Shown here piece after piece: positions 1 to 64,000 of a stretch of DNA of 64,000 nucleotides. The position numbers were made by a program, and so were the translations under genes. The notes below the pieces were generated by a model. That model was given only the letters and a program-made list of their open reading frames with translations. It was not told where the DNA came from and did no database searches. Numbering within the stretch: the stretch's first letter is position 1; each line of letters begins with the position of its first letter. Origin of the DNA: Streptomyces californicus (GTDB lineage: Bacteria > Actinomycetota > Actinomycetes > Streptomycetales > Streptomycetaceae); assembly GCF_000717645.1 (NCBI RefSeq), contig NZ_JNZZ01000013.1:1-64000 (forward strand), in the 5' to 3' direction.

Positions 1-1579
1 GGTCGGGGGCGGGGCCGTCCGGGGCGATGCGCTTTTCCGGCTCGGCGTGGTCCGGATCGGGGCGCTTCTCCGGTTCGGCGTGGTCCGGGGCGGGGCGCTT
101 CTCCGGTTCGGCGTGGTCCGGATCGGGGCGTTCCGGATCGGGCTGCGCCGGGTCGGTGCGTTCCGGTCGGGAGTCGCGCGCGCCTGTGGGCTCGGCGGTG
201 GGCCCGCCCGGGTCGGGCTCGTCGAACGCCGGCTGGGCGTCATGCCACGGGGCGTCCGCGCTGCGTACGCGGCGCGGGGGCCTCGGGGTGCCGCCGGGCG
301 GGTCGGTCGAAGGCTTCTGCGCCCCGTCGCGGGCATCCGCCTCCGATGTCGACGCCGAACGCTGACTGGCCGAGCCACCCGAAGCGGAACGGGAACGCCG
401 GGCCCGGGCGGACGGGGGCTCCGCCGGACCGTCGGCGGGTCGCTGCTGGCTGGCCGAACCGTCCGAGGCGGAACGGGACCGGCGTGGCGGCCGGGCCGCC
501 GGGGGCGCGGCCGACTCGTCCGGCGCGGGCGACTCGTCCGGTGCGGGGCGCTGACTAGCCGAACCACCCGAAGCGGAACGGGAACGACGCGGCGGAGCCG
601 CCGGGGTCCCGCCCGGCGTCGGGGCACCGCCCGGCGTCGGCGAGGTCGCGGGCGGCGTCGCGGGGGCCTCGGGACCGGTCGCCGTGCGCGCCTCGGGACC
701 GGTCGCCGCAGGGGCCTGCGCCCCGGCACCGGTCTCGGTACGCGTCTCCGCCTCCGTAGGCGTGGGGCGCTGGGCCGCCGATCCCTCGCTCGCGCTGCGG
801 GTACGGCGGAGCGGGCGGTCGGCCGCCGTGCGGGCGGCGCGGGCCGGACGGGCGGCGGCCGGGGGGAGCTGGCCCTTCAGGGGCCCCCACTCATTCGGGT
901 CGGGCACTCCGGGCGGAAGCATCGCGCGGCGCTTGGGCCCGGTGTGGCCGTCCGCCGGCTCCCCCGGCTCCTTCGCCCCCGGCCACGCCTTGGCGACCCG
1001 CGCGGCCAGGACGAAGTCCTTACGCAGCGGGTGGCCCTCGAAACCTTCCGGCAGAAGCAGCGGAACGAGGTGGGGGTGGCCGTCGAAAGCCACGCCGAAC
1101 ATCTCGTGCGTCTCGCGTTCGTGCCACGCGGCGCCCGCGTACACGTCGACGGCGCTGGGCAGGACGGCCGCGCCGTGCGGCACGGTCGTCCGGACCATGA
1201 GCCGCCGTACCGACCCCGTGCCCAGGGCCGCGACGTGGGCGCAGACGCGGAAACCGACGCCCGGTTCGTCCACGGCGCTGAGCCAGTCGAAGTAGGTGCA
1301 GCCGAGTTCGTCGCGGGCGGTCCGCAACGCGGTGAGCCAGGTCGCGGCGGGGACGTCGACGGTCAGCAGGTCGTACGCCGACTCCGCGGCGGCCTCGTCG
1401 CCGAACAGGTCGGTGACCGCGTCCGGCAGCCGGTCATACGCCTCGGCCGAAACAGCAGCCTCCCCCGGAACGGCGGGCTCCGCCGGAACGGCCGGCTCCG
1501 CGGCATCGGCCGGAGCGGGCGCGTCGGGAGTATCCGCCGCGTCGGGCGCGGGCGCCGCGTGCGGGTCCTGGTCGCTCAT
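1..1579 (-). CDS. nuoC: NuoC-like 30 kDa subunit of complex I, second cluster; runs off the left edge
   Basis: Peripheral-arm subunit of NADH:quinone oxidoreductase that packs against NuoB and NuoD. The ATG at 1579 overlaps the nuoB stop (ATGA), so translation is coupled. 526 residues lie in the window. After an Ala/Pro/Glu-rich first 35 residues comes the 30 kDa domain, with the signature [11 protein letters not shown] from residue 152 and LRKDF ending near residue 189. The family is usually 170-240 residues. Here the frame stays open for over 300 further residues without another recognisable domain. That tail holds four copies of RRSRSASxGSASQR (residues about 258, 331, 366 and 394; the first copy reads [14 protein letters not shown]) and then three 11-residue repeats starting PDHAEPEKR (487, 498, 509). 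A NuoD domain could still follow beyond the edge. The core is certain; the role of the tail is unknown. Confidence 0.9.
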
Positions 1580-2391
1580 CGCGGACCCTCCTCGTCGGGC
1601 GTCGTGTCCGGCGTGGCGGCCGTGGCCGACGGGTCGGCCGGACGGGCCGGACCAGACGGATCAGCCGGATCGGCCGGTTCGACCGGATCGGCGGGATCGG
1701 CCGGGTCGGCAGGCGGCTTCGGCGCGGTGACCAGGCCGCTGCGCAGGGCGGCCGTGGACGGGGCGCCGCCGGGTGCGACGGAGGCGTACCGCTCGGCGAG
1801 CGACTCGCGCGCGATCTTCTCCTGGAGTTTGAGGATCCCCTGGAGCAGCGCCTCGGGCCGGGGCGGGCAGCCGGGTACGTAGACGTCGACGGGGATGATC
1901 TGGTCGACGCCCTTGGTCACGGAGTACGAGTCCCAGTAGGGGCCTCCGCAGTTGGAGCAGGCGCCGAAGGAGATGACGTACTTCGGTTCGGGCATCTGCT
2001 CGTAGAGCCGCTTCACGGCGGGGGCCATCTTGTCGGTCACCGTGCCGGACACGATCATGAGGTCGGCCTGGCGCGGACCGGGGGCGAACGGGATCACGCC
2101 GAGCCGGATGAAGTCGTGGCGCGCCATGGACGCGGCGATGAACTCGATGGCGCAGCAGGCGAGTCCGAAGTTGAAGACCCAGAGGCTGTAACGGCGGCCC
2201 CAGTTGAGGACGACCTTCATGGGCTCCGGCGCGAGCCGGGAGAGCACGCCGAGGCGCTTGGGCTCGGGGAGCGGGACCGCGCCGGACGACGGCGACGGCG
2301 CGGAAGGCGCCCGCTGACCGGATGGCGACGGAGCCGGAGGCGGGGGCGCGGGCTCCTGCGACGCGGGGGTCGGCCGGCTCGTCAGGCCCAT
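1576..2391 (-). CDS. nuoB: NuoB subunit of complex I (second nuo cluster)
   Basis: Carries the terminal [4Fe-4S] cluster N2 that passes electrons to quinone at the base of the peripheral arm. 271 residues from the ATG at 2391, with a Pro/Ser/Ala-rich first 45 residues. The cluster ligands are visible: the Cys-Cys pair in [10 protein letters not shown], the cysteines of [10 protein letters not shown], and the cysteine of [13 protein letters not shown]. The family core ends near residue 200. It is followed by a Pro-Ala-Asp repeat tail ([13 protein letters not shown]) absent from typical NuoB. The start overlaps the end of nuoA by 10 bp, and the stop overlaps the nuoC start. I place it in the second cluster because the main operon lies at the other end of the window. 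Confidence 0.95.
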
Positions 2392-2807
2392 GCGAGGACG
2401 CCCTTCTTCCATGCGTAGAGCAGTCCCACGGCCAGGAAGCCGAGGAAGATGAACATTTCGACCAGGGTCGTCGCCCCGTATCCGGGCGCCGCGAACACCG
2501 TGGCCCACGGGAACAGGAAGATGGAGTCGACGGCGAAGATCACGTAGAGGAACGCGTAGACGTAGTAGCGGACCTGGGTGTGTGCCCAGCCCTCACCGAC
2601 CGGATCGACGCCGCACTCATAGGTGAGCAGCTTCTCCGGGGTGGGGACGACGGGCCGCAGCAGTCGCCCGGCCCCGAAGGCCACGGCGACGAACAGGACG
2701 CCGATCACGGCGAGCAGGCCGATGAAGGAGTAGCCCCGGAAGTACTCCGGGGCGGCGAGTGCGGTGAATCCGTCCGCCGCACCGGTCATGTCCGTCACGT
2801 CGGCCAC
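2382..2807 (-). CDS. nuoA: NuoA membrane subunit of complex I (second nuo cluster)
   Basis: Small membrane-arm subunit near the quinone site. 141 residues with three hydrophobic segments (about 23-45, 80-103 and 110-132). Between the first two is the conserved loop [16 protein letters not shown], whose YECG motif marks NuoA/ND3. It is the first gene of the leftward nuoA-nuoB-nuoC run, so the promoter should lie in the gap to its right. An internal ATG at 2789 is an alternative start. The N-terminus before the first membrane segment is slightly longer than usual. Confidence 0.95.
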
Positions 2808-3429
2808 GTCCGCCCCTCACTCCCTCGTCGTCCGCGTCTGTCCCGCGCGTCCGTGCTGTCCCACGGGCCGGTCCTGCCCGTGCCGTCCCACGGGTCCGTT
2901 CCGTCCTTGCCGTCCCCTGGGCCAGTTCTGTACGCACGGGAGTCTAGGGCCTGCTAAAGGGGGCGTAAGCAGCCGCGTCGGACATCAGGTGGGGTTATCC
3001 CTCCTTCACTCCCGCCTATGAGCCCCATGGTGGGCGCGGGTCCGGCCCGGCAGGCTGGGGGTATGACCATGAGCCCTCCCCCGGCGGCCCCGAGCGGTTG
3101 CCGCCCGGCTCGTCCTGGACTCTCCGGAGGGCGGCCCGACGACCGTCACCGCCGAACCGCCCTGGCGCGTCCGAGGCTCCGACCGCCCGCTCGCGGGGCC
3201 TGTGGCCGCAGCACCTTCCGATCGCAGGACCCCTGGGGGCCCGAGTACCGGGGTGGGGAAAACCCCCGGTCGAATACGGAGAAGGGCCCCATGGTGCGGA
3301 AAGCCACTGGCCAGCACCCTTGAGGAAGAACAGTGAGCCGCCCCCACACGCGGCCCTCGTACCCCGAGCGCAGCCCGAGCACAGCCCACTGAGACTGAGA
3401 CAGAGACAGAAACGGAACGGACGGAACTC
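2808..3429. other. Intergenic region between divergent nuoA and the histidine kinase
   Basis: 622 bp with no convincing intact gene. It must hold the leftward nuo promoter and the rightward kinase promoter, but neither is clear enough to place. On the minus strand a purine-rich AAGGAGG stretch near 3000 precedes a 13-codon open frame that could be a leader peptide; this is weak. The stretch 3094-3168 is a fragment of a histidine kinase gene, listed separately. Confidence 0.5.
3094..3168 (+). pseudogene. Remnant of a second histidine kinase 3' end
   Basis: Read in the frame of 3094, this piece gives SPEGGPTTVTAEPPWR, nearly matching the extreme C-terminus of the intact kinase next door (SPAGGPTTVTAELPWR). 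The DNA match is also close, with about 32 of 37 bases identical over the core. No H-box or ATP-binding domain precedes it and no start is in reach, so it cannot be functional. It is either a decayed tandem paralogue or a small duplication of the neighbour's 3' end. Confidence 0.6.
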
Positions 3430-4791
3430 ATGGCCATGGCATACGGACCGGACACGCGGGACCGGGAGCATCGGGGTGCCGGCCCGGGCTTCGGAGCGAA
3501 GGCTCCGGTGACACGTTTCCTCCCGGCTCCGCTGCGCGCGCCCCTGGAGGGCCGCACCTGGCGCGAGCTGCTCTACACACTGCTGAGTTTCCCGCTCAGC
3601 ACGGTCATGTTCTGCTTCTCGATCACCATGGTGTCGATGAGCGCGGGCCTGCTGGTCACCTTCATCGGCATACCGGTGCTGGCGGTCGGGCTCGCCTTCT
3701 GCCGGGGTTTCGGCGTGCTGGAGCGGCACCGGGCGCGCGCTCTGCTGGGCGTGGAGGTGGATGACCCGGAGCGGGTGCGGGGGAAGACCGGCGGCGCGAT
3801 GTCGTGGATGGGGTCGATCCTCAAGAGCGGGGTCTCCTGGCGCCACCTGCTGTACACGCTGCTGCACTTCCCCTGGTCCACGTTCACGTTCGTCGTCGCC
3901 ATCACGGTCTGGTCGACCGGCCTGACCGCGTTGACGTATCCGCTGTGGTTCTGGCTCTTCCCGCTGTTCGGGGGGCAGGGCGGAATCCAGCTGTACGGGG
4001 ACGAGACCCATCGGGAGTATCTGGACACGCCCTTCGAGCTGGCGGTGGCCGGCGGTATCGGACTGGTGCTGGTGATGGCGGCGCCGTGGATCGTGCGCGG
4101 GCTGCTGGTGGTGGACCGCCTGATGGTCACCGGGCTGCTGGGCCCGTCCACGCTGGCGACCCGGGTCTCCGAGCTGGAGTCGGACCGGGGTGTGGTCGTG
4201 GACACGGCCGCCGCCGACCTGCGCCGCATCGAGCGGGACCTGCACGACGGGGCCCAGGCCCGGCTGGTCGCCCTCGCCATGGACCTGGGCCTGGCGAAGG
4301 AGAAGCTGACCGACGACCCGGAGGCCGCCGCCCGGATGGTGGACGAGGCGCACAGCGAGGTGAAGGTGGCGCTTCAGGAGCTACGCGACCTGGCCCGGGG
4401 CATCCACCCCGCCGTCCTCACCGACCGGGGCCTGGACGCCGCACTCTCCTCCATATCCTCGCGCTGCACAGTCCCGGTCCAGGTCTCGGTGGACCTGGAC
4501 ACACGGCCGGCGCAGGCGATCGAGGGCATCGCGTACTTCACCGTCTCGGAGCTGCTCCAGAACATCAGCAAGCACTCCCGGGCCACCCGGGCGACGGTCG
4601 ACGTGTGGCGGGCGGCCGACCGGCTGATGCTCCAGGTCACGGACAACGGCCGGGGCGGGGCGTCACCGGAGTCCGGCGGCGGTCTGGCCGGGCTGGCCGA
4701 GCGTCTGGACGCCGTGGACGGGGTCCTCGTGGTCGACTCCCCGGCGGGCGGCCCGACGACGGTCACGGCCGAGCTTCCCTGGCGGGGCTGA
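3430..4791 (+). CDS. Two-component sensor histidine kinase, NarL/DesK-type with putative sensor membrane domains
   Basis: Membrane sensor kinase, probably acting on the response regulator that follows. 453 residues. The N-terminal half has two related membrane units, each opening with a variant of WRELLYTLLSFP / WRHLLYTLLHFP (residues about 40 and 137), as in the 'putative sensor' domain of actinobacterial kinases. The HisKA_3 dimerisation box follows: RRIERDLHDGAQARL, with phospho-acceptor His272. The C-terminal ATPase has the N-box (ELLQNISKHSRA), the G1 box DNGRGG and GGGLAGLAERLD. The sensed signal cannot be read from the sequence. The neighbours (nuo, korAB) hint at redox or carbon-flux control, which is inference. 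Confidence 0.92.
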   Translation: MAMAYGPDTRDREHRGAGPGFGAKAPVTRFLPAPLRAPLEGRTWRELLYTLLSFPLSTVMFCFSITMVSMSAGLLVTFIGIPVLAVGLAFCRGFGVLERHRARALLGVEVDDPERVRGKTGGAMSWMGSILKSGVSWRHLLYTLLHFPWSTFTFVVAITVWSTGLTALTYPLWFWLFPLFGGQGGIQLYGDETHREYLDTPFELAVAGGIGLVLVMAAPWIVRGLLVVDRLMVTGLLGPSTLATRVSELESDRGVVVDTAAADLRRIERDLHDGAQARLVALAMDLGLAKEKLTDDPEAAARMVDEAHSEVKVALQELRDLARGIHPAVLTDRGLDAALSSISSRCTVPVQVSVDLDTRPAQAIEGIAYFTVSELLQNISKHSRATRATVDVWRAADRLMLQVTDNGRGGASPESGGGLAGLAERLDAVDGVLVVDSPAGGPTTVTAELPWRG

Positions 4792-4808
4792 CCCGCACCC
4801 GTACCGCC

Positions 4809-4855
4809 GCCCTCTTCGTGCCCGCCTCTCCCTGCTGGGCGGGCACGAAGAGGGC
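4809..4855. terminator. 18-bp perfect hairpin after the kinase gene
   Basis: Arms 4809-4826 and 4838-4855 are perfect complements (GCCCTCTTCGTGCCCGCC), with an 11-nt loop. It starts 17 bp after the kinase stop and sits between kinase and regulator. The regulator may therefore have its own promoter or be read by leakage. No T-run follows, as is common in Streptomyces. Confidence 0.75.
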
Positions 4856-5003
4856 CCGGGGCCGTGGTTATCCACAGGCCGGCCCGGCCGTTGCCCTTCC
4901 CTGGGATGCTTGGGCGGTCGGGGCGTGACGCGCAGTGGTCGGGCGCGGTGCGTACGGGGTCGCGGAGAGCGCGGCGTATTCGGAACAGTGGGGGCTCGCA
5001 GTC

Positions 5004-5684
5004 GTGCAGAACGTGGAGAACAGGGTGCGTGTGGTCATCGCCGAGGATTCGGTCCTGCTCAGGGAGGGACTCACCCGGCTGCTCACCGACCTCGGGCACG
5101 ACGTGGTCGCCGGGGTCGCCGACGCCGAGGCGCTGCTCAAGAAGGTGGCGGAGCTCGACGCCCAGCAGGCGCTTCCGGATGTGGTGGTCGCCGATGTCCG
5201 GATGCCGCCCACGCACACCGACGAAGGGGTGCGCGCGGCGGTGCGGCTGCGGAAGGACTACCCGGACGTCGGGGTGCTGGTCCTCTCGCAGTACGTGGAG
5301 GAGCGGTACGCGACCGAGCTGCTGGCGGGCAGCAGCAACGGGGTGGGCTATCTGCTGAAGGACCGGGTGGCCGAGGTCCGGGAGTTCGTGGACGCCGTCG
5401 TCCGGGTGGCCGGGGGCGGCACGGCGCTGGACCCGGAGGTGGTGGCTCAGCTGCTGGGCCGCAGCCGCAAGCAGGACGTGCTGGTCGGGCTGACGCCGCG
5501 CGAGCGGGAGGTCCTCGGTCTGATGGCGGAGGGCCGGACCAACTCCGCCATCGCCCGGCAGCTCGTGGTGAGCGACGGGGCGGTCGAGAAGCACGTCAGC
5601 AACATCTTCCTGAAGCTGGGGCTCTCGCCCAGCGACGGGGACCACCGGCGCGTCCTCGCCGTACTGACCTATCTGAACACCTAG
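5004..5684 (+). CDS. LuxR/NarL-family response regulator
   Basis: DNA-binding partner of the upstream kinase. I chose the GTG at 5004 (226 residues) because GTGGGGG lies about 9 bp upstream and the receiver domain starts within 10 residues; longer in-frame starts exist as far up as 4935. Receiver domain: acidic pair in VVIAEDS, phospho-acceptor Asp in VVVADVRMPP, and the conserved Lys in GYLLKDR. The C-terminal LuxR helix-turn-helix (LTPREREVLGLMAEGRTNSAIA, here split as LTPREREVLGLM then AEGRTNSAIA) is followed by EKHVSNIFLKLGL. The gap to the kinase is about 210 bp and holds a strong hairpin, so co-transcription is not assured. Confidence 0.92.
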   Translation: MQNVENRVRVVIAEDSVLLREGLTRLLTDLGHDVVAGVADAEALLKKVAELDAQQALPDVVVADVRMPPTHTDEGVRAAVRLRKDYPDVGVLVLSQYVEERYATELLAGSSNGVGYLLKDRVAEVREFVDAVVRVAGGGTALDPEVVAQLLGRSRKQDVLVGLTPREREVLGLMAEGRTNSAIARQLVVSDGAVEKHVSNIFLKLGLSPSDGDHRRVLAVLTYLNT

Positions 5685-5687
5685 AAA

Positions 5688-5704
5688 TCTGACACCCTGT
5701 CAGA
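5688..5704. terminator. Small hairpin directly after the response regulator
   Basis: TCTGACA / TGTCAGA with a 3-nt loop, 4 bp past the stop. The stem is short (7 bp) and A+T-richer than its surroundings. It may be a weak terminator or an operator. Confidence 0.4.
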
Positions 5705-5761
5705 TACGGAGGCTGGGCGGGACACGGGCCCCGGAAGCGTCGAACAGAAACCACGGGCCCG

Positions 5762-5872
5762 CCGGACGGGCTCGCCGGGCCGAAACCGGGCGGACTCACC
5801 GGACGGGCTCACCGGGCCGACACCGGCCGGACTCGCCGGACGGGCCCACCGGGCGGACGCCGGCCGGACCCG
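5762..5872. repeat. Three 37-bp tandem repeats
   Basis: Units begin at 5762, 5799 and 5836, each opening CCGGACGGGC. The first two are nearly identical and the third has diverged. They lie between the response regulator and korA and encode nothing recognisable. Confidence 0.7.
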
Positions 5873-5877
5873 CCCCG

Positions 5878-5913
5878 GGCGGACGCCGGGTGGGCCCACC
5901 GGGGGCGTCCGCC
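5878..5913. terminator. Nested hairpin downstream of the 37-bp repeats
   Basis: The outer arms GGCGGACGCC (5878-5887) and GGCGTCCGCC (5904-5913) enclose the perfect palindrome GGTGGGCCCACC (5889-5900). This gives a stem of about 16 bp with one small bulge. It likely ends transcription from the two-component genes before korA. Confidence 0.6.
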
Positions 5914-6181
5914 GGGTGTCACGGAGGTGCGGTGGTGTTGCGGGAGCGCTTCGGGAGCACGGCGGGGGCCCCGGGGTGTCCGCCGTCCGCCGCGTGGGCA
6001 CCTCTTGATCGAGCGGGACGCGGGGAGAACGACACTCGGGAGATGGAGAAGGCGGGGGGGCAGAGCCAGGTCGAGACCTAGGCCCAAAGGCGCAGGGGGC
6101 AGTCCCCTCCGTCACCCGTCCTACGGGCCCGTAAAACATGACAGAACCAGCGAAAAGGGTGTCTCAAAACAGCGTCCACCA

Positions 6182-6187
6182 TATGAT
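6182..6187 (+). promoter_or_regulatory. Candidate -10 element for korAB
   Basis: TATGAT sits in an unusually A+T-rich patch (about 6133-6190) of an otherwise very G+C-rich gap, 100 bp before the korA start. No good -35 is visible; GTGTCT is the best candidate. The patch could be bound by an activator. Confidence 0.35.
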
Positions 6188-6286
6188 CGATCCCTGGAAG
6201 GCCCCGTACGCGGACGTAGGGTGGCCTCTGGGATCGCCGGCTGGCCGGACGGTTCCGAACAGCCGCCCCAAGGGAGGTCCAGTTCA

Positions 6287-8251
6287 GTGACGAGCCAGGT
6301 CAGTAGCGCGGCGGAGAAGGCCGATGAGGCCAATGCCGCCGCCCTCGGGGGCCAGCGAGCCCCCCTGTCAGGTACGACGGGCACCACGGGCGGCGACGGG
6401 AAGGAAGTCCGCCGCCTGGACCGGGTGATCATCCGCTTCGCGGGTGACTCGGGTGACGGCATGCAGCTCACGGGTGACCGGTTCACGTCGGAGACGGCGT
6501 CGTTCGGCAACGACCTGTCCACCCTGCCGAACTTCCCCGCCGAGATCCGCGCTCCCGCGGGGACTCTGCCGGGCGTCTCCTCGTTCCAGCTCCACTTCGC
6601 GGACCACGACATCCTCACCCCGGGTGACGCCCCGAACGTGCTGGTGGCGATGAACCCCGCCGCGTTGAAGGCGAACATCGCGGACGTGCCGCGCGGCGCG
6701 GAGATCATCGTGAACACCGACGAGTTCACGAAGCGGCCGATGGCGAAGGTCGGGTATGCGACCAGTCCGCTGGAGGACGGCTCGCTGGAGGCGTACAACG
6801 TGCACCCGGTGCCGTTGACGACGCTGACGCTGGAAGCGCTGAAGGAGTTCGGGCTCCCCCGCAAGGAGGCCGAGCGCTCCAAGAACATGTTCGCGCTGGG
6901 CCTGCTGTCGTGGATGTACAACCGGCCGACCGAGGGGACGGAGACGTTCCTGCGGGCCAAGTTCGCGAAGAAGCCGCAGATCGCCGAGGCGAACGTGGCG
7001 GCGTTCCGGGCGGGGTGGAACTTCGGGGAGACGACCGAGGACTTCGCGGTCTCCTACGAGGTCGCCCCGGCCTCGCAGGCGTTCCCCACGGGGACGTACC
7101 GCAACATCTCGGGGAACCTGGCGCTGTCCTACGGGCTGATCGCCGCCGGGCAGCTGGCGGACCTGCCGCTCTACCTGGGGTCGTATCCGATCACCCCGGC
7201 CTCGGACATCCTGCACGAGCTGTCCCGGCACAAGAACTTCGGTGTGCGGACCTTCCAGGCCGAGGACGAGATCGCGGGGATCGGCGCGGCTCTCGGTGCG
7301 GCGTTCGGCGGGTCGCTGGCGGTGACGACGACGTCCGGACCCGGTGTGGCGCTCAAGTCGGAGACCATCGGGCTCGCGGTCTCGCTGGAGCTGCCCCTGC
7401 TGATCGTCGACATCCAGCGCGGCGGCCCCTCGACGGGTCTGCCGACCAAGACGGAGCAGGCCGATCTGCTCCAGGCGATGTACGGCAGGAACGGCGAGGC
7501 CCCGGTTCCGGTGGTGGCGCCGCGCACCCCGGCCGACTGCTTCGACGCGGCGATCGACGCGGCGCGGATCGCGCTGACGTACCGGACGCCGGTGTTCCTG
7601 CTCTCCGACGGCTACCTCGCCAACGGTTCCGAGCCCTGGCGGATCCCGGAGACGGACACGCTGCCCGATCTGAAGACGCCGTTCGCCACCGGCCCGAACC
7701 ACACGGCGGCCGACGGCACCGAGGTGTTCTGGCCCTACAAGCGCGACCCGCGGACCCTGGCCCGCCCCTGGGCCGTCCCCGGGACGGCCGGGCTCGAACA
7801 CCGTATCGGCGGGATCGAGAAGCAGGACGGCACCGGCAACATCTCCTACGACCCGGCCAACCACGACTTCATGGTCCGCACCCGGCAGGCCAAGATCGAC
7901 GGCATCGAGGTCCCCGACCTGGAGGTCGACGACCCGGCCGACGCGGCGACGCTGGTGCTCGGCTGGGGCTCGACGTACGGGCCGATCACCGCCGCCGTGC
8001 GCCGTCTGCGTGCCTCCGGCGCGTCCATCGCCCAGGCCCACCTGCGCCACCTCAACCCCTTCCCGAAGAACCTCGGCGAGGTGGTGAAGCGCTACGACAA
8101 GGTCGTCGTCCCGGAGATGAACCTCGGTCAGCTCGCGATGCTGCTGAGAGCGAAGTACCTGGTGGACGCCCACAGCTACAACCAGGTCAACGGAATGCCG
8201 TTCAAGGCGGAGCAGCTCGCCACGGCCCTCAAGGAGGCCATCGATGCCTGA
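6287..8251 (+). CDS. korA: 2-oxoacid:ferredoxin oxidoreductase, fused gamma-alpha subunit (KorA type)
   Basis: With KorB it oxidatively decarboxylates 2-oxoglutarate (or another 2-oxoacid) to the acyl-CoA and reduces ferredoxin. The GTG at 6287 has AGGGAGG 9 bp upstream. 654 residues. The N-terminal gamma (acceptor) domain starts at about residue 44, with FAGDSGDGMQLTGDRF. The alpha domain starts near residue 265, with GSYPITPASDIL, TFQAEDEIAGIGAALGAAFG and IDIQRGGPSTGLPTKTEQADL-like text (reads VDIQRGGPSTGLPTK). No ferredoxin-type cysteine cluster is present, as expected for this two-subunit class. The gene overlaps korB by 8 bp. Substrate preference is taken from family knowledge and not shown by the sequence. 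Confidence 0.95.
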   Translation: MTSQVSSAAEKADEANAAALGGQRAPLSGTTGTTGGDGKEVRRLDRVIIRFAGDSGDGMQLTGDRFTSETASFGNDLSTLPNFPAEIRAPAGTLPGVSSFQLHFADHDILTPGDAPNVLVAMNPAALKANIADVPRGAEIIVNTDEFTKRPMAKVGYATSPLEDGSLEAYNVHPVPLTTLTLEALKEFGLPRKEAERSKNMFALGLLSWMYNRPTEGTETFLRAKFAKKPQIAEANVAAFRAGWNFGETTEDFAVSYEVAPASQAFPTGTYRNISGNLALSYGLIAAGQLADLPLYLGSYPITPASDILHELSRHKNFGVRTFQAEDEIAGIGAALGAAFGGSLAVTTTSGPGVALKSETIGLAVSLELPLLIVDIQRGGPSTGLPTKTEQADLLQAMYGRNGEAPVPVVAPRTPADCFDAAIDAARIALTYRTPVFLLSDGYLANGSEPWRIPETDTLPDLKTPFATGPNHTAADGTEVFWPYKRDPRTLARPWAVPGTAGLEHRIGGIEKQDGTGNISYDPANHDFMVRTRQAKIDGIEVPDLEVDDPADAATLVLGWGSTYGPITAAVRRLRASGASIAQAHLRHLNPFPKNLGEVVKRYDKVVVPEMNLGQLAMLLRAKYLVDAHSYNQVNGMPFKAEQLATALKEAIDA

Positions 8252-9317
8252 CACCGAGGAACTGCACCACAACGACCTGCTGCAGCTGGTGCCCAAGGCC
8301 GAGGCGAAGCAGTCCATGAAGGACTTCAAGTCCGACCAGGAAGTGCGCTGGTGCCCCGGCTGCGGCGACTACGCGGTGCTCGCCGCCGTCCAGGGCTTCA
8401 TGCCGGAGCTGGGCCTCGCCAAGGAGAACATCACCTTCGTCTCCGGTATCGGCTGCTCCTCCCGGTTCCCGTACTACATGAACACCTACGGGATGCACTC
8501 CATCCACGGCCGCGCCCCGTCCATCGCGACCGGGCTCGCCACCTCGCGCCGCGATCTGTCGGTATGGGTGGTCACGGGTGACGGCGACGCGCTCTCCATC
8601 GGCGGCAACCACCTGATCCACGCCCTGCGCCGCAACGTCAACCTCAAGATCCTGCTGTTCAACAACCGGATCTACGGGCTGACGAAGGGCCAGTACAGCC
8701 CCACCTCCGAGCTGGGCAAGATCACCAAGTCGACGCCGATGGGCTCGCTCGACGCGCCCTTCAACCCGGTCTCGCTCGCGCTGGGCGCGGAGGCGACGTT
8801 CGTCGCCCGGACCGTCGACTCCGACCGCAAGCACCTCACCAGCGTGCTGCGCGCCGCCGCCGAGCACCCGGGCACAGCACTGGTGGAGATCTACCAGAAC
8901 TGCAATATCTTCAACGACGGCGCGTTCGAGGTCCTCAAGGACAAGGAGCAGGCCGCGGAGGCCGTCATCCGGCTCGAACACGGACAGCCGATCCTCTTCG
9001 GTTCCCAGGAGCCCAAGGGCGTCGTCCGCGATCCGGCCACCGGTGACCTCAAGGTCGTGGCCGTCACGGACGAGAACCGTTCGCAGGTGCTGGTCCACGA
9101 CGCGCACGCGGAATCGCCCACGACGGCGTTCGCGCTGTCCCGGATCGCCGACGCCGACACGTTGCACCACACCCCCATCGGGGTGCTGCGCAGCGTGGAG
9201 CGGCCCGTCTACGACACGCTGATGGCGGACCAGTTGGACGCCGCCGTGGAGCAGAGCGGCAAAGGCGACCTCGGCGCGCTCCTGGCGGGCACGGACACCT
9301 GGACGGTCGTCGGCTGA
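8244..9317 (+). CDS. korB: 2-oxoacid:ferredoxin oxidoreductase, beta subunit (KorB type)
   Basis: Catalytic thiamine-diphosphate and [4Fe-4S] subunit. 357 residues. The N-terminal EVRWCPGCGDYAV supplies two of the cluster cysteines and GIGCSSRFPYYM another. The TPP/Mg motif is GDGDALSIGGNH with the later NNRIYGLTKGQ. The start overlaps the korA end by 8 bp, so the two are translated together in equal amounts. A very strong hairpin follows. No ferredoxin gene is adjacent, so the electron acceptor is encoded elsewhere. Confidence 0.95.
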   Translation: MPDTEELHHNDLLQLVPKAEAKQSMKDFKSDQEVRWCPGCGDYAVLAAVQGFMPELGLAKENITFVSGIGCSSRFPYYMNTYGMHSIHGRAPSIATGLATSRRDLSVWVVTGDGDALSIGGNHLIHALRRNVNLKILLFNNRIYGLTKGQYSPTSELGKITKSTPMGSLDAPFNPVSLALGAEATFVARTVDSDRKHLTSVLRAAAEHPGTALVEIYQNCNIFNDGAFEVLKDKEQAAEAVIRLEHGQPILFGSQEPKGVVRDPATGDLKVVAVTDENRSQVLVHDAHAESPTTAFALSRIADADTLHHTPIGVLRSVERPVYDTLMADQLDAAVEQSGKGDLGALLAGTDTWTVVG

Positions 9318-9333
9318 GCCGTCCGGGGCATCC

Positions 9334-9383
9334 CACCGGGGCCCGGATCTGATCCCTCAGCGGATCGGATCCGGGCCCCGGTG
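9334..9383. terminator. 22-bp hairpin ending korAB
   Basis: Arms 9334-9355 and 9362-9383 pair along their whole length with one G-T wobble and a 6-nt loop. It begins 16 bp after the korB stop and lies between convergent korB and the HxlR gene, so it may act both ways. Confidence 0.8.
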
Positions 9384-9507
9384 CGTGTGGCTGCCTCGAT
9401 GGAGCTGCGCCGGGCCTCGGGTGGGTGGCCGCCCCTTGATGCAGCGCCCCCGGGCCCGGGCGAGTGACGACCCTCCGGCCTGGGCACACCCCGGCCGCAA
9501 CGCCACA

Positions 9508-9566
9508 GCGGCCCGGCGGCCCGGCGGCTCGGCCGCCCGGCGGCCCGGCGGCCCGGCGGCCCGGCG
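9508..9566. repeat. 8-bp tandem array (GCGGCCCG x7) touching the HxlR stop codon
   Basis: Seven consecutive 8-bp units; the third and fourth each carry one change. The array ends 2 bp before the stop of the HxlR regulator. A simple array like this could vary in length between strains. Confidence 0.75.
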
Positions 9567-9568
9567 TT

Positions 9569-9961
9569 TCAGGCTCTGGTCTCGTCGTACGCCGTGCGGG
9601 CGGCTTCCACCGTGTCCACCTGGCTCTCGATCCAGCAGGCCAGCGCCACCACCTGTTCGGCGGCCCGGACGCCGAGCGGGGTCAGCGAGTAGTCCACGCG
9701 CGGCGGGATCACCGGCTTGGCGTCCCGGTGCACGAACCCGTCGCGTTCCAGGGTCCGCAGGGTCTGGGCGAGCATCTTCTCGCTGACCCCGCCCACCTCG
9801 CGGCGCAGTTCGCTGAAGCGGTGCGAACGCTCCAGCAGCGCCGCCAGTACGAGCACGCCCCAGCGGCTCGTCACGTGTTCCAGGATCAGCCGGGACGGGC
9901 ACTGCGGCTCTCCGGACACGCGTCCGGGCTGCCGAAGACCTCCCGTTGCACTTACCACCAT
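9569..9961 (-). CDS. HxlR-family winged-helix regulator
   Basis: 130 residues from the ATG at 9961, with AAGG about 8 bp before it. HxlR core: CPSRLILEHVTSRWGVLVLAAL, then RFSELRREVGGVSEKMLAQTLRTLE and VIPPRVDYSLTPLG. A single cysteine just before the winged helix (PQCPS, residue 21) sits where redox-sensing members of the family carry their reactive cysteine. It is divergent from a QOR2-type reductase, the usual target arrangement. A palindrome in the 102-bp gap overlaps its own ribosome-binding region, which suggests autoregulation (inference). Confidence 0.9.
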   Translation of the reverse strand: MVVSATGGLRQPGRVSGEPQCPSRLILEHVTSRWGVLVLAALLERSHRFSELRREVGGVSEKMLAQTLRTLERDGFVHRDAKPVIPPRVDYSLTPLGVRAAEQVVALACWIESQVDTVEAARTAYDETRA

Positions 9962-9964
9962 GCC

Positions 9965-9989
9965 AGTACCTTACTTCAAAGTGGGTACT
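9965..9989. promoter_or_regulatory. Probable HxlR operator
   Basis: AGTACC at 9965-9970 and GGTACT at 9984-9989 form perfect inverted arms around an A+T-rich centre (TTACTTCAAAGTG). It lies between the HxlR gene and the divergent reductase, 3 bp from the HxlR start. HxlR proteins typically bind such GTAC-armed palindromes. Confidence 0.6.
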
Positions 9990-10063
9990 TTCTCTGAGTT
10001 AGCGCTTCCCTTAGGGTTGTGAACGAAGCAAGAAGTGGACCATCCCGAATCGGAGAACCCCCC

Positions 10064-10927
10064 ATGAGCATCGTTGTCACCGGAGCCACCGGAGCGCTCG
10101 GCCGCCTCGTCGTGGATGACCTGCTGGCCACCGTCCCGGCCGAGCAGGTCGTCGCGGTGGTGCGCGACAAGGAGAAGGCCGCCGACCTCGCCGCCCGGGG
10201 CGTGGAGCTGCGCATCGCGGACTACAGCCGCCCCGAGACCCTGGCCGGGGCGTTCCGCTCCGGCGACCGGGTCCTGCTGATCTCCGGCAGCGAGGTGGGC
10301 CGGCGCGTGGCGCAGCACGCCGCGGTGATCGACGCGGCGAAGGCGGCGGGCGTCGCGCAGCTCGCGTACACGGGCATCCTCGGCGGGCCGGACGCGGACT
10401 TCACGCTGGCCGACGAGCACCGGGCCACCGAGCAGTTGGTCCTCGACTCCGGGCTGCCGTACACGTTCCTGCGCAACGGCTGGTACACGGAGAACTACAC
10501 CGCGAACCTGGCCCCGGTCCTGGAGCACCGCGCGGTCGTCTCCAACGCGGGCGAGGGCCGGATCGCCTCCGCGTCGCGCGCCGACTACGCCGCCGCCGCG
10601 GCGGCCGTGCTGACCGGCGACGGCCACCTGAACACCGCGTACGAGCTGAGCGGCGACACCGCCTGGCCGCTCGCCGCGTACGCGGCGCTGCTGTCGGAGC
10701 TGACCGGCGAGGAGATCGCGTACAGGAACGTTCCGGCCGCCGTGCACCAGGAGATCCTGGTCGGCGCGGGCGTGCCCGAGGGCTTCGCGGCGATCCTCGT
10801 CGACGTGGACGCGGCGATCGAGCGCGGCCGCCTGGCGGGGACGAGCGGTGACCTCGCCCGCCTCATCGGCCGTCCGACGACGCCCCTCGCCGAGACCGTA
10901 CGCACGGCCCTGGCCGCCGCGAACTGA
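10064..10927 (+). CDS. NmrA/QOR2-type NAD(P)-binding quinone reductase
   Basis: 287 residues; GGAGAA lies 7 bp before the ATG. N-terminal Rossmann motif TGATGALGRLV, then NAD(P)-binding text typical of atypical short-chain dehydrogenases (VVAVVRDKEKAADL), and the LPYTFLRNGWYTENY segment diagnostic of the QOR2/NmrA group. The likely role is reduction of quinones or quinone-like electrophiles, controlled by the divergent HxlR protein. Enzymatic specificity cannot be read from sequence. Confidence 0.88.
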   Translation: MSIVVTGATGALGRLVVDDLLATVPAEQVVAVVRDKEKAADLAARGVELRIADYSRPETLAGAFRSGDRVLLISGSEVGRRVAQHAAVIDAAKAAGVAQLAYTGILGGPDADFTLADEHRATEQLVLDSGLPYTFLRNGWYTENYTANLAPVLEHRAVVSNAGEGRIASASRADYAAAAAAVLTGDGHLNTAYELSGDTAWPLAAYAALLSELTGEEIAYRNVPAAVHQEILVGAGVPEGFAAILVDVDAAIERGRLAGTSGDLARLIGRPTTPLAETVRTALAAAN

Positions 10928-11045
10928 AGCGAACCGGCCCCTCCCCGGGAGGCCCCGGCCGTCCGCCGCCCTCCCCGCCCTCTCCGCGCGCACCGACCGG
11001 GCGGCCGGACGTCCGGACACCCGCCGCGCCCACACCCATACGCGC

Positions 11046-11091
11046 GCCCCGCACCCCCGCGACTCGCGCCCCGTGCGCCGGGGTGCGGGGC
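11046..11091. terminator. Hairpin after the QOR2 gene
   Basis: GCCCCGCACCCC (11046-11057) pairs perfectly with GGGGTGCGGGGC (11080-11091). The loop is 22 nt. Confidence 0.55.
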
Positions 11092-11123
11092 CGCGCGAGA
11101 CGCGCCCCGCGCCCCGGCGCGCG

Positions 11124-11156
11124 TGTCATGAGCGTTTCCATGAGACGGCTATGACA
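11124..11156. promoter_or_regulatory. Inverted repeat upstream of rarD
   Basis: TGTCAT (11124-11129) and ATGACA (11151-11156) are the ends of a 33-bp imperfect palindrome whose inner arms GTTTC/GAGAC also nearly match. TATGAC at 11150-11155 could be a -10, so a bound protein would cover the promoter. The regulator is unknown. Confidence 0.4.
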
Positions 11157-11232
11157 CGGAGACCCTTCCGGCGCTACCGTCATGCCGTCGGCGGATCGGC
11201 CGACGCGGGCGGGCCGCCAGGGAGGGCACACG

Positions 11233-12327
11233 GTGGAGGGGAAGAACGAACAGCGGGCAGGGCTGCTGTACGGAATCGGCGCGTACGTGATGTGGGGCCT
11301 GGTCCCCCTGTTCTGGCCGCTGCTCAAACCGTCCGGGGCGATCGAGATCCTGGCCCACCGGATGGTCTGGTCCCTGGGCGTCGTCACCATCGCGCTTCTG
11401 GCCGTACGCCGCTGGGCGTGGATCGGCGAACTGGTCCGCGACCGGCGTAAACTCGCCCTGATATCGGTCGCGGCGGCGACGATCACGGTCAACTGGGGCC
11501 TCTACATCTGGGCCGTGAACAACGGCCAGGTCGTCGAGGCCTCGCTCGGCTACTTCATCAATCCGCTGGTCACCATCGCCATGGGCGTCCTGCTGCTGGG
11601 CGAACGGCTGCGGCCCGTCCAGTGGGTCGCCGTCGCCACAGGCCTGGCGGCCGTCCTCGTCCTGGCGATCGGATACGGCAGGCCGCCCTGGATCTCGCTG
11701 GTGCTGGCGTTCTCCTTCGCCACGTACGGCCTGGTCAAGAAGAAGGTGAACATGGGCGGCCTGGAGTCCCTGGCCGCCGAGACCGCCGTGCTCTTCGTGC
11801 CCGCGCTCGGCTTCCTGCTGTGGCTCGCCGCCACCGGAAAGTCGACGTTCACGGCCGGCGGGACAGGACACGGGTTCCTGCTCGCCGCGACGGGCATCGT
11901 CACCGCCATTCCGCTGATCTGCTTCGGCGCGGCGGCGGTCCGGGTGCCGCTGTCCACGCTGGGGCTGCTCCAGTACCTGGCCCCGATCTTCCAGTTCGGG
12001 CTGGGCGTCGTCTACTTCAAGGAGTCCATGCCGCCCGAGCGGTGGGCCGGTTTCGCCCTGGTCTGGCTGGCGCTGTCACTGCTGACGTGGGACGCGCTGC
12101 GGACCGCCCGGCGCAACCGGGCGCTGGCGGTGAAGCTGCTGGCGACGGCCGCGGCCGCACCGGCGACGGCGACCCCGACACCCGAAGGCGCGGCGATCCT
12201 GCCCGGAGACGCGGCGATCCTGCCCAGCGACGCGGCGCCGCTGGGAGGCACGACGACCCAGGCACCCGAAGCCGCGACGACGGCCGGGACCGAAGCCCCG
12301 AACCCCGCCCAACAAAAGATTACCTAG
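11233..12327 (+). CDS. rarD: RarD-type EamA/DMT-superfamily transporter
   Basis: Integral membrane permease of the drug/metabolite transporter superfamily. 364 residues from the GTG at 11233, which has AGGGAGGG 7 bp upstream. About ten membrane segments. The RarD hallmarks are AYVMWGLVPLFWPLL at the start, the ILAHRMVWS loop, NWGLYIWAVNNGQVVEASLGYF and the C-terminal LGLLQYLAPIFQF. After the last segment there is a 70-residue Ala/Thr/Pro-rich cytoplasmic tail not found in short homologues. The substrate is unknown, and the chloramphenicol link implied by the name is weak for this family. Confidence 0.88.
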   Translation: MEGKNEQRAGLLYGIGAYVMWGLVPLFWPLLKPSGAIEILAHRMVWSLGVVTIALLAVRRWAWIGELVRDRRKLALISVAAATITVNWGLYIWAVNNGQVVEASLGYFINPLVTIAMGVLLLGERLRPVQWVAVATGLAAVLVLAIGYGRPPWISLVLAFSFATYGLVKKKVNMGGLESLAAETAVLFVPALGFLLWLAATGKSTFTAGGTGHGFLLAATGIVTAIPLICFGAAAVRVPLSTLGLLQYLAPIFQFGLGVVYFKESMPPERWAGFALVWLALSLLTWDALRTARRNRALAVKLLATAAAAPATATPTPEGAAILPGDAAILPSDAAPLGGTTTQAPEAATTAGTEAPNPAQQKIT

Positions 12328-12398
12328 TTGCTTTTCTTACTCGGTTGCGTTTTCCTGGTTCCGTACGGACACCGGGAGAACGCGAGCGAGGGAGAGCC

Positions 12399-14402
12399 AT
12401 GGATGCGGACAGGGGTGCCGGAACGGTCACCAGCACGGACGTGACCGACGTACTCGTCGTGGGAGCGGGGCCCACCGGGCTGGTGCTGGCCTGCGATCTG
12501 GCTCGGCGCGGGATCGCCGTGCGGATCGTGGACCGGTCCCCCGCTCCCCCGCGCACCTCGCGCGCCAAGGGCCCCAACCCCCGGTCGCTGGAGATCCTGG
12601 ACGATCTCGGGGTGGCGGAGGCGGTACTCGCCGCAGGCTCGGCCCCGTTGCCGATGCTCAAGTACCGCGACCGCGCCCCCGTCGCGCGGGCCGACCCGTG
12701 GGCCGGCTCCGCCCCGTCCCCGGACGCGGCGTACGACCGGGCGTGGCTGGTCGCCCAGTGGCGGCTGGAGGAGATCCTGCGGGCGCGGCTGGCCGGGTAC
12801 GGCGTACGAGTCGAACTCGGCCGCGAGGTCGTGGGCCTGACGCAGCCCCCGGACACACCCGCCGAAGCCGGAGCCAAAGCCGAGGACGGACCCGAAGCCG
12901 ATGCCGAGGCAAGCCGTGTCGTCGTCACGTTCGCCGAGGACCGCCGGGGCGAGGAGGCGGCCCTCCGGGCGCGGTACGTCGTCGGCTGCGACGGCGCGCA
13001 CAGTTCCGTACGGAAGCTGCTCGGCATCGGGTTCGAGGGGACCACCCGGGAGGACCAGGTGATGGTCTGCGGCGATGTGGAGCTGGCCGAGGACGCCCTG
13101 GACCGCGGGCTGTGGCACCAGTGGTTCGACGAGGACGGCGCGGTGATGCTCTGCCCGATCCCCGGTACGCGGACGGGCTGGTGGTTCCAGTCCGGGCCTG
13201 AGCGGGACGGGCGGGGACGGCCGCTCGCGCCGACCGCCGACGGGTTCCGGCGGCTGCTCGCCCACCACACCGGGCTGCCGGGGCAGGCCCTCACGCGGGC
13301 CGAGCTGCTGTCGACGTACCGGGTCAACGTGCGGATGGCGGACCGTTTCCGCGCGGGGCGGGTCTTCCTCGCGGGCGATGCGGCGCACGTGCACGCCATC
13401 GCGGGCGGCCTCGGGATGAACACCGGCATCCAGGACGCGTTCAACCTCGGCTGGAAGCTGGGTGAGGTGCTCGCGGGCCGGGCGGACCCCGAGTTGCTGG
13501 ACACGTACGAGGAGGAACGCCTTCCGGTGGCCGCCCGCACGCTGGACCTCACGTCGGAGCGGCTGCGGGCCACGCTGGAGGCGATCCGCCGACCGGGCGG
13601 CGGCCTGGACTCGGCGATCACGGCGGACACCACCGGCCTGGGCGTCGGCTACCGCTGGAGCTCCCTGGCCGCCGACCGTACGCACCTCGACGCCAGCACG
13701 CATCCCGACGCCCATACGCACCCCGACCGCACGCACCCCGCCACCGTCACGCACCCCACCGGCGCCCCGCTCACCGCCGACGAGGGCCCGCAGGCCGGTG
13801 ACCGTGCGCCGGACGCGCCGTGCACGGAGGCCGCGACCGGGGCCGGCACCCGGCTGCACCGCGTCTTCGCCGGCCCCCGCACCACGGTCCTCGGCTTCGG
13901 CCCCGGGAGCGCGGCGGTACTGGACGAGGTGGCGGCGACGTACGGCGGCACGGGCGTACGGACCTGCCGGGTGTACGCGGCGGACGAGGACCGGGGCGAG
14001 AACCGGGCCGGGGAACAGAGCCAGGAACAGAGCCAGGAACAGGGCGAGGAGCAGAGCGCAGATCGGCACGAGGGCCGCACGGGCGCGGAAGCCGGGCCGC
14101 CCGGCTGCGCGGTGATCGACGCCGAGGGCCACGCGGCGGCCGCGTACGGAACGGGAGCCTCCGCACGCGCCGATGCGTCTGCGGGCGGCGCGGCCTCCGG
14201 TGCGCGCACGGGCACGATCGTGGTCGTCCGGCCCGACCACCATGTGGGCCTCCGCGTCCCGGCCGACGACGCCCGCTCCGTACGGGAGTACCTGCGGCGG
14301 CTGCACGGAACGGGGCACTCCGCCGCACGGCCTCCGGAGCAGTCGTCGGAGCGGTCCCCGGACCGGTTCCCGGACATGGTGGACGCCGTGCGCAAAGGCT
14401 GA
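12399..14402 (+). CDS. FAD-dependent aromatic hydroxylase (UbiH/PheA-type monooxygenase)
   Basis: Class A flavoprotein monooxygenase using NAD(P)H and O2, most likely on an aromatic substrate. 667 residues from the ATG at 12399, with GAGGGAGAG just upstream. Motifs: VLVVGAGPTGLVLACDLARR (dinucleotide fold), the DG motif YVVGCDGAHSSVRK, and the GD motif RVFLAGDAAHVHAIAGGLGMNTG. The C-terminal thioredoxin-like region, after about residue 470, is interrupted by two low-complexity inserts: a His/Thr/Pro-rich one and a Gln/Glu-rich one containing EQSQEQSQEQ. It is a lone gene with no biosynthetic neighbours, so general catabolism or detoxification is more likely than an antibiotic pathway. Confidence 0.9.
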   Translation: MDADRGAGTVTSTDVTDVLVVGAGPTGLVLACDLARRGIAVRIVDRSPAPPRTSRAKGPNPRSLEILDDLGVAEAVLAAGSAPLPMLKYRDRAPVARADPWAGSAPSPDAAYDRAWLVAQWRLEEILRARLAGYGVRVELGREVVGLTQPPDTPAEAGAKAEDGPEADAEASRVVVTFAEDRRGEEAALRARYVVGCDGAHSSVRKLLGIGFEGTTREDQVMVCGDVELAEDALDRGLWHQWFDEDGAVMLCPIPGTRTGWWFQSGPERDGRGRPLAPTADGFRRLLAHHTGLPGQALTRAELLSTYRVNVRMADRFRAGRVFLAGDAAHVHAIAGGLGMNTGIQDAFNLGWKLGEVLAGRADPELLDTYEEERLPVAARTLDLTSERLRATLEAIRRPGGGLDSAITADTTGLGVGYRWSSLAADRTHLDASTHPDAHTHPDRTHPATVTHPTGAPLTADEGPQAGDRAPDAPCTEAATGAGTRLHRVFAGPRTTVLGFGPGSAAVLDEVAATYGGTGVRTCRVYAADEDRGENRAGEQSQEQSQEQGEEQSADRHEGRTGAEAGPPGCAVIDAEGHAAAAYGTGASARADASAGGAASGARTGTIVVVRPDHHVGLRVPADDARSVREYLRRLHGTGHSAARPPEQSSERSPDRFPDMVDAVRKG

Positions 14403-14414
14403 TTGAGTGCCCGG

Positions 14415-14936
14415 ATGGGGACTGTCCTGGGGGCCATGAGGAACGTGCGATGGCACGAGTTGCAGCACGCGTACGGTTCCGCGTCCCAGGTCCCCGTGGT
14501 GCTGTCGCGGATCGCGTGGGGCGACGCCCCGAACGCGGACGAGGCCCTGGGTGACCTGGGGCGCTGGATCGGCACCCCGCCCGTCTTCGATTCGACGGCG
14601 GCGACGGTTCCGTTCCTCTGGGAGCTGGCGGGTACGGACACGGTCCGGGACCGGGCGGGCGTCCTCGACCTGCTGGCCACGATCCTGGCCGCCGGGAACG
14701 ACGGCCACCCGGCGTGGACCCGGGCGGCGCACGACGCGGTGGCGGCGGGCCGGGCGACGGCCGCACGCCTGGCCGAGGCCCCGCCCCGCACGGCCTCCGC
14801 GCCCGCCGGACCCTCCGCCCCGTCCGTGCGCGGGGCGGCGGCCCGCCTGCTGAACGCGATCGACGGGCACGGCTGCCCGGCCTGCCCCTCGTCCGTGCCC
14901 GCACCCGCACCCTCATCCGCAGCCCGCGAGGCGTAG
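14415..14936 (+). CDS. Hypothetical helical protein
   Basis: 173 residues if it starts at the ATG at 14415. A TTG at 14403 (directly after the previous stop) and an ATG at 14436 are alternatives, and none has a clear ribosome-binding site. Mostly Ala-rich helix (RNVRWHELQHAYGSA, TVPFLWELAGTDTVRDRAGVLDLLATIL), resembling one or two HEAT-like repeats, with a C-terminal CPAC pair and a Pro/Ser tail. It closely follows the monooxygenase and may be co-transcribed. No function is recognised. Confidence 0.6.
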   Translation: MGTVLGAMRNVRWHELQHAYGSASQVPVVLSRIAWGDAPNADEALGDLGRWIGTPPVFDSTAATVPFLWELAGTDTVRDRAGVLDLLATILAAGNDGHPAWTRAAHDAVAAGRATAARLAEAPPRTASAPAGPSAPSVRGAAARLLNAIDGHGCPACPSSVPAPAPSSAAREA

Positions 14937-14977
14937 GGCGAGGGCGGCGGGCCCGGTCATGATCCGCTGGATGTGCC

Positions 14978-15061
14978 CTACGGCTCGTACAGCGGGAGGA
15001 AGTGGATGACCGCCTCGGCGTGGCTTGCGGGGACGGATATCTCGATCTTCAGCCGTGTCAT
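14978..15061 (-). CDS. Possible 27-residue peptide downstream of the CGNR gene
   Basis: MTRLKIEISVPASHAEAVIH followed by seven more residues, then TAG. It has the composition of a folded beta-alpha start, not of random G+C-rich DNA. The KIEISVPASHAEAVI stretch resembles the opening of YqfO/NIF3-C-terminal-type domains, so it may be a truncated gene. A GTG at 15088 overlaps the CGNR stop (GTGA) in the same frame and would give a coupled 36-residue product. Function unknown. Confidence 0.35.
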   Translation of the reverse strand: MTRLKIEISVPASHAEAVIHFLPLYEP

Positions 15062-15084
15062 CCGGGGACCCTGACCATCGGTGC

Positions 15085-15903
15085 TCACGCGTCGGCCGCG
15101 CTGTTCCGGGCCCGGTGGGCGCGGACCTTGTGGCGGTTGCCGCACCGCTCCATCGAGCACCAGCGGCGCTTGCCGGGCCGGGAGGTGTCGACGAACAGCA
15201 GCCGGCAGTCGTGCGCGCCGCAGACCCGGATGCGGTGGGCGTACGCCCCGGTGAACAGGTCCACCGCGTCGCGGGCCACGGTGGACAGCAGCCCGGTCCC
15301 GGTTCCGCCCGGCCCCCACGCCCACGTGCCGTCCGCCGTCAGCCGGGGCGTCAGCGGCGGGTGCGCAGCCGCGTCGTTGAGGACGGCGAGGTCGTCCGGG
15401 GCGGGCCGCTCGCCCGCCACCCGCGCCTCCACCAGCCGCCACAACGCATCGCGCAACGCCCGCGCGCCCACCACCTCCGCCGCACTCACGACGAGCGCGC
15501 TCCCCCCACCGGAAGCGCCTCCCGAACCGGAACTCGAATCAGAACCCGAAGCGGAACCTGAGTCAGAACCCGAAGCGGAACCCGGTCCGGGAGCATCCCC
15601 CGCCCCCGGACCGGAAGCGCCCCCCGGCCCGAGCCCCCCGGGCAGTCGGCTCTCCTCCGCCCAGCGCACCAGGTCGGCCGGGTCGCGCAGCACCTCGAAG
15701 TACGCCAGCGGCCCCGGCCCCCCGGTCGGCAGCAACTCCAGGCAGAGCGCCCCCGGATCGAACCGGAACGAGCTCCCGTCCGGATGCCGCAGCACCAGTC
15801 CGGGAGACCGCGCGGGCCCGACGGGCTCCGACCGGCTCCGCGGACCCCCCTGCCCGGGTCGCCGCTCGGCCGGTTCCGGCGTGTCCGTTGCATCATCACT
15901 CAT
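15085..15903 (-). CDS. CGNR zinc-finger protein with ABATE-like N-terminal region
   Basis: 272 residues. The C-terminal CGNR zinc finger is complete: RVCGAHDCRLLFVDTSR, then KRRWCSMERCGNRHKVRAHR, with four cysteines. This domain is thought to bind DNA in stress-linked actinobacterial regulators. The N-terminal part contains DPADLVRWAEESRL as in ABATE domains, but it is split by a 45-residue Gly/Ser/Asp linker. It diverges from the VOC gene across only 21 bp and probably starts its mRNA at or next to the ATG. Likely a transcription regulator of its neighbour (inference). Confidence 0.88.
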   Translation of the reverse strand: MSDDATDTPEPAERRPGQGGPRSRSEPVGPARSPGLVLRHPDGSSFRFDPGALCLELLPTGGPGPLAYFEVLRDPADLVRWAEESRLPGGLGPGGASGPGAGDAPGPGSASGSDSGSASGSDSSSGSGGASGGGSALVVSAAEVVGARALRDALWRLVEARVAGERPAPDDLAVLNDAAAHPPLTPRLTADGTWAWGPGGTGTGLLSTVARDAVDLFTGAYAHRIRVCGAHDCRLLFVDTSRPGKRRWCSMERCGNRHKVRAHRARNSAADA

Positions 15904-15924
15904 GTAACCACTATAAACGGTGTC
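15904..15924. promoter_or_regulatory. Overlapping back-to-back promoters, both probably leaderless
   Basis: Only 21 bp separate two divergent ATGs. Rightward: -10 TATAAA at 15912-15917, 7 bp before the VOC ATG, with TTGCAT (15888-15893, spacer 18) as a -35 inside the CGNR gene. Leftward: -10 TATAGT (complement of 15910-15915), 6 bp before the CGNR ATG. The -10 elements overlap, so the two polymerases compete, and neither mRNA has room for a ribosome-binding site. Confidence 0.65.
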
Positions 15925-16380
15925 ATGACGCAGACACTCTCCTGGAAGCTCGTGATCGACAGCGCCGACCCGCATGCCCAGGCCGGGTTCTGGGCGGAGG
16001 CCCTGGGCTATGTCGTCGAGGACAACAGCCCGTTGATCGAACGGCTGCTCAGCGCCGGCGCGGTTCCCGAGGCGGCCACCACCCACGCGCACGGCCGCAG
16101 AGCCTGGCGCGATCTCGCGGCGGCCCGGCACCCGGACGACCCGTACGACGAGGTCAGCGGTACGGGGCACGGGCGGAGGCTGCTGTTCCAGCGGGTGCCG
16201 GAGCCGAAGACGGGGAAGAACCGGCTGCACATCGACGTGCACTCCGCGCCGGGCCGACGGGACGCGGAGGCGGAGCGACTGGTGGCGCTGGGGGCACGGG
16301 AGGGCCGCACGTTCGACGAGCAGGGCGGAAGCTGGGTCGTCATGACCGACCCGGAGGGCAACGAGTTCTGCCTCAGCTGA
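15925..16380 (+). CDS. VOC-superfamily (glyoxalase-like) protein
   Basis: 151 residues from the ATG at 15925. Paired beta-alpha-beta-beta-beta modules typical of the family: SWKLVIDSADPHAQAGFWAEALGY at the start (split as SWKLVIDSADPHAQ and AGFWAEALGY), NRLHIDVHS in the middle, and WVVMTDPEGNEFCLS at the end. This glyoxalase-6 type is common in Streptomyces and mostly uncharacterised. Potential metal ligands include the His of LHIDVH and the final Glu. It is divergent from the CGNR gene and followed by an 18-bp hairpin. Confidence 0.88.
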   Translation: MTQTLSWKLVIDSADPHAQAGFWAEALGYVVEDNSPLIERLLSAGAVPEAATTHAHGRRAWRDLAAARHPDDPYDEVSGTGHGRRLLFQRVPEPKTGKNRLHIDVHSAPGRRDAEAERLVALGAREGRTFDEQGGSWVVMTDPEGNEFCLS

Positions 16381-16400
16381 CGAAGCCGGCAGGCAGCAGG

Positions 16401-16451
16401 GGCGGGTGTCGTCGTGGGCCGGGAAACTCCCGCCCCACGACGACACCCGCC
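16401..16451. terminator. 18-bp perfect hairpin between convergent genes
   Basis: Arms GGCGGGTGTCGTCGTGGG (16401-16418) and its complement at 16434-16451, with a 15-nt loop. It lies 20 bp past the VOC stop and 82 bp past the convergent membrane-protein stop, so it should work in both directions. Confidence 0.8.
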
Positions 16452-16533
16452 CCACGACGACGCCCGCCCCGCTGCACCCCCGCGACGCCCGTCCCGCAGC
16501 GTCCGCCCCCTGACGCGACGGGCGCGCCGCCGT

Positions 16534-17724
16534 TCACCCCCGGCCGCAGCGGCGGCACACTCCTCGGCGGCGCAGGTAATACAGACAGGTGGCGGCACCC
16601 AGCGCAACGCCCCAGACCGTCCACAGGATCGAGGGGCCGACGATCCCCCACGAGACGGGGTCGAAGGCGCGTGCCGCCATCAGTCCGGCGGGGATGAGCG
16701 CGACCGCGACGAGCGCGGCGGGGACGACGGCGGTCGCCGGGTGGATCGTCCGCCCCTTCTTCCACCACACCCAGCGCGGCCACACCTCGCCCCACCGGGC
16801 GACCAGCCCGCGCATCAACAGGCTGCCGAGGGTCGACACGACTCCGAGCGCGAGTCCGATCTCCAGCATCCCGGGCGTTTCCCGCATCTCCCGGAGGAAC
16901 TCCTCGGTGATCCCGAGAGGCTGGTCGAAGTACCAGGCGATACGGGTGATGTCGTACGGCAGCGTCGAGACCACCGCCACCAGCACCGCCCGCCGGCCCC
17001 ACCTGCGCAGCCCGGCGGTGTCCGTGGTGTCCGTACGGGCTCCGGGGCCGTGCGGGGCGCGACCGCAGTGCACGCAGCGCCCGGCGGTGCGCCGTCGGTA
17101 CGCGAGGGTCGCGGCGGCCCAGAGCAGTCCGCCGACGAAGACGATCAGCAGGTTCCCCCGGTGCCAGTAGAGGATGTCGCCCATGTCCTGCGGGCCCGGC
17201 ACCCCGGTGAAGGCGAACACGAGCAGTACGGGCGAGAACACCAGCAGCCCGAGCAGCGAGTAGTCGGGGATCAGGAGGGCCAGTGCGATCCCGGCCGTCC
17301 ACCCGTAGGCGAGCAGAGCCGTGCGGGCCCGGCCGGTCCCCGCCCTCCGCAGCATGAGGAGGCCGACGACCACGCCGAGCGCGCAGAACACGAACAGCAC
17401 CGGGGCGACGATCTCGGCCCGGCTCGGCTCCAGGATCGACCCGGAGGAGCGGTCCTCGTGGACCCGTTCGTAGGGGAAGCCGTCCCCGCCGAACGCCCAG
17501 TACAGGGCCGCCGCCCCGTAGAGCGCGGACCATACGACCGCCAGGCGTCCGGACCAGTCCGGCCAGGCCGACCAACCCGGCCAGCCCCGCCATCGGCGTG
17601 GGCCCGGCCCCTCGCGGAGGCCCGATGACGCGCTTCCGCCCGGCTCCCGACGCCGGTGGCGGTCCTCGGCGCTCGGCGGGGACCCCTCCCCGGCAGGCGT
17701 CTCGTCGGTCACGGTGTTCGGCAT
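16534..17724 (-). CDS. Multi-span membrane protein with two zinc-ribbon-like CxxC motifs
   Basis: 396 residues, about eight to nine membrane segments after a 50-residue Arg/Gly/Pro-rich cytoplasmic start. CVHCGRAP (middle loop) and CRRCGRG (last residues) form CxxC pairs that could bind one zinc. The segment GLVARWGEVWPRWV followed by ATAVVPAALVAVAL recurs in the membrane protein at 22264-22959, so the two are paralogues. ATG at 17724 chosen because GGGGG lies about 5-9 bp before it. Function unknown; not a recognised transporter. Confidence 0.75.
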   Translation of the reverse strand: MPNTVTDETPAGEGSPPSAEDRHRRREPGGSASSGLREGPGPRRWRGWPGWSAWPDWSGRLAVVWSALYGAAALYWAFGGDGFPYERVHEDRSSGSILEPSRAEIVAPVLFVFCALGVVVGLLMLRRAGTGRARTALLAYGWTAGIALALLIPDYSLLGLLVFSPVLLVFAFTGVPGPQDMGDILYWHRGNLLIVFVGGLLWAAATLAYRRRTAGRCVHCGRAPHGPGARTDTTDTAGLRRWGRRAVLVAVVSTLPYDITRIAWYFDQPLGITEEFLREMRETPGMLEIGLALGVVSTLGSLLMRGLVARWGEVWPRWVWWKKGRTIHPATAVVPAALVAVALIPAGLMAARAFDPVSWGIVGPSILWTVWGVALGAATCLYYLRRRGVCRRCGRG

Positions 17725-17813
17725 GGTGGGCCCCCGCTCTCCGCTCGCCTCTGCGGCGGCGTCCGGTATCCGGTACGACGGGTCAAGGCTGTCGCGCAGG
17801 GGTGGGACCGCAC

Positions 17814-17831
17814 ATCTGCCGATCGGCAGAT
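17814..17831. promoter_or_regulatory. 18-bp perfect palindrome (candidate operator)
   Basis: ATCTGCCGATCGGCAGAT reads the same on both strands. It lies 90 bp upstream of the membrane-protein start and 160 bp upstream of the small plus-strand gene, where a dimeric repressor could act on either. With no loop, it is a better operator than a terminator. Confidence 0.5.
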
Positions 17832-17863
17832 ATCCGCGCGCCGCCGAACCGCCCCAGCGCGAC

Positions 17864-17905
17864 GGCAGACGGCAGACGGCAGACGGCAGACGGGAAACGG
17901 GAAAC
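17864..17905. repeat. Heptamer tandem array (GGCAGAC x4, GGGAAAC x2)
   Basis: Six head-to-tail 7-bp units: four GGCAGAC starting at 17864, 17871, 17878 and 17885, then GGGAAAC at 17892 and 17899. They lie between the 18-bp palindrome, which also contains GGCAGA, and the 45-residue gene. Confidence 0.75.
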
Positions 17906-17992
17906 GGCCGGAACAAGCGGCCGGAGCAACCCGCCAGGCGGTAGATGCGTCATACAGGGAGCCGACGTACCACCGAGGGAGAGCAGCAACCG

Positions 17993-18130
17993 ATGGAAGA
18001 GCAGTTGGTCAGGGCGTTCAGGTTCGCCGCACGCGGAGTGGGCAGCGCACTCGACTACCTCGCCCTGCGCACCGGAGTCGGCACGCTGACCAACGGCGTG
18101 CGCAACGCCCTCGGCCTCAAGTCCTCCTAG
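17993..18130 (+). CDS. Small 45-residue protein, unknown
   Basis: GAGGGAGAG lies about 10 bp before the ATG at 17993. The product is an amphipathic, basic, mostly helical peptide (MEEQLVRAFRFAARGVGSAL, then DYLALRTGVGTLTNGVRNAL) ending KSS. It has no signal peptide, no cysteine and no recognised domain. Codon use matches its neighbours, and with the good ribosome site I take it as a real gene. Confidence 0.6.
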   Translation: MEEQLVRAFRFAARGVGSALDYLALRTGVGTLTNGVRNALGLKSS

Positions 18131-18169
18131 GTTCTGTCCGGCGGATCATGACGTCGTAGGCTGCAGCGC

Positions 18170-18547
18170 ATGCACAACACGCTGGCCGAGCACGCCCGGT
18201 GTCTTTACGGAGATGAGTACCGTCCGACACCGGCGTGTGGTCAGGAGCACCGCGAGCACTACTTCGTCGAAGAGCTGACGTTCGCCGATGCGGACGCGAT
18301 TCTGTCGACGCTGCGGGAGCTCTGCCCGAATCTGGTCGACGGCCGGCTCCCGGTGTGGATTCGCAACCTCGCCTATCGCCTCGTGCTGCTGCAGAGGCCC
18401 GACGAACCGGCTCTACTTCGGGAGGCCGCGCAGAACCTGTGGCTGCACGGTCCGGACTGGGACAGCATCGCGGCAGAGCTCACGCAGCAGGCAGAAGTCC
18501 TGGAAAGGGGATCAGCTGCGGACTGTCGCCCCACTGGCCTGGCGTGA
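18170..18547 (+). CDS. Hypothetical protein, 125 residues
   Basis: Codes for a mixed helical protein (AEHARCLYGDEYRP; DADAILSTLRELCPN; AYRLVLLQRPDEPALLREA) with no signal peptide or known motif. Ordinary third-position G+C over the whole length, and only one reasonable start. The stop falls 84 bp before the convergent gene's stop. I do not recognise the family. Confidence 0.55.
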   Translation: MHNTLAEHARCLYGDEYRPTPACGQEHREHYFVEELTFADADAILSTLRELCPNLVDGRLPVWIRNLAYRLVLLQRPDEPALLREAAQNLWLHGPDWDSIAAELTQQAEVLERGSAADCRPTGLA

Positions 18548-18631
18548 TCAGCAGGGCCAGCCGCGCTTCTTGCGGTTGCGCACCTGTCGGCCGGCGAGAC
18601 GCGGCAAGGCCCGGCCCGGCGAGGGCCGCTC

Positions 18632-19174
18632 TCACGCGCCGCCGGGGTTCGCCTGCGCCGCTTCCCGCGCCTTCGCCTCGTCCTCCGCCCGCGCCTTCGC
18701 CTCCGCCTCGATCCGGAGCGCCCTGGCGTACGCGTCCCAGTCGGCCGGCGGGTACGTCGCCTCGGGGGCGGCGAGCGCCCTGTCGATCCGGCCCCCGAAG
18801 TCGTCCGCGTAGAAGCCGTCGAGTTCGCGGAGCAGCAGCAGGGCGGCCTCGCCGAGCGGGCGCGCCATGCGATCGGTCCCGGAGGGGACGCAGAGCGGCT
18901 CCATCTGAAGTCGTCCGCGCGAGAACACGGCCCGCTTCTCCATACCGAGCACGGTGAAGCCGACGTGCAGAGCGATGTGGTTGATGCTCTCCCGCACGCC
19001 ACCGACCATTTCCCCGAGCCCGAGAATCGTCTGCCTCGGACCGCCTGCGACGCTGTCCCAGTCGCCCTTCCCGTCGTACAGGTCGGAGAGGCGCTGGTGC
19101 TCGCCGTCGAGCAGGGCGAGCGCTTCGCTCAAAATGCCGCCGATGCGCCTCAGTTCATCAAGATCGTGATCCAT
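18632..19174 (-). CDS. Hypothetical helical protein with charged Ala/Lys/Glu tail
   Basis: 180 residues; GAAGGAGA precedes the ATG at 19174 by about 6 bp. The N-terminal half is helical (LDELRRIGGILSEALALLDG) with QTILGLGEMVGGVRES and HIALHVGF. The last 35 residues are a likely single coiled coil rich in Ala, Glu and Lys (RIEAEAKARAEDEAKAREAA). No known domain. It stands alone, downstream of a gap containing a VOC fragment. Confidence 0.65.
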   Translation of the reverse strand: MDHDLDELRRIGGILSEALALLDGEHQRLSDLYDGKGDWDSVAGGPRQTILGLGEMVGGVRESINHIALHVGFTVLGMEKRAVFSRGRLQMEPLCVPSGTDRMARPLGEAALLLLRELDGFYADDFGGRIDRALAAPEATYPPADWDAYARALRIEAEAKARAEDEAKAREAAQANPGGA

Positions 19175-19557
19175 CCCTGTCTCCTTCACCTGAGATGTAC
19201 GTGACCCTAGCCCGGTCCGGGTGGGTCTGTTCGGAAAACGCACATGCAAATGGCATATGAGATATACGAGTTGACCGTACGCACGGCGGGAAGCACAGGC
19301 AGGCCCTACGGAGCGGCGAGGCCCCCTGGCACGCGGTACGGCGGCGCCCCGATGCCAGAGATCAGGGCGTTCCAGGTCGCCTTCGACTGCGCGGAACCCG
19401 AGCGCCTCGCCGCATGTGAGGCCGAACGCACGGCGAGATCTGCCCCGTGCGCTCCACGTGCGCTCCCCGCTCCGGGCCGGTCTCCAGCTCCGTGGGCCCA
19501 CGGGGTGGACGCGGCGGGGTCAGCCGCCGCCGCAGCGCGGTCTTCGGCGGACAGGTC
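19175..19557. other. Intergenic region with a VOC gene fragment
   Basis: 383 bp without an intact gene. 19230-19280 is strikingly A+T-rich (AAATGGCATATGAGATATAC) and may contain the leftward promoter of the 180-residue gene. A broken VOC start lies at 19352. The rest is low-complexity. Confidence 0.5.
19352..19414 (+). pseudogene. 5' fragment of a VOC/glyoxalase-like gene
   Basis: The frame from the ATG at 19352 reads MPEIRAFQVAFDCAEPERLA, the standard opening of Streptomyces glyoxalase-6-type VOC proteins (compare 15925). The match stops abruptly after about 20 residues, before the expected FW..LGY, and the frame then gives unrelated Arg/Ala/Pro text to a stop at 19561. I take it as a truncated remnant. 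Confidence 0.55.
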
Positions 19558-20091
19558 CTAGACTCCTTCGCCCGGACCCGCCTCCCCGCCCCCGCCGCCG
19601 TCCCGGCCATCGCCCTTCTCGTCCCCGTCGCCCTTCCCACCCCCGCCGCCCCGCTCGCCACCGCCGCCCTCGCGTTCGCGTCGCACCTCGTCGCGTACGC
19701 GCTCCGCCATCAGGTCGGCCAGCGGGTCCACCACGTCCCACGAGTGCGGGCCCGGGTGCCGGTCGTACAGCACGCACGCCTCGCCTTCCTTGACGGACAG
19801 CCGGTGGATGACGGCCGGGCACGGCAGCAGCTCGGCGAACCGGAACGTCCGGCGCTCCTCGCCGTCGAGCCAGAACATCCACAGCTCCCGGCCGGCCCTG
19901 GGCGAGGCCGACCAGAGCTGGGCCGCGTGCTCGGCCGCCTCGGCGTGCTCGCCGAGTTCGCAGAGCAGGAAGGTGTCGAGGTCGGGCGCCTCCACCTCAT
20001 GGCCGGGCAGGTCCTCAAGCCCCATCAGCGCGATGCGCGCGCCCATGTCGGGGAGTTCACTGAAGGCGGTGCACTGCAACATGGCTCTCAT
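19558..20091 (-). CDS. Hypothetical protein with Gly-rich tail
   Basis: 177 residues from the ATG at 20091 (or 168 from the ATG at 20064-20082 region). The folded part (LQCTAFSELPDMGARIAL; ELWMFWLDGEERRTFRFAELL; VIHRLSVKEGEACVLYDRHP) ends near residue 140. A 35-residue Gly/Asp/Lys-rich tail follows (ERGGGGGKGDGDEKGDG). No domain recognised. It lies 88 bp downstream of the GTG-started gene on the same strand, so an operon with it is possible. Confidence 0.65.
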   Translation of the reverse strand: MRAMLQCTAFSELPDMGARIALMGLEDLPGHEVEAPDLDTFLLCELGEHAEAAEHAAQLWSASPRAGRELWMFWLDGEERRTFRFAELLPCPAVIHRLSVKEGEACVLYDRHPGPHSWDVVDPLADLMAERVRDEVRREREGGGGERGGGGGKGDGDEKGDGRDGGGGGEAGPGEGV

Positions 20092-20178
20092 CCTTGCGGG
20101 TTACGGGTAGAGGGCGGGCGGGAACGGCGGAGGGCGGGCGGCGTACCGGCGCGGCCGCTCCCGCGTCCCGGGCCGGGT

Positions 20179-20682
20179 TCACAGGACCTCGCCCCGGCTG
20201 CGGGCGTTGAGCCGGGCGGTCCGGGCGCGCAGTTGCTCCATGAGGAGCGCGGGGCGTACGCGCTGCGGCTCGGCCTCCCACTCGGTCCCGCCGCCCACGG
20301 GCCGCAGCGACCAGTAGGGGCCGGCGACCCCGCGGAACTCCCCCACCCGGTCGCCCCGGCCGGTGTCCACCACCAGCGCGCCCAGGCCCGGGAGGAAGAG
20401 CGGTTCCGGGGCCGGGGAGACAACGGAACGCTCCGGAGCGTGCGGAACCACGGAACGCTCCGGGGCCGGGGGAACGACCGGACGCTCCGGGGCCAGCGGG
20501 ACGACAGGGTGCTCCGGGGCCGTCGGCACGGCGTCGGGAGGCTTGTGGACCGGCGCCGCGTCGGGAGGCTTGTGGACCGGCGCCGCGTCGGGAGGCTTGT
20601 GGGCCGGCGCCGCGTCGGGAGGCTCCGGGGTCGCGGGATCGGGAGGGTCCTGCGCATTCGGACAAGGGTTCTCGCCGTACAC
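20179..20682 (-). CDS. Repeat-rich protein with a small conserved C-terminal domain, next to an XRE/DUF397 locus
   Basis: 167 residues from the GTG at 20682; GAGAGGAG lies 7 bp upstream. The N-terminal 95 residues are repeats: four of PPDAAPVHK (9 residues, encoded by nearly identical 27-bp DNA units) followed by five of about 9-10 residues containing APERSVVP. The C-terminal part (ALVVDTGRGDRVGEFRG, GPYWSLRPVGGGTEWEAEP) resembles the small proteins that accompany helix-turn-helix/DUF397 pairs in Streptomyces. It is divergent from that locus here, so a shared role is plausible. Function unknown. Confidence 0.65.
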   Translation of the reverse strand: MYGENPCPNAQDPPDPATPEPPDAAPAHKPPDAAPVHKPPDAAPVHKPPDAVPTAPEHPVVPLAPERPVVPPAPERSVVPHAPERSVVSPAPEPLFLPGLGALVVDTGRGDRVGEFRGVAGPYWSLRPVGGGTEWEAEPQRVRPALLMEQLRARTARLNARSRGEVL

Positions 20683-20790
20683 CTATCGCTCCTCTCTGTA
20701 GCCGAACGACTACCGGGGCGTTTCAGCGTGACCTACCGTGAGTGGGCATTCAACTTGCCTCTTCGGCACGGAAGATCGGGGTCGTGGCCC

Positions 20791-21624
20791 ATGAACATCA
20801 AGAAGTTAAATCCGGAGAGTTCCGCCAAGGCCGCCTACGGTGCACGTCTGCGCGGTCTCCGTATCGAGCGGGGCTGGACCCAGGAGTGGCTGGGCATCGA
20901 GATCGGCTATTCCAGTACGCACATCTCGTCCGTGGAAACCGGCCGCAAACTCGCTACCTTGCGCTTTTCGCGCAGTACGGACCGCGCACTCGGGCTCGTC
21001 GGGTCGGACGCCTCGTTCGAGCGTGAGCTGAGCCGCATCAAGTTCGGCAGCATGCTGGAGGGTTCCCCGGAGTTCCTCATCTACGAGGGCCGGGCGGCGG
21101 AGATCCGGCTGTACGAGGTCGGCGTGATGCCGGGCCTGCTCCAGACCCCGGAGTACGCCAGGGTCCTGGCCGACAGCGCCGTCAAGCGGAAGGCGATCAC
21201 GCCCGTCCAGGCGGAGGAGCGCATCGCGCTGGTCGCGGAGCGCCAGGCGGCCCTCGTCCGGGACAACCCCCCGCTCGTCTTCGCGCTGCTGGACGAGAGT
21301 TGCCTGCGCAGGTCGGTCGGCAGCCCGGAGGTCATGAGGGCGCAGATGGACCGACTGATCGAGTTCGCCGAGCAGCCCCACACCGTGATCCAGGTGGCGC
21401 CCTTCGACATGGGTGAGCACCGCCCCTTCGACCTGCCCATCACCATCCTGACGATGCCCGACCGCTCGCTCATGTCGTACGCGGAGTCCGCACAGCAGGG
21501 CTACCTGGAGCGCGAAAGCAGCTCGGTGGTACCTCATCTGACGGCCTACCATCAGTTGCAGGCGGCAGCACCCTCCCAGGCAGCCTCCGTTGACATGTTC
21601 TGGCAGTTGCGAAAGGGCTTCTAG
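20791..21624 (+). CDS. XRE-family regulator with DUF5753 (Scr1-like) C-terminal domain
   Basis: 277 residues. The N-terminal helix-turn-helix (YGARLRGLRIERGWTQEWLG, SSTHISSVETGRKLAT) is followed by the ~180-residue DUF5753 domain (EARIIRLYE-like text EIRLYEVGVMPGLLQTPEYA; VRDNPPLVFALLDESCLRR; TVIQVAPFDMGEHRPFDLP). In Streptomyces such genes pair with a DUF397 gene; the Scr1/Scr2 pair of S. coelicolor behaves like a toxin-antitoxin system and affects antibiotic production. Its stop overlaps the GTG of the first DUF397 gene by one base, so the two are coupled. It probably represses or activates its own operon. Confidence 0.9.
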   Translation: MNIKKLNPESSAKAAYGARLRGLRIERGWTQEWLGIEIGYSSTHISSVETGRKLATLRFSRSTDRALGLVGSDASFERELSRIKFGSMLEGSPEFLIYEGRAAEIRLYEVGVMPGLLQTPEYARVLADSAVKRKAITPVQAEERIALVAERQAALVRDNPPLVFALLDESCLRRSVGSPEVMRAQMDRLIEFAEQPHTVIQVAPFDMGEHRPFDLPITILTMPDRSLMSYAESAQQGYLERESSSVVPHLTAYHQLQAAAPSQAASVDMFWQLRKGF

Positions 21625-21824
21625 TGACAACCGAGACCCCCCGCTGGTTCACCTCCTCCTACAGCAACAACGGCGGCCAGTGCGTCGAGATCGCCACCAA
21701 CCTCGCCGCTCCGCACGGCATCGTCCCCGTCCGCGACTCCAAGGACACGGCCGGGCCCGCGCTGAGCGTGCGGTCCGGTGCGTTCTCCGCCTTCGTCACG
21801 GGTATCAAGTCGGGCGAGCTGTAA
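21624..21824 (+). CDS. DUF397 protein, first copy
   Basis: 66 residues from a GTG that shares one base with the XRE stop. Complete DUF397: WFTSSYSNNGGQCVEIA, then PVRDSKDT and FSAFVTGIKSGEL. Coupled translation indicates a fixed ratio with the regulator. The family is small, cytoplasmic and of unsettled biochemistry, and is toxin-like or a modulator of the partner regulator in studied cases. Confidence 0.9.
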   Translation: MTTETPRWFTSSYSNNGGQCVEIATNLAAPHGIVPVRDSKDTAGPALSVRSGAFSAFVTGIKSGEL

Positions 21825-21918
21825 CAGCCGCAGCATCGGGCGCCCGTGACACCGGGCGCCCGTACCGCCGGGCACTGGTGACGTGGCGGCGGACATCCGC
21901 GACGACGGAAGGGCACCC

Positions 21919-22128
21919 GTGACAACCGAGACCCCCCGATGGTTCACCTCTTCCTACAGCAACAACGGCGGCGCATGCGTCGAGGTCGCCATCAACCTCG
22001 CCACCCCGCACGGCATCGTCCCCGTCCGCGACTCCAAGGACACGGCCAGGCCGGTCCTCACCGTTCCCGCCGCCGCGTTCAGCACCTTCGTGGCGGGCGT
22101 CCGGGACGGTGGCCTCGGCACCGTCTGA
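21919..22128 (+). CDS. DUF397 protein, second copy
   Basis: 69 residues from the GTG at 21919, with GAAGGG 5-6 bp upstream. It is very similar to the first copy: it starts with the same TTETPRWFTSSYSNNGG and contains the same PHGIVPVRDSKDTA. The C-terminal third differs. The 94-bp gap and own ribosome site show independent translation. It looks like a recent tandem duplication, with divergence concentrated at the tail. Confidence 0.9.
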   Translation: MTTETPRWFTSSYSNNGGACVEVAINLATPHGIVPVRDSKDTARPVLTVPAAAFSTFVAGVRDGGLGTV

Positions 22129-22203
22129 GCCACCGCCCGGCCGCTGCGCCGATCCGCACGCTGTACGCCGTGCTCCACCCCGCACTCCGTGCGACCTCCG
22201 TGC

Positions 22204-22250
22204 GGCGAAGCCCCACCGCGTTCGACCGAACCGCGCGGTGGGGCTTCGCC
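22204..22250. terminator. 17-bp hairpin after the DUF397 genes
   Basis: GGCGAAGCCCCACCGCG (22204-22220) and its perfect complement (22234-22250), with a 13-nt loop that can itself fold (TTCG...CGAA). It ends 13 bp before the stop of the convergent membrane-protein gene, so it should serve both. Confidence 0.8.
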
Positions 22251-22263
22251 GTTCGGCCCGTCC

Positions 22264-22959
22264 TCATGCCCCGGCGGTGCGGCGGGCGGCCCCGCTCCGG
22301 CGCCGGTGGTACCCGACCGTCAGCACGGCGAGCAGCGGTCCCCAGAGGAGCAGCGGCGTGTAGCAGAGGTGAAACCAGGCTCCTTCCCACCCACCGGCCA
22401 GACCGGGAAAGTCGCTCGGCAGCTCGTCGCCGCGGATCGTGGTGCCCCGGATCTCGCTGACGACGGTCAGGGCGGTGAACACGAAGGTGACGGCGGCGGC
22501 TCCGAGAGCTGCGGGGACGACCGCGGCCGTGGTCGGCACCCGCCGCCCGCCCAGGTACGGGACCCAGCGCGGGAAGACCTCGCCCCAGCGGGCGACCAAG
22601 CCGATCGCGGCGAAGGCGAGGAGTTCGGAGGCGACCGAGAGGAGGACCACGTACATCCGCTCGCCGAAGGTGATCCCGTGGCCGAATGCCGCCGGGATGC
22701 GCCACACGCTGGACGGAAGGACCACGAGCGGCACCGCACAGGCGGTCAGCCACCAGCCCCGGGTCACGCCGGGCGCCGGTGCGTGAGCGGCACGCCAGGC
22801 GGCACGGAAGCGGCCGGTACGGGCGGAAGCGGAAGGCGTAACGACAGAGGCGGGGGCAAGAGCAGAGGCGGAGGCAAGAGCAGAGGCAGGGGCAGAGGCA
22901 GGGGCAGGGGCAGGAACAGAGGCGGCGGCGCGGTCGTCGGCACGCGTCGGAAGGGGCAC
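22264..22959 (-). CDS. Small multi-span membrane protein, paralogue of the 16534-17724 gene
   Basis: 231 residues from the GTG at 22959, with CGAGGAG 5 bp upstream. After 50 residues of Ala/Ser/Pro repeat (APAPASAPASALASASAL, encoded by a GGCAGAGGCAGG-type DNA repeat) come about five membrane segments. GLVARWGEVFPRWV followed by TAAVVPAALGAAAV is shared with the larger paralogue, but the CxxC motifs are not. Function unknown. Confidence 0.7.
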   Translation of the reverse strand: MPLPTRADDRAAASVPAPAPASAPASALASASALAPASVVTPSASARTGRFRAAWRAAHAPAPGVTRGWWLTACAVPLVVLPSSVWRIPAAFGHGITFGERMYVVLLSVASELLAFAAIGLVARWGEVFPRWVPYLGGRRVPTTAAVVPAALGAAAVTFVFTALTVVSEIRGTTIRGDELPSDFPGLAGGWEGAWFHLCYTPLLLWGPLLAVLTVGYHRRRSGAARRTAGA

Positions 22960-23441
22960 GGGGACTCCTCGGTGTCGGCCGGGGCGGAGCGGTTGGTCCG
23001 TCCTCCACCGACGATCGCAGCCGGGCGACCGCGCGGAATCACGCTGCGGGCCGACTCCGCTCACCCACGCGGCGGAGCACGTGTGCGGCCGCGGGGGGAC
23101 AGAGAAGCGCCGGACTCGGTGGCGTCCGCGGCCTGCACGGCATCGACTTGCAGATAGCAGAACCCCTCCACATGCCCACGGGGGCGCGGAGAGGGTGTTC
23201 ATGGCCGTCCACCACCACCGACCGTATGCGGAAAGACTCGTCCAGGAGGCGGAACGATGGTCGTCAAGCACTGCGCGCGCACGCTGATGGTCGCGCTTCT
23301 CGTATGCGGCGGCACCGCGATCGTCCCGGACGGCGGGGCCGCCGGCGGGGTGGCCGCCGACGGCAGCGGGCGCGGGACGGACCCGTGCCCGCTGCCGTAT
23401 CCGGTTACGCGTGCGGGGTCACACGTACGGGCCGGGCGGGG
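22960..23441. other. Intergenic region; holds the start of one possible small secreted protein
   Basis: 482 bp. The only gene-like item is the frame at 23257 (listed separately). Elsewhere I see no feature beyond the leftward promoter region of the membrane-protein gene. Confidence 0.4.
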
Positions 23442-23550
23442 CTACACGTACGGGCGGGTGATCAGCTCGATCGCGTGTCCGGCGGGGTCCTTGAAGTACA
23501 CGCCCCGGCCGCCGTGCTCGTCGTTGATCTCCCCCGTGCGGCGCATCTGA
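23257..23550 (+). CDS. Possible small secreted or lipoprotein-like protein, likely truncated
   Basis: A strong ribosome site (AGGAGG, 5 bp before the ATG) leads into a signal-peptide-like start: KHCARTLMVALLVCGGTAIV, with a possible lipobox-like LLVC. The mature part is Gly/Arg-rich, and the last third overlaps the 3' end of the VOC gene on the other strand, giving no recognisable fold. I read it as a secreted-protein gene whose 3' half was lost. The N-terminus looks real; the reading past about 23440 probably is not. Confidence 0.35.
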   Translation: MVVKHCARTLMVALLVCGGTAIVPDGGAAGGVAADGSGRGTDPCPLPYPVTRAGSHVRAGRGYTYGRVISSIACPAGSLKYTPRPPCSSLISPVRRI

Positions 23551-23816
23551 GGGTCGGCCCAGTGCTCGACACCCCGATCGCACAGCCGCTGGTACGCGCG
23601 GTCGAACAGCTCGTCGTCGAGCAGGAACGCGTAGTGCTGCATCTGGATGTCCACCGGCGGTTCCGCGAACTGCAGGAGCACGCCGTCGGCGAGCTGGACA
23701 TTGGTGAACGGGCCCCAGGACGGCGCTTCGGAGAGCTCCAGCAGCTCCCGGAAGAAGCGGGCCGACTCCTCGCGGTCCTCGGCGGCGATGATGGTGTGGT
23801 TGAACGTGGCCGGCAT
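23442..23816 (-). CDS. VOC-superfamily (glyoxalase/bleomycin-resistance-like) protein
   Basis: 124 residues from the ATG at 23816, with GAGGT about 6-7 bp upstream. FNHTIIAAEDREESARFFREL opens the first module (split FNHTIIAAED, REESARFFREL). MQHYAFLLDDELFDRAYQRL is the middle, and GRGVYFKDPAGHAIELITRPY ends with the usual DPxGHxxEL motif. His, His and Glu at the family metal positions are present. It is probably a small-molecule binding or isomerising enzyme of unknown substrate. Confidence 0.88.
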   Translation of the reverse strand: MPATFNHTIIAAEDREESARFFRELLELSEAPSWGPFTNVQLADGVLLQFAEPPVDIQMQHYAFLLDDELFDRAYQRLCDRGVEHWADPQMRRTGEINDEHGGRGVYFKDPAGHAIELITRPYV

Positions 23817-24027
23817 GCGGTTGACCTCATGGGTGTTCGACACGGAAAAGGGACTCGCGGTGCGCGAGTGCCGGGAGGTCCGCGTGCCGAAGCGAGGGGG
23901 TGCGTTCGCGGCACCCACCGTGCGATCAGCCCTCCACCGGATCGCCGATCCGTGCGTGGCTCAGAGCCGGTCCGGTGTTCACGTCGCGTGACACTACTCG
24001 GCCCGGCCTACGGGCACAACGGGGTTG

Positions 24028-24513
24028 TCACCCGGTCCCGTTCAGCACGTCGATCGCCCGCTCCAGATAGTCCTCGAACCGCTCGAACTCCTCCGGGGTG
24101 AACGCGGCCCGCAGACCGTCCTCGACCCGCACCGCTTCCTTGTCCGCCTTCTTCAGCGCGGCGCGTCCGGACCTGGTCAGCCGGTTGACGACGACCTTCT
24201 GATGGAGCGGAGAAGGCTCCCTCTCCGTCAGTCCGTGCTTCTCCAGGTTGGCGAGGACCGTGGACATGGTCTGCGGCGTCACCATGCTCTCGCGGGCGAG
24301 CTGTGCGGCCGACATCCCGTCCGGGAAGAGCGAGAGCAGCAGCAGGACCGAGTACTGGGGCACGGTCAGGCCGAACGGACGCAGGGCCTGCGTCTTGCGC
24401 GCGATCAGCGCCTGCTCGGCCCGCTTGATCCTGTTTCCGAGCCGGCCTCCCACCGCCGCCGTCACGTTCGCGCGCGGGTCCTTCGCCTGCTTGGTCGTCC
24501 TGTTCTCGCCCAT
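24028..24513 (-). CDS. MarR-family regulator
   Basis: 161 residues from the ATG at 24513. Winged helix: LTVPQYSVLLLLSLFPDGMS, then AAQLARESMVTPQTMSTVLANLE and a wing HQKVVVNRLTRSGRAAL. Flanking helices form the dimer. No cysteine is present, so ligand control is more likely than thiol oxidation. Divergent from the aldo/keto reductase across a 156-bp gap holding a CACTC-N6-GAGTG palindrome, it is the likely repressor of that gene. Confidence 0.9.
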   Translation of the reverse strand: MGENRTTKQAKDPRANVTAAVGGRLGNRIKRAEQALIARKTQALRPFGLTVPQYSVLLLLSLFPDGMSAAQLARESMVTPQTMSTVLANLEKHGLTEREPSPLHQKVVVNRLTRSGRAALKKADKEAVRVEDGLRAAFTPEEFERFEDYLERAIDVLNGTG

Positions 24514-24547
24514 ATCAGCAGTCTCCCACGCAGGAGTCTTCGGCCCT

Positions 24548-24576
24548 TTGCGGGAGCACTCGACCATGAGTGTAAG
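24548..24576 (+). promoter_or_regulatory. Candidate promoter and operator for the aldo/keto reductase
   Basis: TTGCGG (24548-24553) and TGTAAG (24571-24576) are 17 bp apart. The palindrome CACTC-N6-GAGTG (24557-24572) fills the spacer and would let a MarR dimer block polymerase. The hexamers are only moderately good matches. Confidence 0.4.
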
Positions 24577-24669
24577 AGTTCTGTCATAGAGTAGACATCG
24601 AGCACACCAAAGCGCACTGGCACGTGAACGTCGATGACGTCGACGAGCCGTCGAGGAGAGGGGACCGTG

Positions 24670-25629
24670 ATGCGCGGTACCGCACTGGGAACGTCCGGCC
24701 CGGAGGTCGGCGTCGTGGGGCTGGGCTGCATGGGCATGTCCTGGGTGTACGACGAACGGGGCAGGGACGACGCGGCCTCCGTGCTGGTCGTCCAGCACGC
24801 CGTGGAGCTGGGCTGCACACTGATCGACACCGCGGACATGTACGGCCCGTTCACCAACGAGAAGCTCGTCGGCCGCGCGCTGCGCGGCCGGCGGGACGAG
24901 GTGGTGCTGGCGACCAAGGGTGGCCTGGTGGTGGACGACCCCGCCACCTATGCCAGCCACCGCGACGGCCGTCCGGAGCATCTGCGCGCCGCCTGCGAGG
25001 CCAGCCTCAAGCGCCTGGGCGTCGACCACGTGGACCTCTACCAGCTCCACCGGGTGGACCCGGACGTTCCCGTCGAGGAGAGCTGGGGCGCGCTGGCGGA
25101 CCTGGTACGGGAGGGCAAGGTGCGCGCCCTCGGCCTTTCGGAGGCGTCGGTCGAGGAGATCCGGCGGGCCGGGACCGTGCACCCGGTGGCATCCGTGCAG
25201 AGCGAACTGTCCCTGTGGAGCCGGGACACGGTCGACTCCGGAGTTCTCGCGTTCTGCCGCGACCAAGGCATCACCCTCATCGCCTTCTCGCCGCTCGGCC
25301 GGGGGTTCCTCTCCGGCCGGATCACCTCCGCGGACGACCTCCCGGAGGCGGACGGCCGCCGCCTGCTGCCCCGCTTCCAGTCCGAGGCGATGGCCGCGAA
25401 CCTCGGCATCGTCGACCGGGTGCGGCAGGTCGCGGACCGGTTGCGGGCCACTCCGGCGCAGGTGGCTCTGGCCTGGGTGCTGGCGCAGGGCGAGAACGTC
25501 GTGGCCATCCCGGGGACGAAGAATCCGCGCTACCTGGAGGAGAACGCCGGCGCGGCCGCGGTTGAGTTGGACGATGCCGCACTGGCGGCGCTGGACGGCG
25601 CACCGGCCGCCGCGGGTACGCGCTACTGA
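24670..25629 (+). CDS. Aldo/keto reductase
   Basis: NADPH-dependent reductase of the (alpha/beta)8 family, cytoplasmic. 319 residues; the ATG at 24670 follows GAGGAGAGGGG, and the GTG just before it is an alternative. Catalytic tetrad visible: Asp and Tyr in DTADMYGPFTNE, Lys in LATKGG, and His in YQLHRVD. The cofactor end is GTKNPRYLEEN. It resembles members acting on small aldehydes and quinones. Regulation by the divergent MarR gene is likely. Confidence 0.92.
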   Translation: MRGTALGTSGPEVGVVGLGCMGMSWVYDERGRDDAASVLVVQHAVELGCTLIDTADMYGPFTNEKLVGRALRGRRDEVVLATKGGLVVDDPATYASHRDGRPEHLRAACEASLKRLGVDHVDLYQLHRVDPDVPVEESWGALADLVREGKVRALGLSEASVEEIRRAGTVHPVASVQSELSLWSRDTVDSGVLAFCRDQGITLIAFSPLGRGFLSGRITSADDLPEADGRRLLPRFQSEAMAANLGIVDRVRQVADRLRATPAQVALAWVLAQGENVVAIPGTKNPRYLEENAGAAAVELDDAALAALDGAPAAAGTRY

Positions 25630-25661
25630 CCGGCCGCCGCTCGCCGTGGGTACGCTCCACC

Positions 25662-25694
25662 GGCCGCCCCGCGTGCGCCGCACGTGGGGCGGCC
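25662..25694. terminator. 15-bp hairpin between convergent genes
   Basis: Arms 25662-25676 and 25680-25694 (GGCCGCCCC...) pair with one G-T wobble and a 3-nt loop, so the true loop is larger. It lies between the aldo/keto reductase and isochorismatase-fold stops. Confidence 0.65.
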
Positions 25695-25746
25695 GCCGCC
25701 CTCGCCAGGGGGCGTCCGGACGCCCCGGACCCAGCGACTGAGGACC

Positions 25747-26277
25747 CTACGAGCCCACGAGGGAGTCCACCGTGCGCACACGCACACCGAGCGCGACCAG
25801 GCGGTCCAGCGCCTCATGATGCTGCGCGTCGCTCTCGCTGGCGGAGGCGTCGGAGACGACGGTCACCTCGTACCCGAGGCGTACGGCCGTGGCCGCCGTG
25901 GCCTCGACGCCGTACGCGGTGGCCAGGCCGGCCAGCACCACCTCCATGATCGCCGCCCGCCGCAGGCGCTCGTGGAGGCCGGTGCCCTCGAACGCGTCGA
26001 GGCCGTGTTTGACCACCGCGTACTCGTCGGCACGGACCGCGAATCCGGGGACCGGCCGGTTGGCGGCCGCAGCGAGGCCGCCGTCGGCGCCGTCGGCCTG
26101 GACGTGCCGGACGAGGACGACCAGTGCGGAGTCCGCCGCCGCGAAGTGCTCACGCAGCCTCCCGCAGGCGTCGGCGACGGCGGCCCCGCCCATCGGCTGC
26201 CAGGGCCGGTCGACGATCCAGCGTTGCAGGTCGATGAGGACGAGCGCCGTGTGCGCGTGGGTCATGGGGCGGGCCAT
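25747..26277 (-). CDS. Isochorismatase/nicotinamidase-fold protein lacking the catalytic cysteine
   Basis: 176 residues; CGGAGGG lies 9 bp before the ATG at 26277. The family uses an Asp-Lys-Cys triad. Asp is present in ALVLIDLQR and Lys in AVVKHGLDAFEGT. At the cysteine position the sequence is GLATAYGVEATAATA, where active members read GLATDYCV-type text: Cys has become Gly (codon GGC; TGC would restore Cys) and the preceding Asp is Ala. The fold is otherwise intact in length and ends VVSDASAS. It is unlikely to hydrolyse amides or ethers by the usual mechanism; a binding role or a recently inactivated enzyme are the options. Confidence 0.85.
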   Translation of the reverse strand: MARPMTHAHTALVLIDLQRWIVDRPWQPMGGAAVADACGRLREHFAAADSALVVLVRHVQADGADGGLAAAANRPVPGFAVRADEYAVVKHGLDAFEGTGLHERLRRAAIMEVVLAGLATAYGVEATAATAVRLGYEVTVVSDASASESDAQHHEALDRLVALGVRVRTVDSLVGS

Positions 26278-26377
26278 GAGGCGTTCCCTCCGGTCGGTGC
26301 ACGGAAGCCTGATTCAGCAGACCTCATACTCATAGCAGAACCCTGTCATACTTGCGACTTCTCCTTTCCGCGCGGGC

Positions 26378-26662
26378 ATGCCCCTGCCCGAACCCCAGGA
26401 GGCCGTGGCTTCGCACATCCGACCCGAGGGCGATCCCGGCTCCGAGGCGGCGGAGCCGGTGAGGCCGGAGTGGCTGCGGCCTGCCCCGGAGGGCGCGTTG
26501 TGGATCACCGAAGAGGGGGAACAGGCACGCCTCGCTCTCAAGGGCAACGCTCCCGCTCTCCGCGCCGCCCTGCACGCGGGCATCCGCGAGGAGGACTACG
26601 TCACCACGGTGAAGGTGCTGCGCCGGTTCGTCCGCAACGCGGGCGGCACGATCACGCCCTGA
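26378..26662 (+). pseudogene. Probable 3' remnant of a MarR-type regulator
   Basis: The frame has no ribosome site, and its N-terminus is Pro/Glu-rich filler. From about residue 40 it reads LWITEEGEQARLALKGNAPA, LRAALHAGIREEDYVTTVKV, LRRFVRNAGG, which matches the dimerisation helices at the C-terminus of actinobacterial MarR proteins. The DNA-binding part is missing. It lies divergent from the isochorismatase-fold gene, the position its regulator would have, and ends in a good hairpin. Confidence 0.5.
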
Positions 26663-26694
26663 GGGCTGACCCGCGCTTCCCGGCGGGACAGCCC
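26663..26694. terminator. Hairpin after the MarR remnant
   Basis: GGGCTG-A-CCCGC pairs with GCGGG-A-CAGCCC, giving an 11-bp stem with one A-A mismatch, then TTAG. It begins right at the stop codon, consistent with a formerly functional gene. Confidence 0.6.
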
Positions 26695-26751
26695 TTAGCG
26701 GATTCCGCTCCGGCGGGCAAGCGGCCGTTCGGGGCCTTCTAGGGTGGGGCC

Positions 26752-27558
26752 ATGCCCACGCCACTCGCCCACGCCCTCGTCGCCACGGATCTGGACGGCA
26801 CACTACTGCGCCCCGACGACACCGTCAGCGCCCGGTCCCGTACCGCCCTCGGGCGCGCCGCCGCAGCCGGGGCCCGGCACCTGATCGTGACCGGGCGGCC
26901 GGTGCCCGGCATACGGGCCCTGCTCGCGGACCTGGCGTACACCGGGCTCGTCGTCTGCGGCCAGGGCGCCCAGCTCTACGACGCCGGCGCGGGGCGACTG
27001 TTGCGCTCCACCACCCTGGACCGCGAGGCCGCCGACACCGCGCTCGGCAAGATCGAGGCGGAGGTCGGGGCCGTGTTCGCCGCCGTGGACCAGGACGGCG
27101 CGGACGGGGTGACGCTGATCGAGACCGGCTACCGCATGCCGAACCCGACCCTCCCCGCCCAACGCGTGGACTCCCGCGACGCGTTGTGGGCGAAGCCTGT
27201 GATCAAGGTGCTGGTGCGCCACCCCGAGCTGGGGGACGACGCGCTGGCGGCCGTCGCGCGCGGGGCCGTGGGCGATCTCGCGACGGTCACCATGGCGGGC
27301 CCCGGCACGGTGGAGCTGGCTCCGTACGGGGTGGACAAGGGCACCGGGCTCACGACGGCCGGGGAGCTGCTGGGCGTCGGCGCCGAGCGGATCGTGGCGT
27401 TCGGGGACATGCCCAACGACCTGCCGATGTTCGCCGGTTCGGGGCTCCGGGTCGCCATGGGCAACGCCCACCCGGAGCTGCGCGCGGCGGCCGACGAGGT
27501 GACCCTGACGAACGCGGAGGACGGCGTCGCGGTGGTCCTGGAGCGGCTGTACGGCTGA
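26752..27558 (+). CDS. HAD-superfamily phosphatase, Cof type
   Basis: 268 residues. HAD motif I DLDGTLL (ATDLDGTLLRP), motif II in LIVTGRP, Lys in KPVIKVLV, and motif IV GDMPNDLPMF. The large C2B cap between motifs II and III marks the Cof/sugar-phosphatase group. These enzymes dephosphorylate sugar phosphates or pyridoxal phosphate. The exact substrate cannot be told. A single gene with its own hairpin. Confidence 0.9.
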   Translation: MPTPLAHALVATDLDGTLLRPDDTVSARSRTALGRAAAAGARHLIVTGRPVPGIRALLADLAYTGLVVCGQGAQLYDAGAGRLLRSTTLDREAADTALGKIEAEVGAVFAAVDQDGADGVTLIETGYRMPNPTLPAQRVDSRDALWAKPVIKVLVRHPELGDDALAAVARGAVGDLATVTMAGPGTVELAPYGVDKGTGLTTAGELLGVGAERIVAFGDMPNDLPMFAGSGLRVAMGNAHPELRAAADEVTLTNAEDGVAVVLERLYG

Positions 27559-27566
27559 GCCGACGC

Positions 27567-27594
27567 CCCTCCCTCCGGCGGGCCGGAGGGAGGG
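27567..27594. terminator. Hairpin after the HAD gene
   Basis: CCCTCCCTCC (27567-27576) pairs with GGAGGGAGGG (27585-27594), starting 8 bp after the stop. The stem can extend inward by three more pairs (GGC/GCC). Confidence 0.7.
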
Positions 27595-27641
27595 AATCGC
27601 GCCAACTCCGTTCCGTACCGGCGAACTTCGCGCACCCTAGC

Positions 27642-27655
27642 TTGGTCTAGACCAA
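27642..27655. promoter_or_regulatory. DasR-type operator (dre) upstream of the LPMO
   Basis: TTGGTCTAGACCAA is a perfect palindrome whose core TGGTCTAGACCA equals the published DasR-response element. DasR represses chitin and N-acetylglucosamine genes until glucosamine-6-phosphate rises. It lies 120 bp upstream of a chitin-type LPMO, where regulation by DasR is expected. Confidence 0.8.
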
Positions 27656-27774
27656 ACAGGGTACGCTCCCCTTGCCCCGCCCGGCAGCCCCACCGCCCCG
27701 CGAGGCGCTGCTTGTCATGCACACGCTTGTCCGCTTCCGTGCGGGCGAGTCCCGACCCCCACAGAGGAGTTGTC

Positions 27775-28290
27775 ATGAAGAGCAAGAGGATGCTGGCCGT
27801 CGCCATCGGAGCGGGAATCGCCCCGCTCCTGGCCGTCACCCTGCCCGCCGGGAGCGCGAGCGCGCACGGCTACATTTCCTCGCCGCCCAGCCGGCAGGCC
27901 CAGTGCGCCGCGGGAACTGTCTCGTGCGGCTCCATCAAGTACGAGCCGCAGAGCGTCGAGGGCCCGAAGGGTCTGACGAGCTGCAGCGGCGGCAACGCGG
28001 CGTTCGCCGAGCTCAACAACGACAGCAAGGGCTGGAAGGTGACCCCGGTCAGCCGCACGACCAGCTTCAACTGGCGGCTGACCGCCCGCCACGCCACCAG
28101 CACCTGGCAGTACTACGCCGGTGGCCGGAAGATCGCCGAGTTCAACGACGGCGGCGCGCGGCCCGGTGAGACCGTCACGCACCAGGTGAACTTCGGCAGC
28201 CTCTCCGGCAAGCAGAAGGTCCTGGCCGTGTGGAACATCGCCGACACGGTCAACGCCTTCTACGCCTGCGTGGACGTCAACGTGAGCTGA
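27775..28290 (+). CDS. Lytic polysaccharide monooxygenase, AA10 (chitin-binding) family
   Basis: Secreted copper enzyme that breaks crystalline chitin (some act on cellulose) oxidatively. 171 residues from the ATG at 27775, with AGAGGAG upstream. The signal peptide ends GSASA, so the mature protein starts HGYISSPPSRQ and exposes the N-terminal histidine of the copper brace. The second histidine is in TARHATSTWQYY. Four cysteines can form two disulphides. It is a single-domain form with no CBM, at the small end of the family. The dre palindrome upstream supports a chitin role. Confidence 0.93.
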   Translation: MKSKRMLAVAIGAGIAPLLAVTLPAGSASAHGYISSPPSRQAQCAAGTVSCGSIKYEPQSVEGPKGLTSCSGGNAAFAELNNDSKGWKVTPVSRTTSFNWRLTARHATSTWQYYAGGRKIAEFNDGGARPGETVTHQVNFGSLSGKQKVLAVWNIADTVNAFYACVDVNVS

Positions 28291-28448
28291 CCCGCCAGGG
28301 CACCACGGAACCACCGCACCACCGCACCACAGAAGCGCCGCACCACAGAAGCACGAAAGCACGGCACCACCCGGCTCCGCCGGCGCCCGGAGCGAGCAGA
28401 GCACCGTCCGCTCCGGGCGCCCCCGGCCCCCCACCGAGATGAGGTCCC

Positions 28449-29225
28449 ATGCCCCGCCACCGCGTCACCGCCCGCGCAGCCGTCGTGGCCCTGCTCGCCA
28501 CCGGCCTCGCCGCCTCCCCGGCCGCCGCGGCCCCCGCCGCCGGCAGCGGGGGCAAGGCCCGCGTCGGCGCCGACTGGGCGAAGCAGTCCATCACCTTCAC
28601 CGCCGCCCCGGGGCAGGTCAACGACCTCCACGTGGTCCCGATGGACCAGGGCGACGGGGTCCGGCGCATCGGCTTCCGCGACGCGGTTCCGCTCCAGCCG
28701 GGCGACCACTGCACGTACCTGGAACCGGGCGTCGAGACGTACGTCGTGTGCGAACTGCCCACCGGCGGCGCCCGCCCGGACCGCATCGACGTCTTCCTCG
28801 GCGACGGCGACGACGAGATCGCCACCAGCGACCCCGGCGTCCACACCGTCAGCGGCGGACCCGGTGACGACACCCTCCACGCCCACACCGCGCACACGGT
28901 CCGGGGCGACGAGGGCGACGACATGGTCATGGGGCGCGTCGTGCTGGACGGCGGCGACGGCATGGACCACCTGATGGGCGACGACGGCGACCAGCGGATG
29001 TACGGCGGCCGGGGCGACGACATGATCGAGGGGTACGGCGGCCGGGACCTCGTCCACGCGGGCTCCGGCGACGACCACGTCATGGGCGGCGACGGCGACG
29101 ACGTCCTGCTCGGCGGCCCCGGGAACGACATGCTGCACGGCGAGGCCGGCAACGACCTGATCGTCGGCGGCTCCGGCAAGGACAAGACGGACGGCGGCCC
29201 GGGCCGGAACATCGTCCTGTCGTAG
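28449..29225 (+). CDS. Secreted protein with RTX-like calcium-binding repeats
   Basis: 258 residues. A signal peptide (RAAVVALLATGLAASPAAAAP) leads into a 90-residue beta domain with two cysteines (DHCTYLEPG, YVVCELP). From residue 115 there are about ten glycine/aspartate nonapeptides of the form GGxGDDxxx (GGPGDDTLH, GGRGDDMIE, GGDGDDVLL, GGPGNDMLH), which form a calcium-binding beta-roll. No catalytic domain. The 158-bp gap to the LPMO is made of CACCGCACCA-type repeats. The role may be adhesion or surface association. Confidence 0.85.
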   Translation: MPRHRVTARAAVVALLATGLAASPAAAAPAAGSGGKARVGADWAKQSITFTAAPGQVNDLHVVPMDQGDGVRRIGFRDAVPLQPGDHCTYLEPGVETYVVCELPTGGARPDRIDVFLGDGDDEIATSDPGVHTVSGGPGDDTLHAHTAHTVRGDEGDDMVMGRVVLDGGDGMDHLMGDDGDQRMYGGRGDDMIEGYGGRDLVHAGSGDDHVMGGDGDDVLLGGPGNDMLHGEAGNDLIVGGSGKDKTDGGPGRNIVLS

Positions 29226-29261
29226 CCCGCGCCGCACCACACCGCACCACCCCCACCATCG

Positions 29262-29295
29262 CCCGCCCGCCGATGCGGCGGCCTCGGCGGGCGGG
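29262..29295. terminator. 12-bp hairpin after the RTX-like gene
   Basis: CCCGCCCGCCGA (29262-29273) is the perfect complement of TCGGCGGGCGGG (29284-29295); loop 10 nt. Confidence 0.65.
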
Positions 29296-29416
29296 TCCGC
29301 GTCCCCGTACGGCCCCGGAGCAGGCGCGCCGCGCGGGCCCCGGGGCCGTCCGCGTACGAGACGGCCGTCCCGACCTGCCCCTGGGGCGCTACCCCTGCGG
29401 CGCTACTTCTGGGGCG

Positions 29417-30166
29417 CTACTTCTGGGGCGGGTCGAGCTTGCGGAAGTACGTCCAGCTCGTCTCGTTCGGCTCGCTCCACCGCTCCGGGGCGTGCGCGAA
29501 CTCCGGGTGGCGGGCGGCGATGTACGCCCGGGTGCGGTCGGGTACCTCGGTGTACGCGGTCAGCTTGCGGCCCCGGCAGTGGAAGGTGAGCCCGCCGGGC
29601 CGCTGCCCCCGGGCCATCCACGGGAGCCACGGCGACATCCGGCTCCACGACATGGTCGCCGGGACGCCGGGAGCCGGACCCGCCAGGTCGGCACGGTCGG
29701 CGAAGAACTGGAAGAGCTCCAGGGCCTTGTACGTGTCCCCCGCCGAGTGCACCGGGTACTCGGCCACCGGCAGCGGCGAGGGGTAGGCGAGCGGGATCTC
29801 CGGACTGAAGCAGACCTGCCCGCCCAGCTCGGTCGTGGGGATCGGGGCGGGACGCAGCTTCTGGTTGGCCGGGTCGTTCCAGACGTGTACGACGGGCAGG
29901 TCCTGCCAGCTCTCCAGGATCTCCCGGGAGACCGGGTCCAGGTAGAACGCGGCCTCCCGGGTGAGCAGCCGGTACGCGTCCGGCCCGGCTTCCGCGTCCT
30001 CCACCAGACGGGAGACGTTGAGGCCCTCGAAGCCGAAGAGGCGCTGGTAGGGCTCGTCCGGGGCCCAGGAGTAGACGTCTCCGGACCACCAGTACGTGAC
30101 CTCCGCGCCGTCGAGGGAGGCGCGGGTGCGGAGGAAGGAGCGGAGCGGTTCTGCGGGTGTCGTCAT
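29417..30166 (-). CDS. DUF1838-family protein
   Basis: 249 residues from the ATG at 30166 (a GTG at 30175 is possible). The text matches the DUF1838 family: TYWWSGDVYSWAPDEPYQRL, FGFEGLNVSRLV, GGQVCFSPEIPLAYP, TMSWSRMSPWLPWMARGQRPG and LTFHCRGRKL (each within one conserved block). No signal peptide. The family is uncharacterised and often lies near short-chain dehydrogenases. Here an SDR gene on the same strand ends 168 bp upstream, across two 26-bp direct repeats, so an SDR-DUF1838 operon is plausible. Confidence 0.85.
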   Translation of the reverse strand: MTTPAEPLRSFLRTRASLDGAEVTYWWSGDVYSWAPDEPYQRLFGFEGLNVSRLVEDAEAGPDAYRLLTREAAFYLDPVSREILESWQDLPVVHVWNDPANQKLRPAPIPTTELGGQVCFSPEIPLAYPSPLPVAEYPVHSAGDTYKALELFQFFADRADLAGPAPGVPATMSWSRMSPWLPWMARGQRPGGLTFHCRGRKLTAYTEVPDRTRAYIAARHPEFAHAPERWSEPNETSWTYFRKLDPPQK

Positions 30167-30191
30167 GGGCACCACTCTGCGGGAACGAGCG

Positions 30192-30243
30192 CGGCCGGTC
30201 GGTGCGAACCGCGCGATCGGCCGGTCGGTGCGAACCGGGCGAT
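30192..30243. repeat. Two 26-bp direct repeats between the SDR and DUF1838 genes
   Basis: Units at 30192-30217 and 30218-30243 differ at one base; a partial third copy follows. They contain GGTCGGTGCGAACCG and lie in the leader of the DUF1838 gene. Confidence 0.7.
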
Positions 30244-30334
30244 CGGCCGGCCGTTGTTCCGCCGGGCCGCGCCCGAACCGCCGGGTGAGGCCGAGCCCGC
30301 TCCGCTTCGAGCCCCCGGCCCGAGCCGGAACGGC

Positions 30335-31165
30335 TCAGATGGCGGTGGACAGCGCCACGTGGCGCCACGCGTCGAGTTCGCGGCGCACCCGGTCCAGCTT
30401 CGCCTCGACGCGCTCGACCGCGTCCGCGCCCAACTGCAGTCGCAGCGGCGGCTCGTCGACCTCGGTGATGTCGACGATGGCCTTCGCCGCCTTCACCGGG
30501 TCTCCCTGCTGACGGCCGTCGGACGCGGCCATCCCCTCGCGCACCGGCCCGGCGCCGACGGCGTAGTCCGCGATGGAGGCCGGTTCGACCCGCAGGCTCG
30601 TCGAGGTGTTGAGGAAGTCCGTGCGGAAGCCGCCCGGCTCCACGATGGTGACGCGTATGCCCAGCGGGGCCAGTTCGCCGTGCAGGGCCTCGGAGATGCC
30701 TTCGAGTGCGAACTTCGACGCCCCGTACAGGCCCACGGCCGGCGCCGTGGCGAAGCCGCCCACGGAGCTGATGTTCACGACATGCCCGGACCGCTGGGCG
30801 CGCAACGCCGGCAGGGTCGCCCGCAAGGTGTTGAGCACGCCGAACACGTTGATGTCGAAGAGCGCGCGTGCGGCGCTGTCGGACGTCTCCTCGATCGCCC
30901 CCACGAGGCCGTGCCCGGCGTTGTTGACCACGACGTCGATGCGTCCGAACTCCGCCAGGCCGGCCTCCACCGCGGCCGTCAACTGCTCGGGTTCGGTCAC
31001 GTCCGCGTCGACCGCCAGCAAGCCTTCCGGCTTGTCCGGGTACGCCCCACGCACCGCCGCGGCGTCCCGCGCTGTCGCGATCACGCTGTGCCCCCGCTCC
31101 AGCGCCTCGCGGGTGATCTCCGCCCCGAGCCCACGCGATGCGCCGGTGACAAACCAAACACTCAT
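30335..31165 (-). CDS. Short-chain dehydrogenase/reductase
   Basis: 276 residues. Classical SDR: cofactor motif TGASRGLG, DADVTEPEQ, NNAGHGLVG, catalytic Ser in VVNISSVGG and the YGASKFALEGISEAL Tyr-Lys pair. An Arg in TARDAA after beta-2 suggests NADPH. The C-terminal half follows the uncharacterised 'oxidoreductase' SDR group. It is transcribed divergently from the MerR gene, from a promoter with a MerR-style 19-bp spacer. Confidence 0.92.
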   Translation of the reverse strand: MSVWFVTGASRGLGAEITREALERGHSVIATARDAAAVRGAYPDKPEGLLAVDADVTEPEQLTAAVEAGLAEFGRIDVVVNNAGHGLVGAIEETSDSAARALFDINVFGVLNTLRATLPALRAQRSGHVVNISSVGGFATAPAVGLYGASKFALEGISEALHGELAPLGIRVTIVEPGGFRTDFLNTSTSLRVEPASIADYAVGAGPVREGMAASDGRQQGDPVKAAKAIVDITEVDEPPLRLQLGADAVERVEAKLDRVRRELDAWRHVALSTAI

Positions 31166-31230
31166 GCTCTTCCCTCGTTACGATCGTCCGACCTGCCGAA
31201 TCGCCGGCCTGCTGGCCTGCCGGCGGCTCG

Positions 31231-31261
31231 ACACTAGAAGCTAGAGTCGGGTCTAGATCAA
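31231..31261 (-). promoter_or_regulatory. SDR promoter with MerR-type 19-bp spacer and operator
   Basis: On the minus strand, -35 TTGATC (31256-31261) and -10 TAGTGT (31231-31236) are 19 bp apart, the overlong spacing that MerR activators correct by bending DNA. Inside the spacer CTAGA (31241-31245) and TCTAG (31252-31256) are inverted arms. The SDR start is 66 bp downstream and the MerR start 22 bp to the right. Confidence 0.7.
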
Positions 31262-31282
31262 GAGCTGCGTTACGGAGCGGTC

Positions 31283-31738
31283 ATGGACCTGAGTATCGGC
31301 GAAGTAGCCAGGCGCAGCGGGCTCAGCGTCCACGCACTGCGGTTCTACGAGCGCGAGGGCCTGTTCGCCAACCCCGTACGCCGCCTGTCCAACGGCCGCC
31401 GGGTGTACCACGAGGAAGACCTGGAGTGGCTGGCGGTCTGCACCAAACTGCGCTCCTCCGGCATGTCGCTGGAGGCGATCCGGCAGTACGTCGAACTGGC
31501 CCGGCAAGGTCCGGGCAACGAACACGAGCGACTCGCGTTGCTGCGCCGGCACGAGAAGGACGTGGAGGCCCGGATCCAAGAACTGAACGAGGCGTTGAAC
31601 GTGATGCGCTACAAGGTGGGGATCTACGAAGACCACCTCGCACGCGGCGAGGCCGACCAGCTCTGGAATCCGTCGCACTCGGACACCGCACCACCGGCGG
31701 GGCCCGAGCGGGATCGCCGTTCCTCGGGGAGTGCTTGA
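31283..31738 (+). CDS. MerR-family regulator
   Basis: 151 residues. The N-terminal winged helix is standard (SIGEVARRSGLSVHALRFYE, RREGLF-type text EREGLFANPVRRLSNGRRVY). A long dimerisation helix includes HEKDVEARIQELNEALNVM. It has no cysteine cluster like metal-sensing MerR or SoxR, so an organic ligand is likely. A Ser/Pro-rich tail follows. It is divergent from the SDR and most likely controls it through the 19-bp-spacer promoter. Confidence 0.92.
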   Translation: MDLSIGEVARRSGLSVHALRFYEREGLFANPVRRLSNGRRVYHEEDLEWLAVCTKLRSSGMSLEAIRQYVELARQGPGNEHERLALLRRHEKDVEARIQELNEALNVMRYKVGIYEDHLARGEADQLWNPSHSDTAPPAGPERDRRSSGSA

Positions 31739-31754
31739 CCGGTGGGGAGCGGGC

Positions 31755-32420
31755 TCAGTCCGCGTCCTCGTGCTCTGCGTCCTCCTCCTCGTCCTCGTCC
31801 TCGTCCTCCGCGTCCTCCTCCATGCTCTCGTAGCCGGAGTGGACCAGTGCGGAGAAGCCGGGGTAGTCCGTGAGGTCGCCGTACTTCGGTGCGAACTCGT
31901 AGGCGGCCCACTCGCCATCCGGCCCGACGTCGGTCGGATCGAGCAGCCAGTAGTCCTCACCCCGGGCGATTTCGATGGACCGGCGGAACAGTCGGACCTC
32001 GTCCTCGTTGCCGGGTATCGAGGCGTAGATCCCGATCACGCGGCTGCCCGCCTCGCTGTCGCGCATCCACACGACGCGGTCGCACGGATGGATGCCGTCC
32101 ACCCAGCCGTCCAGGCGCGTCCACCCGTCGCTCGCCAGGAAGAACGCCCGCAGGCTCGGGGGGAACCGAACTCCGAGCCGCTCCTCTGACGCCGCCAGAG
32201 CCTCCTCCCCGGCAGGGGGCTCCCCGAGCCACGGCTCGACCCGCTCCCCTCGGTCCCGGGCCTCCGACTGCTCGTCGTCCAGCAGGTCGTCCACCTCTTC
32301 GTCGTCGGCGCGGACCTTCACGTACAGCTCGCCGTACCGCTCCAGGAAGTCGCGCCACTCCCCGGGCGTGGTCAGAACAGGGGCAACGTCGTTCTCTTCG
32401 GGCTCAGTTGTCTCACTCAT
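31755..32420 (-). CDS. SMI1/KNR4-family protein
   Basis: 221 residues from the ATG at 32420 (an ATG at 32429 is equally possible). Typical SMI1/KNR4 core: EALAASEERLGVRFPPSLRA (helix), FFLASDGWTRL, then GIYASIPGNEDE and YEFAPKYGDLTDYPGF. The ends are very acidic: VRADDEEVDDLLDDEQSE near the start and a Glu/Asp-only tail of about 20 residues. In bacteria the fold serves as an immunity protein against polymorphic toxins. No toxin gene lies next to it, so that role is only a possibility. Confidence 0.85.
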   Translation of the reverse strand: MSETTEPEENDVAPVLTTPGEWRDFLERYGELYVKVRADDEEVDDLLDDEQSEARDRGERVEPWLGEPPAGEEALAASEERLGVRFPPSLRAFFLASDGWTRLDGWVDGIHPCDRVVWMRDSEAGSRVIGIYASIPGNEDEVRLFRRSIEIARGEDYWLLDPTDVGPDGEWAAYEFAPKYGDLTDYPGFSALVHSGYESMEEDAEDEDEDEEEDAEHEDAD

Positions 32421-32526
32421 ACCGGCCATCGTGCCTGGTACCTCTGACAGTGCCGATGACGGCCGCCGCCCGTGCTTCCGCCCGCGCCGCTCTCCGGGCC
32501 GTCGGCCGGCGTCCGTTCCCGCGGGG

Positions 32527-34872
32527 TCAGGCCGGCGGGGGCGGCGCCGTCGTCGTACCCTCCGACTCGCCGCTCGGGAGCTCCTGTTCGGTCCACAGCA
32601 CCTTGCCGTCGGGGCCGTGGCGGGCTCCCCAGTGGGAGGCGAGGCGGGAGACGATGAACAGGCCCCGGCCGCCCTCGTCGACGGTCCGCGCGTGCCGCAG
32701 GTGCGGGGAGGCGGGGGAACCGTCGTGGACCTCGCAGGTGAGCGTGGAGTCGAGCAGGACGCGCAGCCGCAGCGGCGGGGTGCCGTAGCGGACGGCGTTG
32801 GTGACCAGTTCGCTGACGATGAGCTGCGATGCCTCGACGGTGTCCTCGTCCAGGCCCCACTCCTGGAGCCGGTCGCGCACGAGGGCCCTGGCGGTGGCCG
32901 GGGCCCGGCGCTCCTGCGACAGGTCCCAGGTGGCGACCTTGTGGTCGGAGACCGTTCCCGTACGGGCCAGCAGCAGGGCCGCGCCGCCGGCGCGGGTGTC
33001 GGCGGGCAGGGCGTACACGACGTCGTCGCCGGCCTGGCGCAGGGTGCGGCCCGGCCGGGAGAGGGTCTCGGCGATGCGTTCGGCGGCACGGTCTCCGGTG
33101 AGCAGGTCGGCGGTGCAGAACGCGAGCAGGCTGCCCACATCCAGGGTGACGACGGCGGGGGCGAAGAGGGCGCTGTCGTCGGAGAAGAGCCCCGGGCCCT
33201 CCGGTACGTCGAAGGGCACCGCCCGCCCGTCCGGCCCCACGACGATCGGCGCGGGGTGCCCGGCGCGGGCGACGGTGCAGGTGCGGGCGAACGGGTCGTA
33301 CACCCCGTACAGGCAGCCCGCGCTGAGCGGTTCGCGCTGGAGGACGTCGGCCGGGGGCAGGCTGTCGCGCTCCTCGGCGAGACGGTCGGCGGTGTCCTTG
33401 AGCCGGGCCAGCACCTCTTCCGGCTCCAGGTCGAGATCGGCCAGCGCCTGGATGACCGTACGCAACTGGCCCATGACGATGGCCGTTTGCAGGCCCTCCC
33501 CCTCGACCCGGCCGACCACGAGGGCCGTTCGCGCGCCGGCCAGGGCGATCGTGTCGTACCAGCAGCCGCTGTCCCGGCCGGGCAGCAGCACGTGTGCCGT
33601 CTCGACGGCGGCCTGTTCCCGGGCGGCCTGCGGGAGCAGCCGCCGCTGGACGGTCGAGGCGATGACGTGTTCGCGCTCGAAGCGGCGGGCGTTGTCGATG
33701 GCGAGGGCGGCACGGGTGGCCGCCGCCATGGCGAGGGTGACGTCGTCCTCGTCGAAGGGTTCGGCCTCCCCGCACCGGTAGAGGCTGACGAGCCCGAGGA
33801 CCGCGCCGCGCAGGGAGAGGGGCACGACGATCAGGGAGTGCGCGCCGCTCTCCGCGACGGCGTGCGCCGCGTGCGCGTCGGCGTCCAGCCAGGGTGTGTC
33901 GGGGGTCAGCGGGACGAGGCGGGGGCGCAGGTCGGCGGCGGTGAGCGCGAAGGGGGTACGGAGGGGGAGGCGGCGGGTGACGCCTGCGGGGCGCGGGCGG
34001 TCTTCCCGGGGGTCGGGGGCGAGGTCGGGGTCAGGCTGGGGCTGGGGCTTGTCGCCAGGCGTGTCGCACCGGCCGCTCGCGGCGCGGCGTAGCGGGGTGT
34101 CGGGCGGCAGCGGGCCCACCGGGGGATCGACGCCGCGCAGGACGTCGTCCACCACCTCGACGGCCGCGAGGTCGGCGAAGCCGGGCACCAGGGCGTCGAT
34201 GAGGGCGCGGCAGGTGGCGGCGGTGTCGAGCGAGCCGCCGACCGTGTCCCGTACGGCGGTGAGCGCGGTCTCCCGGGCGCGGGCCCGCTCGCGGTCGGTG
34301 ACGTCCACGACGGTGGTCACCAGTCCGAGGGCGGGGGCGTCGGCACCGTGGTGGCCCTGGCCCGGGGCGCCGGGGCCGTCGCCGCCCGGAGCGTCCGGGT
34401 CGCCGCCCGGGTCGTCCGGGTCGCCTCCCGGGGCGTCGAGGCGGTAGGCGGAGACCTGGAACTGCCGGTCGCCGGGGATCGTCCGCAGCCGACCGCTCAC
34501 GAGGTGGTCGCGGACCGGGCCCCGGCCGGCGAGCACCTGCTTCAGCAGTTCCTCGGAGCCCTCCGGGTCGTCCAGCCGGAAGGCGTCGGTGAAGCGGCGG
34601 CCGATGTACTCCTTGGTCGCGACGCCCTCGAAGTGGGCGTTGGCGCGGACCAGGCGGAGCTGCGGGTCGAGTACGACGAGGCCGACGCCGGACTGGGTGA
34701 ACAGCGTCGCGAGGACTGCCTCGTCCCACTGGTCGGGCACACCGGCCCACCCCGCCTTTTCCGTACCTTCCAGCCCGCCCGGCCCTTCCAGCCCGCCCGG
34801 CTCTCCCGACCCTTCCGGCCCTTCCGCCTCGGCCGTTTCTCCGGGACCGGCCGGGTTCTCGGCGTCCGCCAC
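32527..34872 (-). CDS. PAS-GAF-SpoIIE-like-ATPase multidomain regulator with degenerate phosphatase motifs
   Basis: 781 residues from the GTG at 34872; the ribosome site is poor. Order: a Gly/Glu-rich start, PAS (about 48-170: GLVVLDPQLRLVRANAHFEG), GAF-like (about 190-385), SpoIIE/PP2C-like (about 400-625) and an anti-sigma-type histidine-kinase-like ATPase (about 640-770: SELVTNAVRYG, DEGGRGLFIVSRLASHWG). Active SpoIIE phosphatases read GGDWYD, GDVMGHG and TDGL. Here the same places read SGCWYD (Cys437), GRVEGEG (Arg455) and TADL (Ala588), so the metal-binding aspartates are gone. The ATPase keeps its N and G boxes. It probably acts in partner-switching signalling as a sensor/kinase without phosphatase activity. 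Confidence 0.88.
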   Translation of the reverse strand: MADAENPAGPGETAEAEGPEGSGEPGGLEGPGGLEGTEKAGWAGVPDQWDEAVLATLFTQSGVGLVVLDPQLRLVRANAHFEGVATKEYIGRRFTDAFRLDDPEGSEELLKQVLAGRGPVRDHLVSGRLRTIPGDRQFQVSAYRLDAPGGDPDDPGGDPDAPGGDGPGAPGQGHHGADAPALGLVTTVVDVTDRERARARETALTAVRDTVGGSLDTAATCRALIDALVPGFADLAAVEVVDDVLRGVDPPVGPLPPDTPLRRAASGRCDTPGDKPQPQPDPDLAPDPREDRPRPAGVTRRLPLRTPFALTAADLRPRLVPLTPDTPWLDADAHAAHAVAESGAHSLIVVPLSLRGAVLGLVSLYRCGEAEPFDEDDVTLAMAAATRAALAIDNARRFEREHVIASTVQRRLLPQAAREQAAVETAHVLLPGRDSGCWYDTIALAGARTALVVGRVEGEGLQTAIVMGQLRTVIQALADLDLEPEEVLARLKDTADRLAEERDSLPPADVLQREPLSAGCLYGVYDPFARTCTVARAGHPAPIVVGPDGRAVPFDVPEGPGLFSDDSALFAPAVVTLDVGSLLAFCTADLLTGDRAAERIAETLSRPGRTLRQAGDDVVYALPADTRAGGAALLLARTGTVSDHKVATWDLSQERRAPATARALVRDRLQEWGLDEDTVEASQLIVSELVTNAVRYGTPPLRLRVLLDSTLTCEVHDGSPASPHLRHARTVDEGGRGLFIVSRLASHWGARHGPDGKVLWTEQELPSGESEGTTTAPPPPA

Positions 34873-35240
34873 GGCTCCACCCGCCCTCCGGCTCCGGCGC
34901 ACCGCTGCCCGGATCCGGGTACGCGCCGGTCCAGCATCGCCCGCCCGGCCGGGCCCGGCCACCGGTGGACGGCAGAGGCGTGAACGCGCACGGGCCGGGC
35001 CCCGGGCAGCCGGCGGTCGCGGGAGCACGGGCCCCGGGCAGCCGGCGGTCGCGGGAGCACGGGGCCCGGGCAGCCGGCGGTCGCGGGAGCACGGGGCCCG
35101 GGCAGCCGGCGGTCGCGGGGGCACGGGAGCCTCGGGCGGCGGGTGGTCGCGGGGCACGGGAGCGTCCGGCGGAGGGGCCGGACCGGCGGTGGGGCGCTGC
35201 GTCATACTGAACCGCCGGAGCACAGGGGGGCGTACAGCGT
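34873..35240. other. Intergenic region between divergent signalling genes
   Basis: 368 bp, mostly a 32-bp tandem array (listed separately) and its degenerate extension up to about 35180. Promoters for both genes must lie at its edges. No open frame has convincing coding character. Confidence 0.6.
35007..35134. repeat. 32-bp tandem repeat, four copies
   Basis: Units begin at 35007, 35039, 35071 and 35103, each CAGCCGGCGGTCGCGGG followed by (A/G)GCACGGG and CCCGGG-type bases. The copies are almost identical, and decayed copies follow to about 35180. There are no spacers, so this is not a CRISPR array. It sits between the SpoIIE-like gene and the Ser/Thr kinase. Confidence 0.8.
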
Positions 35241-36752
35241 ATGGAGTACGGGGCGAACGGCGGTGATCTGCCGGAACAGGTCGGCGGCTACACCGTCGAG
35301 CGGGAGCTGGGCGCGGGCGGCATGGGCACCGTCTACCTGGCACGCTCCCGGGGCGGCCGGTCGGTGGCCGTGAAGGTGGCCCGCCGGGAGCTGGCGGCCG
35401 ACCCGCACTTCCGCGAGCGGTTCCGCGCCGAGGTCGCCGCCGCCCGCAGCGTGGGCGGCTTCCACACGGCCCCCGTGGTGGACGCGGACCCGGACGCGGC
35501 GGCGCCCTGGCTGGCCACGGCGTACATCCCCGGGCCGACCCTCTCCGCACTCCTGGAGGCCGAGGGGCCGATGGACGAGGCACGGTTGCGGGCGCTGGGC
35601 GCGGCGCTCGCCGAGGCGCTGGCGGCGATCCACGGCTGCGGGCTGGTGCACCGCGATCTCAAGCCCGGCAACGTGATCATGGCGTCGGACGGCCCCCGGG
35701 TCCTGGACTTCGGCATCGCGCGGGCCCTGGAGTCGACGCGGCTGACGGCCACCGGTACGGCCTTCGGCACCCCGGGGTTCCTCGCGCCGGAGCAGGCGCA
35801 GGGCCAGGAGGTCGGCGGGTCCGCCGACGTGTTCGCGCTGGGGGCGGTGCTCGTCGCGGCGGCGGGCGGCAGCGCGTTCGGGGCGGGTACGCCGATGGGC
35901 ATGATGTACCGGTCGGTGCACGAGCCGCCGGATCTGGCTGCCGTACCGGAGGGGCTGCGGCCGGTCGTCGCGGCGTGCCTGGCCAAGGACCCGGAGGAGC
36001 GGCCCACTCCGGCGTCGCTGCTGGACCGGTTCGCGCCGGACGCCACGCCGTCGCCCTCCCCCGGCCCCCGCCCGGCGCACGCCCCCACGGCGGCGGCGCC
36101 CCCGCCTCCCCCGGCGTACGCCCCGGCCTCCGCGCACACCTCGCCGCCGGGCCCGCCCACGGGCTACCCGGCCTACCGGCACCCGGGCCCGTACACCACA
36201 GGCTCCCCGGCGTACCAGCAGCCGGGCCCGCCCGCCGGGTATCCGGCGTACCAGCAGCCGGGCCCGTACAACGGCCATCCCGGGTACCAGCAGCCCGGCC
36301 CGTACAACGGCTTTCCGGGGTACCAGCAGCCCGGCCCCTCTGCCTACGGGCCGTACCAGCAGGCGGCTCCCGGCGGCTACCCGCCGCAGTACCACCACCC
36401 TGCCCAGGCCCCGGGCACGGCCCCGCCCCACGCCTTTTCGTCGTACCAGCAGGCGGCGGGCGGCGGAGTGCCCCTGGCGGGCGAGGGTCCCTCGTTCGTG
36501 GCGGTCGGACCGGGTACCTCCCTGCTGATCGACGGGGAGGGTGTGACGCTGGGCCCCGACGGCACGGAGACGTCGTACGCGTGGGACGAGATCCGCACCG
36601 TGACGTACGGGGTCGGGGGTCCCAAGCACCTCGGGGTCGCCGTCCATCTCCACACGGGCACGGCCCACCCGTGCCTGCTCGACGCCCGGCGGAAGAGCCG
36701 GCTCCAGGAGTGGCTCCAGGACCTGCCGTTGATCCTGAACTGCTACCTGTGA
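35241..36752 (+). CDS. Soluble Hanks-type Ser/Thr protein kinase with Tyr/Pro/Gln-rich linker
   Basis: 503 residues. Kinase domain, residues 15-270: glycine loop ELGAGGMGTVYLAR, Lys in VAVKVA, catalytic HRDLKPGNVI, DFG in VLDFGIARAL, GTPGFLAPEQ. A 150-residue Pro-rich linker has tandem PGYQQPGPYNG-type repeats. A conserved C-terminal domain of about 80 residues (TSLLIDGEGVTLGPDGTETS, YAWDEIRTVTYG) looks like a small beta domain of PH-like type. No membrane segment and no PASTA repeats. It is divergent from the PAS-GAF-SpoIIE-like protein, and the pair could act on common targets (inference). Confidence 0.92.
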   Translation: MEYGANGGDLPEQVGGYTVERELGAGGMGTVYLARSRGGRSVAVKVARRELAADPHFRERFRAEVAAARSVGGFHTAPVVDADPDAAAPWLATAYIPGPTLSALLEAEGPMDEARLRALGAALAEALAAIHGCGLVHRDLKPGNVIMASDGPRVLDFGIARALESTRLTATGTAFGTPGFLAPEQAQGQEVGGSADVFALGAVLVAAAGGSAFGAGTPMGMMYRSVHEPPDLAAVPEGLRPVVAACLAKDPEERPTPASLLDRFAPDATPSPSPGPRPAHAPTAAAPPPPPAYAPASAHTSPPGPPTGYPAYRHPGPYTTGSPAYQQPGPPAGYPAYQQPGPYNGHPGYQQPGPYNGFPGYQQPGPSAYGPYQQAAPGGYPPQYHHPAQAPGTAPPHAFSSYQQAAGGGVPLAGEGPSFVAVGPGTSLLIDGEGVTLGPDGTETSYAWDEIRTVTYGVGGPKHLGVAVHLHTGTAHPCLLDARRKSRLQEWLQDLPLILNCYL

Positions 36753-36836
36753 CCGGCCCCGCCCGTCCGCGCCCGGACAGGCGGGCCGCTTCAGCTCTCG
36801 GGCTGCTTCGGCTCTCGGGCCGCTTCAGCCCTCGGG

Positions 36837-38120
36837 TCAGACGGGCTCCTCCAGGTGCGTCAGGGCCTGGCGGAAGTCGGCGAGGGCGGGGCCGAAGTCG
36901 CGGGCGGCGGCGTACAGGGAGGACCGGTCGATGAGGCTCGCGGCCAGCGCCCGCGGGCCCTCCACCGGATCGTGCCGGGCCAGTCGGCGGGCCAGGTCCA
37001 CGCCCTCGTCGTACAGGGGGCGCACCTCGTCCACGAACCGGTGGACCTGCTTCTCGCCGTGGACGGCGGTGCGGAGGGTGAACGCCCGGTGCAGGCGGAC
37101 CAGTTCGGCCAGGTACCGGTCCGGGTCATCGGCAGCGCGGGGAGCCAGCGCGTCCGCCCGGGCGCGGAGAGCGTGACGGCCCTCGACGGACCGCCACTTG
37201 GCCCGGGGTGACCAGCGCAGCGGTGCAGCGCCGGGCGGCGGGCTTGGGGCATCGGGTTCGGACGGTTCGCCGTAGGCGGCGGCGAGGGTGAGCAACTCCG
37301 CCCAGAACGACCGCTGGTAGCCGCTCCACTCCTTCCGCTCGCCGGTGTCGGCCAGCTCCGACAGCAGGGCGAGCGCCTCCTGCCGCGCGAGGGCGGCCCG
37401 CTCGCCGAGTCCGTGGGCGTCGAGCATCCGGACGTACCCGGTGAGCGCGTGGAGGTGGCAGGCCAACGGACCCCGGTCGGCTGCGGCTTCGGCCGCTTCC
37501 ATGGTGACGAGGTCCTCGAACGCGGCGAGGGCGCCGGCGGGACGGCCGGCGTCGTGGAGTGCGGCGATGTGGTCGAGGAGGGTCCAGGCGAGGGTCCCGC
37601 TCCCGGGGCCTCGGGGGCGGAGCGCCGCGACCAGGTGATCCATGGCGTCGGCGGCCTCGGCGTACCGCCCGGCCTCGGAAAGTCCCGCCGCCCACTCCCT
37701 CACCCCTTTGACCAGCGGCTCTCCGGCCGCCTCGGCCTGAGCACGGGCGACGGCGAGCATCTCGGCGCAGCGGGCGAGACCTTCGTCGGTCCGCCCCAGG
37801 CGGTACAGGTCCTCCCGACAGCCGTCGAGCGCCCGGTGGAGGACGTCCGCGCGGCCGGGTTCGGCCGGGTCGATGGAGCGGGCCGCGGCCACCGCCTCCT
37901 CGGACAGCTCCAGCGCGGACGCGTGCCAGGAGCGGGTGAGAGGGTTGTACCGGAGGTCCAGGAGCGCGTCGGCCAGACGCGGTGCGTAGACGTCCGGGCT
38001 GACCTGGGCGAGGACCCGGTAGGCGTCCACTTCTTCGCCCGCCGTGCGGCGGCCCGAGGCGAGCAGCACGTTCCGCGCTCGCACGATGTCGTCCTGATCA
38101 ACTTTCCGGGTGGGATGCAT
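36837..38120 (-). CDS. TPR-like helical repeat protein
   Basis: 427 residues from the ATG at 38120. Almost all helix, with degenerate tetratricopeptide-style pairs (AEAADAMDHLVAAL; AGALAAFEDLVTM; ALAASLIDRSSLYAAARDFG; PALADFRQALTHLEEP). A Pro-rich break lies near residue 295. Proteins of this build are common in Streptomyces, often as scaffolds or regulator partners. It is convergent with the Ser/Thr kinase gene, with only 84 bp between stops and no strong hairpin seen. Confidence 0.75.
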   Translation of the reverse strand: MHPTRKVDQDDIVRARNVLLASGRRTAGEEVDAYRVLAQVSPDVYAPRLADALLDLRYNPLTRSWHASALELSEEAVAAARSIDPAEPGRADVLHRALDGCREDLYRLGRTDEGLARCAEMLAVARAQAEAAGEPLVKGVREWAAGLSEAGRYAEAADAMDHLVAALRPRGPGSGTLAWTLLDHIAALHDAGRPAGALAAFEDLVTMEAAEAAADRGPLACHLHALTGYVRMLDAHGLGERAALARQEALALLSELADTGERKEWSGYQRSFWAELLTLAAAYGEPSEPDAPSPPPGAAPLRWSPRAKWRSVEGRHALRARADALAPRAADDPDRYLAELVRLHRAFTLRTAVHGEKQVHRFVDEVRPLYDEGVDLARRLARHDPVEGPRALAASLIDRSSLYAAARDFGPALADFRQALTHLEEPV

Positions 38121-38201
38121 AGCGGGAATTCTGAGGGCCGACGACAGGCCCGCCAAGGGTCTCCCGCTGTGCCGTTACTCCTACGAAAAACGCCTCTGAC
38201 C

Positions 38202-38220
38202 TGTCATGATGGGCGTGACA
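38202..38220. promoter_or_regulatory. Inverted repeat between the TPR gene and the 95-residue gene
   Basis: TGTCATG-N5-CGTGACA has one mismatch in the 7-bp arms. It lies 82 bp upstream of the TPR-like gene start, in the gap shared with the plus-strand gene. It may be an operator; the regulator is unknown. Confidence 0.35.
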
Positions 38221-38364
38221 TCACTTTTCGGCGAACCTTTCCCGACGGCGCTCGCGGTCGGCACGTCGACCCATCGGCACGTCGGCGGCTGCGGCACTTC
38301 GGCCCCGTTCTCCGGACGCCGGGCCAGCGGATCCGGCGGACACGCAGGAACCGGAGCGGCATCG

Positions 38365-38652
38365 GTGAGCAGACTCCCCGTACGGAACGGCGGCGACGAC
38401 GTCCTCTGCCTCTTCCTCGAACCGTACGGTGACGTCTTCTGGTTGAAGCCCGGTGACGAGTTCACCGTCCTGCCGGGTGAGGGCGTGCCGGATCCGCAGT
38501 TCACGGTCGAGATGGTCAAGCACCGACTGATCGTGTGGGTCTTCGAGGGCGGTGACCCCGCGAAGGTCGTCGTGGACTGCACGGTGGTCGACAGCGGCGG
38601 GAACGAACTGCCCGAGGGCCACCAGTGGCCCGACGGGCGCAGCCCGTACTGA
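38365..38652 (+). CDS. Hypothetical small beta-rich protein
   Basis: 95 residues if the GTG at 38365 is used (a GGAG lies about 9 bp upstream). An ATG at 38206 would add 53 low-complexity residues. The core VLCLFLEPYGDVFWLKPGDEF, TVLPGEGVPDPQFTVEMVKH and IVWVFEGGDPAKVVVDCTVV (three adjoining blocks) looks like a small beta domain. No known family recognised. The gene ends 34 bp from the convergent TetR stop. Confidence 0.6.
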   Translation: MSRLPVRNGGDDVLCLFLEPYGDVFWLKPGDEFTVLPGEGVPDPQFTVEMVKHRLIVWVFEGGDPAKVVVDCTVVDSGGNELPEGHQWPDGRSPY

Positions 38653-38686
38653 CGGGCCCGGGGAGACATACCGCCGTACCGGAGTC

Positions 38687-39277
38687 TCAGTACCCCGGGG
38701 CCCGGAGCGCGCGCAGCACGTGGGCGACCAGGGTGGCGATCGTCTCCCCGTCCTGGATGGGCTTGCGCAGGACGTGGCGGTAGTAGACCGGGCCGTACAG
38801 CATCTCCACCGCCAGCGGGAGGTCGGCGCCCGGCGGAATCTGGCCACGGTCCTGGGCGCTGCGCAGTCGGCCGATGGCCTCCTCCACGCGCGGATCGACC
38901 AGTTGCTCCCGCAACTGCTGGGCCAGGCGGTCGTCGTGGTGCAGTTCGGAGAGGATGCCCGCGTAGGCGGGGCCGAACGGCGGGACCGACAGCAGCTTCA
39001 CCGCACCGGCGACGTGGGTCCGCAGATCCGCGCCGATGTCGCCCGTGTCCACGAACGGTGTGGCGTCGACCAGGGCATCGGTGAACGCCTCCAGCAGCAC
39101 CGCGCCCTTCGACGGCCACCAGCGGTAGATCGTCTTCTTGCTGACCCCGGCCGCGGCCGCGATGGCCTCTATCGTGACGTGGCCGTACCCCCGCTCGGTG
39201 CAGAGGTCCAGAGCGGCCCGCAGGATCGCGCGGCGCGACCGTTCGCTGCGGCGCGCGCTGCTCGGCGATGTGGTCAT
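38687..39277 (-). CDS. TetR-family regulator
   Basis: 196 residues from the ATG at 39277. N-terminal TetR helix-turn-helix: RRAILRAALDLCTERGYGHV, TIEAIAAAAGVSKKTIYRWW and PSKGAVLLEAF. The C-terminal ligand/dimer domain has TetR_C-like AEMLYGPVYYR-type text (VEMLYGPVYYRHVL). No target gene is divergent from it: the next 440 bp contain only a promoter and repeats, so it either regulates itself or its former partner has been lost. Confidence 0.9.
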   Translation of the reverse strand: MTTSPSSARRSERSRRAILRAALDLCTERGYGHVTIEAIAAAAGVSKKTIYRWWPSKGAVLLEAFTDALVDATPFVDTGDIGADLRTHVAGAVKLLSVPPFGPAYAGILSELHHDDRLAQQLREQLVDPRVEEAIGRLRSAQDRGQIPPGADLPLAVEMLYGPVYYRHVLRKPIQDGETIATLVAHVLRALRAPGY

Positions 39278-39312
39278 TCGGTGAGCATAGGGGGGTTCCA
39301 GCCAATCTCTTA

Positions 39313-39342
39313 TTGACATCTCGTCGCCAAAGACCGAACAAT
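39313..39342 (+). promoter_or_regulatory. Orphan promoter facing away from TetR
   Basis: A perfect TTGACA (39313-39318), an 18-bp spacer, then AACAAT (39337-39342). It is the best housekeeping-type -35 I saw in the window, yet no gene follows on this strand for more than 3 kb. It could make a non-coding RNA or be left over from a lost TetR target. Confidence 0.45.
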
Positions 39343-39465
39343 ACCCAGGCGGAAACGGAACGTACCGTGTCGTGTCGTTCCGATCAGCCGCATCGTTCGT
39401 GCCGTTCGTGCCGCGACGAGCCGATCGGGGGACGGCTCGCCCGGCCGACGGCGCGTCCGGACCCC

Positions 39466-39619
39466 GCCGATCCGTTCCGGCCAGTCCGGTCCAGCGGTCC
39501 AGTCCAGTCCGGTCCGGCCCGGTCCGGTCCGGTCCGGCCCGGTCGGCCGAGGTCTCCCCTCCCGGCCCTTCGGCTCTCTGACTTTCTGACTCTTCGGCTT
39601 TCCGGCTTTCCGGCTTTCC
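39466..39619. repeat. GGTCC-rich array followed by GGCTTTCC x3
   Basis: Overlapping 5-bp and 10-bp units (GGTCCAGTCC, GGTCCGGCCC) run to about 39545. Three tandem GGCTTTCC units start at 39596, 39604 and 39612. Confidence 0.65.
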
Positions 39620-39636
39620 GCGCCCCGATCACAGGT

Positions 39637-39668
39637 CCGCCCCGCCCCGCGGATGCGGGACGGGGCGG
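39637..39668. terminator. 14-bp hairpin downstream of the LolA-like gene
   Basis: CCGCCCCGCCCCGC (39637-39650) pairs with 39655-39668 except for one base; loop GGAT. On the minus strand it lies 49 bp past the stop at 39717. Confidence 0.7.
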
Positions 39669-39716
39669 AAACCGGAGGAGCGGAAGACCGGAAGACCGGA
39701 CGACCGGCGGAACGTC

Positions 39717-40967
39717 CTACCGGGCGGCCGCGTCGGCGGCGCGCACCAGCGCGTCCTTCGTGACCGCGCCGACGTACACCGAGCCGTCGTCCGTCAGCAG
39801 GGCGTTGACCAGGCGCGTCGTGAAGACCGTGCCCGAACCGAACTTCCCGGTGACCTTGTCGCCGAGCGCGTCCAGGAAGCCCTGGGCCTCCGCCGGGACC
39901 TCGCCCGACTCCGCGGAGGGCAGGCCCTTGCCCCCGGGGGCCTTGATCTCGGCGATCGAGGTCCAGCCCTCCCCGATGACGTTGAAGCCCTCCTCGCCGG
40001 CGAGGCCCTCCAGCTCGGCGAGCTGACCGGGGAGCGCCTTCTGCGCCGCGCCGTGCTCGTCCTTGCCGGTCTCCAGCTCGTCGGCCTCGGTCACCTTGGC
40101 GCCCGCAGGCGGGGTGAAGGCGAACGTGGACGCGGCGGGCCTGGAGAAGTCGACCTTGGTGAACCCGGCGTCCACCACGGCCTTGCCGCCGCTCGCCGCG
40201 GAGAGCGTGAACTTCAGCGGTACGCCGTTCTCGGCGTCCACGGCGATCCGGATCGAGCCGACCGTGGAACCGGACTGCTTCGGCTTGATCAGGAGCTGGT
40301 ACGCGTCCCGCCCGGCGACCTGCGCCGTGCCGTCCACGGTGACCGAGGTGGTGTCGCCGACCGTCGCGAGCGCCTGCTCGGCGAAGTCCTTCGGGGTGGC
40401 GGCGGCGCCCTTCGGGGCCTTCTCCGCGTGCTCACCGGCGTCCCGGCCCTCGGGGGCCTCGGCGTGGTAGACCTCGTCGGACCCGTTCTCGTAGGCCCAG
40501 ACCTCGCCCTGGTCGTGGATGACGCTGTACTCGGACGACGAGCCGAGGATGGAGAGCTTCTGGCGCTCCGGGCCGTCGGCCGCCACCCGCAGCGTGTGCG
40601 TGCCGGACGTCAGCTCCATGAGCTTGTCCTGCGGGGCCGCCGTGCCGCCGCCCTTGCCGCCGCGCTCCCCGCCCGGGACGAGCGCGCCGGCGAGGCCGTC
40701 GAGGGGCAGCCCCAGGTCGGTGCTGATCTTGAACGTGCCGGAGAGCTGCTCCTCGTCGGAGGCGGCGATCTTCTCGACGAGTTCCTGCGCGCTGATCTTC
40801 GGCAGGTCCGGGTCGCCGGTGTTCGCGAGCGCCGGGACGAGGCCGATGGTCGCGGCCGCCACCCCGGCGACCGCGACGGGGACGATGTAGCGCGACGCCT
40901 TCCGGCGGCCTCCCCCGACAGTGCTCGTGGCCTCGCCGGTGGTCTCTGCGCTGTCGTTGGGTGCCAT
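39717..40967 (-). CDS. Membrane-anchored LolA-like (DUF2092-type) protein
   Basis: 416 residues; CGGAGG lies about 11 bp before the ATG at 40967. A single hydrophobic segment near the start (YIVPVAVAGVAAATIGLVPAL, broken here as YIVPVAVAGV AAATIGLVPA) anchors or exports the rest. The outer domain is built like LolA/LppX carriers: QELVEKIAASDEEQLSGTFK, YSVIHDQGEVWAYENGSDEV, VAGRDAYQLLIKPKQ, TKVDFSRPAASTFAFTPP. In Gram-positives such proteins bind lipids or act with export ABC systems; no ABC genes are adjacent. It is followed on the same strand by nothing, and preceded by the polyprenyl synthase gene 232 bp upstream. Confidence 0.82.
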   Translation of the reverse strand: MAPNDSAETTGEATSTVGGGRRKASRYIVPVAVAGVAAATIGLVPALANTGDPDLPKISAQELVEKIAASDEEQLSGTFKISTDLGLPLDGLAGALVPGGERGGKGGGTAAPQDKLMELTSGTHTLRVAADGPERQKLSILGSSSEYSVIHDQGEVWAYENGSDEVYHAEAPEGRDAGEHAEKAPKGAAATPKDFAEQALATVGDTTSVTVDGTAQVAGRDAYQLLIKPKQSGSTVGSIRIAVDAENGVPLKFTLSAASGGKAVVDAGFTKVDFSRPAASTFAFTPPAGAKVTEADELETGKDEHGAAQKALPGQLAELEGLAGEEGFNVIGEGWTSIAEIKAPGGKGLPSAESGEVPAEAQGFLDALGDKVTGKFGSGTVFTTRLVNALLTDDGSVYVGAVTKDALVRAADAAAR

Positions 40968-41198
40968 GGTGTGCCCTACCTCCGTGGTCGGCGGCTTCCG
41001 TTGGTAACCATCTGACCAAATCGGACGGCTCGAAGCGTCAGCCCGGGGAATCAACTCCGCCTACTGCTCCGGTATGACAACCGGATGGGGCAGGTACGCC
41101 GCCCCGTAGGGGGCAGGCCCCCGCACGGCTGACCCGCCGTCACGCCTCTCGCGTACCCCGGGCGGAGCCCCGTACACCGCGCCGGAACACCGTGGGGC

Positions 41199-42209
41199 TC
41201 AGCCCGCGCGGTGCACCACCGTGTCGCACAGCTCCTCCAGCGCGGACTTCGCGTACCCCTCGGGCAGCGGCGCCAGCGTGGCGCGCGCCTCCTGGGCGTA
41301 GCGCACGGTGTCCTGGCGGGCCTGCTCCAGCGCCGGGTGGGCGCGCAGCCGGCGCAGCACCTCGGCCAGCGCCTCGTCACTGCTCAGGTCGGAGTCGAGC
41401 AGCTCGACGAGCTCCAGGTCGTCGGGCTTGCCGTCGGCCGCCGCCTGGGCGCGCAGCCGCAGGACCGGAAGGGTCGGGATGCCCTCGCGCAGGTCGGTGC
41501 CGGGCGTCTTGCCGGACTCGTGGGAGTCGGAGGCGATGTCGAGCACGTCGTCGGCGAGCTGGAAGGCGATGCCGAGCCGTTCCCCGTACTGGGTGAGCAC
41601 GTCCACCGTCCGCTCGTCGGCCCCGGACATGAGCGCGCCGAACCGGCCGGACACGGCGACGAGCGAGCCGGTCTTGCCGCTGAGCACGTCCAGGTAGTGG
41701 TCGCCCGGGTCGCGCCCGTCGCGCGGGCCCGCCGTCTCCAGGATCTGGCCGGTGACCAGGCGCTCGAACGCCTCCGCCTGGATGCGGACGGCCTCGGGGC
41801 CGAGGTCGGCCAGGATGTGGGAGGCGCGGGCGAAGAGGAAGTCGCCGGTGAGGACGGCCACCGAGTTGCCCCAGCGGGTGTTGGCGCTGGGCACGCCACG
41901 CCGGACGTCGGCCTCGTCCATCACGTCGTCGTGGTAGAGCGTGGCGAGGTGCGTCAGCTCGACGACGACGGCGGCGGGGACGACCCCGGGGGCGTCCGGA
42001 TCGCCGAACTGTGACGCGAGCATGACCAGCAAGGGGCGGAACCGCTTGCCGCCGGCCCGCAACAGGTGCTGGGCGGCTTCCGTGATGAAGGGGACATCGC
42101 TCTTGGTGGCTTCGAGCAGACCTGCCTCGACAGCGGCCAGGCCCGACTGGACATCGGCCTCAAGAGCCTGGTCCCGCACGTGCAGTCCGAACGGCCCGAC
42201 GACGGTCAC
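41199..42209 (-). CDS. Long-chain polyprenyl diphosphate synthase
   Basis: Condenses isopentenyl diphosphate units onto an allylic primer. 336 residues from the GTG at 42209, with AGGAG 8 bp upstream. The first Asp-rich motif is LYHDDVMDEAD and the second QLADDVLDIASD. GGKRFRPLL and the KTGSLVAVS Lys-Thr are also in place. The short residues before the first motif (ELTHLATLYHDD) fit medium/long-chain (C35-C45) enzymes. The likely product is the side chain of menaquinone, the quinone that complex I uses. The linkage to nuo is by distance only, 10 kb. Confidence 0.93.
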   Translation of the reverse strand: MTVVGPFGLHVRDQALEADVQSGLAAVEAGLLEATKSDVPFITEAAQHLLRAGGKRFRPLLVMLASQFGDPDAPGVVPAAVVVELTHLATLYHDDVMDEADVRRGVPSANTRWGNSVAVLTGDFLFARASHILADLGPEAVRIQAEAFERLVTGQILETAGPRDGRDPGDHYLDVLSGKTGSLVAVSGRFGALMSGADERTVDVLTQYGERLGIAFQLADDVLDIASDSHESGKTPGTDLREGIPTLPVLRLRAQAAADGKPDDLELVELLDSDLSSDEALAEVLRRLRAHPALEQARQDTVRYAQEARATLAPLPEGYAKSALEELCDTVVHRAG

Positions 42210-42368
42210 GAGGGCATCTCCTGTCTGCTGACGATCACACGCAATGTCGATGTGTCGCTGTCTCTCTTCGCTGCTTCAGCGTATCCGGTCCGCTGTGGAT
42301 CACCGTGGGCGGCTTCCCATGACCGCCGGTATGTTCGGCATCAGCTCATACGATCAGGAGTAGCCGCT

Positions 42369-43868
42369 TTGTCCCACAGCACCGCCGGTACCGCGCCGGA
42401 CCAGCCCGCGCCCCAGGACGACCACGCCTTCTTCGGCCAGCCACGGGGGCTGATGACCCTGTCCGGGCTGGAGGTCTGGGAGCGGTTCTCGTTCCTCGGC
42501 ATGCAGGCCATCCTGGTGCTGTTCTTCGCCGACACGGTGGCCCACGGCGGCATGGCCATGGACCCGGGGACCGCCGCCTCGGTCTCCGCCGCGTACGGGA
42601 CGCTGGTCTACCTGGTCTCCGTCGCGGGCGGCTGGCTCGCCGACCGCATCCTCGGCTCGTACCGGGCGGTGCTGTACGGCGGCATCCTCATCGCCTGCGG
42701 CCACTACTGCATGGCCGTCCCCACCGACGCCATGACCTGGGTGGGCCTCGGCCTGATCAGCGCCGGAACGGGCCTGCTCAAACCCAATGTGGCCTCCATG
42801 GTCGGCAAGCTGTACCGGACCGACGACGAGCGGCGCGACGCCGGGTTCGCCCTCTACTACATGGGCATCAACATCGGCGCGTTCGCCGGTCCGCTGGTCA
42901 CCGCCTGGCTCGGCGAGCACTGGAGCTGGCACTGGGGCTTCTCGGCCGCCGCGATCGGCATGACCTTCGGGCTGATCCAGTACGTCGCGGGCCGCCGTCA
43001 CCTGGCCGGGCGCAAGCACGCCGCCGAGTTCGCGCTGGCCCCCGCGGCGATGCGCCGGGCGGTGCGGCTGATCGTCGGCGGTGCGGTCGCGGTCGCGCTG
43101 GCGGCCACCGCCCTGGCGCTCGCCGGCTGGCTGACGATGGACCGGTTCGTGGACGTCCTGACCGTCATCTCGGTGATCGCGCCGGTCGTCTACTTCGTGG
43201 TGATGTTCCGCTCCCCCCGGGTCACCCCCGAGGAGCGCGGCAGGCTCCGCCCGTACGTCGTCCTCTTCCTCGGCTCCGTCGTCTTCAACTTCATCCTCTT
43301 CCAGGCGTACTCGACGATGATGCTGCTCGCGTCGACCAACGCCCGCACCGAGATCCTCGGCTTCACCTTCCCGGCCGGCTGGTACGCCTCCGCGCTCGGC
43401 GCCTTCGAGGTCGCGCTCGCCCCGGTCGTCGCCGCCGTCTGGGCGCGGATGGGGACCCGCCAGCCGCACGCCTCCAACAAGATCGCCTTCGGGGTGATCC
43501 TCGGCGGGCTCTCCTTCCTCCTGATGGTCCTGCCGACCTCCGGGCACGCGGACGACACGTACCGCATGGCGGCCTGGTGGATCGTCGGCTCGTACCTGCT
43601 GCTCGGGCTCGGCGACGTCCTGCTGGAGACCTCGGGCATGTCCGCCACCACCAAGCTCGCCCCGAAGGCGTTCGCGAGCCAGACGATGGCGCTCTGGTTC
43701 CTCTCGCTGGCCCTCGCCAACGGCATCCAGGCCCAGATCGTGAAGCTGTACGGGGAGGTCTCCAACCCCGCGTACTTCGGCGTCAACGGGGCCGTCGCCG
43801 TGGCGGCCGGCATCGCGATGATCGCCGCCGCCCCCTGGCTGAAGCGCACGATGCACCCGGTCCACTGA
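42369..43868 (+). CDS. POT/PTR-family proton-coupled oligopeptide transporter
   Basis: 499 residues. The start is the TTG at 42369, with AGGAG 8 bp upstream; no ATG or GTG fits. About 12-14 membrane segments. Family motifs: VWERFSFLGMQAIL, GGWLADRILGSYRAV, LKPNVASMVGKLY (first PTR signature region) and FALYYMGINIGAFAGPLV (second). It imports di- and tripeptides with protons. The next gene encodes a probable dipeptidyl-peptidase-like hydrolase, so import followed by cleavage is a natural pair. It is divergent from the polyprenyl synthase. Confidence 0.93.
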   Translation: MSHSTAGTAPDQPAPQDDHAFFGQPRGLMTLSGLEVWERFSFLGMQAILVLFFADTVAHGGMAMDPGTAASVSAAYGTLVYLVSVAGGWLADRILGSYRAVLYGGILIACGHYCMAVPTDAMTWVGLGLISAGTGLLKPNVASMVGKLYRTDDERRDAGFALYYMGINIGAFAGPLVTAWLGEHWSWHWGFSAAAIGMTFGLIQYVAGRRHLAGRKHAAEFALAPAAMRRAVRLIVGGAVAVALAATALALAGWLTMDRFVDVLTVISVIAPVVYFVVMFRSPRVTPEERGRLRPYVVLFLGSVVFNFILFQAYSTMMLLASTNARTEILGFTFPAGWYASALGAFEVALAPVVAAVWARMGTRQPHASNKIAFGVILGGLSFLLMVLPTSGHADDTYRMAAWWIVGSYLLLGLGDVLLETSGMSATTKLAPKAFASQTMALWFLSLALANGIQAQIVKLYGEVSNPAYFGVNGAVAVAAGIAMIAAAPWLKRTMHPVH

Positions 43869-43871
43869 CTC

Positions 43872-43926
43872 CCACCCGTATGCCGCTCTCCCGCCCGCAC
43901 ACCGCGACCCCACCCGTATGCCGCTC
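43872..43926. repeat. 17-bp direct repeat between the transporter and hydrolase genes
   Basis: CCACCCGTATGCCGCTC occurs at 43872-43888 and again at 43910-43926, 38 bp apart, in the 125-bp gap. It may be a slipped duplication in the leader of the hydrolase. Confidence 0.6.
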
Positions 43927-43993
43927 GCCGGCCCGTACGCCGCGCAGCGTCCCCCCACCGACCCGACACCCCGTCCCCCACCGAGGTGGCCCC

Positions 43994-45988
43994 ATGAACA
44001 TCACGACCGACTTCCCGTACGAGACCACCCGCGAGGACGTGTACATCCCGCTGCCCGACGGCACCCGGCTCTATGCCCGGATCTGGCGGCCGCTGACCGA
44101 GGAGCCGGTCCCCGCCCTGCTGGAGTACCTGCCCTACCGGCTCAGCGACTGGACCGCCCCCCGCGACTGGCAGCGCCACCCCTGGTACGCGGGCCACGGC
44201 TACGCCTCCGTACGGGTCGACGTGCGGGGCCACGGCAACAGCGAGGGGCTGCCGGGCGACGAGTACGACGCGCAGGAGCTCCAGGACGGGGTGGCCGTCA
44301 TCCACTGGCTGGCCCAGCAGGAGTGGTGCTCGGGCCGGGTCGGGATGTTCGGGATCTCCTGGGGCGGCTTCAACTCGCTCCAGATCGCCGCGCTCGCCCC
44401 CGAGCCGCTGAAGGCGATCGTCACCGTCTGCTCGGCCGACGACCGCTACGACAACGACGTGCACTACATGGGCGGCTCGGTCCTCGCCGTGGACATGCAC
44501 GCCTGGGCGGCCACCATGCTCGCCTTCGTCTGCCGCCCGCCGGACCCGGCGCAGGTCGGCGACGCGTGGAAGGAGATGTGGCTCCGGCGGCTGGAGGCCG
44601 TCGACCCCTTCATCCACACCTGGCTCGCCCACCAGAGCCGCGACGCCTACTGGAAGCACGGCAGCGTCTGCGAGGACTACGGCGCGATCAAGGCGAACGT
44701 GCTCGCGGTCGGCGGCTGGCACGACCCGTACCGGGACACCGTCCTGCGGCTGGTGGAGCACCTGGACCCGGGGCAGGTGCGCGGGATCATCGGGCCGTGG
44801 TCGCACCAGTACCCGGACCGGGGGCTGCCCCCGGGGCCCGCGATCGGCTTCCTCCAGGAGACGCTGCGCTGGTGGGACCAGCACCTCAAGGGCAAGGAGA
44901 CGGGCGTGATGCGGGAACCGCTGCTGCGGTCCTGGATCAGCGGCCCGCACCCGCCCGCCACGGTGTACGAGACGCTGCCGGGCCGCTGGGTCGGGGACGC
45001 CTCCTGGCCCTCGGAGAACGTCACCCCGGTGGCGTACGCCCTCCAGGGCGGTGAGCGGATCGTCGCGTCGCCGCAGCAGACCGGGCTCGACGCGGGCCGC
45101 TTCTTCCCGTTCGGCAACGACGCGGACCTGCCGCCGGACCAGCGGGACGAGGACGCCAAGTCGGTGTCGTTCGAGTTCCCGGTGACGGACGCGCCGATCG
45201 AGATCCTCGGCCGGCCCCGGGTGAAGCTGCGGCTGCGGATGGACGTGGAGCGCGGCCAGGCCGTCGCGCGGCTCTGCGACGTGGCGCCCGACGGCTCCTC
45301 CACGCTCATCACCCGGGGCGTCCTCAACCTCGCCGCCCGGCACGGCCGCGACCGCACCGACGCCTGGCCGCCGGGCGAGACCGAGGACGTCGTCTTCGAC
45401 CTCAACGGCATCGGGCACACCTTCGCCCCCGGCCACCGCATCCGGATCGCGGTCTCCTCCGCGTACTGGCCGTGGATCTGGCCCCAGGCGGGGTCGGCGG
45501 GCTTCACCCTCGACGCGGACGGCAGCTTCGTCGAGCTGCCGGTGCGCCGCCACACCGAGGACCCGGCGATCACCTTCGGCGAACCGGAGCAGTCCGAACC
45601 GCTCGGCGTGGTCCACCCCGTCACCCTGGAGGAGCCGCGCCCCGAACGCCTCGTCGTCCGCGATGTCGCCCGGGGCGAATGGCGGCTGGAGGTGGACCCC
45701 CGCTACGGCGGTACGCGGGTCTACCCCGACGGCCTCGAATTCACCGAGGACGCCCTGGAGACGTACACGATCCAGCAGGACGACCCGCTCTCCGCGCGCA
45801 CCCGCTCCGACTGGCGGATCCGGCTGCACCGGCCGGAGGCGGGCTGGGACGTGGAGATCGAGACGCGCTCGGAGATCGCCGCCGACGAGCACGACTTCAT
45901 CACGTCGAACGAGGTGGTGTGCAAGGACGGCGAGGAGGTCGTCTTCCACCGCACGTGGGAGAAGCGCATCCCGCGCACGGCGGGCTGA
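43994..45988 (+). CDS. CocE/NonD-family alpha/beta hydrolase (X-prolyl dipeptidyl peptidase-like)
   Basis: 664 residues from the ATG at 43994. Hydrolase domain: VDVRGHGNSEG, nucleophile Ser in GMFGISWGGFNSLQ, and the acid/His region ANVLAVGGWHDPYRDTV with GPWSHQYPDRG. The C-terminal galactose-binding-like jelly roll is typical of the X-Pro dipeptidyl-peptidase C domain (RPRVKLRLRMDVERGQAVAR, GHRIRIAVSSAYWPWIWPQ). No signal peptide, so it acts in the cytoplasm. Following a peptide transporter, an aminopeptidase-type role is likely; an esterase role is the alternative. Confidence 0.9.
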   Translation: MNITTDFPYETTREDVYIPLPDGTRLYARIWRPLTEEPVPALLEYLPYRLSDWTAPRDWQRHPWYAGHGYASVRVDVRGHGNSEGLPGDEYDAQELQDGVAVIHWLAQQEWCSGRVGMFGISWGGFNSLQIAALAPEPLKAIVTVCSADDRYDNDVHYMGGSVLAVDMHAWAATMLAFVCRPPDPAQVGDAWKEMWLRRLEAVDPFIHTWLAHQSRDAYWKHGSVCEDYGAIKANVLAVGGWHDPYRDTVLRLVEHLDPGQVRGIIGPWSHQYPDRGLPPGPAIGFLQETLRWWDQHLKGKETGVMREPLLRSWISGPHPPATVYETLPGRWVGDASWPSENVTPVAYALQGGERIVASPQQTGLDAGRFFPFGNDADLPPDQRDEDAKSVSFEFPVTDAPIEILGRPRVKLRLRMDVERGQAVARLCDVAPDGSSTLITRGVLNLAARHGRDRTDAWPPGETEDVVFDLNGIGHTFAPGHRIRIAVSSAYWPWIWPQAGSAGFTLDADGSFVELPVRRHTEDPAITFGEPEQSEPLGVVHPVTLEEPRPERLVVRDVARGEWRLEVDPRYGGTRVYPDGLEFTEDALETYTIQQDDPLSARTRSDWRIRLHRPEAGWDVEIETRSEIAADEHDFITSNEVVCKDGEEVVFHRTWEKRIPRTAG

Positions 45989-46028
45989 GCCGCCTCCGAG
46001 GGCCCCCGGTTCCTCCCCGGGAGCCACC

Positions 46029-46066
46029 TTCGACGGCCCCCGGGGAGATCTCCGGGGGCCGTCGAA
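46029..46066. terminator. Strong hairpin with T-rich tail after the hydrolase gene
   Basis: TTCGACGGCCCCCGG and its complement make a perfect 15-bp stem around GGAGATCT. It is followed by CTTTCC. It ends the transporter-hydrolase unit. Confidence 0.85.
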
Positions 46067-46172
46067 CTTTCCGGGCAATAGGTGCAGTTGAGGACAGTCA
46101 GGGCCTGCCGCCGGGTAGGAGCCCCGACGTAACGTGTCCCCTAACACGACCTGGAAAGCGAGGCAGCACCAC

Positions 46173-47402
46173 ATGCCCGAGCAGAGCAGCCCGCTCGACC
46201 TGGCCGAGGGCGACCCCTTCGGCCCGCACAACCTTCCGTACGGTGTGTTCTCCGCCCCCGACCACCCCGGCGTCCGCCGGGTCGGCGTCCGCATCGGCAA
46301 CCACGTGCTGGACGCCGGGGCCGCCGCCCACGCGCTGGGCTCCCCGTACGCGGGGCTGCTCGCGCAGCCGAGCCTGACCCCCCTGCTCGCGGCGGGCCGC
46401 ACCGCCTGGAGCGATGTGCGCCGCGCGCTCACCGCCTGGCTGACCGTCCCCGCCCACCGCGCCGACATCGAGCCGCTGCTGCACCCGGTGGACGCGGTGA
46501 CGCTGCACCTGCCGTACGAGGTGGCGGACTACGTCGACTTCTACGCGAGCGAGCACCACGCCACCAACGTCGGGAAGATCTTCCGGCCGGACGGCGACGC
46601 GCTCACCCCCAACTGGAAGCACCTGCCGATCGGTTACCACGGCCGGTCCGGAACCGTCGTCGTCTCCGGCACCGACGTGGTGCGCCCGAACGGCCAGCGC
46701 AAGGCCCCCAGCGACCCGGCGCCGGTCTTCGGCCCCTCGGTGAAGCTCGACATCGAGGCCGAGGTCGGCTTCGTCGTCGGTGTCCCCTCCGCGCACGGCG
46801 CCCCGGTGCCGCTGAACGGCTTCCGCGAGCACGTCTTCGGCCTCTTCCTGCTCAACGACTGGTCCGCGCGCGACCTCCAGGCGTGGGAGTACGTGCCGCT
46901 CGGCCCGTTCCTCGGCAAGTCCTTCGCGACGTCCGTCTCCGCCTGGGTCACCCCGCTGGAGGCCCTGGACGCGGCGCGCACCGCCCCGCCCGCCCGGGAC
47001 TTCCCGCTCCTGCCCTATCTCGACGACGCCGGGGAGGAGGAGCCGGGCGGCTTCGACATCCGGATCACCGTGGAGATCAACGGGCAGGTCGTCGCCGAGC
47101 CGCCGTTCGCCTCGATGTACTGGACGGCGGCCCAGCAGCTCGCCCACATGACGGTCAACGGCGCGTCCCTGCGCACCGGCGACCTGTACGGCTCCGGTAC
47201 GGTCAGCGGCCCCGAGCCCGGCCAGCGCGGCTCGCTCCTGGAGCTGACCTGGAACGGCAGCGAGCCGCTCGAACTGGCCGAGGGCAAGCGGACGTTCCTG
47301 GAGGACGGCGACACGGTCACACTGACCGCCTGGGCCCCGGGGCCGCACGGCACCCGCGTCGGCCTCGGCGACGTGACCGGAAGGATCACCAGCGCGCCAT
47401 GA
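46173..47402 (+). CDS. Fumarylacetoacetase (tyrosine/homogentisate degradation)
   Basis: Last enzyme of the tyrosine pathway: splits fumarylacetoacetate into fumarate and acetoacetate. 409 residues from the ATG at 46173. The N-terminal FAH domain (LPYGVFSAPD, VGVRIGNHVLDAG) precedes the catalytic domain, with DFYASEHHATNVGKIFRP (active-site His and metal-site Asp), PIGYHGRSGTVV, EAEVGFVVG and NDWSARDLQAWEYVPLGPFLGK (split NDWSARDLQAWEY, VPLGPFLGK). The ATGA at its stop is the start of the GPP34 gene, so the two are coupled. No other tyrosine-degradation gene lies in the window. Confidence 0.95.
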   Translation: MPEQSSPLDLAEGDPFGPHNLPYGVFSAPDHPGVRRVGVRIGNHVLDAGAAAHALGSPYAGLLAQPSLTPLLAAGRTAWSDVRRALTAWLTVPAHRADIEPLLHPVDAVTLHLPYEVADYVDFYASEHHATNVGKIFRPDGDALTPNWKHLPIGYHGRSGTVVVSGTDVVRPNGQRKAPSDPAPVFGPSVKLDIEAEVGFVVGVPSAHGAPVPLNGFREHVFGLFLLNDWSARDLQAWEYVPLGPFLGKSFATSVSAWVTPLEALDAARTAPPARDFPLLPYLDDAGEEEPGGFDIRITVEINGQVVAEPPFASMYWTAAQQLAHMTVNGASLRTGDLYGSGTVSGPEPGQRGSLLELTWNGSEPLELAEGKRTFLEDGDTVTLTAWAPGPHGTRVGLGDVTGRITSAP

Positions 47403-48109
47403 CGGACGACGCCTCCGCGCTGACGCTGCCCGAGGAACTGCTCCTGCTGACGCTGGACACCGAGCGCGGCAGGCCCCTCGGCAACCGCTCCTTCCTGCGG
47501 TACGCGGTGGCGGGCGCGGCCCTCGCCGAGCTGGAGCTCCAGGGCCTGATACGCGAGGAGCGCGGCCGGGTCCAGGTGGTCACCCCCCTGGGCCCGGCCC
47601 ACCCCGTGCTGTCCACGCTGCTGGGCACCCTCGGCGCACCGGCCAGGAGGAGCCGCTTCTTCTCCGGCACCAGCCCCAGGGTCTGGACCCGCCAGTACGC
47701 CCGCAACGCCGAGGAACTCCACCTGGCCCACCTGGTCGAACGGGGCCTCCTGCGCCGCGAGGCCCGGCGCGTCCTCGGCGTCTTCCCCTCCCTGCGGCAC
47801 GTCCCCGGCGACCCCGACCTGACGGGCGCGACCCGGTGGCGCTTCGGCCAGGCGGAGGCCCGGGACTTCCCGGACGCGCGCAGCCGCGCCCTCGCGGGCC
47901 TGGTCTCGGCGGCCGGCCTCGCCGGAACCCTCACCACCACGGGCCGAGAGGGCCGCTCGGCGATGAGGACCGCCCGCCGCACCCACTGGATCGCCTCGGC
48001 CGTCCACCAGAACGTCCGCCAGAGCCGGTCGAGCAGCGCCGGGGGCGGCGGAGGCGGCTGGAGCGACGGGGGCGGCGGAGCCGGCTGTGGAGGGGGCGGC
48101 GGGGACTGA
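47399..48109 (+). CDS. GPP34 (Golgi phosphoprotein 3-like) family protein
   Basis: 236 residues; the ATG overlaps the fumarylacetoacetase TGA. GPP34 core: LTLPEELLLLTLDTERGRPL, YAVAGAALAELELQGLIREE, LVERGLLRREARRVLGVFPS, RALAGLVSAAGLAGTL (conserved blocks). The eukaryotic relatives bind phosphatidylinositol-4-phosphate; the many actinobacterial copies are uncharacterised. A 30-residue Gly-rich tail (GGGGGGWSDGGGGAGCGGGG) with one cysteine ends the protein. Coupling to a catabolic enzyme is unusual. Confidence 0.88.
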   Translation: MTDDASALTLPEELLLLTLDTERGRPLGNRSFLRYAVAGAALAELELQGLIREERGRVQVVTPLGPAHPVLSTLLGTLGAPARRSRFFSGTSPRVWTRQYARNAEELHLAHLVERGLLRREARRVLGVFPSLRHVPGDPDLTGATRWRFGQAEARDFPDARSRALAGLVSAAGLAGTLTTTGREGRSAMRTARRTHWIASAVHQNVRQSRSSSAGGGGGGWSDGGGGAGCGGGGGD

Positions 48110-48199
48110 GGGCCGTGGGGGTGGCGGCGGGGGCTGAGGGGCGTGGGAGTCCGAGGGCTGTGGGGCGCCCGGCCGGAGGGCCGCCCCGGTGACGGCGTC

Positions 48200-48601
48200 T
48201 CAGGGCCAGGTGGGGCCCTCGTCGGTCCAGACGACGCCCTTGTTGCGGCAGAGGCAGAAGGGGTGGCCGATCGGGTCGGTGTAGACGCGCCAGCCGTAGC
48301 CTTCGGGACCGATGAAATCCTGGCGGAGGGTCGCGCCGAGGGCCAGGACGCGGCGCTCCTCGGCCTCGATGTCGTCCACCTCGAAGTCGAGGTGGAACTG
48401 CTTCGGGTGCTCGCCGTCGGGCCACAGCGGGGCCCGGTAGTCGTCGACCCGGATGAAGGCGAGTTCGACCTCGCCGAACGCGATGCCGGCCCAGTCCTCG
48501 TCGCTGCCCTTGTTGACCGGTCGGCCCGTCACCTCGGAGTAGAAGGACGCCAGTTCCCTGGTGTCCGGGCAGTCGATGATGAAGTCGGTGAGTCTCAGCA
48601 T
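48200..48601 (-). CDS. VOC-superfamily (glyoxalase-like) protein
   Basis: 133 residues from the ATG at 48601. LTDFIIDCPDTRELASFYSE opens, with GRPV; KQFHLDFEVDDIEAEERRVL is the middle and YTDPIGHPFCLC the end. It is the glyoxalase-6 type, as at 15925. Convergent with GPP34, with no obvious hairpin between. Substrate unknown. Confidence 0.88.
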   Translation of the reverse strand: MLRLTDFIIDCPDTRELASFYSEVTGRPVNKGSDEDWAGIAFGEVELAFIRVDDYRAPLWPDGEHPKQFHLDFEVDDIEAEERRVLALGATLRQDFIGPEGYGWRVYTDPIGHPFCLCRNKGVVWTDEGPTWP

Positions 48602-48689
48602 CCGGTGATCGTGCCACAGGGCCCGGCGGGCCGATCACGGCCGGTACCCGGGGGCTCCGGGGCCCTCGGCCGCGGGTACGCTCCCGGTC

Positions 48690-49673
48690 ATGTCGAATCA
48701 GTCCGTGGCGGCGGGAGTCGGTCTCGCCGGGGTGATGGCGCACTGCGGGGGAAACCCGGTGGCCGCCGTGGAGCTCCTGGTGGGGGCGGTCGCCTCGTCG
48801 CCGGCGGCCCCGGAACCGTACGCCTCCCTCGCCGGGCTGTGGCGGGAGCGCCGCCCGGAACTGGAGGCGGGTCTGGCGGGGAACGGCTCCGTCAGCGCCG
48901 TCACGGCCCAGGCGTACTTCTTCTTCCTCGACGGGAACATGGACGACGCGGCGATGGCCCTCGGCTCGGTCACCGGTGCGCGGCCGGACGTGGCGTGGGG
49001 CGCGGCGCCCTGGTTCAGCGACGAGCGGTTCCTGGACGAGGTGAGCCCCGAGGCACTGGCCGAGGCGTGCCTGCGGACGCTGGACTACGGCCACGACCTG
49101 GACACCGACGCCATGCGGGAGCGGTTCGCGCCGTGGTTCCACGCCGTCGAGGCGGTCGGCGGGCGCAGCCCCGTTCCGGAGTCGCCGGCGGCCATGTCCC
49201 GGCTGCCCCGGGCCTGCGGCCGCTACGACCTGGCCTTCGCCCTGTGCGACCGCGCCGACGCCATCGAGCCGGTCATGTGGACCGCCGTCGCCCGGGGGTC
49301 CACCTGGCGTGTGATGGGCGATCTGGACCGGGCCGCCGCCGCCTTCGACAGCGCGATCGCGCTGGACCCCGCCAACTGGTCCCTCTTCCTGGACCTCGCG
49401 GACATCCGCGCCGAGCAGGGCGACTTCGCCGCGGCGGTGGAGCTGGCCGGACGCGGTCTGGAACACGGGCCCGACGAGATCGCCCTGCGCGCCGCCCACG
49501 CCGCCTACCGCACCCGCCTGTCCGGCTCGCCCGACGACCTGAAGGCCCTGATCGCCCTGGCCCCGGACCTGCCGCCCTCCCCCTACCGCAACCAGCTGAT
49601 CGACCACGCCTGCGCGGGGCCGAAGCTCCCCCGCCTGCTCGTGGCCATGGCCCGCCGCTTCCGGGCGAAGTGA
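48690..49673 (+). CDS. TPR-containing protein
   Basis: 327 residues from the ATG at 48690. The C-terminal half has clear tetratricopeptide text: STWRVMGDLDRAAAAFDSAI, ALDPANWSLFLDLADIRAEQ, GDFAAAVELAGRGLEHGPDE. The N-terminal half has weaker helical repeats (GVMAHCGGNPVAAVELLVGA). It is likely a protein-interaction scaffold. It stands alone, and nothing in the sequence tells its partner. Confidence 0.75.
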   Translation: MSNQSVAAGVGLAGVMAHCGGNPVAAVELLVGAVASSPAAPEPYASLAGLWRERRPELEAGLAGNGSVSAVTAQAYFFFLDGNMDDAAMALGSVTGARPDVAWGAAPWFSDERFLDEVSPEALAEACLRTLDYGHDLDTDAMRERFAPWFHAVEAVGGRSPVPESPAAMSRLPRACGRYDLAFALCDRADAIEPVMWTAVARGSTWRVMGDLDRAAAAFDSAIALDPANWSLFLDLADIRAEQGDFAAAVELAGRGLEHGPDEIALRAAHAAYRTRLSGSPDDLKALIALAPDLPPSPYRNQLIDHACAGPKLPRLLVAMARRFRAK

Positions 49674-49784
49674 GAACACGCAGGTCAGCGACGCGGGGGC
49701 CGTTCACACGTTCGGGTCATCCTCATCCGGTTCCCGGCGGATACGCTGGTCGGGTCCGCGAGACTCCTCCCCATGGGAGCAATG

Positions 49785-50396
49785 ATGAGCATCGAACCCG
49801 AGGCGTCCCAGCCGCGGTGGGCGGTCCCGCCCGAGGGCGGCTGGACTGCCGATGACCTGGACACACTCCCGAATCTGCCTCCGCACACGGAGCTGATCGA
49901 CGGGAGTCTCGTTTTCGTGAGTCCGCAGACCCTTTTCCATTCGCGAGCGGTCGACTTCTTCAACTGGCAGCTGCAGTCCTTGGTACCGCCCGATCTGGAG
50001 GTCGTGCGCGAGTTCACCATCGACATCGACCGCTACAACCGCCCCGAACCCGATGTGATCGTCATCGACGGTGCCGTCATCAAGGACCCGGACCAGACCC
50101 GGTTCCCCGCCGAGGCGGTCCGCCTGGCCATCGAGGTCGTCTCACCGGAGTCCCGCTCCCGCGACCGGGAGACCAAGCCCGTGAAGTACGCCCGCGCGGC
50201 CATCCCCCACTACTGGCGGGTGGAGAACCACGACGGGCGTGCGGTGGTCTACGTCTTCGAGCGGGAACCGGCCACCGGTACGTACACCTCGACCGGGATC
50301 TTCCACGACCGGATGAAGGTGTCGGTGCCCTTCGCCGTGGACCTGGACCTGACGGCGATCACGCCCCGTCGCCGGGCGGCGGAGCCGGAGGCGTAG
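49785..50396 (+). CDS. Uma2-family (DUF820) putative endonuclease
   Basis: 203 residues. Of three close ATGs (49773, 49782, 49785), the last has GGGAG at the best distance. PD-(D/E)XK-like arrangement: Glu in HTELIDGSLVFVSP, Asp in RPEPDVIVIDG, and Glu...Lys in AIEVVSPESRSRDRETKPVKY, ending with YARAAIPHYWRVE. The family is abundant in Streptomyces and cyanobacteria; biochemical evidence is scarce. It is a single gene with no toxin or antitoxin partner nearby. Confidence 0.85.
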   Translation: MSIEPEASQPRWAVPPEGGWTADDLDTLPNLPPHTELIDGSLVFVSPQTLFHSRAVDFFNWQLQSLVPPDLEVVREFTIDIDRYNRPEPDVIVIDGAVIKDPDQTRFPAEAVRLAIEVVSPESRSRDRETKPVKYARAAIPHYWRVENHDGRAVVYVFEREPATGTYTSTGIFHDRMKVSVPFAVDLDLTAITPRRRAAEPEA

Positions 50397-50429
50397 ACGC
50401 CCCTCCTCGGCCCTGCCGCCCGGTGCGGC

Positions 50430-52565
50430 TCACTCGTACTCGGGCGGTTCCTCGTCCCAGGCGAACTCGGGGTCGCCGTACTGCTGCGCCGGGGCGGCCG
50501 GCGTCTGCGGACGGGCCGGGGCCGGGCGCGACGCGGGAGCCGGAGCGGCCTGGGCCTGGGCTTGCGGACGGGCGGAGGCTGGCGCCTCGCGCGGCGCGGA
50601 GGCTGGCGCCTCGCGCGGCGCGGAGGCCGGGGCCGGGGATGTCTCCGAGGGCCCTCCCGGGGACGTCTCGGCCAGGACCTCCAGCACGCCCTCCCCGTAC
50701 GTCGCGAGCTTCTTCTCGCCCAGGCCGCTGATACCGCCCAGCTCCCCGATCGTCGTCGGGTGGACGGTCGCGATCTCCCGCAGCGTCGCGTCGTGGAAGA
50801 TCACGTACGCGGGGACGCCCTGCTCCTTCGCGGTCGCCCCGCGCCAGGCGCGCAGCGCCTCGAAGACCGGGACGGCGGATTCGGGGAGGTCGGCGGCGGC
50901 CGCCTTGCCCTTGCCGCCCCGGGAGCCGCCCGCCGAGGACGTCGAGCGGGTCGTGGGCTTCTTCGGCTCCTTGCGGAGCAGCACCTCCCGCTCGCGGCCG
51001 AGCACGGTCGCGCTCTCGTCGGTCAGGACCAGCGTGCCGTACTCCCCCTCGACGGCGAGCAGCCCCTGCGCGAGGAGCTGGCGGACCACGCCGCGCCACT
51101 CCGCCTCGGCCAGCTCCTCACCGATGCCGAAGACCGAGAGCTGGTCGTGGTCGAACTGGATGACCTTCGCGGTCTTGCGGCCGAGCAGGATGTCGATGAT
51201 CTGGCCCGCGCCGAACTTCTGGTTCCGCTCGCGCTTGAGCCGCACCACCGTGGAGAGCAGCTTCTGCGAGACGACGGTGCCGTCCCAGGTCTCCGGCGGG
51301 GTGAGGCAGGTGTCGCAGTTGCCGCAGGCGGGGGCCGTGGGCTCCTGGCCGAAGTAGGTGAGCAGCTGGGCCCGGCGGCACTGGACCGTCTCGCACAGGG
51401 CCAGCATCGAGTCCAGGTGGGAGGCGGCCCGGCGGCGGAACGCCTCGTCGCCCTCGCCGCCCTGGATGAGCTTGCGCTGCTGGACGACGTCCTGGAGCCC
51501 GTACGCCATCCAGGCCGTCGACGGCTCCCCGTCGCGGCCCGCGCGGCCGGTCTCCTGGTAGTAGCCCTCGACGGACTTGGGCAGGTCGACGTGGGCAACG
51601 AAGCGGACGTCCGGCTTGTCGATGCCCATGCCGAACGCGATCGTCGCGACGACGACGAGCCCCTCCTCGCGGAGGAACCGCGCCTGGTGCGCGGCGCGGG
51701 TCCCGGCGTCCAGGCCCGCGTGGTAGGGCACGGCCTCCACGCCGTTGCGGCTGAGGTACTCCGCGATCTTCTCCGTGGAGTTGCGCGAGAGGCAGTAGAC
51801 GATGCCCGCGTCCCCGGCGTGCTCCTCCTTGAGGAAGGAGAGGAGCTGCTTCTTGGGCTCGGTCTTCGGCACGATCCGGTACTGGATGTTCGGCCGGTCG
51901 AAGCTGGCGACGAAGTGCTTCGCGTCCGGCATGGAGAGCCGGCGGGTGATCTCCTCGTGCGTGGCGTTCGTCGCGGTCGCCGTCAGGGCGATGCGCGGTA
52001 CGTCCGGCCAGCGCTCGCCGAGCACGGACAGGGCCAGGTAGTCCGGGCGGAAGTCGTGGCCCCACTGGGCGACGCAGTGCGCCTCGTCGATGGCGAAGAC
52101 GGAGACCTCGCCGCGGGCCAGCAGGGAGAGCGTGGAGTCCAGCCGCAGCCGCTCGGGCGCCAGGTAGAGGATGTCCAGCTCGCCCGCGAGGAACTGCGCC
52201 TCCATCGAGCGGCGCTCGTCGAAGTCCTGCGTGGAGTTCATGAAGCCGGCCCGGACGCCGAGCGCGCGCAGGGCGTCGACCTGGTCCTGCATGAGGGCGA
52301 TCAGCGGGGAGACGACGACGCCGGTGCCCCGGCGGACCAGCGACGGGATCTGGTAGCAGAGGGACTTCCCGCCGCCGGTCGGCATGAGCACGACCGCGTC
52401 GCCGCCCGCCACCACGTGCTCGATGATCTCGCCCTGCTCACCGCGGAACGACTCGTAGCCGAAGACGCGGTGCAGTGTGCGCCGCGCCTCGCTCTCGGCG
52501 CCCGCGCCGGTGCCGCCGTCGGTCTCGGTGTCGGTGCCGGTCACCGTCCCGGTGGTCCCGTCCAT
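50430..52565 (-). CDS. recQ: ATP-dependent DNA helicase RecQ
   Basis: 3'-5' DNA helicase of recombination and replication repair. 711 residues from the ATG at 52565; a GTG two codons upstream is possible. Helicase motifs: [13 protein letters not shown] (motif 0), Walker [17 protein letters not shown] in [22 protein letters not shown]-like TATATN, and [10 protein letters not shown] (motif VI). The RecQ zinc site is [12 protein letters not shown] with CGNCDTC. A winged helix and an HRDC domain ([16 protein letters not shown]) follow. The last 75 residues are Ala/Pro/Glu repeats (two APASAPRE units). It is downstream of nuoN on the same strand, separated by a hairpin. Confidence 0.95.
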
Positions 52566-52668
52566 GCTCACGTCCCATGCTTGTGCTCTGTGCCCCGTGG
52601 GTCCGCACGCCCGGCCCCGGCCCGTCCTGCTCTCGTCCCCGTCCACGATAGGCGGAGGCAACGACAAC

Positions 52669-52701
52669 GCCGGACGGTCTGTGGATAACCGACCGTCCGG
52701 C
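52669..52701. terminator. 11-bp hairpin between nuoN and recQ
   Basis: GCCGGACGGTC (52669-52679) and GACCGTCCGGC (52691-52701) are perfect arms. The 11-nt loop contains TGTGGATAA, the complement of the DnaA-box sequence TTATCCACA. It probably ends the nuo operon. Confidence 0.7.
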
Positions 52702-52740
52702 GCTGCCGTCGCTCATACTGCGGGGCTCCCCCGCGCGGGG

Positions 52741-54405
52741 CTACCGCACGAAGACCCCCGCCTGGCTCGCCAGGTCCAGGAAGTACTGCGGGGCCAGGCC
52801 CAGCACCAGGGTGACGGCGACGCCGACCGCGATCGTCGTCATGGTCAGCGGGGACGGGACGGCGACCGTGGGGCCGTCCGCCTTCGGCTCGCTGAAGAAC
52901 ATGAGGACGATCACGCGGATGTAGAAGAACGCCGCGACGGCCGAGGAGATCACACCGACGACGACCAGCGCCCCGGCCCCGCCCTCGGCGGCCGCCTTGA
53001 ACACCGCGAACTTGCCGGAGAACCCGGAGGTCAGCGGGATGCCCGCGAAGGCCAGCAGGAACACCGCGAAGACCGCAGCGACCAGCGGCGAGCGGCGGCC
53101 GAGCCCGGCCCACTTCGACAGGTGGGTGGCCTCGCCGCCCGCGTCCCGCACCAGCGTGACGACGGCGAACGCGCCGACGGTCACGAAGGAGTAGGCCAGC
53201 AGGTAGAAGAGGACCGAGGAGATGCCCTCCGGGTTGGCCGCGATGACGCCGGCGAGGATGAAGCCCGCGTGCGCGATCGAGGAGTAGGCCAGCAGCCGCT
53301 TGATGTCGGTCTGGGTGATCGCGACGATCGCTCCGGCCAGCATCGTGACGATGGCCACCGCCCACATGACCGGCCGCAGGTCCCAGGTGAGGCCCGGCAG
53401 CGCCACGTACAGCAGGCGCAGCAGGGCGCCGAACGCGGCGACCTTCGTCGCGGCGGCCATGAAGCCGGTGACCGGGGTCGGGGCGCCCTGGTACACGTCC
53501 GGGGTCCACATGTGGAACGGGACCGCGCCGACCTTGAAGAGCAGGCCGGTCAGGATCATCGCGCCGCCGATGAGCAGCAGCGCGTCGTTGCCCATGGTGT
53601 CGGCGAGGGCCGGGTCGATCTCCAGGACCGAGCCGTCGACGACCTTGGCGATCTGGGCGTACGACAGGGAGCCGGAGTAGCCGTAGACGAGGGCGATCCC
53701 GAAGAGCATGAACGCGGAGGAGAACGCGCCGAGCAGGAAGTACTTCACGGCCGCCTCCTGCGACATCAGCCGCTTGCGGCGGGCGACGGCGCACAGGAGG
53801 TAGAGCGGGAGCGAGAAGACTTCCAGCGCGATGAAGAGGGTCAGCAGGTCGTTGGCGGCCGGGAAGACCAGCAGCCCCGCCACCGAGAAGAGCAGCAGCG
53901 GGAAGACCTCGGTGGTGGTGAAACCGGCCCGCACCGCGGCCTTCTCGCCCTCACCGCCGGGGACGGACCCGGGCTGGGCGGCGAACGAGTCGACGTGGTT
54001 GCCGCCGCTGCCGGGGTCGAGCCGGCGCTCGGCGAAGGTGAACACCGCCACCATGGCGACCAGGAGGATGGTGCCCTGGAGGAACAGGGTGGGCCCGTCG
54101 ATCGCGATGGCGCCCATGGCCGCGATCTGCGCCTTCGTGGTGCCGTACCCGCCGGCGGCGAGGCCGACGATCGCGGCGAACGAGGCGGCGACCGCCACCA
54201 CGCTCAGGAAGAGCTGGGAGTGGTACCGGGCCCGGCGCGGCACGAACGCCTCCACCAGGATGCCGAGGACGGCCGCGACCACGATGATCAGGACCGGCAT
54301 GAGCTGGGTGTACTCGATCTTCGGCATGGTGAACGAGTCGCCCGGCGCCGCCGATGTCACCCCGCTCGCCGTCGTCCACAGACTGTGGACAGCTGTTGCG
54401 CTCAC
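52741..54405 (-). CDS. nuoN: NADH-quinone oxidoreductase subunit N
   Basis: Antiporter-like proton-pumping subunit of the membrane arm. 554 residues; the GTG at 54405 overlaps the nuoM stop (GTGA). About 14 membrane segments with a proton-antiporter core: AVKYFLLGAFSSAFMLFG, GLLFKVGAVPFHMWTPDVYQ (conserved Lys), TQTDIKRLLAYSSIAHAG. An inserted loop of about 30 residues (around residues 130-160, DPGSGGNHVDSFAAQPGS) between early membrane segments is actinobacteria-like. It is the last gene of the operon. Confidence 0.95.
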   Translation of the reverse strand: MSATAVHSLWTTASGVTSAAPGDSFTMPKIEYTQLMPVLIIVVAAVLGILVEAFVPRRARYHSQLFLSVVAVAASFAAIVGLAAGGYGTTKAQIAAMGAIAIDGPTLFLQGTILLVAMVAVFTFAERRLDPGSGGNHVDSFAAQPGSVPGGEGEKAAVRAGFTTTEVFPLLLFSVAGLLVFPAANDLLTLFIALEVFSLPLYLLCAVARRKRLMSQEAAVKYFLLGAFSSAFMLFGIALVYGYSGSLSYAQIAKVVDGSVLEIDPALADTMGNDALLLIGGAMILTGLLFKVGAVPFHMWTPDVYQGAPTPVTGFMAAATKVAAFGALLRLLYVALPGLTWDLRPVMWAVAIVTMLAGAIVAITQTDIKRLLAYSSIAHAGFILAGVIAANPEGISSVLFYLLAYSFVTVGAFAVVTLVRDAGGEATHLSKWAGLGRRSPLVAAVFAVFLLAFAGIPLTSGFSGKFAVFKAAAEGGAGALVVVGVISSAVAAFFYIRVIVLMFFSEPKADGPTVAVPSPLTMTTIAVGVAVTLVLGLAPQYFLDLASQAGVFVR

Positions 54406-55973
54406 TTGGCGGCCTCCACCTCGGGCTGGGGGTCCTTCTTCTGTACGTCGGACATGGTGTGCTCCACCGCCGGGTTGACGACCTCGGTGAGCGGCTTCGG
54501 GAAGACGCCCAGGAAGATCAGCACGGCGATCAGCGGGACCGCGACCGCCAGCTCACGGGCCTTGAGGTCCGGCATGGAGCGGACCGATTCCCGCACCGGG
54601 CCGGTCATCGTGCGCTGGTAGAGGACCAGGACGTAGAGCGCGGCGAGCACGATGCCGGAGGTGGCGATGACGCCGGCCACCGGGTACGCGCTGAACGTGC
54701 CGACCAGGACCAGGAACTCGCTGACGAACGGGGCGAGTCCGGGCAGCGACAGGGTGGCGAGTCCGCCGATGAGGAACGTCCCGGCCAGCACGGGGGCGAC
54801 CTTCTGCACCCCGCCGTAGTCCGCGATGAGCCGCGAGCCGCGCCGGGTGATGAGGAAGCCGGCGACCAGGAGCAGCGCGGCCGTCGAGATGCCGTGGTTG
54901 ACCATGTAGAGCGTGGCGCCCGACTGGCCCTGGCTCGTCATCGCGAAGATGCCGAGGATGATGAAGCCGAAGTGCGAGATCGAGGCGTAGGCGATGAGCC
55001 GCTTGATGTCGCGCTGGCCGACCGCGAGGAGCGCCCCGTACACGATGGAGATCAGCGCCAGGGTGATGACCACCGGCGTCGCCCACTTGCTGGCCTCCGG
55101 GAAGAGCCCGAGGCAGAAGCGGAGCATCGCGAAGGTGCCGACCTTGTCGACGATCGCGGTGATCAGCACGGCGACCGGGGCGGTCGCCTCGCCCATCGCG
55201 TTGGGCAGCCAGGTGTGCAGCGGCCACAGCGGGGCCTTCACCGCGAAGGCGAAGAAGAAGCCGAGGAACAGCCACCGCTCGGTGCTGGTCGCCATCTCCA
55301 GGGAGCCGTTGGCGCGGGCCTCGGCGATCTCGGAGAGCGAGAAGCTGCCCGCGACCACGTAGAGGCCGATGACCGCGGCCAGCATGATCAGCCCGCCGGC
55401 CAGGTTGTAGAGGAGGAACTTGACCGCCGCGTACGAGCGCTGGGTTGCGGCGCTCTCGTCGGTGCCCGCGTGGGCCCGGTCGCCGAAGCCTCCGATGAGG
55501 AAGTACATCGGGATGAGCATGGCTTCGAACAGGATGTAGAAGAGGAAGACGTCGGTGGCGACGAACGACAGGATCACCATGGCCTCGACCATGAGGATCA
55601 GGGCGAAGAAGCCCTGCGTCGGGCGCCAGCGCGTGGACGTCGTCTCCAGGGGGTCCGCGTCGTGCCAGGCCGCGGCGATCACGAACGGGATCAGCAGCGC
55701 GGTGAGGCCCAGCAGCGCCACCCCGATGCCGTCGACGCCCAGTTCGTAGCGGACGCCGAAGTCGGCGATCCAGGCCCGGGACTCGGTGAGCTGGTAGCGG
55801 TCGCCGCCCGGCTCGAAGCGGAGGAAGACGACCGCCGCCAGGACGAGCGTGCCCAGCGAGAAGAGCAGCGCGAGCCATTTGGCCGCGGTGCGCCGCGCGG
55901 CGGGGACGGCGGCGGTGGCGATCGCGCCGATCGCCGGGAGCGCCGCCGTCGCGGTCAGGAGGGGAAAGGACAT
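54402..55973 (-). CDS. nuoM: NADH-quinone oxidoreductase subunit M
   Basis: Central proton-pumping subunit. 523 residues, 14 membrane segments. Conserved elements: ELGVDGIGVALLGLTALLIP, FYILFEAMLIPMYFLIGGFG (key Glu), FAFAVKAPLWPLHTWLPNAM (key Lys), VGQRDIKRLIAYASISHFGF. The start lies 4 bp after the nuoL stop. A charged tail ends the protein (KKDPQPEVEAAK). Confidence 0.96.
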   Translation of the reverse strand: MSFPLLTATAALPAIGAIATAAVPAARRTAAKWLALLFSLGTLVLAAVVFLRFEPGGDRYQLTESRAWIADFGVRYELGVDGIGVALLGLTALLIPFVIAAAWHDADPLETTSTRWRPTQGFFALILMVEAMVILSFVATDVFLFYILFEAMLIPMYFLIGGFGDRAHAGTDESAATQRSYAAVKFLLYNLAGGLIMLAAVIGLYVVAGSFSLSEIAEARANGSLEMATSTERWLFLGFFFAFAVKAPLWPLHTWLPNAMGEATAPVAVLITAIVDKVGTFAMLRFCLGLFPEASKWATPVVITLALISIVYGALLAVGQRDIKRLIAYASISHFGFIILGIFAMTSQGQSGATLYMVNHGISTAALLLVAGFLITRRGSRLIADYGGVQKVAPVLAGTFLIGGLATLSLPGLAPFVSEFLVLVGTFSAYPVAGVIATSGIVLAALYVLVLYQRTMTGPVRESVRSMPDLKARELAVAVPLIAVLIFLGVFPKPLTEVVNPAVEHTMSDVQKKDPQPEVEAAK

Positions 55974-55977
55974 GTGA

Positions 55978-57873
55978 TCAGACCGCCCTCATCAGCAGGG
56001 TCGCGGCGATGACGACCGCCGTACCGCCGAACATCGAGACCGCGTAGGTGCGGGCGTAGCCGTTCTGGAGCTTGCGCATCCGGCCGGAGAGCCCGCCGAC
56101 CGACGCGGCCGTGCCGTTGACGACGCCGTCGACCAGGGAGTGGTCCACGTAGACCAGCGAGCGGGTGAGGTGCTCGCCGCCGCGGACCAGGACCACGTGG
56201 TTGAAGTCGTCCTGGAGGAGATCGCGGCGGGCGGCCCGGGTGAGGACCGAGCCGCGCGGGGCCACGACCGGGACCGGCTTGCGGCCGTACATCGCCCAGG
56301 CGATGCCGACGCCGACGAGCAGGGCCACGACGGTGGCCCCGGTGACCGTGGCCGCGCTCAGCGGGGAGTGCCCGTGGTCGTAGCCGGTGACCGGCTCCAG
56401 CCAGCTCACGAACCGGTCGCCGATCGCGAAGAACCCGCCCGCGAACACCGAACCGAAGGCCAGCACGATCATCGGGATCGTCATCGACTTCGGGGACTCG
56501 TGCGGGTGCGGCTCGTGTCCCTCGGCGTCGGGCTGCCAGCGCTTCTCGCCGAAGAACGTCATCAGCATCACGCGCGTCATGTAGAACGCGGTGATCGCGG
56601 CGCCCAGCAGAGCCACGGAGCCGAGGATCCAGCCCTCGGCGCCGCCCTTGGCGAAGGCCGCCTCGATGATCTTGTCCTTGGAGAAGAAGCCGGAGAGGCC
56701 GGGGAAGCCGATGATGGCCAGGTAGCCGAGGCCGAAGGTGATGAAGGTGACCGGCATGTACTTCCGCAGGCCGCCGTAGCGGCGCATGTCGACCTCGTCG
56801 TTCATGCCGTGCATGACGGAGCCCGCGCCGAGGAAGAGCCCGGCCTTGAAGAACCCGTGCGTCACCAGGTGCATGATCGCGAACGCGTAGCCGATGGGGC
56901 CGAGGCCGGCGGCCAGGATCATGTAGCCGATCTGCGACATCGTCGATCCGGCCAGCGCCTTCTTGATGTCGTCCTTCGCGCAACCGACGATCGCACCGAA
57001 CATCAGGGTGACCGCGCCGACGATGACGACGACGAGCTGGGCGTCCGGGGCGGCGTTGAAGATCGCGCCGGAGCGGACGATCAGGTAGACGCCGGCGGTG
57101 ACCATGGTCGCGGCGTGGATGAGGGCGGAGACCGGGGTCGGGCCCTCCATCGCGTCGCCGAGCCAGGACTGCAGCGGCACCTGGGCCGACTTGCCGCAGG
57201 CGGCCAGCAGCAGCATCAGGCCGATGGCCGTCAGCTTGCCCTGGCCGGTCTCGCCCGCCGTCTCCAGCACCGGCCCGAAGGCGAAGGTGCCGAAGGTGGT
57301 GAACATCAGCATGATGGCGATCGACAGGCCGATGTCACCGACCCGGTTGACCAGGAACGCCTTCTTCGCGGCGGTGGCCGCGGAGGGCTTGTGCTGCCAG
57401 AAGCCGATGAGCAGGAACGACGCCAGACCGACGCCCTCCCACCCGACGTACAGCAGCAGGTAGTTGTCGGCGATGACGAGGATGAGCATCGCCGCGAGGA
57501 ACAGGTTCAGGTAGCCGAAGAAGCGGCGCCTGCGCTCGTCGTGCTCCATGTAGCCGATGGAGTAGATGTGGATCAGCGTGCCCACACCGGTGATGAGCAG
57601 GACGAACGTCATCGACAACTGGTCGAGCTGGAAGGCGATGTCGGCCTGGAAGCCCTCCACCGGAATCCAGCTGAACAGGTGCTGGTGCAGGGCCCGGTCC
57701 TCGGCGCCCTTCCCCAGCATGTCGGTGAAGAGGATCAGTCCGACGACGAACGAGGCGGCGGCCAGGACGGTGCCGAGCCAGTGGCCCGTCCGGTCCAGCC
57801 GGCGGCCGCCGCAGAGCAGGACCGCCGCTCCGAGCAGGGGCGCCGCGACGAGCAGCGCAATCAGGTTCTCCAC
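55978..57873 (-). CDS. nuoL: NADH-quinone oxidoreductase subunit L
   Basis: Distal proton-pumping subunit with the long lateral helix. 631 residues. Conserved elements: [38 protein letters not shown] (key Glu), [20 protein letters not shown] and [40 protein letters not shown]. The C-terminal part carries the lateral helix and a final membrane anchor. It begins 12 bp after the nuoK stop. Confidence 0.96.
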
Positions 57874-57885
57874 GTTTCCGACCCC

Positions 57886-58185
57886 TTACAGCTTCATCAG
57901 GCTGGCGTCGTCGACCGAGGCCGAGTGGCGGGAACGGAACAGCGACACGATGATCGCGAGTCCGACGACGACTTCCGCGGCGGCGACGACCATCGTGAAG
58001 AACGCGACGATCTGCCCGTCGAGGTTGCCGTGCATCCGGGAGAACGTGACGAGCGCCAGATTGCAGGCGTTGAGCATCAGCTCGACGCACATGAACACCA
58101 CGATCGCGTTCCGCCGGATCAGCACCCCGGAGGCGCCGATCGCGAACAGCAGGGCCGCGAGGTAGAGGTAGTTGACCGGGTTCAC
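57886..58185 (-). CDS. nuoK: NADH-quinone oxidoreductase subunit K
   Basis: Small three-helix subunit of the proton path (ND4L). 99 residues from the GTG at 58185, which overlaps the nuoJ stop (GTGA). Key glutamates lie in [17 protein letters not shown] and in [15 protein letters not shown]. The length is exactly that of the family. Confidence 0.95.
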
Positions 58186-59051
58186 TTGGCGGCCTCCGAA
58201 TTCTCCGCAGCGGCGGCGGGGCCCGCCCCGCGCGTCACGGCGTCCGCGTCCTCGCGCCCGAGCCGCTCCCCGGAGCGCTGCTCCAGGGCCTTGAGGTCGG
58301 CGAGGGCCTCCCGCGAGACGTCGCGGACCTGGCCGCGCTCGCGCAGGGTCTGCATGACGGTCAGCTCGGACGGCGTGCCGTCGGGGAGGAGACCGGGGAT
58401 ATCCACCGCGTTGTGCCGGGCGTAGACGCCGGGGGCGGGGAGCGGCGGCAGGTGCTTGCCCTCGCGGACCCGCTGCTCGGCCATCTCCCGCTGGGTCTTG
58501 GCCCGTTCGGTGCGCTCGCGGTGCGTGAGCACCATCGCGCCGACGGTGGCGGTGATGAGCAGGGCGCCGGTGATCTCGAAGGCGAAGACGTACTTGGTGA
58601 AGATGAGGTTGGCGAGGCCCTCGACGTTGCCCCCGTGCCGGGCGTTGGCGGCGCCCAGCCCGTTGAACGTGGAGAGCGAGGCGTTGCCGATGCCGCCGAT
58701 CAGCAGGACGCCGAAGCCGAGGGCGCACCCGAGGGCCAGCCAGCGCTGCCCCTTGAGGGTCTCCTTGAGGGAGTCCGCGGCGGTGACGCCGACGAGCATG
58801 ACGACGAAGAGGAACAGCATCATGATCGCGCCCGTGTAGACGACGATCTGGACGATGCCGAGGAAGTACGCCCCGTTGGCGAGGTAGAACACCGCGAGGA
58901 CGATCATGGTTCCGGCGAGTGAGAGCGCGCTGTGCACGGCCCTCTTCAGCAGGACCGTGGAGAGCGCCCCGATCACGGCGACGGTGCCCAGGATCCAGAA
59001 CTGGACGGCCTCGCCGGTCGAGGTGGCGGTGGCTGCGGCCAGCGCGTTCAC
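58182..59051 (-). CDS. nuoJ: NADH-quinone oxidoreductase subunit J, with extended C-terminus
   Basis: Membrane subunit ND6, with the pi-bulge helix [17 protein letters not shown]. 289 residues from the GTG at 59051, which overlaps the nuoI stop. Five membrane segments end near residue 180. The remaining ~110 residues are a charged cytoplasmic tail ([20 protein letters not shown] and later [19 protein letters not shown]), which is about 100 longer than E. coli NuoJ and commonly seen in Streptomyces. Confidence 0.95.
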
Positions 59052-59746
59052 GCGCCCACCCCCTTGTCGTGCCGGGTGGCGTCGGCGGCCCGGGTGGACT
59101 CGACGGGGTCCTCGTCGAGCTTGTCCGACGCGCCCTTGGAGACGGCTTGCTGGGGGACGGTGCCGGGGGCGGCCTCGGTGACCAGGCCCCGGTAGTAGTC
59201 CTGTTCGTCCATGCCGGGGTAGATCGCGTGCGGGCTGTCGACCATGCCTTCCTCCAGGCCCGCGAGCAGCTCGTCCTTGGTGTAGATGAGGCTTTCGCGG
59301 GTGGTGTTGGCCAGCTCGAACTCGTTCGTCATCGTCAGCGCCCGGGTGGGGCACGCCTCGATGCAGAGTCCGCACAGGATGCAGCGCGCGTAGTTGATCT
59401 GGTAGACGCGGCCGTAGCGCTCGCCCGGGGAGTAGCGCTCCTCCTCGGTGTTGTCCGCGCCCTCCACGTAGATCGCGTCGGCGGGACAGGCCCAGGCGCA
59501 CAGCTCGCAGCCGACGCACTTCTCCAGGCCGTCCGGGTGGCGGTTGAGCTGGTGGCGGCCGTGGAAGCGGGGCGCCGTCACCTTCGGCGTCTCCGGGTAC
59601 TGCTCGGTGAGCCGCTTCTTGAACATGGCCTTGAAGGTCACGCCGAAGCCGGCCACCGGGTTCTGGAACTTCTCGCCCGACCCCTCCGCCCGGCCCGAGG
59701 ACCCAGCGGATTCCGATGAGCCCGTGAGCTCTGGTTTCTCAGACAC
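59048..59746 (-). CDS. nuoI: NADH-quinone oxidoreductase subunit I
   Basis: Peripheral subunit with two [4Fe-4S] clusters (N6a, N6b). 232 residues; the GTG at 59746 has AAAGGAGG 6 bp upstream and overlaps the nuoH end by 8 bp. Cluster motifs: [16 protein letters not shown] and [17 protein letters not shown] Ser/Glu-rich start of about 25 residues and a Lys/Asp/Glu-rich tail extend the usual core. Confidence 0.96.
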
Positions 59747-61142
59747 CGCCGGCCTCCTTTCCGTCACTCGCGTTTCCGTCACTCTGAGTATCCGGCCCGC
59801 CACTGACAACGAGCTCCCGCTCCCGCCGCGGCGTGCGCCTGGGCACCGGCGGCAGGGTCTGTCCGGGCAGCGGCGGCACCGGGAACCCGCCCGCCATCGG
59901 GTCGAAGGCGGGCTCCGGTCCGGCCGCCTCCGCCTCGGTCCGGTTCTTCCGGTCGCGGAACATGTCGACGACGAAGGAGATCAGCAGCACCGCGATCACG
60001 GCCGCCCCGACGTACAGCACGATCCGGGAGAAGTCGTAGCCCTCGTTGCGCAGCGCGCGGACGGTGGCGACGAGCATCAGCCAGACCACGGAGACCGGGA
60101 TGAGGACCTTCCAGCCGAGCTTCATGAGCTGGTCGTAGCGGACCCGGGGCAGGGTGCCGCGCAGCCAGATGAAGAAGAAGAGGAGCAGCTGGACCTTGAG
60201 GACGAACCAGAGCATCGGCCACCAGCCCTGGTTCGCGCCCTCCCAGAAGGTGCTGACCGGGTACGGGGCCCGCCAGCCGCCCAGGAAGAGGGTCACGGAG
60301 ACCGCGGAGACGGTGACCATGTTGACGTACTCGGCGAGCATGAACATCGCGAACTTGATCGAGGAGTACTCGGTGTTGAACCCGCCGACGAGGTCGCCCT
60401 CGGACTCCGGCATGTCGAACGGCGCGCGGTTCGTCTCCCCGACCATCGTGATGATGTAGATGATGAAGGAGACCGGCAGCAGGACGACGAACCAGCGGTC
60501 CGCCTGCGCCTCCACGATCGCCGAGGTCGACATCGACCCGGAGTAGAGGAAGACCGAGGCGAACGCGGCGCCCATCGCGATCTCGTAGCTGATCATCTGG
60601 GCGCAGGAGCGCAGACCGCCGAGGAGCGGGTACGTCGATCCGGAGGACCAGCCCGCCAGGACGAGGCCGTAGATGCCGACCGAGGCGACCGCGAGGATGT
60701 AGAGCATCGCGATCGGCAGGTCGGTGAGCTGCATCGTCGTACGGTGGCCGAAGATCGACACCTGGTTGTCGGCGGGGCCGAACGGGATGACCGCGATCGC
60801 CATGAACGCCGGGATCGCCGCGACGATCGGGGCCAGGATGTAGACGGCCTTGTCGGCCCGCTTGACGATGAGGTCTTCCTTGAGCATCAGCTTGATGCCG
60901 TCGGCGAGCGACTGGAGCATGCCCCAGGGGCCGTTGCGGTTGGGGCCGATGCGCAGCTGCATCCAGGCGACGACCTTGCGCTCCCACACGATGGAGAACA
61001 GCACGGTCACCATCAGGAACGCGAAGCAGAAGACCGCCTTGACGACGACCAGCCACCAGGGGTCGGTGCCGAACATCGAGAGATCCTCGGCGGCGAGGAC
61101 GGCGCCCTCGGGCGCCGTCGTGAGTGCGGCGAGGCCAGTCAC
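59739..61142 (-). CDS. nuoH: NADH-quinone oxidoreductase subunit H
   Basis: ND1-type subunit at the quinone entrance. 467 residues from the GTG at 61142, which overlaps the nuoG stop (GTGA). Conserved: [36 protein letters not shown] text ([16 protein letters not shown]), [19 protein letters not shown] and [19 protein letters not shown]. The last 80 residues after the eighth membrane segment form a Pro/Arg-rich tail ([13 protein letters not shown]), longer than in proteobacteria. Confidence 0.96.
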
Positions 61143-63649
61143 GCTCGTACCTCCGATGGTTCGACGGGAGCGCCGGGTGCGGCGGCCGGGCCGATCCGCA
61201 CCAGGCCGCCCGGGTTCACTCCGGTGTCGGCGGGGATGCCGCGTCCCACGGAGTTCAGCGGCACCCAGACCACCCGGTCCGGCATGTCGGTGACGGCGAG
61301 CGGCAGTTCGACGGTGCCGGCCGGGCCGGTGACGGCGAGCGGGTCGCCGTCCTTGACGCCGGTCTCGGCGGCGGTGGCCGCCGACAGCCTTGCGACGGCC
61401 GCGTGCCGGGTCCCGGCGAGGGCGGTGTCGCCCTCCTGGAGCCGGCCGAGGTCGAGCAGCATGCGGTGGCCGGCGAGGACGGCCTCGCCGTCGCCGGGCC
61501 GGGGCAGCGGCCGGGCGGCCTCGCGCGGGTCGTCCGCGCGTCCGCCCTCCCAGCCGCCGAGCCGGTCCAGCTCGCGGCGGGCGGAGGCCAGGTCCGGCAG
61601 CGCGAAGTGCACGTCCATGGCGTCGGCCAGCATGTGCAGCACCCGCAGGTCGGTCGGGGCGAGCGTCCGGGTCATCTGCTCGGGCTTGAGCGCCGCCTCG
61701 AACATCCGGACCCGGCCCTCCCAGTTGAGGAAGGTGCCGGACTTCTCCGCGACGGCGGCGACCGGGAAGACCACGTCCGCGCGGGCGGTGACCGCGGTCG
61801 GCCGCAGCTCCAGCGAGACCAGGAAGCCGACCTCGTTCAGCGCCTGGAGGGCGCGGTTCGGGTCGGGCAGGTCCTCGACGCCGACCCCGGCGACGAGCAG
61901 CGCGCCCAGTTCGCCGGTGGCCGCGGCCTCGATGATCCGGCCGGTGTCGCGGCCGGGGCGGGAGGGCAGTTCGGCCAGCCGCCACAGCGCCGCGACCTCG
62001 TCGCGGGCGCGCGGGTCGGTGGCGGGGCGGCCGCCGGGCAGCAACGCGGGCAGCGCGCCCGCCTCCACCGCGCCCCGGTCGCCCGCCCGGCGCGGGATCC
62101 ACACCAGGCGCGCGCCGGTGGCGGCGGCGGTGCGGATCGCGGCGGACAGCGCTCCGGGCACCCCGGCCAGCCGCTCGCCGACGATGATCAGGGAGTGCTC
62201 GGCCCGCAACGCCTCGGCGGCGGCGGACCCTTCGGCGTCCAGGCCGACGCCGCCCGCGAGCGCGTCGAGCCACTCGGTCTCGGTGCCGGGGGCGGCGGGC
62301 AGCAGGGTGCCGCCCGCCTTCTCCAGGCCGCGGGTGGCGTGCGAGGCGAGTGCGAAGGTCTTCTGACCGGCCTTGCGGTGGGCCTTGCGCAGCCGCAGGA
62401 AGACGCCGGGGGCCTCCTCCTCGGACTCGATCCCGACGAGGAGGACCGCGGGGGCCTTCTCCAGCGCGGTGTACGTGACGCCCTCGCCGTCCAGGTCCCG
62501 GCCGCGTCCGGCGACGCGGGCGGCGAGGAAGTCGGCCTCCTCGGCGCTGTGGACCCGGGAGCGGAAGTCGATGTCGTTGGTGGCGAGGGCGACCCGGGCG
62601 AACTTGCCGTACGCGTAGGAGTCCTCGACGGTGAGCCGGCCGCCGGTGAGGACGCCGGTACGGCCGCGGGCGGCGAGGAGCCCGGCCGCGGCGGCCTCCA
62701 GCGCCTCGGGCCAGCTCGCCGGTTCCAGCTCGCCCGCGGCGTTGCGGACCAGCGGGGTGGTGAGGCGGTCGCGCTGCTGGGCGTAGCGGAAGCCGAACCT
62801 CCCCTTGTCGCAGATCCACTCCTCGTTGACCTCGGGCTCGTTGGCCGCGAGACGGCGGACGACCTTGCCGCGCCGGTGGTCGGTGCGGGTGGAGCAGCCG
62901 CCCGAGCACTGCTCGCACACCGAGGGGGTGGAGACCAGGTCGAAGGGGCGGGAGCGGAACCGGTACGCCGCCGAGGTGAGCGCGCCGACCGGGCAGATCT
63001 GGATGGTGTTGCCGGAGAAGTACGACTGGAAGGGGTCGCCCTCGCCGGTGCCGACCTGCTGGAGCGCGCCGCGCTCGATCAGCTCGATCATCGGGTCGCC
63101 CGCCACCTGGTTGGAGAACCGGGTGCAGCGCGCGCAGAGCACGCACCGCTCGCGGTCCAGCAGGACCTGGGTGGAGATCGGGACGGGCTTCTCGAAGGTC
63201 CGCTTCTTCCCCTCGAACCGGGAGTCGGCGCCGCCGTGCGACATCGCCTGGTTCTGGAGCGGGCACTCGCCGCCCTTGTCGCAGACGGGGCAGTCGAGCG
63301 GGTGGTTGATCAGCAGCAGCTCCATCACGCCCTTCTGCGCCTTCTCGGCGACAGGGGAGGTGATCTGCGACTTGACGACCATGCCGTCGGTGCAGGTGAT
63401 GGTGCAGGAGGCCATCGGCTTGCGCTGGCCCTCGACCTCGACGATGCACTGGCGGCAGGCGCCGGCGGGGTCGAGGAGCGGGTGGTCGCAGAAGCGCGGG
63501 ATCTCGATGCCGAGGAGTTCGGCGGCGCGGATGACCAGGGTCCCCTTGGGGACGCTGATCTCGATGCCGTCGATGGTCAGCGTGACCAGGTCCTCGGGCG
63601 GGACCGCCGCCTCGCCGCCCCCGGAGGGCGCACTCGTGGTGACTGTCAT
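61139..63649 (-). CDS. nuoG: NADH-quinone oxidoreductase subunit G
   Basis: Largest peripheral subunit, carrying the electron relay from NuoF/E. 836 residues; the ATG overlaps the nuoF stop. The [2Fe-2S] ligands are in [20 protein letters not shown]. The His/Cys N5 cluster is in [17 protein letters not shown], and a [4Fe-4S] in [14 protein letters not shown] with ICPVGAL. The extra N7-type set [11 protein letters not shown]...WICDKGRF is present. The rest is a molybdopterin-oxidoreductase-like fold with no cofactor expected, ending in a small beta-barrel domain. Confidence 0.96.
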
Positions 63650-64000
63650 GCGTTCACCCCCCGGTGAGCGTTCGTGCCGTCGGTGTTCGTGTCGTCGGCC
63701 CAGGCCGTGGACCGGGCGGGGTCGAAGGGGCAGCCCTTGCCGGTGATGTGCTGCTCGTACTCCTCGCGGAAGTACTTGAGCGAGGAGAAGATCGGCGAGG
63801 CCGCGCCGTCGCCGAGCGCGCAGAACGACTTGCCGTTGATGTTGTCGGCGATGTCGTTGAGCTTGTCGAGGTCGGCCATCTCGCCCTTGCCGGCCTCGAT
63901 GTCGCGCAGGAGCTGGACGAGCCAGTACGTCCCCTCGCGGCAGGGCGTGCACTTGCCGCAGGACTCGTGGGCGTAGAACTCGGTCCAGCGGGTGACGGCC
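63646..64000 (-). CDS. nuoF: NADH-quinone oxidoreductase subunit F, C-terminal part; runs off the right edge
   Basis: NADH-oxidising subunit (FMN and N3 cluster); only the last 117 residues are in the window. They contain the [4Fe-4S] motif [16 protein letters not shown] and the downstream cysteine in [12 protein letters not shown], which is the NuoF C-terminal domain. The end is [15 protein letters not shown] plus a short Asn/Thr/Asp tail. The stop overlaps nuoG (ATGA). The FMN/NADH domain lies beyond the edge. Confidence 0.95.

Follow-up and report, generated by a model that had tools for sequence, protein, structure and literature searches.

Organization of the locus

The window, by which we mean the whole 64,000-nucleotide stretch of Streptomyces californicus DNA analyzed here, starts at the first base of its contig (C13) and carries two sets of genes for respiratory complex I, a short run at its left end (nuo2) and the ordinary nuo operon at its right end. 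The following features were identified:

2..1579, minus strand: 5' part of nuoC2 (ORF; PF00329, Complex1_30kDa, E 2.7e-32)
1576..2391, minus strand: nuoB2 (ORF open to 2508, start at 2391 likely; PF01058, Oxidored_q6, E 7.9e-29)
2382..2807, minus strand: nuoA2 (PF00507, Oxidored_q4, E 5.3e-32)
3045..3174, plus strand: remnant of a first sensor kinase, AbrC1 type (tblastn with the 401-aa kinase of a related locus, L018)
3430..4791, plus strand: sensor histidine kinase, AbrC2 type (PF13796, PF07730, PF02518)
4935..5684, plus strand: response regulator, LuxR type, AbrC3 type (PF00072, PF00196)
6287..8251, plus strand: korA, 2-oxoacid:acceptor oxidoreductase alpha subunit (PF01855, PF01558; TIGR03710, 662 bits, over cut-off)
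8244..9317, plus strand: korB, beta subunit (PF02775; best NCBIfam models of KorB/PorB types, all under their cut-offs)
52741..64000, minus strand: ordinary 14-gene nuo operon, nuoN1 to part of nuoF1 (used for comparison)

ORFs and Pfam matches confirmed what a sequence-only reading of this DNA had described, namely korA and korB close to a nuoA-nuoB-nuoC run that is separate from the main nuo operon at the other end. The ordinary operon includes nuoE, nuoF, and nuoG and spans from ~69 kb down to 52.7 kb of the same contig, going on beyond the window with E1, D1, C1, B1, and A1. NuoB2 holds the cysteines of cluster N2, and in NuoC2 the NuoC domain (residues 74-194) is followed by a long low-complexity tail, within which the contig ends; both proteins bear odd extensions. 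The kinase remnant matches residues 368-400 (E 2e-8) and, weakly, 7-33 (E 0.04) of the L018 kinase, that is, just the two ends of the relative's intact gene. POR domains in the alpha subunit and a TPP domain in the beta subunit, found with Pfam (POR_N, POR, PFOR_II, TPP_enzyme_C) and NCBIfam, place KorAB in its family, a homologue of which has been published from Mycobacterium tuberculosis (PMC2773412).

As the window begins with base 1 of C13, the 12 kb further left in which the remaining nuo2 genes had been expected are absent from that contig. Pfam searches located nuoH2-I2-J2-K2-L2-M2-N2 at the end of another contig (C9:62-8230), and the arrangement in relatives, where the nuoC2 stop and nuoH2 start overlap (median -3 bases in 71 loci), suggests that nuoC2 runs on to nuoH2 across the C13-C9 join. 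We also considered whether a nuoD2 had been lost in this assembly gap; this was excluded by the same overlap and by the presence of NuoD2 on a third contig, C11.

The nuo2 cluster encodes no NADH module

Among 81 related loci the order is A2 B2 C2 H2 I2 J2 K2 L2 M2 N2, with 71 loci extending to H2 and 70 to N2; this order, as judged by matches rather than by reading frames, held throughout the 70, the exceptions being one locus whose best NuoM2 match lies inside nuoL2 (L020) and one that starts past nuoA2 (L083). The arrangement at the left end of the window recurs, in 80 loci drawn by a nuoB2 search and in other families, and a recurrence of this kind is not due to chance. At a threshold of E 1e-5, no match for NuoD, NuoE, NuoF, or NuoG was found in any of the 81 loci, so that the predicted lack of nuoE, nuoF, and nuoG was borne out. 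The search for NuoE and NuoG covered the surroundings of the nuo2 cluster, and that for the NuoF family took in the whole of our own genome, where its single member (PF01512) belongs to the main operon. The cluster therefore falls short of a 14-subunit complex I (NADH dehydrogenase) by the NuoE, F, G module, while A, B, C, D, and H to N, the subunits of the 11-subunit form, are all encoded according to Pfam, D2 on its separate contig. The cysteines of clusters N2 and N6a/N6b were retained in every sequence covered. With no nuoE, nuoF, or nuoG, a ferredoxin-type donor is plausible, and this part of the earlier proposal of a ferredoxin-fed module stands; in one relative (G022) a NuoF-like gene adjoins nuoA2, making NAD(P)H input an option there. 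Input from F420H2 through an FrhB-type subunit was rejected as a candidate, PF04432 having matched in 0 of 10 genomes by a search that worked in 3 of 14 controls.

NuoD2 is a displaced subunit

A PF00346 search of our own genome returned NuoD1, NuoD2, and no others. NuoD2 is encoded by a lone full-length nuoD on C11, beside a gene for a MidA/NDUFAF7-type methyltransferase. NuoD2 matches led to 20 loci in other classes of the phylum, and in 17 of these a member of the NuoD2 clade lies within an A-B-C-D-H-N cluster (of the remaining three, two have a Tyr-type cluster and one is an orphan); nuo2 and NuoD2 together therefore correspond to an 11-subunit complex I without an NADH module. A separate homologue search with the NuoD2 alignment gave 7,988 matches, of which the 120 listed are all at least 72% identical to the first query row, so that what is said of the Trp below applies to this phylum.

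Counting as NuoD2 a match that reaches the query end (lowest identity 40%, in G116) or a fragment of at least 77% identity, we found NuoH2 in 41, NuoD2 in at least 67, and both in 39 of 148 genomes of the class, which are phylogenetically dependent; the two genomes with NuoH2 minus NuoD2 are 72% and 80% complete. At least 28 of the 107 genomes without NuoH2 also have NuoD2, which is thus no strict companion of nuo2 and may serve a further function. The quinone loop of NuoD2 is preserved in 38/38 genomes with nuo2 (the fragment of G021 set aside) versus 4/27 without, a contrast that looks decisive at first but is weak, the tree reducing it to some two changes and the sign test being nonsignificant (4 independent pairs, median p 1). 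That tree was a quick one with SH-aLRT support only and several long branches flagged, and it excludes the fragments from G021 and G097. Modeling one NuoD2 homologue (P0011) with AlphaFold2 from an 18-row alignment gave a mean pLDDT of 52, and the model was set aside.

The quinone site and the linked methyltransferase

In NuoD2, Trp stands where complex I has the quinone-binding Tyr, and the His is kept; the retained His loop and the Tyr-to-Trp change were found in the same 38 of 38 nuo2-bearing genomes of the class. The Trp is fixed among the NuoD2 sequences read and common to other classes of the phylum, so it predates Streptomyces. It is a departure from complex I generally and could mean poor or absent quinone reduction, although subunit homology and synteny would still favor membership of the family. 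Group 4 [NiFe] hydrogenase large subunits carry NiFe-binding Cys motifs at characteristic places; at the two corresponding places NuoD2 has HRGAEK and GDIDK, with no Cys in either, and so does not fit that group. Our literature searches turned up no mention of NuoD2 or of its Trp.

The methyltransferase gene beside nuoD2 encodes a Methyltransf_28 domain (PF02636, E 2.5e-15). Across the 148 genomes, the midA family and NuoD2 were both present in 59, NuoD2 alone in 8, midA alone in 5, and neither in 76; 52 of the pairs share a contig, all at most 12 kb apart, and 7 are on different contigs. The Arg of the HRG motif is present in 84/84 NuoD2-type sequences covering the site, and NuoD1 of the class has Thr at this place in 21/21 (20 fetched and our own). 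In mitochondria, NDUFAF7 methylates the Arg of HRGxE in NDUFS2 (PMC3829151, PMC8042128), and the present pair is alike in joining a Methyltransf_28 protein to a NuoD with the target Arg, methylation of NuoD2 being putative. The Arg is present yet unmethylated in Escherichia coli (PMC8042128), so HRGxE by itself is no proof of methylation. MidA would most likely dimethylate this Arg of NuoD2 during assembly.

A draft genome where no complex I but nuo2 was found

One genome (G128), a draft in 60 contigs that is rated 100% complete, has NuoH2 and NuoD2 and no match for NuoD1, NuoH1, the NuoF family, KorB, POR_N, or FrhB; control searches of 14 genomes found the NuoF family in 9, FrhB in 3, and POR_N in 10. 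The nuo2 complex is the only complex I found in G128. Its midA-like gene was missed by PF02636 and matched by tblastn at 37% identity.

Comparison with known systems

Streptomyces are aerobes. NdhH keeps the quinone Tyr. In a comparison of core subunits, NuoD2 and NuoI2 score higher with bacterial Nuo models than with the NdhH and NdhI models, which sets them apart from the NDH-1 of cyanobacteria and chloroplasts; the likeness to NDH-1 lies in 11 core subunits without an NADH module, for which a ferredoxin donor has been described (PMC11238625). NuoD2 also matches the FpoD model of F420H2 dehydrogenase (Fpo) end to end, under its cut-off, yet the FrhB-family (FpoF) subunit is missing from the 10 genomes searched. 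The 11-subunit complex I described in PMC11238625 has the same subunits, no E, F, or G, and ferredoxin among its candidate donors; ours differs in the separate location of nuoD, the Trp at the place of the quinone Tyr, the linked MidA, and the presence of a 14-subunit complex I in the same organism. The cluster is that of S. coelicolor, SCO4599-SCO4608, beside AbrC and, by locus number, SCO4594/4595; published descriptions give a partial cluster lacking C, D, E, F, G, and L and call its function unclear (PMC9239103, PMC9739823, PMC8981147), whereas C and L were found here and D was located elsewhere in the genome. Control of nuo2 by the adjacent two-component system, which the sequence-only reading had suggested, is putative; in one S. 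coelicolor mutant the nuo2 and AbrC genes go up together (PMC9239103).

Proposed complex and alternatives

It is probable, in our judgment, that nuoA2-B2-C2, nuoH2-N2 (C9), and the remote nuoD2 (C11) encode one 11-subunit complex I without E, F, and G, with NuoD2 the former fourth gene of the cluster and a ferredoxin-type donor the likeliest. NuoD2 holds that fourth place to this day in other classes of the phylum and lies apart, near midA, in the class of the window. Once assembled, the complex would take up electrons at NuoI2 (N6a, N6b), a reduced ferredoxin-type carrier being the likeliest donor, and pass them to N2 in NuoB2. Menaquinone would be reduced at a site formed by NuoB2, NuoH2, and NuoD2, the last with its His but with Trp for Tyr; quinone reduction in this direction would drive proton pumping by NuoL2, M2, and N2. 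In this organism, KorAB might be among the suppliers of reduced ferredoxin without being an obligate partner.

The sequence-only reading had gone further, suggesting that nuo2 may oxidize the ferredoxin that KorAB reduces; in its strict form, the two would respire 2-oxoglutarate as partners dedicated to each other. KorA does adjoin nuo2 in 73 of the 81 loci (the other 8 hit a contig edge first), as it does in 11 of 20 stretches taken from additional genomes of the class, two of them Streptomyces; KorB accompanies NuoH2 in 37/41 genomes versus 80/107 without it, a slight excess (Fisher p 0.04, kinship ignored), and a korA match lies 2.5 kb from nuoH2 in G140, one of the four NuoH2 genomes lacking KorB. 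However, KorB is present in 117 of the 148 genomes, 80 of them without NuoH2, and in the 59 of these 80 in which KorB and NuoH1 could be placed, using the NuoH1 matches listed, the two lie at most 25 kb apart in 35, farther apart on one contig in 6, and on different contigs in 18. We therefore dropped adjacency as proof of pairing, korAB adjoining nuo1 as well. Moreover, in 6 of the 20 additional stretches the visible flank carries other genes or lacks KorAB (another 3 are undecided), the stretches read of 20 loci from other classes gave no korAB match, and G128 has neither KorB nor POR_N. The KorAB-specific part of the proposal was thus not upheld, and a dedicated pair seems rather unlikely. 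It is improbable, too, that NuoD1, with or without E, F, and G of the main operon, completes the nuo2 subunits as a hybrid with altered pumping or affinity in development, as put forward for S. coelicolor (PMC9239103). Most NuoH2 genomes also have a second, NuoH1-type match, and a full NuoD1 makes such a hybrid possible in the window's organism; against it, that account counts C and L as missing, synteny in other classes assigns NuoD2 to the cluster, and G128 has nuo2 and NuoD2 without NuoD1, NuoH1, or NuoF matches.

The 11-subunit enzyme of Desulfitobacterium hafniense has been interpreted as a menaquinone reducer (PMC11238625), which speaks against our complex working mainly in reverse, with proton-motive force pushing menaquinol electrons to ferredoxin for reductive KorAB, P450s, or desaturases. 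We give reverse flow little chance, even though the cluster has no NADH module, the NuoI2 cluster ligands are intact, the quinone pocket is altered, and a 2-oxoacid:ferredoxin enzyme adjoins the cluster. Actinomycetes make quinone-site inhibitors of the piericidin A and aureothin kind, and Trp for Tyr, fixed in the NuoD2 sequences read, might confer tolerance on a stand-by complex I. In the structure from Thermus, both piericidin A and aureothin touch the Tyr in question (PMC8119997); since the Trp is older than Streptomyces and there is no NADH module for a back-up, such a function is highly improbable. Least credible is a decaying relic with no assembled complex: one subunit is displaced, NuoB2 and NuoC2 have their extensions, and the quinone Tyr is lost, but cluster ligands are conserved across families and classes, the same order was matched in the 70 loci reaching N2, and expression studies of S. 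coelicolor record changes in the nuo2 genes (PMC9239103, PMC3897704). Going beyond the 11-subunit complex proposed above, the NuoD2 clade may represent a functionally distinct type of complex I, with Trp for the Tyr that binds quinone and protonates it and with a dedicated Arg methylase. Its chemistry of coupling a ferredoxin-type carrier to the quinone pool would then differ, be it in proton delivery, in a reverse flow toward ferredoxin, or in being immune to inhibitors of the quinone site, and it could serve as the sole complex I of a cell that has no NADH module; this bolder reading we regard as possible, though doubtful.

Significance

Once its likely missing NuoD has a name, Streptomyces nuo2 becomes an enzyme that is complete and can be put to the test in a model with good genetics. 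With Trp occurring naturally in the position of Tyr, the quinone site of NuoD2 would show whether this Tyr is needed as proton donor, a debated step of the mechanism, and a pair of NuoD paralogues with a methylatable Arg in one only offers a way, provided by nature, to ask what purpose NDUFAF7-type methylation serves. Streptomyces and its relatives apparently have a second complex I, without the part that oxidizes NADH, whose core subunit NuoD is encoded elsewhere, next to the gene of a probable modifying enzyme.

Gene content of the second nuo cluster

The draft genome totals 7.78 Mb in 104 contigs, of which contig C13 supplies the window as its initial 64 kb. The sequence-only reading placed nuoA2-B2-C2 and korAB (2-oxoacid:ferredoxin oxidoreductase genes) at the left end, separate from the main nuo operon, and ORFs and Pfam matches confirmed this layout. 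The closest named matches to the locus come from Streptomyces species. C13 breaks off within the low-complexity tail of nuoC2; further genes of this second cluster (nuo2) lie on contig C9.

Features of the two nuo clusters and their surroundings
Left edge of window, minus strand: nuoA2, nuoB2, start of nuoC2
Next after the nuo2 genes in the window, plus strand: sensor kinase, LuxR-type response regulator, korA, korB
Opposite end of window: ordinary nuo operon (nuo1) with nuoE, nuoF and nuoG
C9:62-8230: nuoH2, nuoI2, nuoJ2, nuoK2, nuoL2, nuoM2, nuoN2

Of eight antiporter-like domain matches in the genome, the main operon holds three, C9:3193-8005 another three and contig C1 the other two. NuoC and NuoL are both present in the nuo2 cluster of this genome. 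In 71 related loci holding nuoC2 and nuoH2, the stop of the first gene overlaps the start of the second (median spacing, -3 bases); the spacing exceeds 60 bases in four, one with a 1042-base gap. The nuoC2 tail extends a median of 302 residues past the core (range, 31 to 579; 71 loci, L017-L097; window 2-1000), and the window's NuoB2 carries extensions that are Pro-rich and acidic.

We compared 81 nuo2 loci, 80 from a nuoB2 search (78 titled Streptomyces or Actinacidiphila) and one from Nonomuraea. The prediction that the left cluster lacks nuoE, nuoF and nuoG was borne out: no match to NuoD, E, F or G was found in any of the 81 loci at E 1e-5 (71 extend to nuoH2 and 70 to nuoN2), and none to NuoD, E or G in 20 nuo2 stretches from further genomes of the class (two of them Streptomyces). 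In one of these 20, from genome G022, a divergent NuoF-like gene scoring under the NuoF model cut-offs adjoins nuoA2 at the spot often held by korAB (L119 8178-9677), and could possibly be an NAD(P)H input for nuo2. Genome G034 has two NuoH2 genes on separate contigs (L123; C40 and C63), possibly from two copies of the cluster. The Nonomuraea record (L017) comes from the plasmid collection and is named plasmid I, but is 11.85 Mb long with 10 annotated features and is probably the chromosome.

The regulators adjoining nuo2 are AbrC1/C2/C3, according to PMC9739823 and PMC4428217. The first AbrC-type sensor kinase is a remnant at window 3045-3174 beside an intact second kinase, whereas locus L018 carries two such kinases; residues 368-400 of the 401-aa L018 kinase match the remnant (E 2e-8), and residues 7-33 match weakly (E 0.04).

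A displaced NuoD

PF00346 matched two genes in the genome: the main operon's nuoD and another, nuoD2, at C11:34044-35183. NuoD2 is full-length (380 residues), and its gene directly follows midA, a Methyltransf_28 (MidA/NDUFAF7 family) gene. Across 148 genomes of the class, NuoH2 (identity ≥60%) was found in 41, NuoD2 in at least 67 and both in 39 (Fisher p 3e-15, uncorrected for kinship); the two genomes with NuoH2 and no NuoD2 are 72% and 80% complete. Six genomes with both genes on one contig (G018, G057, G089, G095, G112, G133) separate them by 184 to 289 kb, and none of the class loci read (81 loci and 20 stretches) holds NuoD2 within the cluster. From a phylum search of 159 genomes we read 20 matching loci of other classes. 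In 17, a gene of the NuoD2 clade stands fourth in an A-B-C-D-H-I-J-K-L-M-N cluster, and the stretch read holds no E, F or G match; nuoN1 lies upstream of nuoA2 in 11 of these 17. The other three comprise two of a different, Tyr-type cluster and one orphan. In a quick tree, the 65 NuoD2 rows of the class form one starred clade within rows that are nearly all in-cluster. This nesting, with the in-cluster position in other classes, indicates that nuoD2 left the nuo2 cluster.

Clusters with a Tyr-type NuoD and without E, F or G matches over the length read also occur in other classes (L167, L168, L221, L223, L226-L228); they are another EFG-less type within the phylum, and the more ordinary of the two. 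Among 20 NuoD2 stretches of the class, only G028 has nuoD2 followed by apparent Mrp-type antiporter genes (L142 3782-9538).

Cluster ligands, quinone site and MidA

Across three sets (81/71, 19/20 and 17/17 NuoB/NuoI sequences; the first two ligands are uncovered in one NuoB2), every covered sequence retains its cluster ligands, four for N2 in NuoB2 and eight for N6a/N6b in NuoI2. A ninth NuoI2 Cys (residue 65) is likewise kept wherever covered (L016 1030-1611), and an extra NuoB2 Cys outside the cluster ligands (residue 148; gene at window 1576-2391) is present in 80/81, 9/19 and 16/17 sequences.

NuoD2 of all 38 nuo2-bearing class genomes keeps the GPQHP[SA]THG loop, which carries the quinone His. 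A Tyr of complex I binds the quinone head group (PMC8119997) and corresponds to Y144 of Yarrowia (PMC8042128). At this position, set by alignment to solved 49-kDa subunits that is gap-free in that part, NuoD2 has Trp in 38/38 genomes with nuo2 and 28/28 without; so do 18 of the 20 other-class loci, the two with Tyr being of the other cluster type. NuoD1 has Tyr in 20/20 fetched sequences and in this genome, as do 18 of 20 further phylum loci (two with Trp are NuoD2-type). Of 107 class genomes lacking NuoH2, at least 28 carry nuoD2 as an orphan (L126-L131, L137-L140, L144, L145, L198-L211); their quinone loop is mostly altered, with the HRG Arg and the Trp kept in 28/28.

Of the 148 genomes, 59 carry both a midA-family gene and NuoD2, 8 only NuoD2, 5 only a midA-family gene and 76 neither (uncorrected for kinship). 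Fifty-two pairs share a contig, all ≤12 kb apart, and seven are on different contigs; five other-class loci (L162, L163, L164, L173, L233) have a weak midA match (29-38% identity) after nuoN2. The HRGxE Arg (R85 in human, R121 in Yarrowia) is the NDUFAF7 dimethylation site and orders N2 and the quinone site (PMC3829151, PMC8042128); according to the latter, in E. coli it is present yet unmethylated. It is kept in every covered NuoD2, and NuoD1 has Thr in its place (HTG) in 21/21 sequences. By its residues, NuoD2 would be the only one of the two NuoDs able to be a MidA substrate at this site, and we infer that MidA acts on this Arg.

Electron donor and the place of KorAB

The sequence-only reading paired KorAB with nuo2 through ferredoxin. 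KorA adjoins nuo2 in 73 of 81 loci, the other eight ending at a contig edge; of the 20 further class stretches, 11 have KorA adjoining nuo2, 6 lack it in the flank or have other genes in its place, and 3 are unresolved. Of 148 class genomes, 117 have KorB, and 80 of these lack NuoH2. Both KorB and NuoH1 could be placed in 59 of the 80, and in 35 the two lie within 25 kb of each other. Six class genomes hold nuo1, korAB and nuo2 in a row (those of L108, L114, L115, L116, L117, L118), which we read as an old order in the class. Adjacency is therefore weak evidence that KorAB and nuo2 form a dedicated pair, and that proposal is not supported.

In genome G128 (rated 100% complete, 60 contigs), we found nuoA2 to nuoN2 matches (L110) and a NuoD2 that lies 3 kb from a midA-like gene (L132). 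Searching this genome gave no second NuoD or NuoH match and none for the NuoF family, KorB, POR_N or FrhB; as positive controls, 14 genomes gave the NuoF family in 9, POR_N in 10 and FrhB in 3. If the nuo2 complex of G128 works, NuoD2 would be its NuoD, and it would need neither the usual NADH module nor KorAB.

The nuo2 genes and NuoD2 make up an 11-subunit set, most likely a complex I that would reduce menaquinone and pump protons, with electrons entering at NuoI2 from reduced ferredoxin or a like carrier. Because NuoF-type and FrhB-type partners are missing, a small soluble protein is the expected donor, a reading we favor by a modest margin; KorAB is unlikely to be a main source of it in Streptomyces.

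Complex I without the NADH module is a known kind, of which nuo2 with NuoD2 is an unusual form; in the parts of the literature searched we found nothing on a NuoD outside the cluster, on its association with MidA or on the Trp. The anatomy is solid, and the predicted function of the nuo2 complex should be directly testable in a model organism.
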